Shown: piece after piece, positions 1 through 27,583 of the stretch
Layout: the number at the start of each line of letters is the position of its first letter
How positions within the stretch are numbered: the stretch's first letter is position 1
IMG/VR virus record: IMGVR_UViG_3300046009_006707
Span: 1 to 27,583 of that record
Direction: 5' to 3' (one strand)
DNA: 27,583 nt
DNA from: a virus
Program-made: the position numbers and the translations under genes
The notes under the pieces: model-generated
What the model was told of the DNA's origin: nothing
Seen by the model: only the letters and a program-made list of their open reading frames with translations
The model's database searches: none

Positions 1-145
1 TTGTCTTATTATACTTTGAAGGTACAATACGAATTTGTTGCTTACCAATGGTAGGCTTCCAAAATGCTTCTTTACGATCACCACCACCTTTAGTAGCAGT
101 TTTTTGCATTGCGCCTAAGCGCGATCTGATTTCGTTTAGATCCAT
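1..145 (-). CDS. T4 gp32-like single-stranded DNA-binding protein, N-terminal fragment
   Basis: The ATG is at 145-143 and the reading frame stays open to the window edge, giving 48 visible residues starting MDLNEIRSRLGAMQ. The basic N-terminal segment (IRSRLGAM), a Gly-rich/basic linker (TKGGGDRKEAFWKP) and then GKQQIRIVPSKYN match the start of gp32-type ssDNA-binding proteins of T4-like phages. There the N-terminus mediates cooperative binding and the 'R-hydrophobic-P' strand opens the OB-fold core. The expected role is coating ssDNA during replication and recombination. It is the last gene of the visible strand run, 58 nt downstream of the 152-aa gene and next to a DNA polymerase, which fits a replication function. 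The OB fold, zinc site and acidic tail lie outside the window, so the call rests on a short stretch. Confidence 0.7.
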   Translation of the reverse strand, partial: MDLNEIRSRLGAMQKTATKGGGDRKEAFWKPTIGKQQIRIVPSKYNKT

Positions 146-203
146 AACTATAATTTATTATTGTTTATAACTAATTTAACATCAAAACCTATTAAAGCCA
201 AGC

Positions 204-662
204 TTAAAGTTCAATGATCTTATAAATCTTAGTTTTTAATTGTCTCAATTCATTTTGCTGAGTAAGCAAGATAGTGTTTTTGTAGTGCTGCCAATCAATT
301 TGGAAGCGAGTGTCTACTACACCATCATTTAATTTTTTAATTAACTCATTAAGAGCATTAATTGTATATAGAGTATTTGACTCTTTTTTACGATGTACTA
401 AAATAGTATTTTCTGGAATACTAGCTATATTAGCCATCTCAATATTATAAGTTAAAACATACTCATTATTGTCTTTAACTTCTAAAACAAAAATTTTATC
501 ATACATTATAGTGTATGAGTGAGTCAATGAGTTTACTAAATCATCTAGGTCCTCTAGAGTAGTAAATGTGCAAAATAACTTATTATTCAAATCTGCGAAG
601 TTTATGGGATTGTCTGCCCCATAAATATCATACGGTAGATTCAAAGTCGTAACTGTTTCCAT
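204..662 (-). CDS. Hypothetical protein between polymerase and gp32-like gene
   Basis: This 152-residue soluble protein starts METVTTLNLPYDIYG. I do not recognise its family. It has no signal peptide, membrane segment or obvious catalytic motif. It is rich in Asn, Leu and Thr, with a basic ILVHRKKESN segment near the middle and a probable helix in its last 40 residues. The ATG (662-660) lies inside the 3' end of the polymerase gene, overlapping it by 35 nt, which suggests translational coupling. Its position between a DNA polymerase and an ssDNA-binding protein suggests a replication or recombination accessory role, but that is only context. No Shine-Dalgarno sequence is visible before the start. 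Confidence 0.75.
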   Translation of the reverse strand: METVTTLNLPYDIYGADNPINFADLNNKLFCTFTTLEDLDDLVNSLTHSYTIMYDKIFVLEVKDNNEYVLTYNIEMANIASIPENTILVHRKKESNTLYTINALNELIKKLNDGVVDTRFQIDWQHYKNTILLTQQNELRQLKTKIYKIIEL

Positions 663-1899
663 ATGTAACTTTTATTGTTAATTTATTTTTTATAAACACT
701 TCATGAATGTCTTTTAACACCTGTTGCTCTTCTTTATCCCAATCAAACAAAAACGCATCATACGTGTATAAGACAATTTTAGTGTTTTTATTTTTTAATA
801 TTTTAAATATGCCCCATAATATACGAACATTATAGGCGGTCTCCAAGTTTTGGAGTACATAATTCAAAAGCTTTTGAGGATTCATGTTTTCCAGCTTATC
901 CTTATAATACTCATATCCGGATATAGGACATTTAATAGAGCCACCATATTGGAAGGTATCCCATAAATCATCTACATATACCTTAACCTTCTTAAAAAAT
1001 TCGAGGTTCTCATATTGAGGCAAAATTCCTCCATATAGTTGTTGTAGAGTTAAGATTTTTGCCTCCTGTCTATTAAGTCCATAAACTTTTGCAAAGTGAC
1101 TATAAATATCCTCATCACCAAAATCATAACTAACCAACCTAGATAACAAAGTAGGATGGTAAGCAGTAATATCAAATTCAATAAGTTTAGAATTGCGTGC
1201 TTTAAATACTTTCCTACACCCATTTTCTTTATTAAGTGCTGCATAATTCACACCATTAAAATTATTTGAAGGACGCGTAGTTAACGTTTTTATATTGTAT
1301 TGAGTATAAACAACGCAACCATCGATGTCCTTGTCAAAGTAGTCGTTATATAACGTATTATCCACATATAGACCGGCTCGTTCAATGCCATTGAACACCC
1401 AACTAACCTTATCATTATAGAATTTATTGACTGGTTTGTCTATCAAATGTTCTAATTCCTCAAATAGGGCCTCACAATACTCATAGTGTTTAACAATGGG
1501 TACTAGAGTGTTAATATCTTGTTTGTTAGGATATTTGTGGTATAAGAATTCATGGGCTGGTGTGAATTGTATATACGTAGGGGAGGTTAGTGTGATGTCA
1601 ATAAGCTGCTTAAGAGGAAAATAGTGTAGGAATTCTTTTTTATCCTTACAATATATTTTCTCTAAGTTCTTGATTAACAAAAATACTTTATCCTCAAATA
1701 GTTTCTCTTCTACCTCGGTATGGTAGATAGGAAACATGTAACCTTTATGATCTTGTAAAGGTCTAATGTAAATGCTACAAATTGAATTTTCAGCCGGATG
1801 AATGGAGGGTGAGTAAGGAATTATCTCAACAAATGCCTCTTTAACATTTTTGTTTTTAAATTCTTCAAATTGTATTTTATTCTCTACTAACCAAAACAT
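628..1899 (-). CDS. Divergent family A (Pol I-like) DNA polymerase
   Basis: A 423-aa protein whose C-terminal ~230 residues carry the family A polymerase motifs in the right order. They are T-T-R209-P-S (E. coli Pol I R668 region); motif A EFDITAYHP with catalytic-position D243; motif B R277-x3-K281-x7-Y289-G290 (R754, K758, Y766, G767); N346-x3-Q350 (N845, Q849); and motif C TYDAFLFD with D381 (D882). Departures from the family are His248 where Pol I has Glu710, Leu285 for Phe762, Tyr380 for His881 and Ala382 for Glu883. The first ~110 residues could be a decayed 3'-5' exonuclease domain: FVEIIPYS sits where an FDTET-type motif would be expected, so acidic exonuclease residues look lost. There is no 5' nuclease domain. 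It lies next to a gp32-like gene, supporting a replication role. T4 itself uses a family B enzyme, so this is a different replication module. Confidence 0.75.
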   Translation of the reverse strand: MFWLVENKIQFEEFKNKNVKEAFVEIIPYSPSIHPAENSICSIYIRPLQDHKGYMFPIYHTEVEEKLFEDKVFLLIKNLEKIYCKDKKEFLHYFPLKQLIDITLTSPTYIQFTPAHEFLYHKYPNKQDINTLVPIVKHYEYCEALFEELEHLIDKPVNKFYNDKVSWVFNGIERAGLYVDNTLYNDYFDKDIDGCVVYTQYNIKTLTTRPSNNFNGVNYAALNKENGCRKVFKARNSKLIEFDITAYHPTLLSRLVSYDFGDEDIYSHFAKVYGLNRQEAKILTLQQLYGGILPQYENLEFFKKVKVYVDDLWDTFQYGGSIKCPISGYEYYKDKLENMNPQKLLNYVLQNLETAYNVRILWGIFKILKNKNTKIVLYTYDAFLFDWDKEEQQVLKDIHEVFIKNKLTIKVTYGNSYDFESTV

Positions 1900-1930
1900 G
1901 GTTGTAATATAACATCTATGATTTTAAAAA

Positions 1931-2545
1931 TCAAGCTTTATAGTATTGAGAGTAATCTTTGAAATATTGAGTTAATCCTCTTAATTCTAATTGTCTTTCA
2001 GTTGTTGATGTAACACTTTGGTTTATACCTGCTACTTCTTCTCTACTTGAACCTGAAAGGGTCCATGTAATAATGAATGGGGTGTAGTTTTTATAATCTA
2101 TTTGAGAGTCAGATTCAGCTAATTTTCTGAAGGTGTCTTGAGTTATCTCTAAATAGATGTATTGAGTGTTTTGTTTACAGAAATATCTTGTAAATGCTCC
2201 GTTTGTATAGTCTGCTTGAGTTGGAATAGTTAAAGAATAAACTGGAGTTAATAGTACTGGAGGATTATTTATATTAATTCCCTTTAAATTTAAATAATTA
2301 TTTACTATTCCTTCTTGGGGTACTATTCTAACTGTAGGTTGTAAAGGGGAAGTTACCTCTGGAATGGGTAATGGAGCTAAAATAAGTTCAAATGTAGGAA
2401 TGTCATTTGGATTTTTACCTGTGTAATATTTCCCATCTGAGGTTCTCCAATAAGAACCTGAGTAAGGGTGGTTGTCTGAAAGATAGACAAGTTCCTTACC
2501 ATTAGTAATTAAGTTGGTTTTTATTTGAGATTTAGGGTAATACAT
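1931..2545 (-). CDS. Probable virion/baseplate-associated protein of unknown function
   Basis: 204 residues starting MYYPKSQIKTNLITNG. The N-terminal ~50 residues are rich in Tyr, Gly and Ser (SDNHPYSGSYWRTSDGKYY) and look like a small beta-rich decoration or anchoring motif. A Pro-rich linker follows, then a beta-rich region ending in a short Tyr-rich helix. I do not recognise a named family. Its ATG overlaps the stop codon of the hub-like gene by one base (TAATG), so it is probably translationally coupled to it and made with the baseplate proteins. A structural or baseplate role is inferred from that position only. No membrane segment or signal peptide is visible. Confidence 0.6.
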   Translation of the reverse strand: MYYPKSQIKTNLITNGKELVYLSDNHPYSGSYWRTSDGKYYTGKNPNDIPTFELILAPLPIPEVTSPLQPTVRIVPQEGIVNNYLNLKGININNPPVLLTPVYSLTIPTQADYTNGAFTRYFCKQNTQYIYLEITQDTFRKLAESDSQIDYKNYTPFIITWTLSGSSREEVAGINQSVTSTTERQLELRGLTQYFKDYSQYYKA

Positions 2546-5118
2546 TATCTTGCTAAAGTTAAACTTTCAATATTGGTAGTCCATCCTTCATTACTAATAT
2601 TATGATTTAATCCTTTAATAACAAAATTTAAGACATCAGGGTATCCAGGAGGAAGTATTTCTGAGTTAATAGTAAATTTTTCGTAAATTTTAGCTCCAGA
2701 AAATCCATCCATTTGTAAGCTTAAATTAAATGGAATAAAGCTTTGTGTTGGGATATCTTCATCAATTGAAAATTGACTAGTTAAAGATCTAAAAATGATA
2801 GCAGCATTAGTTTGCTGGGAGTCAATCATTTCAGAAGTTGGGGTAATTCCTTGTAAATATAAGTCATTTATAATACCTCCTTTAGCTTTAAGTTTAGTAT
2901 AAAACTTAGCCATACTTTTTTCAGGATTATCTTTTACTTGTTGTTGAGCTGCTACTACACTTACTTTAGTAGGAATAATAGAGTCTTTTAGCCCCTCATT
3001 AAATTTCATAAAGCCTGTAGCATTAGTGATATCAGAAGGTGTTTGGGCTTGAGCACCTATAGAAATCATACTAGCTAATTGACTACTAATAGTAGTTGTT
3101 AAATTAACATTTTGGATAAATGAACCTTCAAGTATATTTCTAGAATATCCTAAAATATTAAAAGTAGCTACTGATTCAGGAGTATCTTTAATAGGTGGAT
3201 CTAATTTAGCTAAAAAATTTTTATCTAATGGAATATCATCATAGATTTTAATTCTATTAGTATCATGTTCATATGATACTGTAAATTTATTTAGACTACC
3301 TAAAGAAGATTGAATACCATTCATTAGAGTTTCTAAAAATCTAAGTAATGGTAGTGAATTATTTGTAGTACAGGATTTTAAAAGACTTGCTATGTAATGA
3401 ATGTTTACATGAATATCATATAAATTACCTACATATTTACTGTTTTCATTTCTAAATGATGTACCTAAAATATTTTCCCAATATCTAGCTTCAATACTAT
3501 AAAAAGCTTCTTTTATATTTAAATTTCTTTTAATTTCAGTATCATTACTTTCAGCTACACTAAAAGGTATAACACATACATTAGGATTTAAAGAATATTG
3601 TAGTGGAAATGTAAAACAATAGTTCTCAGGAGTTAAATCAAATTTAATTAAAGGTTCATTTGGAGATGTAGAAGAATTATCTGTTACAATTAGAAGTTTT
3701 TTTTCAATATATTTTAAAAGTGATCCTAGTTTAATATAAATAAATGGAAAGTTTCTACTTGAGCGAGTTGTATTACCTACAACTTCTCCTTGGAAATTAG
3801 TAGTATTTAAGGCTACTTTAGTACTTATACCAACTATGTCTTTACCATCACTTGAATAATTTAATTCTCCCTCTAAAGAACTAGCAAATGTTTTAATTTT
3901 ATTTTTAGTAGGTGAGTTTGATGATGTGAGTACTTCTTGACCATTTTTGTTTATATTATTAATTATATAATTATAAACACTTTCATATAAAAATTTATTA
4001 AAATCTGATCTGTCTTTATCATCTAATAAAGCAGTAATAATTTTTTCTTCTGTTTCTACTCGGTTTGGGGGTGGAACTAAAACTAAAGGACCACCTGCTT
4101 TTTTAGCTTCAGCTACAGCGGTTGTTTGATCTTTACCTAGTGATATCCAATATTCTTTATATTTTTTAGCTTCAGCTACATTAAATTCTCTAAAAAAAGG
4201 CACACCATTTTTAGTTTGACCTGTAAGGGTTTGTAAATTTGAATTATTAGTAGGAGGTGGTGGAGTTTTTATGACAGGTTGGGGTTTATCCTCAATTAAT
4301 ACTCTATTAATATTTAAGGATTCAATAACATCACCTATTGAGATTGCTGAGATAGTAATATCATAAGATCCGTCTATGTTGTATGTCCAACTAAAGTTAG
4401 TTATACTTCCATAAAAACCATCATAGTTTCCTTCAGTTGCTTGTCTATCATCTCTAATATTAGATAATAAGGCTTCTTGAGTGGTTCCTTTACTGCTAAA
4501 AAAATTACGGAATGCTTTAGTATTAAAATCTGGGGTTCTAGGTTGAGGATTTTCTGATGTGCCTGTATAGTATATAGTATTACCCCATTCTATTAGGATA
4601 GTATATCCAGGTTTCATGTATAAAGAATCTATGATACCAAATTGGTATTTATTGTGAACTTTAAGTTTAAGTTCTGCTTTTCTTAAAGCACCTCTACTGT
4701 AAGTAGTTATATTTAAGGATTCAATACCAGGCATTGGAACAATACCTTGAGGAGTATTTCCCCCAAAGCCATAAGCAAAGTTATTAATAACTGTATTATT
4801 ATTAGTTACACCTGCTTTTTGTATAGGAGTAAATCCTAATTCAGATTGACCTGGGGTATTTTCTCTAAGTCCTGAGGTGCCATTAAATAAAACAAATTCT
4901 TTGGCTAGTTGTCTACCGGCAAATCCAGGAGTACCTGTTAGGTCTTTACTTTTATTTTCAGAAACTTCAACTGGGGAACTAGTTCTAATCCAAGCTGTTC
5001 TATTGTTTATCCAAGATAATACTCTAGAGTCTCTAGGATTAGCTCCTAATAGGCGTTGTCTCAGTTTAATCTGATTTACAGCCCATGTGTCCATATTTGA
5101 ACCTATTATATTACCCAT
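2545..5118 (-). CDS. Baseplate hub-like structural protein
   Basis: 857 residues. A segment near residue 130 reads PMPGIESLNITTYSRGALRK and is followed by SLYMKPGYTILIEWGNT, a pattern I associate with phage hub/tail-spike-base proteins. The C-terminus (LSLQMDGFSGAKIYEKFTIN, then LPPGYPDVLNFVIKGLNHNI and GWTTNIESL) resembles the closing beta domain of gp27/gpD-like hubs. The middle is a long Asn/Ser-rich beta region. It lies directly after the LysM-like gene (3-nt gap) and before the 204-aa gene (1-nt overlap). The same tape measure, LysM, hub order is seen in P2-like and Mu-like tails, which supports the hub call. In the virion it should sit at the tip of the tail tube. Other baseplate structural roles are possible. 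Confidence 0.6.
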   Translation of the reverse strand: MGNIIGSNMDTWAVNQIKLRQRLLGANPRDSRVLSWINNRTAWIRTSSPVEVSENKSKDLTGTPGFAGRQLAKEFVLFNGTSGLRENTPGQSELGFTPIQKAGVTNNNTVINNFAYGFGGNTPQGIVPMPGIESLNITTYSRGALRKAELKLKVHNKYQFGIIDSLYMKPGYTILIEWGNTIYYTGTSENPQPRTPDFNTKAFRNFFSSKGTTQEALLSNIRDDRQATEGNYDGFYGSITNFSWTYNIDGSYDITISAISIGDVIESLNINRVLIEDKPQPVIKTPPPPTNNSNLQTLTGQTKNGVPFFREFNVAEAKKYKEYWISLGKDQTTAVAEAKKAGGPLVLVPPPNRVETEEKIITALLDDKDRSDFNKFLYESVYNYIINNINKNGQEVLTSSNSPTKNKIKTFASSLEGELNYSSDGKDIVGISTKVALNTTNFQGEVVGNTTRSSRNFPFIYIKLGSLLKYIEKKLLIVTDNSSTSPNEPLIKFDLTPENYCFTFPLQYSLNPNVCVIPFSVAESNDTEIKRNLNIKEAFYSIEARYWENILGTSFRNENSKYVGNLYDIHVNIHYIASLLKSCTTNNSLPLLRFLETLMNGIQSSLGSLNKFTVSYEHDTNRIKIYDDIPLDKNFLAKLDPPIKDTPESVATFNILGYSRNILEGSFIQNVNLTTTISSQLASMISIGAQAQTPSDITNATGFMKFNEGLKDSIIPTKVSVVAAQQQVKDNPEKSMAKFYTKLKAKGGIINDLYLQGITPTSEMIDSQQTNAAIIFRSLTSQFSIDEDIPTQSFIPFNLSLQMDGFSGAKIYEKFTINSEILPPGYPDVLNFVIKGLNHNISNEGWTTNIESLTLAR

Positions 5119-5121
5119 AAC

Positions 5122-5424
5122 TTAAAAACTATTTAAAGCATTGTATTCTGCTAATATTGCTGAAACATTTGCCGGGATCCTAATTTGAGTACCGACTGGG
5201 ATGTAAATTGAGTTTTGTTTTAATTCAATATTAGCAATTGAAATAACCCAATATAAGGTAGGATCACCATAGTATTGTTGGGCTAAAATGTCAAAACGAT
5301 CACCATCACCTGTTATAATGTAAATGTCGTTCACAGACAAAGGTACTTGTGGATACAAGGTAGTCTTGTAATAAGGTTTACCTGTATCTGTATTCAATAT
5401 TGTTATGTCTTGATATCTATTCAT
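5122..5424 (-). CDS. LysM-like baseplate protein (gp53 / gpX type)
   Basis: 100 residues. The segment GDRFDILAQQYYGDPTLYWV followed by ISIAN, a short loop and then IYIPVGTQIRIP is a textbook LysM-type fold as found in T4 baseplate wedge protein gp53 and P2 tail protein X. In these phages the domain is a structural element of the baseplate rather than a free peptidoglycan binder. Its ATG overlaps the stop of the upstream 619-aa gene by one base (TAATG) and it ends 3 nt before the hub-like gene, so the three genes form a coupled baseplate block. The length is close to that of other short LysM tail proteins. The LysM assignment is strong; whether it is functionally gp53 or gpX is not settled. 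Confidence 0.8.
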   Translation of the reverse strand: MNRYQDITILNTDTGKPYYKTTLYPQVPLSVNDIYIITGDGDRFDILAQQYYGDPTLYWVISIANIELKQNSIYIPVGTQIRIPANVSAILAEYNALNSF

Positions 5425-7283
5425 TAAAATAAACTAGGGAGATTAGTTAAAGCATTTCTTAATTCTGGAGATATTTCGGGTTGAGCAAAATAATTTTTCT
5501 GTGAGCCTGAAACTGGGGCTCCTATGAATGGAGCGTTCTTTCTTGGTACAAAATTGTGAATAGGAGCGAAATCAAATCCACTTACTTCAACTATAAAAGG
5601 TAATTGAGCAATATCATTTTGTCTTGCTCCTACTCTATCTTTAGCAATTTCCCATGGAGATTCATTTGGAATGCCTAAACTCATACCTTTTAACACACCC
5701 GGAACATCTACTAACCAATCCCCCACAGTTAAATATACTAAATTACCTCGCATAAATCCCTCTCCACTATAATCAGGGGCTGTTAAGGATGCAAGATAAT
5801 TAAGTTTTTGATAAAGTGGGAACTGTTCTTGTCTTGATTGAACTGCCGCTTTAAAAGCTAAACTTATACTTCTACCAAAACCACCATATCTGTAGAAGCT
5901 TTCACCTCTACCAACATATTTGTATTCATTCCAACTAGCGTTGAATGAATCACCAAATGAATCTATAAATGCTCTAAAAGTAATCCAAGTACGTTGTGAT
6001 GGGTTATCATTATCTACTACTGAGATGGTAAATTTAATTAAATCAGATTGTTCATCTTCGTCGTTAACATTATTACTTGTATATAATGGAGTTAAGGTTA
6101 TTCTATCAGTTGTACTATTTTTAATAAAACCACCACTTCCAGTTGTTATAGCTTGATATGGATTGCTTCTATCGGCATTTTTAACACCAGGATTACCAGT
6201 TTTATAAGTTTTTTCTCTATTAAATGTTCTATAATCTGTAGAAGCTAAATCTTTTATAAAGGGTTTTGTACTAGGTTGATCCTTTATAGTTTGTCTAAAA
6301 TCTTGATAGGTATTTACTGAGTTAGGACCATATATAAAAGTAGTTGGAGAAAGAATATTACTAATATTTCGATCAAGAATTTGTAAAGGAGTTAAATTAC
6401 TAGTATTATTCAAAGATAAATTACCTAACACATCTTGGTCAAATGTAATTACACTTTGACCTTCACCTCCACTAAGTAATCTAGCTAAACGTGTAGCACC
6501 TTGACCACTAAAACTTTTAGCTTTGTTAGTTGAGAATGTAGTACGTGGAATTATAGAAACTTGACCTCCATAGGTATCAGTTCCTCCATAATATGCTTGT
6601 AAAAGTAAATCACTACCCGGGATACTTGTATTGCCTGGGGATACACCTAATAAAGCACTAGTGGCAGCTCCTGCTATTGCTGCTCCTGTACTACCAAATA
6701 CAGATATTTTAGAACGGTATAGATTAGTTAATCTATTTATCCCAGCTTGATCAGCTACTTTATAAGCGTTTCCGTAGTTAGCAGGGTTTAAATATCCTAA
6801 AGATGGTTGGGACAAACCACCTTGTTTGTAGATATGATACCAGGGGCCACTACTAGCAGCTCCTAGACTAACAGTTCCTTGACCAGTTCTTAGAATTTGA
6901 CGATTAGGACCAAATGTTCCTGCTTTAAATTCAATTTGATCTAGTGTTTGATCCTGGTTATATATTTGGGATATAGGAACACTTAAGGGAAAACGCCAAG
7001 TTGATTGAAGTGAAAGTTGTTTTTGTTTATTACGCCAATTTTCACCTATTTGGCTTTTAGTATCTGTTAAAAGTAGTAAGATACGACTAGTATCTTTTTG
7101 AGCAGTTTCAACATAAAGACTACCATTCCTCAATAGGTAATCAATACCTTGAGGGTTTCCTATTTGACTGGGGTTTTCAGGGATTGATGAGGTGATGTAA
7201 GGTTGCCCACTACTACCTCCAAAAGGCTGATCATTCCCATATCTTAAGGACTTAAGATTAGTCTTTAAGTCTACTAAAGGCAT
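5424..7283 (-). CDS. Tail tube/baseplate junction structural protein
   Basis: 619 residues. The N-terminal ~400 residues are low-complexity and Gly/Ser/Gln-rich. The C-terminal ~200 residues form a conserved-looking domain: WITFRAFIDSFGDSFNASW, VGRGESFYRYGGFGRSISLA, LTVGDWLVDVPG, SPWEI, QLPFIVEVSGFDF. I associate this pattern with structural proteins of T4-like and jumbo myoviruses placed between the tape measure and the LysM/hub genes. In other contractile phages that slot holds distal-tube or tube-initiator proteins (P2 gpU, T4 gp48/gp54), so a junction role is a reasonable inference. It is followed with a 1-nt overlap by the LysM-like gene. There is no catalytic motif or membrane segment. 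The exact counterpart in T4 cannot be decided from sequence reading. Confidence 0.6.
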   Translation of the reverse strand: MPLVDLKTNLKSLRYGNDQPFGGSSGQPYITSSIPENPSQIGNPQGIDYLLRNGSLYVETAQKDTSRILLLLTDTKSQIGENWRNKQKQLSLQSTWRFPLSVPISQIYNQDQTLDQIEFKAGTFGPNRQILRTGQGTVSLGAASSGPWYHIYKQGGLSQPSLGYLNPANYGNAYKVADQAGINRLTNLYRSKISVFGSTGAAIAGAATSALLGVSPGNTSIPGSDLLLQAYYGGTDTYGGQVSIIPRTTFSTNKAKSFSGQGATRLARLLSGGEGQSVITFDQDVLGNLSLNNTSNLTPLQILDRNISNILSPTTFIYGPNSVNTYQDFRQTIKDQPSTKPFIKDLASTDYRTFNREKTYKTGNPGVKNADRSNPYQAITTGSGGFIKNSTTDRITLTPLYTSNNVNDEDEQSDLIKFTISVVDNDNPSQRTWITFRAFIDSFGDSFNASWNEYKYVGRGESFYRYGGFGRSISLAFKAAVQSRQEQFPLYQKLNYLASLTAPDYSGEGFMRGNLVYLTVGDWLVDVPGVLKGMSLGIPNESPWEIAKDRVGARQNDIAQLPFIVEVSGFDFAPIHNFVPRKNAPFIGAPVSGSQKNYFAQPEISPELRNALTNLPSLF

Positions 7284-7286
7284 TTA

Positions 7287-7568
7287 TTACTTTGGTAAGT
7301 TGTTTAGGTACTTTTTGCTTGGTGCTATTACACCGTTTCTATCTAATTGAGAAGGCTGAGGTAAAGCATTATTATAACCGTCATTATATTGTACATAAGC
7401 ATTATTCACATCAGAAGCAAAAGTGCCATTTATTGAATAACCAGCTTTATTACCAAAAGCATGTAATTTAGATTGCTTAGTGGCTCCAGGATTTACAGAA
7501 GGAGTAGCTCCATCATATGGTGATAAGTTAGTACCACCTTGTTTTGTTAATTTATTTAATAGTCCCAT
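7287..7568 (-). CDS. Small hypothetical tail-cluster protein
   Basis: 93 residues starting MGLLNKLTKQGGTNLSPYDG. It is rich in Asn, Gly, Ser and Pro, with short motifs such as SKLHAFG, YSINGTF and PSQLDRNGV, and has no predicted membrane segment or catalytic motif. I do not recognise a characterised family. It lies between the tape measure gene and the junction-protein gene (3-nt gap to the latter). A copy of the 15-nt late box ends 16 nt before its ATG, so it may be the first gene of a baseplate transcript. A small structural or assembly role is likely from context alone. Confidence 0.65.
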   Translation of the reverse strand: MGLLNKLTKQGGTNLSPYDGATPSVNPGATKQSKLHAFGNKAGYSINGTFASDVNNAYVQYNDGYNNALPQPSQLDRNGVIAPSKKYLNNLPK

Positions 7569-7584
7569 TTTGTTTTTATTTAAG

Positions 7585-7599
7585 GTTTATTATAAATAT
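7585..7599 (-). promoter_or_regulatory. Late-box copy before the 93-aa gene
   Basis: Reads ATATTTATAATAAAC on the minus strand, 14/15 identical to the box before the sheath and tube genes, and ends 16 nt before the ATG at 7568. It contains a TATAAT-like core and sits in the short gap after the tape measure stop codon. The proposed role is a phage late promoter element; it is a candidate only. Confidence 0.45.
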
Positions 7600-7603
7600 T
7601 ATA

Positions 7604-10507
7604 TTATTGTAACCTACGAGCGTCTGTACTTAATGCTTGACCTACTCTTTGACCGTCTAGCATTATTATACTGCCTTTTTTACTTCTATTTTCAGTTGCA
7701 TTTACTAGTCTTGTAAGTAACTGGATCATTTTAGGATCTGATCCTGGTAAGTTAGTACCACCCATTACAATATCATCTTTGCGGAATTTTTGGATTTTAC
7801 CACCTTGCATGATAAAGTCTTCAGCTACATCATCTCCACCTAATGCTTTTGCTAGTGGTGGGGCTAATGCTTTTTGTACTGCTGGGAGGTTACCAATTAG
7901 ATCCCCTACTACACCACCAACTACAGAAAGTGGTAATGAAGCTGCTCCTACTCCTAAAACAGCTCCTATAGAACCTCCTAAAATACTAGCTGCGAGAGGA
8001 ATAATTTGTTGTGCTTTTTCTAAAGATGTTCCTTTACCTCCTATAATTGAAGCTATAGAACCTACATTAAGTAAAGCACCTATTAAACCACCTTTAACAG
8101 CTTTACTTACAAGTTTACCAGCGTTACTTGTAAGAGCTTTTTTTATAGCACTTATTGGATTAATTCCAGATACAGCTTTACCTACACTACTAGCAGTACT
8201 TTTAAGTCCACTTCCAATTTTACCAAAGAAACTTCCACCTTTACTTGAAGGAGTATTCATAGAAACTCGTTTACCAGTAGCAGTATCATATTTAAATTTT
8301 CGACCTAATTTATCTGTTCCTTCTTTAATTGTAGGTTTTTTAGATCTAAACATGTCTTTAACACTATCAGCAGCTTTACTAGCTCCTCCTGCTAATTTTA
8401 CAAAAAAAGCATTGGCGTCTGAAGAACCATCTTTTTTACCCATACCAAACAAACTCATACCACCTTTAACTAGTAAAGATCCACCTGCTACTAATCCTAT
8501 TGTTTTACTTAAAACAGGATTTTCTTTAATAAAGGTAGTTATACCTTCAAAAGCAGTTTTAGCAACTTTAGCAGCATTTCTAATACCGTTTGCAAATTTT
8601 TCTGCTTTTTCTGGTAGTGAATCAATAAATGCTTTACCAGCAGGACTTGAAACCCAATCTACCATGGGTTTAACAACTAAATCAGTAAATAATCCTGTTA
8701 AAGTTTCTTTTAATTTATTAAAAGTGTCTTGTAATTTTTGAACTAAAGGTGCTAATGTAGTATAATATTTTAAAGATGCTTCTTGTCTAGATCTTTCAAG
8801 GTTAGCATTTTTTTCTGCTTCAGAAACACCTGACATCATAGCTTTTAATCCATCTTGTTGACCATCTACTAAGTCACCTTGAGTACTTAAATTACCTTTT
8901 TGAGCATCTAACATACCTGCTAATTCACCACGAGATAAACCAATAGATTTAGCAAATGCTTCTTGTTGAATAACATTCATTCTATTGAATTCTTCTATAG
9001 AACCCAATTGTGAAGCTATTTCACTTTGTAAAGTAGCGGTATCTCCAGCTAAAGCTGCTTCTCTTGCTTTTTCTAAGTTAAGTTGTTTACCAGTTAAGAG
9101 TTCAGCTTCCATTTCAGCAGCAATTGAATCTTCAAAATTCAATAAACTACTTGCGATGTCTTCAATTTTGTTCATCTCAATACCTAAAGCTTTAGCTTTA
9201 GCTACTGATTCTACTAATGCTTTTGGCTGGTCTCTAAAACGAAGTCTAATAACACTAGAAACATTAGCTACATCATTTAATAAACTTTTCTGGCTAAACG
9301 CGAATTTATTAGTTTTAATAGTTTCTAACGCGGTTTGAGCCATATTAGTAACTAATACTCCTGCATCTTGTCCTGATAATTTAGCAAATTTTTGGAAGCT
9401 AGCTAAAGATTCAGCAGACATACCTGCAAAAGTACTTAATTTAACAAATACTTTTAAGGTATTGTTTGATAACTTTTCAGTTGAACCTAGAGCTGAGTAT
9501 AGTCCGTTTATAGCTTCTTTTGAAGCTGCTATAGTTGGACCTATTCCAGCTACAGATCCTGCTAGTTTAGAGGCTGCACCTTGAGCTAAACCTAAACTTC
9601 TAGCAATGTTAGTATTTTCATCACTTATTCGTTCAGCTGCTATTTTACCTTCTTCGTATCCTTTTTTTACAAAGTTAAAAGCAGATTGTAAACCTTTTAT
9701 AGCTAACCCACCTAAAACTAAAGGATCTACTAAATTTCTAAGTATTTCTTTACCTACTACTTTAAAGGCGGAACCTAATGCTCTTGTTTTAGTAATTAAT
9801 CCTGCTGATTTTATACCTCCGTCAGTAAGACGATTTACTGTATTTTTAGCGGCATCTGAAGCATCTTCAAAAGCTTGACTTAACCCATCTAATCCTAATT
9901 TTCCAGTTATACCTTGAAGTCCTTTTAAAGCTGCTCCAGTAAGACCTGTACCTCTTTCAATGTTTCTAGTTCTTTTTTCTTGAACAGCTAAAAGTTCATT
10001 TTGTTGCTTTAAAGCTGAGTTATTTAGGTTTAATTGGCTATTAATGTTAACATAAGTATCATATTCTTCATCAGTATATTTACCTGATTTTATCTTTGCA
10101 GATAATAGTTGTCTAGCTAATTTTAGGTTTTCAGTTTCAACTTGTTGTTTTCTTTGTAAAGATCTAAGATCTGCTGAGCTTAACTCAGAAATACCTTTTT
10201 GATTAAGTCTTAGTTTATCTGATATATCTTTTAATCTGTTAAAAGAAACTAATCCTAATCTGTAACCTTCATTAGTTTTTTTAATTTCTCCAACAATATT
10301 TCTCCATGAAGTTGCTAAACCTTTAGCACCATCATTTAAATTATCAACTAAATCTTCAGCTCTTTCTAAAGCTTTATTTAATAAATCTACACTAGCAACA
10401 GAAGCTTCTATTTTTATAGGCTTTTCTCCTAACTGACGTTTTAAGGTATTCAGTTTAGCAAGATCCTTTTGGAACTGTTCAAATTGTTGAGGAGTTAATT
10501 CAGCCAT
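7604..10507 (-). CDS. Tail tape measure protein
   Basis: 967 residues, the second-longest gene here after the fibre. The N-terminal ~190 residues are charged and heptad-rich (coiled coil). A long Ala/Gly/Leu/Ser helical middle follows, and then, near residues 780-860, strongly hydrophobic Gly/Ala segments (GLIGALLNVGSIASIIGG; LAASILGGSIGAVLGVGAA). The C-terminus SIIMLDGQRVGQALSTDARR is the typical tape-measure tail. Such proteins set tail length inside the tube and help DNA and protein entry into the host; the hydrophobic segments fit membrane insertion. It follows the chaperone pair with its frameshift, as expected for a tape measure gene. At about 1.5 angstrom per residue it would correspond to a tail of roughly 145 nm; this is a rule of thumb, not a measurement. 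The large antisense open frames here are shadows. Confidence 0.88.
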   Translation of the reverse strand: MAELTPQQFEQFQKDLAKLNTLKRQLGEKPIKIEASVASVDLLNKALERAEDLVDNLNDGAKGLATSWRNIVGEIKKTNEGYRLGLVSFNRLKDISDKLRLNQKGISELSSADLRSLQRKQQVETENLKLARQLLSAKIKSGKYTDEEYDTYVNINSQLNLNNSALKQQNELLAVQEKRTRNIERGTGLTGAALKGLQGITGKLGLDGLSQAFEDASDAAKNTVNRLTDGGIKSAGLITKTRALGSAFKVVGKEILRNLVDPLVLGGLAIKGLQSAFNFVKKGYEEGKIAAERISDENTNIARSLGLAQGAASKLAGSVAGIGPTIAASKEAINGLYSALGSTEKLSNNTLKVFVKLSTFAGMSAESLASFQKFAKLSGQDAGVLVTNMAQTALETIKTNKFAFSQKSLLNDVANVSSVIRLRFRDQPKALVESVAKAKALGIEMNKIEDIASSLLNFEDSIAAEMEAELLTGKQLNLEKAREAALAGDTATLQSEIASQLGSIEEFNRMNVIQQEAFAKSIGLSRGELAGMLDAQKGNLSTQGDLVDGQQDGLKAMMSGVSEAEKNANLERSRQEASLKYYTTLAPLVQKLQDTFNKLKETLTGLFTDLVVKPMVDWVSSPAGKAFIDSLPEKAEKFANGIRNAAKVAKTAFEGITTFIKENPVLSKTIGLVAGGSLLVKGGMSLFGMGKKDGSSDANAFFVKLAGGASKAADSVKDMFRSKKPTIKEGTDKLGRKFKYDTATGKRVSMNTPSSKGGSFFGKIGSGLKSTASSVGKAVSGINPISAIKKALTSNAGKLVSKAVKGGLIGALLNVGSIASIIGGKGTSLEKAQQIIPLAASILGGSIGAVLGVGAASLPLSVVGGVVGDLIGNLPAVQKALAPPLAKALGGDDVAEDFIMQGGKIQKFRKDDIVMGGTNLPGSDPKMIQLLTRLVNATENRSKKGSIIMLDGQRVGQALSTDARRLQ

Positions 10508-10520
10508 TTAATATAATACT

Positions 10521-10535
10521 ATATAATATAAATAT
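10521..10535 (-). promoter_or_regulatory. Late-box copy before the tape measure gene
   Basis: The minus strand reads ATATTTATATTATAT, 12/15 identical to the consensus ATATTTATAATAAAA, and ends 13 nt before the tape measure ATG. This is weaker than the sheath and tube copies, and the surrounding 30 nt are almost entirely A/T, so chance similarity is possible. Confidence 0.3.
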
Positions 10536-10544
10536 TAAAAGGCA

Positions 10545-10838
10545 TCATTTCTTTGATACCTTTGTAACATAACTAGGAACTTGTACTTTTTGAGATTGGT
10601 TACCAGCTGATTTAATATTTTTGATAGATTCAGCCATATTTTCATCATTACTTGATTTAGACTCTTCATCATACCATTTCTTAAGTTTGTTATAAGTAAA
10701 TGTACGAAGAGCTAAAGGCATGTTATAGATTGTATACCAATCATAACCGCCTTTACCATGAAATACTATTTCGTGTATTTGACTAAATAAGTTATTCCTA
10801 TAATGGAATGCTTCCTCAGATGTCAGGGAAAAAAAAGT
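10545..10838 (-). CDS. Tail assembly chaperone extension (frameshift product, gpGT-like)
   Basis: An open frame with no start codon of its own at the 5' end. On the minus strand its frame opens just after a TAA at 10841-10839, crosses the T8 run, and ends at the TGA at 10547-10545. From the run onward it encodes 94 residues beginning SLTSEEAFHYRNNLF, with the compact motif GKGGYDWYTIYNMPLALRTF and a Lys/Ser-rich tail. The first ATG is about 36 codons in. It is +1 (equivalently -2) relative to the 249-aa gene, whose last codons overlap it. A tail assembly chaperone split by a frameshift directly before the tape measure is a classic arrangement (lambda G/GT is -1; Mu-type is -2). The fusion would be about 340 aa. 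The T-domain-like role, recruiting tape measure to tube protein, is inferred from position. Confidence 0.7.
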   Translation of the reverse strand, partial: TFFSLTSEEAFHYRNNLFSQIHEIVFHGKGGYDWYTIYNMPLALRTFTYNKLKKWYDEESKSSNDENMAESIKNIKSAGNQSQKVQVPSYVTKVSKK

Positions 10839-11565
10839 TTACTCCAATCGGAACTTCTATTTCAACTGATTCACCATTAACTTCAATGAATATATTTAAG
10901 TCAATATCAGGCTGAATATTTCGAATATATTCCCTTAGTGCTCTAGAGTCTCGAGCTAATAAATAATTATCTATAAAATCACGGATTGGTTTAGTATCTG
11001 AATCTCCTTCAACTGAAGTAATGATATACTTTAAACGAGTAGTTAAATCAGAAGAGAAATTTTTATTTACTTTTTTTAAACCTTTAATTTCAGCATCAAT
11101 TTTATTTTCTAAATGACCATCCATTAATCTAAAGGTAATTTTTGTACCTGAATGAGGTAAAGTATAATGGAACTCATTAACACCTTTACTAAATAGAGTC
11201 TCATTTAAAGGTTTATTTTCTAAAGTAGATAAATCTACAGTTTGTTCTACACCATCATAAGTAAATGAGTAGTCTTTACCATAACCTAAAATACGAGAAG
11301 CAATTAAGATTGCGTTTTTGTCTCCAATAAGTAAATCATTATAATCAAACTTAGTAATTATAAGTGATTGAAGAAGTTTATCCAATACTGTACCGTTAGC
11401 AATATAGTTTTGATTAGTTAGAATATCTTCTTCTCTAGCTGTCATGTACTTCATTTCGATAGTACCATTAGATAAAGGATGACCTTCAGGATATAGTATA
11501 CCTTTAGAGGGCAACTCGATTGTTTCCGTTGGAAATTTAAATGGTGATGGGTCTTGTTGTTCCAT
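10816..11565 (-). CDS. T4 gp26-like baseplate-family / tail assembly chaperone
   Basis: 249 residues. The N-terminal half has FPTETIELPSKGILYP, then TIEMKYMTAREEDILTNQNY and VLDKLLQSLI, a pattern I recognise as the T4 baseplate (gp26-type) family of myovirus proteins. It lies after the sheath and tube genes and just before the tape measure, and its 3' end overlaps an out-of-frame extension on a T8 run. That placement matches the G protein of tail assembly chaperone pairs, so its job is probably to chaperone tape measure and tube assembly rather than to remain as a major virion protein. No membrane or signal segment is visible. The family call comes from motif memory; the chaperone role comes from synteny and the frameshift layout. 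Confidence 0.7.
   Translation of the reverse strand: MEQQDPSPFKFPTETIELPSKGILYPEGHPLSNGTIEMKYMTAREEDILTNQNYIANGTVLDKLLQSLIITKFDYNDLLIGDKNAILIASRILGYGKDYSFTYDGVEQTVDLSTLENKPLNETLFSKGVNEFHYTLPHSGTKITFRLMDGHLENKIDAEIKGLKKVNKNFSSDLTTRLKYIITSVEGDSDTKPIRDFIDNYLLARDSRALREYIRNIQPDIDLNIFIEVNGESVEIEVPIGVNFFFPDI
10829..10836 (-). other. Candidate programmed frameshift (slippery T8) site
   Basis: On the minus strand the end of the 249-aa gene reads AAC TTT TTT TTC CCT GAC ATC TGA. The -1 frame hits TGA immediately after the run, so it is useless. The +1/-2 frame stays open for the 94-residue extension. The overlap is bounded by a TAA just upstream of the run and the zero-frame TGA 13 nt downstream, which confines any shift to this run. 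Transcriptional slippage on T8 is an alternative mechanism. Confidence 0.65.
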
Positions 11566-11585
11566 AAATTATTTGTTATAACTAA

Positions 11586-11600
11586 TATGTTTATAAATAT
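11586..11600 (-). promoter_or_regulatory. Late-box copy before the chaperone gene
   Basis: The minus strand reads ATATTTATAAACATA, matching the consensus box at 12 of 15 positions with an intact ATATTTATAA core, 20 nt before the ATG at 11565. It abuts the left arm of the inverted repeat that begins at 11601. Confidence 0.35.
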
Positions 11601-11621
11601 TATAAAGGAAGGTTCTTTGAC
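11601..11621 (+). repeat. Inverted repeat, left arm (flanks 103-aa gene)
   Basis: This 21-nt arm begins TATAAAGGA and ends GGTTCTTTGAC. Its reverse complement occurs at 11963-11984 with a single extra base (21 of 22 positions align). The pair encloses the whole 103-aa gene and its leader. No obvious target-site duplication was seen outside the arms. Confidence 0.8.
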
Positions 11622-11628
11622 GGGTTAA

Positions 11629-11940
11629 TTAATAAGATTTAGTGTGATTAAGAGCTTGAAACTCTTTTTTAGTTTTCTCTTCAAGTTTATCTACTCTACT
11701 ATCAATATGACGATAGAGATTTTCTAACTCTCGTTGAGTATTATTATTTAATTGATCTGTGTAAGTTATACAATTATGTTCTCTTGTATCAAGATCACGA
11801 ATAGTTGTTTCATCAATACTTTGAAGAATATTGATTTGTTTGTGGAGGTTTTTAATTTCCATAAAATTCATAAACGTAACCACAACCATTAGCATAGTAA
11901 TGACTGCAGCTACACCTAAAATAAATGATGTAATTTCCAT
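11629..11940 (-). CDS. Small membrane-anchored coiled-coil protein
   Basis: 103 residues. Residues 4-27 (TSFILGVAAVITMLMVVVTF and on) form one strong transmembrane helix at the N-terminus. The rest is charged and heptad-like (NLHKQINILQ; ENLYRHIDSRVDKLEEKTKK), consistent with a coiled coil projecting from the membrane. I do not recognise a named family. The shape recalls i-spanin-like or membrane-adaptor proteins, but there is no partner gene or lysis cassette nearby to support that. It is out of place between the tube and chaperone genes. It follows a strong terminator, so it needs its own promoter, and near-perfect 21/22-nt inverted repeats enclose it. This suggests an inserted cassette. 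The start is the first ATG in the frame. Confidence 0.7.
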   Translation of the reverse strand: MEITSFILGVAAVITMLMVVVTFMNFMEIKNLHKQINILQSIDETTIRDLDTREHNCITYTDQLNNNTQRELENLYRHIDSRVDKLEEKTKKEFQALNHTKSY

Positions 11941-11962
11941 AGTTTTGTTTTAGTTATTAGAT

Positions 11963-11984
11963 GTCAAAGAACCTATCCTTTATA
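11963..11984 (-). repeat. Inverted repeat, right arm (flanks 103-aa gene)
   Basis: The 22-nt reverse-complement partner of 11601-11621, differing by one inserted base. It lies in the leader of the 103-aa gene, 22 nt upstream of its ATG, and 13 nt beyond the terminator T-run in transcription order. Read on the minus strand it contains TTTGAC, which could resemble a -35 element, but no convincing -10 follows at 17 nt. Confidence 0.8.
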
Positions 11985-11997
11985 GATGTAATAAGGT

Positions 11998-12025
11998 AAA
12001 AAAAGAGCTTGGCATAGCCAAGCTC
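11998..12025 (-). terminator. Rho-independent terminator after tail tube gene
   Basis: The minus strand has a perfect 9-bp stem GAGCTTGGC / GCCAAGCTC with a 3-nt loop, immediately followed by seven T. It begins 25 nt after the tail tube stop codon. It should end the abundant sheath-tube transcript and separate it from the 103-aa gene and the chaperones. Confidence 0.92.
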
Positions 12026-12050
12026 AAATTTAATTTTATGTAAACTTTTA

Positions 12051-12539
12051 TTAGAAGTTTAGTACACAGTAATCCATAGCTACTTCAACAGTAAGGTTTT
12101 GAGCAGCTGATTCATTATCCCAGTTGTATTCACCAAAGTTTGAGTTAACAATAAATGCACCTTTGATTACCCATTCTGAAACGATATCACCTACAGGACC
12201 TAAAATGTCAATAGTTAAATCTTTCTTATAGAAATCAGAATAACCATCTCTACCTGTTACAGATTCATGATGTAAACGTACCCACTCCATAACGGCTTGA
12301 GCACCAGAAGGAGTAATTGGGTCAAATAATGTCATTGTAACATTACCCCATTTTGATTTACCTTTTACTTTTCTGTAAACGTTAATATGGTTAAGAACAA
12401 TTTCATCTTGCGTTAGAGTAACAGCTGAGATTGCTTTAATTGTATAAGATGGAATACCATCTACATACATGATAAATCTATTCTGTTGTTTTGGTTCAAA
12501 CGCTGTGAAAAAAATTTCGTTTGGATCTAATACTGCCAT
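12051..12539 (-). CDS. Tail tube protein (gp19-like)
   Basis: 162 residues starting MAVLDPNEIFFTAFEPKQQN. The segments NRFIMYVDGIPSYTIKAIS, KWGNVTMTLFDPITPSGAQA, KKDLTIDILGPVGDIVSEW, GAFIVNSNFGEYNW and LTVEVAMDYC follow the T4 gp19-like tube family order. The length matches gp19-type subunits (about 160 aa). The subunits stack as hexameric rings to make the inner tube through which DNA passes. It lies 45 nt after the sheath gene and directly before a strong terminator, and a copy of the late box stands 16 nt before its ATG, so it can probably be expressed at high level independently of the sheath. No Shine-Dalgarno is visible; the leader ends AGCAAAATG. Confidence 0.93.
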   Translation of the reverse strand: MAVLDPNEIFFTAFEPKQQNRFIMYVDGIPSYTIKAISAVTLTQDEIVLNHINVYRKVKGKSKWGNVTMTLFDPITPSGAQAVMEWVRLHHESVTGRDGYSDFYKKDLTIDILGPVGDIVSEWVIKGAFIVNSNFGEYNWDNESAAQNLTVEVAMDYCVLNF

Positions 12540-12555
12540 TTTGCTATGTTATTTA

Positions 12556-12570
12556 TTTTATTATAAATAT
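12556..12570 (-). promoter_or_regulatory. Late-box copy before the tail tube gene
   Basis: The minus strand reads ATATTTATAATAAAA exactly, 16 nt before the ATG at 12539 and within the 45-nt gap after the sheath stop codon. It is identical over 15 nt to the sheath copy at almost the same spacing, which argues for a functional element, most likely a late promoter -10 region. Confidence 0.55.
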
Positions 12571-12584
12571 TCGATTTTTAAACT

Positions 12585-14306
12585 TTACGCTGGGAAAGTT
12601 GCTCCAGTTGGTAAGATGTTGAAGTCTAGGTAAATGAATTCAGCAGTCTTAGTTGGTTGGATGTAGATCTGACCTACTAACTGGTTTCTATCAATTACAT
12701 CAGCAGTATTGTTAGAATCGTCCATAATTACTTTGAACGCATACAGACCTTGACGTTGTTGTACTGATTCAAGATATGGATTAACTTGGCTTAAGAATTG
12801 ATTTCTTGTAGCGATTGTGTTTTGTTCAAACACTAAGTTATTAGCTACTTGAGAAATGTATGACTTAAGTGCAATTAACAATCTTCTTACATTTACTCTA
12901 TCAAGAGCAGATGATTGTTTTTGTAGAGTTTTCTGACCATATACTACAGTACCAGTTCCTGGGAAGGTAGCAATTGGGTTTACATTACCTGAATACAAGG
13001 TATCGCGGCTTGATTGAGGAAGTTTTTGTTCAGCTCTAATTACATTAGATAAACCACCTCTGTTAATACCAGCAGGTGCGAACCAAGGCTCACTTACACT
13101 GTCGTTGAAGGCGTAAACACCACCAATCATTGTAGAAGCAGGTACCCATACTCTCTGACCTGAATCTGGGTCAACTGTTTGAACCCACGGCCAGTAAGTT
13201 GCAGCGTAAGAAGTGTTTCTAGTTGCGGCTGCTGACACAGCATTACCTACAGTTGAGTTGTATGGATTTTGGTCTACAACATAGATGCTATCACCTCTAT
13301 TTTGAGTATTTGAGATAATTGAAGCTACTGTAGTAGCAAAAGCACCAGAATCAATTAAACCAGGAGTTAGGATTACATTGAATCTGTAGTCGTCTTGGTT
13401 AGCTAATAAATTAACCATGTTAGTGTAGTTAGCTGATACTAAACCTTGAGTATTAGTTACACCGGCTACAATTTCATTATAGTATTTGTTACCTGAAGTA
13501 AGTTCCATGTTGCCAGAAGCGCTACTAAATGAACCACTAGCTACAATTGGAATTGAGCTTGTAAAAGCATTTTTAGCTACACCATTATTATCAAAGTAGA
13601 ATGGAGTTGCATTATTTACTGATTTAACTCTTACATATCTAGATTGATTAGTGTATGAACCTGATACTGTTACTTGGTTAAGAGTTGAGTTGTAGTTTTC
13701 AACAGAATCACCAATCACAGCAGCTACGAAGTTTGCAGCAGTTGGGTCTAATGATAGGTTAGTCCAAGTTTCAAGTACAATTGGATTTTCAGTATTATCA
13801 TTACCTTGTCTAATTAATAGATCAAATGTACCTGAAGAAGTATTTGGGTTAACAATCTGCCATCTAATATTATCAACTGAACCACTGATCAGGGCACCAC
13901 TTGTATCTAGGGCACCTGAGCTGTTCATTATAGCACCCTTAGAAAGAGTTTCAAGAACAAAAGCAGGTTGAGATGAAGCTTGTGTACTTGAACTAATGGC
14001 TGTACTAACAGCAGGAGTGTAAGATCCACTAACAACTCTAGCTACTAATAAACTTTGACCACCATTATTAAAGTAGTTGTAAGCAGCAATAGAAGTAAAG
14101 TAAGTGTAAACACCACTGCCACTTAGGAAAGTTGTTCCAAAAGTGCTTTGATATTGAGAATAAGAAGTAATAATAGTTGGGACTTCAACAGGACCTTTAA
14201 TTGTAGGTCCGATAATAGCTGCACCAACTGTTATTGGTTGAGATGTAACTTGAGATTGATCGTTCTCTCTCGCTAATACTCCTGGTGAAATTAAAGTTTC
14301 TGCCAT
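12585..14306 (-). CDS. Contractile tail sheath protein
   Basis: 573 residues. The N-terminus AETLISPGVLARENDQSQ is the typical sheath start (SPGV near residue 7 followed by an acidic/Ser segment). It continues with GAAIIGPTIKGPVEVPTII and a Gly/Tyr-rich NYFNNGGQSLLVARVVSG segment. The C-terminal ~120 residues (VNVRRLLIALKSYISQVANN, an FEQN segment, then IDRNQLVGQIYIQPTKTAEF) match the conserved sheath C-terminal domain that contacts the tube and the neighbouring sheath arms. The middle is Ser/Asn-rich and variable, as in T4 gp18. It defines the phage as a myovirus. It is followed by the tube gene and preceded by the modification cassette. The leader carries a perfect copy of the late box 17 nt before the ATG. 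Confidence 0.93.
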   Translation of the reverse strand: MAETLISPGVLARENDQSQVTSQPITVGAAIIGPTIKGPVEVPTIITSYSQYQSTFGTTFLSGSGVYTYFTSIAAYNYFNNGGQSLLVARVVSGSYTPAVSTAISSSTQASSQPAFVLETLSKGAIMNSSGALDTSGALISGSVDNIRWQIVNPNTSSGTFDLLIRQGNDNTENPIVLETWTNLSLDPTAANFVAAVIGDSVENYNSTLNQVTVSGSYTNQSRYVRVKSVNNATPFYFDNNGVAKNAFTSSIPIVASGSFSSASGNMELTSGNKYYNEIVAGVTNTQGLVSANYTNMVNLLANQDDYRFNVILTPGLIDSGAFATTVASIISNTQNRGDSIYVVDQNPYNSTVGNAVSAAATRNTSYAATYWPWVQTVDPDSGQRVWVPASTMIGGVYAFNDSVSEPWFAPAGINRGGLSNVIRAEQKLPQSSRDTLYSGNVNPIATFPGTGTVVYGQKTLQKQSSALDRVNVRRLLIALKSYISQVANNLVFEQNTIATRNQFLSQVNPYLESVQQRQGLYAFKVIMDDSNNTADVIDRNQLVGQIYIQPTKTAEFIYLDFNILPTGATFPA

Positions 14307-14323
14307 TTTAATACTGGGTTATA

Positions 14324-14338
14324 TTTTATTATAAATAT
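14324..14338 (-). promoter_or_regulatory. Late-box copy before the tail sheath gene
   Basis: The minus strand reads ATATTTATAATAAAA, 17 nt before the ATG at 14306, identical to the tube copy. An 8-bp imperfect hairpin (14337-14344 with 14359-14366, 14-nt loop) overlaps its upstream edge. An exact T4-type TATAAATA also occurs on the minus strand at 14399-14392, but only once in a late-gene leader. Confidence 0.55.
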
Positions 14339-14400
14339 CAAGCTCTTGTTCAAAAAACAGCTTGATTAATGCAACCTTAAAAAAACAGAACTATTTATAT

Positions 14401-15600
14401 TTAATAAATATTAAGTACTTTTTGTAGAGATTTTATCACCATTTCAGGTGTAATAGACTTTGTACATTCAAAATGTCTTGGAGTGTTTTTATGTTCTGGA
14501 CACCATTCCCAATCTCCTGGGTTGAGCCATTCATGATTAAAACATCCTGAACAAAATCCTGACGGAGTATAAATACGTTCACAATCTTCAAACTCACTGT
14601 ATGGTTCTGAGAAGCCTGAGATTAGGATTGTTTTTTGTCCTACAGCCCAAGATACCCAACTTAAACCACTACCTACACCAATAAATGCATCAGCGTGTAC
14701 TATGTCACTCATCCTGCCTTCTAGTGGAAGTTTACCTGTTTTATTAACAACATTTTTGAGTGTACCTCCTAGTTTAGAGTCATGCCATGCATCTCCTAAA
14801 GGTTCACTAGTTAACATAAGTGTTTTATAACCATTATCTTTTAACCAGTCTATAACACGCTGCCAACCACCTGGATAGTTCCAATACTTAGCATGAGCTG
14901 AAGCATGGGGTGCTATTACAACATACTTGTCTTTTATAGGTTTTGGTTTTTTATTAAAGAATACTTTAGGTTTAGTTTCAATGTACTCTAGACCTAAAAT
15001 ATCTGATGAAGTTTTACCTAGAGGTATATTTTTAAATTCAGTAACATTTTTATTTAGGTTTACTTTATGGTCTTCATCATAAAACCAACCTACATTGTAC
15101 ATAGCATATATGTCACTTACTTGAGTACCTGGTTTTACAAATTTAATTTCTGGATATGTTTTGATAAACCAGTTATTATGGAAGGTAGAAGTTATAACTT
15201 CACAGTTATGTTTTTTTCTAAATTCATCTATAAAGGGGAACCAAGCTAAAGTATCACCTACTGCTGTTGAATCCATATGAATGTAAATTCTTTTTCCAGT
15301 AGCATCATATCTATGTTCAAAAACTAATTCATTAGTTGCTAGGTCAAAGACTTGTATTAACCATTCTGTAAAATATTGACGGTTAGATTTAGTCCACATA
15401 TTATTTGAAATAATAGACTCATGAACTACCTCATTTGTTCTTTGATCTGTAAATACAGCCTTATATTGACGCTCTTCAGGACCTAAAATTTCTAAGAAAG
15501 CACCTTCAACAAAATGAAAGGTAAATCTATTTTCAGGTTCTCTAGAAGGTAAGTGAAGTGGTTTCACATTATCATATATTTTCTTTAAAACTTCTTTCAT
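14401..15600 (-). CDS. TibC/Aah-like protein O-heptosyltransferase (GT9-like)
   Basis: 399 residues matching the autotransporter 'strand-loop-strand' O-heptosyltransferase family from end to end. It has an N-terminal beta region (1-100), then IHMDSTAVGDTLAWFPFIDE with D116 at the catalytic-Asp position, the STFHNNWFIKTYPEIKF strand-turn, DILGLEYIE, YVVIAPHASAHAKYWNYPGG, and IGVGSGLSWVSWAVGQKTIL in the donor-binding half. The C-terminus carries C350, C353, C367 and C379 in SGFCSGCFNHEW...WCPEHK...FECT, the four-Cys metal (iron) site described in TibC. Family members move heptose from ADP-heptose to Ser on autotransporter passengers. Here the likely acceptor is a phage protein; the Ser-rich fibre encoded just upstream is the obvious candidate (inference). 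The sugar donor used is unknown. Its 5' end overlaps the GT4 gene by 29 nt. Confidence 0.82.
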   Translation of the reverse strand: MKEVLKKIYDNVKPLHLPSREPENRFTFHFVEGAFLEILGPEERQYKAVFTDQRTNEVVHESIISNNMWTKSNRQYFTEWLIQVFDLATNELVFEHRYDATGKRIYIHMDSTAVGDTLAWFPFIDEFRKKHNCEVITSTFHNNWFIKTYPEIKFVKPGTQVSDIYAMYNVGWFYDEDHKVNLNKNVTEFKNIPLGKTSSDILGLEYIETKPKVFFNKKPKPIKDKYVVIAPHASAHAKYWNYPGGWQRVIDWLKDNGYKTLMLTSEPLGDAWHDSKLGGTLKNVVNKTGKLPLEGRMSDIVHADAFIGVGSGLSWVSWAVGQKTILISGFSEPYSEFEDCERIYTPSGFCSGCFNHEWLNPGDWEWCPEHKNTPRHFECTKSITPEMVIKSLQKVLNIY

Positions 15601-16531
15601 ATAACTTTATTAATTCAGTTGTTCTATTATACCAATCTAATTCTTTAGCTGTCTCTAATGCTTTAGATTTATAAAATTCAAAATTATTTATTATATCTTG
15701 CAAACCAATATTCATTTCAAATATGTCACGAGGTGCTCTCCAAGCACCATGAAACACAGTGTTATGTTCCCAATCTGCAATTGTAGGTAAACCAGCAGCT
15801 GCAGCTTCAATCATTGTTAGATTTGGATGGCCCGCTTCCAACATTGTAGGATGAATAAAGATATCATGTTGATGATATAATTTTAATAACTCACTATTAG
15901 GAGTGTCGTAGACAATTTTTAGTTTAGGATAAGTTAATGTCCAAGGATTTTCACTAAAGAAATGTCTATTATTATAAGGACCAGCTACTGTAATTTCTAA
16001 ATTATTTAAAGCAGCCAACCCAATACCAAAACTAAATCCTTTCCTATCAAAGCCTGGATCACCTGCTAATCCATTATTAGCTACCATTAATAGTTTAGGT
16101 TTTATAGGTGTTGGTTTTTCTATAGGGTAAAATTCATAATTGTTAACTCCATGAGCAAAATATTGTACTTTAGGATGATTAAAATAATCTACTAAATATC
16201 TTGCTGGGACTAATGAGATAATAGATTCTTCTATTGCTTTAAGGTTTTGTTTGTAAACATGACTATCTTTCCCGTAGTGGTAAGCATGGTGATCATGAAG
16301 TTGAAATACATAAGGTATTCCTCTTTCTTGAAGCATTAAAGCTAAATTACCAACATGACAATGAACAATATCAAAGTCATCAGGGTTAATCTCAGTTGCA
16401 AACTTGATTTCTGACTCATGTCCTTGTTTTAAAAAATTTTGATGAAACTCCCATACGATTTTTTCAATCGCACCCCAATCTTTAGGTGGAACATCTATCC
16501 CACATGCAGGATGTACTTGACAAATCTTCAT
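15572..16531 (-). CDS. GT4-type glycosyltransferase (GT-B fold)
   Basis: 319 residues. The N-terminus MKICQVHPACGIDVPPKDWG AIEKIVWEF is a GT4 acceptor-side start. DFDIVHCHVGN and YVFQLHDHHAY are Rossmann-fold edge strands. The C-terminal half has LLMVANNG, ITVAGPYNN and HDIFIHPTMLEAGHPNLTMI followed by EAAAAGLP, the donor-sugar motif of retaining GT4 enzymes (E232 and E242 are the likely acidic pair). Its donor and acceptor cannot be read from sequence. It overlaps the FkbM-type gene by 4 nt (ATGA) and the heptosyltransferase-like gene by 29 nt, so the three are probably translated together and work on the same glycan. It is cytosolic, with no membrane segment. Confidence 0.85.
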   Translation of the reverse strand: MKICQVHPACGIDVPPKDWGAIEKIVWEFHQNFLKQGHESEIKFATEINPDDFDIVHCHVGNLALMLQERGIPYVFQLHDHHAYHYGKDSHVYKQNLKAIEESIISLVPARYLVDYFNHPKVQYFAHGVNNYEFYPIEKPTPIKPKLLMVANNGLAGDPGFDRKGFSFGIGLAALNNLEITVAGPYNNRHFFSENPWTLTYPKLKIVYDTPNSELLKLYHQHDIFIHPTMLEAGHPNLTMIEAAAAGLPTIADWEHNTVFHGAWRAPRDIFEMNIGLQDIINNFEFYKSKALETAKELDWYNRTTELIKLYERSFKENI

Positions 16532-17118
16532 AGGTTTTTTTTGGCGTATATCATCCCTAGATTAGTATTTTTATGGATGTGTTCAAAATTTATATTATAT
16601 CCGTTTTGACTAAATTTTTCTAATATTTGAAGTATTTGATATCCATTATTATAAATGTCATGTACCTCTATAGCATATTGTTTAACTTTAGTTAAGGTAT
16701 CAATAGGCATGTTCAATAACAAGGGATATTCCCAAAACTCAATATCAACTTTAGCAAAGTCTACTTTGTCTAAATTAAACATACTGAGTATGGTTTGGAA
16801 ATTAAAATGTTCAAATTCAAACCTGTCACTAATATATCCTTTAATTAAGGAAGTATTTGAGTAGTCAGTTAGATTTAATTTTAAAAGTTCAAACACCGGT
16901 GAATCACATTCAAAAGAATAAACATGTTGCGCCCCTTTATCTAAAGCGAACCTACTAAAAACACCTACATTAGCCCCACAGTCTAAAACTATATCACCTT
17001 CTTTTATATCAAGACCATATCTTGTATATTCTTGATCCTCCCAAATTTCTTTTTTTAAACCAAGTATCCAGTTTGGATCTTGATCTTCAAAGTAATAAAA
17101 ATCATCAACTAAAATCAT
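16528..17118 (-). CDS. FkbM-family SAM-dependent methyltransferase
   Basis: 196 residues, short for the family. Motif I is IVLDCGANVGVFSRFALDKG (residues 43-62), followed by the acidic strand end YSFECDSP. The later strand VDFAKVDIEFWEYPLL stands where most FkbM enzymes have a 'LKIDVEGxE' motif, so the Gly is replaced by Phe/Trp while the Asp and Glu remain. C-terminal strands YAIEVHDIYN and LGMIYAKK complete the fold. FkbM-type enzymes commonly O-methylate sugars or polyketide hydroxyls. Inside a glycosyltransferase operon (4-nt overlaps on both sides) the likely substrate is a sugar of the glycan built by its neighbours. Sugar specificity is unknown. Confidence 0.8.
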   Translation of the reverse strand: MILVDDFYYFEDQDPNWILGLKKEIWEDQEYTRYGLDIKEGDIVLDCGANVGVFSRFALDKGAQHVYSFECDSPVFELLKLNLTDYSNTSLIKGYISDRFEFEHFNFQTILSMFNLDKVDFAKVDIEFWEYPLLLNMPIDTLTKVKQYAIEVHDIYNNGYQILQILEKFSQNGYNINFEHIHKNTNLGMIYAKKNL

Positions 17119-19757
17119 TCCGCAGCGTATATTAAGGGGCTATTTTCATCTGTTCCTTTAAATTCTTGTTCTACAATAGAGAACCCAGGAAGATGTTTAG
17201 TATAAATTTTTTCAGCTGTTCCTACTCTTAATTTAGCTACATTGCAAATCCATAAATCAAAAGCGTCCCAAGGTGTTGAATTTACTAAATCTACTATTCT
17301 TTCTATTTTATTCTGATTGATTAAATAGGATTGAGCAGGGACAAATGGTGTTACATCAGTATAAATGTCCTCTATTTTAGGTCCATTTAAGTTTCTGTTT
17401 TGCCATGGATTACCAAAACCAATAATATCCATGTCTGTTTCTTTAGCTAGTCGGTTGAAGCGCTGAAGTGCATCGTATAATTCCGTGTAATCACTGTCTA
17501 TAATAACGTCACCCTCAAATATTAGTACATAGTCGTACTCCTTATTGTCCGCGGTTAAAATGGCGTTTTTATGAGCTAGGTAACATCCATAATGGCCTGG
17601 AGCTAGCTTATAGTAACCTGGTTTGTCTTGTACTTCAGTTGGTCTAGCACAGTTTTCTGATGGTGGAGTTTCTTTCCAGATTACATTTACTCGTTGTTCA
17701 TATATAATACCTGTCTTCTCACAGAAATCTTTTATATTCTCTATTGAGCGAATCTCTTTAGGATTGTTTTCAGGGTCAGTTACTAGATGCATTAACTTAA
17801 TTTTATTAATGTTTGCTAGTTCTAAGTAACCATTACCCTCTAAGTTGTTTGTAGGTAGTGTTTTTACCTCTATAAGTTTTTGACTAACCAAATCATAAAT
17901 TTCAAATTTGATTTTTAGACCTGGGGTGTTAGGGATAAGTTTATACCAATCTAATTTACTAGTTACCTCTATAGAATCTATAAGTTCTGTAGTATTATCT
18001 TGAATAGTGTAAACTTTAATTATTTTAGTTTCTTTACTATTAGATATTCTAATATAAGGAGCAATAGTGTCAACCTTATTAGTTGGTAATACTGTATAAT
18101 ATTCTACTCTAGAATAATCAGCGTGGTAGAATGTTTCTTCTATTTTAGAGTTAAAGACATCTTCATCTTCATAATAGATGTTGTTTGAGTTTTTGAAGGC
18201 ATGGTACCATAAATTCTCTAAACCATTTGATTCACTACCCCATAGTTGTTGTAACTTATCATATTCTAAAGCATTATCTATTTGTGGGATAGTCTTTAAA
18301 AATTCTTTAGTACGAACACCCATAAAGAAGGTATAGATAGTATCTCCTTCAGCTGCTTTATATTTACCTACAAAAGCTTCTTTAAACATTAAGTAGACAG
18401 AGGCTTGATCTATGTAATCATTATCTTTTAAGATATAGTCATAGTTAAGTAAATAAGCTACCTCATACCCTAGATTATCAGCTAAGGCTACACCATTACG
18501 ATAGTTTGTATAGACTGTAGGACCATGATAAACATCATTATCATTACCTCTTAGATTAACATGTACTTTATATTCTGGGTACTGAGCCCAGAAGTTACTA
18601 TAGTAGGTGTGTTTAGTTAAGATATTATTTTTATCTACAACTGTATAATCAACTAGTGTTGTTAATTCTTCGGGGATAGGGATATGAGAAGTTAACATTA
18701 CTGTTTTACCCTCATGTTTTAAAGCTTCAACACACTGTTTAGTAGTTTGAATAATTGAGTCGTTTATAGGATAAGTAGAGACTATAAAAATTTCTTTATT
18801 AGAGGGGTCATTAAGGTGAGCTCTAATTAAATTACAGTTAGCTTTAAAGTCATTAAAGTCTAAATAGTCTATATTATCAAACTGGTTCCAATAATTTAGA
18901 TAAACTGGGAGATTATAGATTAGAGTAGGTAATAACCATGATGTGGCCTCTCTAATTACTAAAGGCATTGTTTCTTTATCTGTATTTGTACCTCTAGAGG
19001 TAAACAAAAACAAATCCATTGCTTTATAAAAATTGTCTACATCATTTCTCTCACCCCAAACATGAACATTTGATGGTTTACTTTCCATCAGGGGTTGCCA
19101 GTAATGTTGAAAATTACCAGCTTGATTACCTACACAATGGAATTCATATTCAGGTAATGCTTTAGCATACTCAAAGAATTCAGCTTGGTTTTTACGGGGA
19201 GTAAATAACCCAACATGTAGAATATGTTTTTTATTTGGATCTAATCCTAACTCTTGTAATGCCTCTTTTCTATTAGGACGTTCTTTATATTCAATAGGAT
19301 AATAAACTATATCTTTAGGGATAAAGTTATTATATTGTTTGTTATGCCATTCTGATATGAAGGCGTAATGGTCTGGGAAGAATTGTTTTTGGTCAGGGGT
19401 AAATGAGCTGTCATGTGAAGTTTCTACTATAGCATATTCTCTATCTTGGCTGTAAAGTTGTTTAGCTATATAAGAGTCCATAAAGAATTCAGGGAATTCT
19501 TCTAAATGGATAACATCAGGAGATATATCTTTGATTATGTCAAAGATTTTAGATTTATTTTCTCCTAACTCATAAAATTTATCTCCTAAAAGTTCAATAA
19601 GTTGATCTCGTTGTACAACAAAAAGACCTCCACTATGATTGGACCATTCAATCAAGTGAATATCATACTCATTTATGAGTAATTGAATCTTTTTAAGAAG
19701 ATATTGAGGTAAACCCCCTGTAGATAGGTGAGGGGTTATGTATAATAACCTTTTCAT
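17115..19757 (-). CDS. Multidomain glycosyltransferase: GT4 + middle domain + GT25
   Basis: 880 residues, apparently three units. Residues 1-~330 are a GT4 domain: ITPHLSTGGLPQYLLKKI at the N-terminus, KKHILHVGLFTPRKNQAEFF, and DKETMPLVIREATSWLLPTL as the donor-site helix. Residues ~335-640 form a second region starting IFIVSTYPINDSIIQTTKQC with LLNYDYILKDNDYIDQAS, possibly a GT-A-like or GT-associated domain that I cannot assign. Residues ~655-880 form a GT25-like domain: KLMHLVTD, GHYGCYLAHKNAI (721 on) and YVLIFEGDVII with the acidic EGD at 748-750. GT25 includes LPS galactosyltransferases and collagen Lys-glycosyltransferases. The fusion suggests at least two sequential sugar additions by one polypeptide. 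It starts 9 nt after the 85-aa gene and overlaps the FkbM-type gene by 4 nt. Confidence 0.8.
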   Translation of the reverse strand: MKRLLYITPHLSTGGLPQYLLKKIQLLINEYDIHLIEWSNHSGGLFVVQRDQLIELLGDKFYELGENKSKIFDIIKDISPDVIHLEEFPEFFMDSYIAKQLYSQDREYAIVETSHDSSFTPDQKQFFPDHYAFISEWHNKQYNNFIPKDIVYYPIEYKERPNRKEALQELGLDPNKKHILHVGLFTPRKNQAEFFEYAKALPEYEFHCVGNQAGNFQHYWQPLMESKPSNVHVWGERNDVDNFYKAMDLFLFTSRGTNTDKETMPLVIREATSWLLPTLIYNLPVYLNYWNQFDNIDYLDFNDFKANCNLIRAHLNDPSNKEIFIVSTYPINDSIIQTTKQCVEALKHEGKTVMLTSHIPIPEELTTLVDYTVVDKNNILTKHTYYSNFWAQYPEYKVHVNLRGNDNDVYHGPTVYTNYRNGVALADNLGYEVAYLLNYDYILKDNDYIDQASVYLMFKEAFVGKYKAAEGDTIYTFFMGVRTKEFLKTIPQIDNALEYDKLQQLWGSESNGLENLWYHAFKNSNNIYYEDEDVFNSKIEETFYHADYSRVEYYTVLPTNKVDTIAPYIRISNSKETKIIKVYTIQDNTTELIDSIEVTSKLDWYKLIPNTPGLKIKFEIYDLVSQKLIEVKTLPTNNLEGNGYLELANINKIKLMHLVTDPENNPKEIRSIENIKDFCEKTGIIYEQRVNVIWKETPPSENCARPTEVQDKPGYYKLAPGHYGCYLAHKNAILTADNKEYDYVLIFEGDVIIDSDYTELYDALQRFNRLAKETDMDIIGFGNPWQNRNLNGPKIEDIYTDVTPFVPAQSYLINQNKIERIVDLVNSTPWDAFDLWICNVAKLRVGTAEKIYTKHLPGFSIVEQEFKGTDENSPLIYAAE

Positions 19758-19766
19758 CTAAATAAT

Positions 19767-20024
19767 TTATTGCTGGGTAATAGTAATCTCTCCAGTTTCT
19801 AAATTAATTTGGCCTGAGCCGTATTTGTCTGTTAATTCTTTACCAAGTGTTGTTTCTTCAACTAACAATTCACCGTAAAATTCTCTAGCTTTATTTTCTC
19901 TTTCTTCAAGATTAAGTTTAGCTAAATTAACTTGACCTAATTCAGTTACTAAAACTTCTCGCTTTTGTTGTAGGTCATTAATTTTTTGAATTTCCTCGTC
20001 TGTTAATTTTTTTACTTCAGTCAT
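19767..20024 (-). CDS. Small coiled-coil protein
   Basis: 85 residues starting MTEVKKLTDEEIQKINDLQQ. About the first 65 residues form a continuous charged helix with heptad spacing (LQQKREVLVTELGQVNLAKL; ERENKAREFYGELL), and it ends with a small hairpin-like motif KYGSGQINLETGEITI. I know similar short 'coiled coil plus KYGxGxIdxxTGE' proteins from phage tail/fibre regions but no function. It lies 9 nt before the glycosyltransferase fusion and 62 nt after the 124-aa gene, whose leader region is extremely A/T-rich. It may be a small scaffold or chaperone; that is a guess. Confidence 0.7.
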   Translation of the reverse strand: MTEVKKLTDEEIQKINDLQQKREVLVTELGQVNLAKLNLEERENKAREFYGELLVEETTLGKELTDKYGSGQINLETGEITITQQ

Positions 20025-20086
20025 GTTGCAACTTATTTTTAATAGATTATTTTATAATATAATTACTTTATTTTATAACTCCAAGT

Positions 20087-20461
20087 TTACATTTCAATAG
20101 TCCAAGAAGAAGATGGTAAACCAAATAATGGAGTTTGTGTTTCTTGAATATATGCTAAAGATGTTTCTATAACATTATCATAGGAACTTGTAGTTAAAAA
20201 AGATGATTTTTGAGTATCATAAAAATCACTCCAAACATTAGCATCTAAAATTAAACTAATTGAGCCTATGGATTGTTTAGTTGATAAGTCATAATCAGCC
20301 CAAATAATACTATAAATACCTACAGTATGAGTATTTTCAGGAGATGGACTAGTCTGTGCATCTAGAAAAGTAGTGCTTTGAGCAGTTATAGTTACTATTG
20401 AAGAAGCTTGGGTTTGGGCATCATATATAACAGCTTGGTTTGATACAAGTTTATGAGACAT
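20087..20461 (-). CDS. Hypothetical protein downstream of the fibre gene
   Basis: 124 residues starting MSHKLVSNQAVIYDAQTQAS. The composition is rich in Ser, Thr, Ile and aromatic residues with alternating hydrophobic strands (SSIVTITAQSTTF; VGIYSIIWADYDL; GSISLILDANVW), so a beta-sandwich is likely. There is no signal, membrane or catalytic motif. I do not recognise a family. Its position between the fibre gene and the modification cassette suggests a virion or fibre accessory protein. The late box ends only 7 nt before the ATG, closer than elsewhere, because the box is embedded in the end of the preceding 53-aa gene. Confidence 0.65.
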   Translation of the reverse strand: MSHKLVSNQAVIYDAQTQASSIVTITAQSTTFLDAQTSPSPENTHTVGIYSIIWADYDLSTKQSIGSISLILDANVWSDFYDTQKSSFLTTSSYDNVIETSLAYIQETQTPLFGLPSSSWTIEM

Positions 20462-20463
20462 AA

Positions 20464-20625
20464 TTATTTTTTATTATAAATATTAAATTGCTCTTTAACT
20501 TGTTTTGAAGTTAAGACTTCTCCTTCAGACATTATTTGTTGAAATTCTTCTAAAGTAACTTCATAGATAGTACCTCCTTTAGCTAATATTCGTTTTTCTA
20601 GTTCTGGGGTTAAAGGGGTCATCAT
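20464..20625 (-). CDS. 53-aa hypothetical protein overlapping the fibre stop codon
   Basis: A small open frame of 53 residues starting MMTPLTPELEKRILAKGGTI, followed by a helical, acidic/basic stretch (YEVTLEEFQQIMSEGEVLTS) and a C-terminus QFNIYNKK. The ATGATGA at 20625 overlaps the fibre stop codon by 4 nt, and it ends 2 nt before the next ATG. It fills the gap exactly, as a real coupled gene would. The 'TPELEKRILAKGG' opening looks like an ordinary soluble helix. I do not know the family. It could be a small fibre chaperone by position, but nothing in the sequence proves that. Confidence 0.6.
   Translation of the reverse strand: MMTPLTPELEKRILAKGGTIYEVTLEEFQQIMSEGEVLTSKQVKEQFNIYNKK
20469..20483 (-). 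promoter_or_regulatory. Late-box copy inside the end of the 53-aa gene
   Basis: The minus strand reads ATATTTATAATAAAA exactly, 7 nt before the ATG at 20461. Here it also encodes the residues N-I-Y-N-K of the preceding 53-aa gene. The exact 15-nt match to the sheath and tube copies suggests the regulatory constraint has shaped the end of that coding sequence. Confidence 0.45.
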
Positions 20626-23600
20626 GCTTGAATATACATTGGTACCACATATCTAACATTGTTAAGTCTAATTGCTAACCATTTATCAGGTTCTGCAAGA
20701 TAAACTCTTGGGTCTGTTCCGTAATAAGCAGTTATAGAACTTGGGTCTCCAGCGTTTTCCGTAGGAGTACTACCAGTATGGAATAATTCTAGACCTGTAT
20801 AGTTGATATTACCTAAAGCTAAGTAGTTAGAAGAGCTAACAAATAAAGCGTTACGGTTAGTACTACCAGTATCATTTAAACGGAATGAGAATGCGGCATC
20901 ATTAGGTCCACGTAATGCTATTGAGCCTGAGAATACTACTAATTTATGGTTTAGTAGAGAAGGGGAAGCACCTAAACCTATACCTATTTGACCTGAGCTA
21001 GAAACAAATAACAAGTTATTTGCTGTAGTACTGTCAATTTGGAGTGCTATTTGCTCAGCGCTGTTTATATGGAATGAACCTGTTGGGTTTACTTTAGTGA
21101 TACCTACTCTAGATCCAGTTATAGCTAAGGTTGAACCACCCGTACCACCATTTGTATTAAATAAGAATCTTTGAGTTGCTGCTTCTACTCTATAAACAAA
21201 ATCTCTAGCGGCTGCATCTGTTGAGAAGGCACCAGCAGTAGTTGGAAATGCTGGAGAATATCCTCTTGTGGTACCTGATTCTAGGATAGTAAAAACAAAG
21301 TTGTTACTACCATTTAATGCTATACCATCTACTGCTCCGGCAGTTTCAACTGTAAGTTTACTAGTAGGGTTATTAGTACCTACACCAAAATTACCGCCTG
21401 CAGCTACACGGGCTCTTTCAGTACCAGTAGTTAAGAATATTATAGGGGCAGCTTCATTAGTTAGGAATCTAAAATCACCTGTACCTCTAGTTTCAATTGT
21501 AGATGTTGTATTAGCACCTCCATTACCTCTAATTATTCTAAGACCATAGTCAGGATAAGTAGTATCACCAACTAAATCAATATAAGCGAATCCATTTCCT
21601 GTTCTACCTTGACCTATTTCTAAAGAATATTCACCAGCTGAACCATGACCTAAATCTAAACTTCCTTCAAATCTACCATCACCAACAACATGAAGTGTAT
21701 CAACTGGGTTAGTAGTTACAATACCTACTCTACCACTACCAGTTACAAATAAGATATTAGAGTTAGCTGGTGATCCTACTCTAAATAATGGGAAGTTACT
21801 AGCACCTGAAACGTGTAATAACGCTGTAGGACCTGCTGAGGCAGTTGTAAATACACCAGGACCTATACCAATTTCAGTATTTGGTATATCATAATAAATT
21901 AAGTTAGTACTCTGGATTGTATTAGAAGAAGAAGCATATACTCCTGTGAATGGATAGAATGCAAATAAGTTACCACTAATACCTGCTGAGGCTGCTAAAC
22001 CAGATGAACCTGAAGTACCTGATGAACCGCTTGAGGCTGATGAACCACTACGACCTGAAGTTCCTGATGAACCAGATGACCCAGATGAGGCACTAGAACC
22101 ACTTCTACCTGATGTTCCTGATGAACCTGAACTACCTGAAGAAGCTGCTGAGCCTGATGAACCACTTCGACCAGACAAACCAGATGTACCTGTAGCACCT
22201 GATGAACCAGATGAACCACTTGTTCCTGATAATCCTGAGGTGCCTGAAATACCTGATGTTCCTGATAGACCTGAAGAACCACTTGTTCCAGAAATACCTG
22301 AAGAGCCACTTGTTCCTGATAGACCTGAAGAACCACTTGTTCCTGATAATCCTGAGGTGCCTGATAGACCTGAAGAACCACTTGTTCCAGAAATACCTGA
22401 AGAACCACTAACTCCTGAAGTACCACTAGCACCCGATGAGCCTGATGAACCCGAGGTTCCTGAAGAACCACCTGAAGTTCCTGAAGTGCCACTAGCACCT
22501 GAAGATCCTGAAGATCCAGATGAACCACTCCGACCTGAAGTACCTGAAGCACCTGAGGAACCTGAAGAAGCACCAGTTGTTCCTGAAGTGCCACTAACAC
22601 CTGATGAACCACTTGAACCAGATGAAGCTGAAGAACCACTACGACCTGAAGTACCACTTGCTCCTGAAGAACCAGATGAAGCCCCAGTTGTACCTGATGT
22701 ACCGCTAGCACCCGAAGAACCTGAAGAGCCAGATGAACCACTTCTACCTGAAGTACCTGAAGCACCTGAGGAACCTGATGAAGCTCCTGATGTACCTGAG
22801 GTACCACTTACACCAGAAGTACCTGAAGCGCCTGATGAACCTGTTGAGCCTGAAGACGCGGATGAACCACTTCTACCTGATAAACCAGATGAACCTGTAG
22901 TTCCACTTATACCAGATGAACCTGATGTACCGCTAATTCCTGATGAGCCGTTTGTACCTGAAGCGCCACTTGAACCTGATGAAGCTGATCTACCAGCTAC
23001 TCCATCAATACCAGTCGTACCAGATGAACCACTTGTACCTGATGTTCCTGATAAAGCTGAAGAACCATTTGCACCTGATGTACCACTAATTCCTGAAGAA
23101 CCATTTGTACCTGTAGCTCCACTTGAACCTGATGAGGCTGAAGAACCACTCCGACCTGATAAACCGTTTGTACCAGATGAGCCAGATGAAGCAGATGAAG
23201 CACTTGAACCACTACGACCTGATAAACCATTTGTGCCTGATGAACCAGATGAACCTGAAGAAGCTGATGTTCCTGAGGCGCCTGAAGTGCCACTTACACC
23301 TGATGAACCGCTAGTACCGCTTATACCTGATGAACCTGATGTTCCTGATAAACCACTTGATCCTGAAGTTCCACTTGAAGCCGAAGTGCCTGAAGCACCT
23401 GAAGTACCACTTACACCTGATGAACCAGTTGATCCAGATGAACCACTAGAAGCTGATCTTCCAGCTACACCATCTATACCTGTTGTTCCTGAAGAACCAC
23501 TAGTACCAGAAGTAGCTGATAAGGCTGATGAACCACTTATGCCATTTGAGCCAGATGTACCAGATGAACCTGAAGAGGCTGAAGAACTGCTCCGGCCTGA

Positions 23601-26600
23601 AGTGCCTGATGAACCTGAAGAGCCTGAACTACCTGAGGATGCTGATGAAGCTGAAGATCCACTTCTACCTGATGTTCCTGTTGTACCTGACGAACCTGAA
23701 GAACCAGATGTACCAGATGAAGCACCACTTGTTCCTGAAGTACCACTTTGACCTGAAGAACCAGATGTACCTGAGGATGCCGAAGAACCACTTGTTCCAG
23801 AAGAACCTGATGAAGCACTAGAGGCACTTGAACCGCTTCTACCTGATGTTCCCGAAGCACCTGATGAACCCGATGAACCAGAAGAAGCTGAAGTTCCGCT
23901 AGCACCTGAAGCACCTGATGTACCAGATGAACCTGAAGAAGCAGAAGTGCCACTAGCACCTGATGTTCCTGAATTACCTGATGTTCCTGATGAACCTGAT
24001 GAGGCTGAAGAGCCTGAACTACCTGAGGAAGCTGATTTACCACTTATCCCGTCTATACCAGTTGTACCTGATGAACCTGAAGTTCCTGAGGTAGCAGAAA
24101 GGCCAGATGTACCACTTAAACCATTTGAACCTGAAGTACCAGTTGAACCTGATGAACCACTTGAAGCAGATGATCCACTCCGACCTGAAGTACCAGTTGA
24201 ACCTGATGAAGCAGATGAGCCACTTGAACCTGAGAAAGCTGAAGTACCAGACGAACCTGAAGAACCTGAGGTGCTAGAAATACCTGATACACCAGATACA
24301 CCTGATGTACCTGATGAACCTGTAGAACCTGAACTTCCTGAACTAGCAGATGAACTACTTCTACCAGAAGATCCGGAAGAACCTGAAGAAGCACTTGATG
24401 CAGATGAACCACTTCTACCTGATGAACCTGATGAACCTGAGGTACCAGAAGATGCACCTGAAGATCCGGATGAACCACTTATACCTGATGAACCTGAACT
24501 ACCACTTGAACCTGATGAACCACTTGATCCAGATGAAGCTGAAGTACCACTAGTACCTGATGTTCCTGAATTACCTGATGAACCTGATGAAGCTGAAGAG
24601 CCTGAACTACCTGAGGAAGCTGATCTACCAGCAACACCATCTATACCAGTAGTACCAGATGAACCTGAAGTACCAGATGTAGCTGATAAGGCTGAAGAGC
24701 CACTTATACCATTTGAACCTGAGGTTCCAGTTGAACCAGATGAGGCTGATGAACCACTCTGACCTGATAAACCATTAGAGCCTGAAGAACCAGATGAGGC
24801 TGAAGAAGCACTTGATCCACTCCGACCTGATATACCTGATGAACCAGTCGTACCCGCTGAACCTGAAGATGCTGATGTACCTGAAGCTCCAGAAGTACCA
24901 CTTACACCTGAAGTTCCTGAAGAAGCTGAGGAACCGCTTGTTCCACTAACGCCTGAGGTTCCTGAATTTCCTGATGAACCACTTGTTCCTGATGAACCTG
25001 AAGTAGCTGAGGATGCGCTTGTTCCTGAGGCGCCTGATGAACCACTTGAACCTGATGAACCGCTTGAAGCAGATCTACCTGCTACCCCGTCAATACCAGT
25101 TGTACCTGAACTACCTGAAGTACCTGAAGTTGCTGATAGGGCTGAAGAACCGCTTATACCATTTGAACCAGATGTGCCTGATGAACCTGAAGAAGCAGAT
25201 GAACTACTTAAACCTGATAAACCATTTGAACCTGAAGAACCACTAGAGGCTGAAGAAGCAGATGAACCACTTCTACCTGAAGTACCTGATGAGCCCGTAG
25301 AACCAGATGAACCAGATGAGGCTGAAGTTCCTGAAGCACCTGAAGTACCACTTACACCAGATGAACCGGATGAAGCTGAAGAAGCTGAGGAGCCGCTCCG
25401 ACCTGAAGTACCTGAGGCGCCTGATGAGCCTGAAGAACCTGAAGAAGCTGAGGTTCCTGAAGCACCAGAAGTACCTGAAGCGCCAGATGATCCGGCTGAA
25501 CCAGATGAGCCACTTGAAGCTGATCTTCCAGATACTCCATCTATACCTGTTGTACCTGATGAAGCTGATGTGCCTGAGGTACCACTAGCACCTGATGAAC
25601 CTGATGAGGCTGAAGAACCACTTTGGCCGGATGAACCATTTGATCCTGATGAACCTGAAGAAGCTGAAGAGGCACTTGAACCACTTCTGCCTGATGTACC
25701 TGATGAACCGGTTGAGCCTGATGAACCCGCGGAGCCACTAGTTCCACTTACACCTGAAGCACCTGATGCTCCTGATATACCTGATGAGCCTGAGCTACCT
25801 GATGATGCTGAAGTACCACTTGAAGCAGATGATCCACTTTGACCTGATAGACCATTTGAACCAGAAGAACCACTAGAGGCTGAGGATGAACTTGAACCAC
25901 TTCTGCCTGATGTTCCTGAAGAACCTGATGAGGCTGAAGAACCTGATGAAGCTGATCTACCTGCTACCCCATCTATACCTGTAGTACCTGATGAACCACT
26001 AGTACCAGAGGTTGCACTTGAAGCTGATGAACCACTTAGTCCTGAAAGACCGGATGAACCAGTTGAACCAGATGAAGCTGAAGAGCCGCTCTGACCTGAT
26101 AGACCGTTTGAGCCTGAAGAACCTGATGAGGCGCTTGAGGCAGATGAACCACTTCGACCTGATAAACCTGATGAACCACTTGAGCCAGATGAAGCAGATG
26201 AACCTGAAGTTCCTGATGAACCACTAGACGCGGAGGCACCTGCAACCCCGTCTATACCAGTTGTACCAGATGAACCTGATGTGGCTGAAGTACCTGATGA
26301 GCCTGAAGTAGCTGAACTACCAGATGAAGCGCTTGAACCACTTTGACCTGAAAGACCATTTGAGCCAGATGAACCTGATGAAGCACTTGATGCTGATGAG
26401 CCACTTCTGCCTGATAAACCATTTGTACCAGATGAACCTGATGAACCTGAAGAACTACTTTGACCTGAAAGACCATTTGAGCCTGATGAACCTGCTGAAC
26501 CTGATGAGGCGCTTGAACCACTTTTACCAGCTACACCATCTATACCAGTAGTACCTGATGATCCACTTGTTGCTGAAGTACCTGATGAGCCAGATGTACC

Positions 26601-27583
26601 ACTTGAAGCTGATGAACTGCTTAAACCAGATGTACCTGATGAACCTGAAGATGCTGATGTCCCACTTGAACCAGATGAAGCACTCGAAGCAGATGATCCA
26701 CTACGACCTGAAGTACCAGATGAGCCTGTAGAACCAGAGGTACCAGATGAGGCTGATGTGCCGGATGCTCCTGAAGATCCTGTAGAACCACTTGAACCTG
26801 ATGATGCTGATCTTCCTGCTATACCATCAATACCAGTTGTACCACTTGAACCTGAAGTACCTGATGTGCCTGAAGATCCTGATGAAGCACTTGAAGCAGA
26901 AGATCCACTCCGACCTGATGAACCTGAAGTTCCACTTGAAGCTGAGGATGCTGATGAGCCTGATGTACCAGAAGAACCAGATGATGCACTTGAAGCACTT
27001 GAGCCACTTCTACCTGAGGTACCTGATGAGCCTGATGAGGCTGATGAACCTGAACTACCTGAAGTACCTGATGAACCAGATGAAGCTGAAGCACCTGCTA
27101 CGCCATCTATACCTGTTGTACCTGATGAACCACTTGTTGCTGAAGTACCAGATGAACCACTAGTAGCTGAAGATGCTGATGAACCACTCTGCCCTGCTGA
27201 ACCTGATGAGCCTGAAGAGGCTGATGTTCCACTTGAACCTGATGAAGCGCTTGAAGCAGATGAACCACTACGACCTGATGTTCCTGATGAACCTGAGCTA
27301 CCTGAAGAAGCTGATGAAGCTGAAGTACCTGAAGCTCCTGATGATCCTGTAGAACCACTAGAAGCAGAAGAACCTGCTCTACCACTTACTCCATCAATAC
27401 CTGTTGTACCACTTGAACCACTTGTTCCACTTGTACCTGAAGAACCTGATGTAGCATTTGAAGCTGAGGAACCACTTTGGCCTGATAAACCTGATGAACC
27501 AGATGATCCTGAACTACCACTTGTACCAGAAGAAGCACTAGAGGCACTTGAACCACTTCTACCAGATAAACCTGAGGAACCAG
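20622..27583 (-). CDS. Giant collagen-like (Gly-X-Ser) phage fibre protein, 5' end outside window
   Basis: The frame is open from the window edge to the TGA at 20624-20622: 2,319 visible residues, still without an N-terminus. Residues from the edge to about plus-position 21970 (~1,870 aa) are Gly-X-Y triplets with Y almost always Ser and X Ser, Thr, Leu, Ile, Arg, Lys or Gln (GSS, GTS, GLS, GRS). Proline is almost absent. Ala often replaces Gly (ASS triplets). The C-terminal ~450 residues are a non-repetitive fibre domain with several 'VGIxxxNPTxxLHV'-like units (GRVGIVTTNPVDTLHV; FGVGTNNPTSKLTV; RVGITKVNPTGSFHI), ending DKWLAIRLNNVRYVVPMYIQ. No S74 chaperone domain is seen. The likely role is a long, flexible tail fibre or whisker for host attachment. 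An internal TTG at 22178 is not a credible start because the same repeat continues upstream without a break. Confidence 0.88.
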   Translation of the reverse strand, partial: GSSGLSGRSGSSASSASSGTSGSSGSSGSSGLSGQSGSSASNATSGSSGTSGTSGSSGTTGIDGVSGRAGSSASSGSTGSSGASGTSASSASSGSSGSSGTSGRSGSSASSASSGSSGTSASSGSSGSAGQSGSSASSATSGSSGTSATSGSSGTTGIDGVAGASASSGSSGTSGSSGSSASSGSSGTSGRSGSSASSASSGSSGTSGSSASSASSGTSGSSGRSGSSASSASSGSSGTSGTSGSSGTTGIDGIAGRSASSGSSGSTGSSGASGTSASSGTSGSTGSSGTSGRSGSSASSASSGSSGTSASSGSSGTSGLSSSSASSGTSGSSGTSATSGSSGTTGIDGVAGKSGSSASSGSAGSSGSNGLSGQSSSSGSSGSSGTNGLSGRSGSSASSASSGSSGSNGLSGQSGSSASSGSSATSGSSGTSATSGSSGTTGIDGVAGASASSGSSGTSGSSASSGSSGSSGLSGRSGSSASSASSGSSGSNGLSGQSGSSASSGSTGSSGLSGLSGSSASSATSGTSGSSGTTGIDGVAGRSASSGSSASSGSSGTSGRSGSSSSSASSGSSGSNGLSGQSGSSASSGTSASSGSSGSSGISGASGASGVSGTSGSAGSSGSTGSSGTSGRSGSSASSASSGSSGSNGSSGQSGSSASSGSSGASGTSGTSASSGTTGIDGVSGRSASSGSSGSAGSSGASGTSGASGTSASSGSSGSSGASGTSGRSGSSASSASSGSSGVSGTSGASGTSASSGSSGSTGSSGTSGRSGSSASSASSGSSGSNGLSGLSSSSASSGSSGTSGSNGISGSSALSATSGTSGSSGTTGIDGVAGRSASSGSSGSSGSSGASGTSASSATSGSSGTSGSSGNSGTSGVSGTSGSSASSGTSGVSGTSGASGTSASSGSAGTTGSSGISGRSGSSASSASSGSSGSNGLSGQSGSSASSGSTGTSGSNGISGSSALSATSGTSGSSGTTGIDGVAGRSASSGSSGSSASSGSSGNSGTSGTSGTSASSGSSGSSGSSGSSGSSGISGSSGSSGASSGTSGSSGSSGRSGSSASSASSGSSGSSGRSSSSASSGSSGSTGSSGTSGVSGVSGISSTSGSSGSSGTSAFSGSSGSSASSGSTGTSGRSGSSASSGSSGSTGTSGSNGLSGTSGLSATSGTSGSSGTTGIDGISGKSASSGSSGSSASSGSSGTSGNSGTSGASGTSASSGSSGTSGASGASGTSASSGSSGSSGASGTSGRSGSSASSASSGSSGTSGSSASSGTSGSSGQSGTSGTSGASSGTSGSSGSSGTTGTSGRSGSSASSASSGSSGSSGSSGTSGRSSSSASSGSSGTSGSNGISGSSALSATSGTSGSSGTTGIDGVAGRSASSGSSGSTGSSGVSGTSGASGTSASSGTSGSSGLSGTSGSSGISGTSGSSGVSGTSGASGTSASSGSSGSSGTNGLSGRSGSSASSASSGSSGTNGLSGRSGSSASSGSSGATGTNGSSGISGTSGANGSSALSGTSGTSGSSGTTGIDGVAGRSASSGSSGASGTNGSSGISGTSGSSGISGTTGSSGLSGRSGSSASSGSTGSSGASGTSGVSGTSGTSGASSGSSGASGTSGRSGSSGSSGSSGASGTSGTTGASSGSSGASGTSGRSGSSASSGSSGSSGVSGTSGTTGASSGSSGASGTSGRSGSSGSSGSSGASGTSGTSGGSSGTSGSSGSSGASGTSGVSGSSGISGTSGSSGLSGTSGLSGTSGSSGLSGTSGSSGISGTSGSSGLSGTSGISGTSGLSGTSGSSGSSGATGTSGLSGRSGSSGSAASSGSSGSSGTSGRSGSSASSGSSGSSGTSGRSGSSASSGSSGTSGSSGLAASAGISGNLFAFYPFTGVYASSSNTIQSTNLIYYDIPNTEIGIGPGVFTTASAGPTALLHVSGASNFPLFRVGSPANSNILFVTGSGRVGIVTTNPVDTLHVVGDGRFEGSLDLGHGSAGEYSLEIGQGRTGNGFAYIDLVGDTTYPDYGLRIIRGNGGANTTSTIETRGTGDFRFLTNEAAPIIFLTTGTERARVAAGGNFGVGTNNPTSKLTVETAGAVDGIALNGSNNFVFTILESGTTRGYSPAFPTTAGAFSTDAAARDFVYRVEAATQRFLFNTNGGTGGSTLAITGSRVGITKVNPTGSFHINSAEQIALQIDSTTANNLLFVSSSGQIGIGLGASPSLLNHKLVVFSGSIALRGPNDAAFSFRLNDTGSTNRNALFVSSSNYLALGNINYTGLELFHTGSTPTENAGDPSSITAYYGTDPRVYLAEPDKWLAIRLNNVRYVVPMYIQA
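22261..22407 (-). repeat. Near-identical 48-nt direct repeat, 99-nt offset
   Basis: Positions 22261-22308 and 22360-22407 agree at 47 of 48 bases. The 99-nt offset is 33 residues, or 11 triplets. An overlapping second pair (starting at 22214 and 22331, 117-nt offset) is also nearly identical. Unlike most of the array, codons here are conserved, which suggests recent duplication. The encoded motif is GTS-GSS-GIS-GTS-GSS-GLS. Confidence 0.75.
22989..27413 (-). repeat. Twelve GIDG modules within the collagen-like region
   Basis: The motif GTTGIDGVAGRS or a close variant occurs twelve times. The Asp codons are at plus positions 23004, 23472, 24051, 24639, 25089, 25539, 25971, 26250, 26538, 26826, 27105 and 27393. 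Spacings are 468, 579, 588, 450, 450, 432, 279, 288, 288, 279 and 288 nt. The five most upstream-of-gene modules are thus regular 93- or 96-residue units (31 or 32 triplets). These motifs contain nearly the only Asp residues of the array. Confidence 0.85.

Follow-up and report, generated by a model that had tools for sequence, protein, structure and literature searches.

A TibC-type glycosylation cassette that probably decorates the serine-rich collagen-like fibre of its own phage

Phage glycosyltransferases are commonly viewed as anti-restriction tools or as modifiers of the host surface. Among cellular proteins, BclA of Bacillus anthracis spores is a collagen-like surface rod bearing O-glycans; it is rich in Thr and Pro and is modified by different enzymes from those discussed here, and we know of no TibC-type enzyme associated with it. 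The TibC/Aah autotransporter heptosyltransferases (PDB 4rap and 4rb4; TIGR04414) have an N-terminal beta-barrel, a GT9 core and a four-cysteine iron-finger, and the residues that TibC glycosylates in repetitive surface proteins are serines and not threonines (PMC4358343). Mimivirus codes for both collagen-like proteins and collagen-modifying enzymes (i.e. the collagen glucosyltransferase R699), with glucose linked to hydroxylysine and amoebae as hosts (PMC9546862). Mycobacteriophage glycosyltransferases glycosylate virion proteins at the C-termini of the capsid and tail-tube proteins (Freeman et al. 2023, as cited in PMC12619734). In marine T4-like pelagimyophages glycosyltransferase genes adjoin collagen-repeat tail fibres, and passages of PMC7029224 read these enzymes as modifying the host O-chain, not as glycosylating the fibre. 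A literature search found no paper describing glycosylation by a phage of its own collagen-like fibre using a TibC-type enzyme. From gene content and a structural model we consider it highly probable that the phage described here does this.

The locus resembles the TibC/Aah systems in that the enzyme gene lies close to that of a long repetitive Ser-rich protein, but the partner is a collagen-like fibre and not an autotransporter beta-helix, and the enzyme appears to work with further glycosyltransferases and a methyltransferase. Since the neighbours are a collagen-like fibre and tail genes, we do not class the locus as an autotransporter glycosylation system (i.e. BAHT plus SLS-repeat autotransporter). 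Compared with mimivirus, serine is here the likely anchor, the enzyme is TibC-like and the viruses are tailed phages; compared with the mycobacteriophages, the acceptor is probably a long collagen-like rod and the enzyme family is another one. The juxtaposition of glycosyltransferase genes and collagen-like fibre is shared with the pelagimyophages.

The window (i.e. the whole stretch of DNA that was analysed) is a 27.6-kb IMG/VR contig from a virus of bacteria that carries a T4-like tail module (Table 1). The cassette lies 3′ of the fibre gene in the order GT4-GT25, FkbM, GT4, GT9/TibC, and is followed by the tail sheath gene. Its genes overlap by 4, 4 and 29 bases, and the tight cassette described in the initial annotation is real. 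Two small genes separate the fibre from the cassette; in most related phages a relative of the 85-aa protein is encoded immediately upstream of the sheath, whether the cassette is present or not.

Table 1. Features of the locus, with positions in the window.
Feature	Position	Strand	Remarks
Ser-rich collagen-like fibre, 2,319 aa in window	20622..27581	-	5′ end beyond contig edge
Small conserved protein, 124 aa	20087..20461	-	133-aa lookalike precedes cassette in L089
Small charged, probably coiled-coil protein, 85 aa	19767..20024	-	Relatives just upstream of sheath
880-aa glycosyltransferase	17115..19757	-	Pfam, alignments, AlphaFold model and fold searches
FkbM-family SAM methyltransferase	16528..17118	-	TIGR01444, Pfam Methyltransf_21
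GT4-type glycosyltransferase, 319 aa	15572..16531	-	GT4-type Pfam models, matches below their cut-offs
TibC/Aah-type protein O-heptosyltransferase (GT9, 399 aa)	14401..15600	-	TIGR04414, 4rap match, AlphaFold model
Tail sheath protein	12585..14306	-	Marker of T4-like tail module; Pfam and PHROG searches
Tail tube, gp19-like	12051..12539	-	Pfam and PHROG searches

The fibre comprises a collagen-like part (21939-27581) and a globular C-terminal part (approximately 20622-21938). It had been annotated as a very long Gly-X-Ser repeat, two-thirds Ser and Thr with almost no Pro. The length (1,881 collagen-like residues) and the near-absence of Pro (0.1%) hold, but Ser (46%) and Thr (9%) together make up 55% and not two-thirds, and the Gly-X-Y pattern is not strict. 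Gly (27% of residues) starts 53% of the triplets in the best single register, Ala or Ser occupying many Gly positions (e.g. GSSASSASSG), and there are shifts of register. The serines are coded by both TCN and AGY and the DNA repeats are just 60-80% alike, so the amino-acid pattern itself appears to be maintained. The C-terminal piece has PHROG tail fibre matches, and scores 26.1 bits against the Pfam Collagen model PF01391, slightly below the cut-off of 27.2; in L038, a relative with the same cassette, the fibre scores above that cut-off. A tblastn search with the fibre gave no match among cultured phages.

The GT9 protein scores 302.1 bits against TIGR04414 (curated equivalog cut-off 200) and matches the TibC sequence of PDB 4rap with E = 1.5e-52. 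Its AlphaFold model (pLDDT 90.4) has the N-terminal beta-barrel and GT9 core over the whole length, and residues 23-399 superimpose on TibC (4rap) with Z = 38.7 and an rmsd of 2.7 Å over 363 residues. Assignment as an LPS core heptosyltransferase is ruled out, since the scores against models of that family are far lower (35 bits at most), as is the structural similarity to the E. coli LPS heptosyltransferases (Z no higher than 18.6). The iron-finger cysteines Cys350, 353, 367 and 379 (TibC Cys339, 342, 358 and 370), the catalytic Asp116 (TibC Asp110) and the donor-site Lys238 and Trp315 (TibC Lys230 and Trp305) are invariant in 37 relatives, and Arg296 (TibC Arg286) is nearly so. The earlier identification as TibC is thus right for family, fold and active site. 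There are differences from TibC. Ser234 replaces the donor-site Thr226, and the beta-hairpin thumb that TibC needs to build its dodecameric ring is not evident at the expected place in a DSSP analysis of the model.

The 880-aa enzyme comprises a GT4 domain (residues 1-320), a conserved middle section (approximately 321-640) and a GT25-like domain (approximately 655-860). The GT4 domain scores above the Pfam cut-off for Glycos_transf_1 and has a GT-B fold (Z of about 20 over 295 residues). The GT25-like domain scores 21.3 bits, under its Pfam cut-off of 24, and GT25 matches were obtained for 6 of 28 relatives. Since dozens of independent contigs show the same arrangement, the match is probably more than chance. 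Human COLGALT1 was among the best Foldseek matches (E of about 1e-9), but with a TM score of only 0.17-0.29, and the matches in a second fold search were taken up by the GT4 domain. Neither this enzyme nor the TibC-type enzyme has a match in PHROGs. The FkbM protein scores 52.3 bits against its TIGR model (cut-off 37.7), and a role in sugar O-methylation is likely. In almost every cassette the TibC gene is accompanied by the 319-aa GT4.

Relatives were sampled using the sheath protein as bait; it is well conserved in those with and without the cassette. Among sheath-linked loci for which 3 kb or more of upstream sequence was available, a Gly-X-Y fibre was found in 32 of 36 with the cassette and in 0 of 19 without. 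Of the four misses, L038 was dropped as a counter-example, its Ser-rich fibre lying further along the contig than the stretch fetched at first, which raises the count to 33 of 36 dereplicated cassette loci. Relatives lacking the cassette have other proteins at the fibre position, and no Ser-rich fibre. On a sheath tree the cassette state changes about 10 times, at least six of them on well-supported branches, and the well-supported independent pairs agree in a tree-based test, though at n = 4 (p = 0.125) this is underpowered.

The pairing persists where the cassette lies away from the sheath. In six contigs (L138, L142, L146, L151, L153 and L204) the stretch that was fetched contains no sheath gene and the cassette adjoins a Ser-rich fibre, which can reach about 2,700 aa; in the L138-like phages the cassette is next to the major capsid gene. 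The cultured Microcystis phage Mel-JY01 seemed cassette-free near its sheath, but a search of the whole record found, about 24 kb from the sheath, a TibC-GT4 fusion adjacent to a Ser-rich fibre; a literature search found no paper naming this phage. In a 735-kb megaphage (LR756501) a GT4-TibC fusion adjoins one of several Ser/Thr-Gly fibres. Decoration of the fibre by the cassette was the proposal of the initial annotation, with a survey of related phages as a way to check it; the survey favours enzyme-fibre pairing across several tail lineages, the megaphage and the cultured phage, and this comparative co-occurrence supports the proposal.

A sample of 79 contigs was drawn solely by a DNA pattern for Gly-Ser-Ser-Gly-Thr-Ser. 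TibC was found in 31 of these (and in 12 of the 13 above 100 kb), compared with 0 of 50 random contigs (Fisher 2e-8, a test that ignores shared ancestry). Most of the smaller Ser-rich contigs have no TibC, possibly because they are fragments, as IMG/VR contigs mostly are. The link is strong but not absolute, since TibC occurs without a detected collagen-like fibre in L162 (40 kb), L168 (53 kb) and the 636-kb phage LR756504, and with a Ser-rich stretch of only about 80 aa in L163 (256 kb), while one large Ser-rich contig (L332, 148 kb) lacks TibC.

Several explanations of this association can be considered. The cassette might remodel host surface glycans (O-antigen, capsule or other) against superinfection, its proximity to the fibre marking a variable host-recognition region. 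Passages of PMC7029224 interpret glycosyltransferases in the pelagimyophage host-recognition cluster in this way; moreover GT4, GT25 and FkbM enzymes also act on cell-surface glycans, and L162, L168 and LR756504 have the enzyme without a detected collagen fibre. However, the constant member of the cassette is a TibC-type protein glycosyltransferase and not an LPS enzyme. The cassette also tracks Ser-rich composition and not mere fibre position, given the other proteins found there in cassette-free relatives and the Ser-poor fibres of TibC-free collagen loci, and TibC is strongly over-represented in the Ser-rich sample drawn by DNA pattern. We therefore regard a host-glycan target as unlikely. 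It is more improbable still that the substrate is another virion protein (sheath, capsid or other tail protein) with which the Ser-rich fibre is merely correlated, because the cassette has no constant link to the sheath or the capsid but is nearly always accompanied by a Ser-rich fibre, and the sheath is well conserved whether or not the cassette is present. Against this must be set the known glycosylation of mycobacteriophage capsid and tail tube (Freeman et al. 2023, cited in PMC12619734), and the fact that the cassette adjoins the sheath in the window and the capsid gene in L138-like phages.

Fibre and cassette could also be co-inherited passively in a modular tail locus, with no enzyme-substrate relation. 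Most of our tests are uncorrected for shared ancestry and the one that uses the tree has little power, but the pairing recurs in the megaphage, in Mel-JY01, in the capsid-side lineage and in the Gly-Ser-pattern sample. Furthermore the type of enzyme agrees with fibre chemistry, TibC going with Ser and the 2OG oxygenase with Pro (see below), and we give passive linkage very little credence. Glycosylation of the phage's own fibre rests on the gene arrangement, on the TibC family, fold and conserved active site, and on the recurrent and specific linkage to Ser-rich fibres. The evidence points to the virion's own fibre as the target of the enzymes, in a group of phages that is widespread and takes in aquatic, T4-like and giant members.

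Judged from the genes, the enzymes encoded beside the fibre very probably attach sugars to its serines. We infer the acceptor (i.e. the fibre serines), the order of transfer, the sugars and the benefit as follows. While virions are being assembled in the host cytoplasm, or earlier, the TibC-type enzyme would place heptose (or a related ADP-activated sugar) on fibre serines. The GT4 and GT4-GT25 enzymes would then lengthen this first sugar, and FkbM would methylate a sugar hydroxyl. Matches resembling heptose adenylyltransferase are weak and occur in 5 of 20 records, and they are weak or absent in the large TibC-bearing phages. The product would be a bottle-brush-like glycosylated rod on the virion, and the benefit might lie in shielding, in adhesion, or in making a proline-free rod stiffer or more resistant to proteases. 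Thr-rich fibres would need a different enzyme specificity, given the restriction of TibC to serine. If this is correct, TibC-type protein heptosylation, known from bacterial adhesins, extends to viruses and to collagen-like rods. Virus-made collagen glycosylation is directly testable now, since both components occur in a phage in culture, Mel-JY01.

Across hundreds of related viruses, the set of enzymes appears to be matched to the composition of the fibre. Collagen loci were Ser-rich in 0 of 24 without TibC and 40 of 48 with it, and Ser-poor, Pro-rich collagen fibres pair with a 2OG-Fe(II) oxygenase (34/36 vs 1/36), a pattern that the initial annotation had not noticed; these classes were gathered via TibC, oxygenase or sheath, leaving the class with neither enzyme unsampled, and the pattern-drawn set was made to correct for this. 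Note that a whole-record search with PF13640 missed oxygenases found by direct scan, so absence there is no evidence. An antisense reading of Gly-Ser repeats (GPCGPC) gives a pseudo-collagen, which was removed by keeping the longest open frame. The best reading of these sequences is that collagen-like fibres are modified by the phages that encode them, the Ser-rich ones by TibC and the Pro-rich ones by hydroxylases. On balance we lean towards a general two-branch scheme for large tailed phages in which the enzyme set follows fibre chemistry. TibC-type enzymes would O-glycosylate Ser-rich, Pro-free fibres directly. Fibres that are Pro-rich and Ser-poor would first be hydroxylated by 2OG-Fe(II) oxygenases (prolyl-hydroxylase-like PF13640, with DUF6445 in several lineages), then glycosylated or, in one lineage, perhaps sulfated. 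This would provide a job for one subfamily of phage 2OG-Fe(II) oxygenases. The Ser-rich/TibC and Pro-rich/hydroxylase fibres would offer a natural contrast for the stability of hydroxyproline-free collagen-like proteins.

A further point in favour of glycosylation of the fibre comes from a bacterial MAG (L217), in which a TibC gene is immediately preceded by a small gene for a TSG-repeat, lipoprotein-like product.

The fibre gene of the window is followed on the minus strand by genes for two small proteins, GT4-GT25, FkbM, GT4, GT9, the tail sheath, the tail tube and further tail and baseplate proteins; the coordinates and gene order of the initial annotation were correct for this IMG/VR virus record of 27,583 bases. 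The start of the fibre is open, with 2,319 aa in view. Its collagen-like part of 1,881 residues contains 27% Gly, 46% Ser, 9% Thr and 0.1% Pro, and the glycine repeat is frequently interrupted by Ala or Ser. Ser and Thr together make up 55%, rather than the two-thirds originally estimated. A close relative (L003, sheath 90% identical) has a complete fibre of 1,279 aa that starts with a short non-repetitive head. Among cultured phages, Flavobacterium phage immuto has the nearest sheath (53% identity); the host therefore probably belongs to the Bacteroidota.

Coordinates of features in the window and in related records
Record	Positions	Strand	Feature
Window	20622-27581	-	Collagen-like, Ser-rich fibre
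Window	19767-20024		Small charged protein; relatives lie directly upstream of the sheath, with the cassette present or absent
Window	17115-19757	-	GT4-GT25
Window	16528-17118	-	FkbM
Window	15572-16531	-	GT4
Window	14401-15600	-	GT9 (TibC type)
Window	12585-14306	-	Tail sheath
Window	11629-11940		103-aa protein with Rz-like spanin profile match, between tail tube and baseplate hub genes
L138	8392-10020		Carbamoyltransferase (NodU/CmcH type), between GT4 and TibC
L240 (Mel-JY01, PP395634)	1-8430		Region with Ser-rich collagen frame (2-3052, + strand) annotated as antisense hypothetical proteins
L217 (Arenicellales MAG contig)	3596-5178		Region with a 112-aa lipoprotein-like gene with TSG repeats, immediately 5' of a TibC-type gene
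L133	3809-5046		PF13640 2OG-Fe(II) oxygenase
L244	9636-10818		PF13640 2OG-Fe(II) oxygenase
L244 (phage of L077)	11722-12543		Sulfotransferase, between Ser-poor collagen fibre and oxygenase pair

The GT9 protein (399 aa) scores 302 bits against the TIGR04414 model hepto_Aah_TibC (cut-off 200), far over the models of LPS heptosyltransferases, and residues 14-389 align with TibC (PDB 4rap) with an E value of 1.5e-52. Superposition of its AlphaFold model (pLDDT 90.4) and TibC gives Z = 38.7 for 363 residues, compared with 18.6 at most for the E. coli LPS heptosyltransferases. TibC has four iron-binding cysteines, a catalytic Asp, and Lys, Arg and Trp at the donor site (PMC4358343), and all are conserved in the window protein. 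Across 37 relatives Asp, Lys and Trp of these sites are invariant, and the Arg is nearly so. Thr226 of TibC is replaced by Ser, and the window protein shows no evident β-hairpin thumb of the kind found in the TibC ring, so its oligomer may differ from that of TibC. We note that two TibC-type genes are adjacent in the records of L340 (G046), L343 (G049), L397 (G103) and L286/L287 (G121/G122); one of each pair matches the model only from around position 80, i.e. its β-barrel is small or missing.

In the 880-aa enzyme, a GT4 domain (present in 28 of 28 relatives) is followed by a middle domain, also conserved, and by a GT25-like end. The latter is a weak profile match, found in six of the 28, and is missing or located elsewhere in some relatives. 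Foldseek placed human collagen galactosyltransferase COLGALT1 among the best matches (E about 1e-9); the TM-scores are low, so this predicted likeness is a lead only. FkbM scores above its family cut-off.

A survey of fibre and cassette co-occurrence had been suggested initially, and its outcome agreed with the proposed association. Eighty loci came from a scan with the sheath, and many more from TibC scans. In dereplicated sheath loci that have 3 kb or more upstream, a Gly-X-Y fibre was present on the contig in 32 of 36 with the cassette, compared with 0 of 19 relatives without it (Fisher 3e-11, ignoring shared ancestry). L038, counted among the four misses, does have a Ser-rich fibre (33% Ser, 20% Thr) farther along the contig; the others are L162, L163 and L168. 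The sheath tree requires about ten changes of cassette state, at least six of them on well-supported branches. Among well-supported independent pairs, cassette and fibre occur together in three or four of four, depending on the pairing chosen, and the opposite in none; four pairs are too few for significance (p = 0.125).

Sampling through the enzyme was avoided by picking viral contigs with a DNA pattern for the Gly-Ser-Ser-Gly-Thr-Ser repeat. TibC was found above the equivalog cut-off in 31 of 79 such records, and in 12 of the 13 of at least 100 kb. All 50 control contigs, selected with an unrelated pattern of 14 bases, lacked it (Fisher 2e-8); only three of them exceed 100 kb. Nor did TibC exceed the cut-off in the large contigs with Ser-poor collagen L077, L253, L260, L269/L270, L273 and L311.

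Away from the sheath, too, the cassette goes with the fibre. In L138, L142, L146, L151, L153 and L204, which form a second group, the retrieved stretch has no sheath. Three of these (L138, L153 and L204) were read gene by gene; there the cassette has the major capsid gene (identified by eye) on one side and, on the other, a Ser-rich fibre (about 2,700 aa at most) encoded on the opposite strand. The 735-kb megaphage LR756501 has a GT4-TibC fusion (738 aa) and a large GT4 enzyme (1,140 aa) next to an opposite-strand Gly-Ser/Thr fibre, and its genome contains several further such fibres, mostly with 45-61% Ser+Thr. The cultured Microcystis phage Mel-JY01 encodes a 1,227-aa GT4-TibC fusion that carries the annotation FkbM methyltransferase. 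A Ser-rich collagen-like frame lies ~2.5 kb from it, and the sheath is ~24 kb away. The collagen-like frame seemingly continues past the start of the record.

Some relatives have the same cassette with a Ser-poor collagen rich in Pro and Gln (GPQGPQGYQG). Genes have been added between fibre and cassette, for a GT2-methyltransferase, a DUF6445 protein and a PF13640 (prolyl-hydroxylase-like) 2OG-Fe(II) oxygenase that retains the His-X-Asp...His...Arg pattern. L077 combines Ser-poor collagen with the same oxygenase gene pair, GT2 enzymes and a sulfotransferase, and lacks TibC. Scanning with the oxygenase gave many more loci. The combined dereplicated set was gathered via enzymes or sheath and shares ancestry, so that p-values are indicative only; in it, collagen Pro is at least 1.5% in 34 of 36 with the oxygenase vs 1 of 36 without, and collagen Ser at least 18% in 40 of 48 with TibC vs 0 of 24 without. 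L330 carries both fibre types and both enzymes on one contig. The simplest reading is that every fibre chemistry has its own route to a hydroxyl acceptor. In many phage contigs (including loci L252-L328), PF13640 oxygenases also occur no more than 10 kb from a Ser-poor collagen-like fibre that contains Pro; several lineages pair them with DUF6445 genes. They are likely a family of collagen hydroxylases.

The cassette might act on host glycans instead of the fibre. This agrees with a small number of records that have TibC but no long Ser-rich fibre (L162, L168 and the 636-kb phage LR756504), but it is weakened by the TibC identity of the enzyme and by the dependence of its presence on fibre composition. 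Most likely, O-glycans are started on fibre serines by the TibC enzyme in the cytoplasm, lengthened by GT4 and GT4-GT25, and capped or methylated by FkbM; we infer acceptor, sugars and transfer order from enzyme families and linkage. The glycan may make a proline-free rod stiffer, protect or shield it, or mediate adhesion. Phage virion glycosylation (PMC12619734), TibC-type heptosylation (PMC4358343) and modification of viral collagen (PMC9546862) are already known. In the literature searched we found neither their combination in a phage nor an enzyme set matched to collagen composition.

Genes similar in appearance to the carbamoyltransferase of L138 are present in L147, L153 and L204, and their location within capsid-side cassettes suggests that the sugars there are carbamoylated. 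The position of the sulfotransferase gene in the phage of L077 suggests that the fibre or its glycan may be sulfated. The TSG-repeat gene of L217 and its neighbouring TibC-type gene are a possible cellular analogue.
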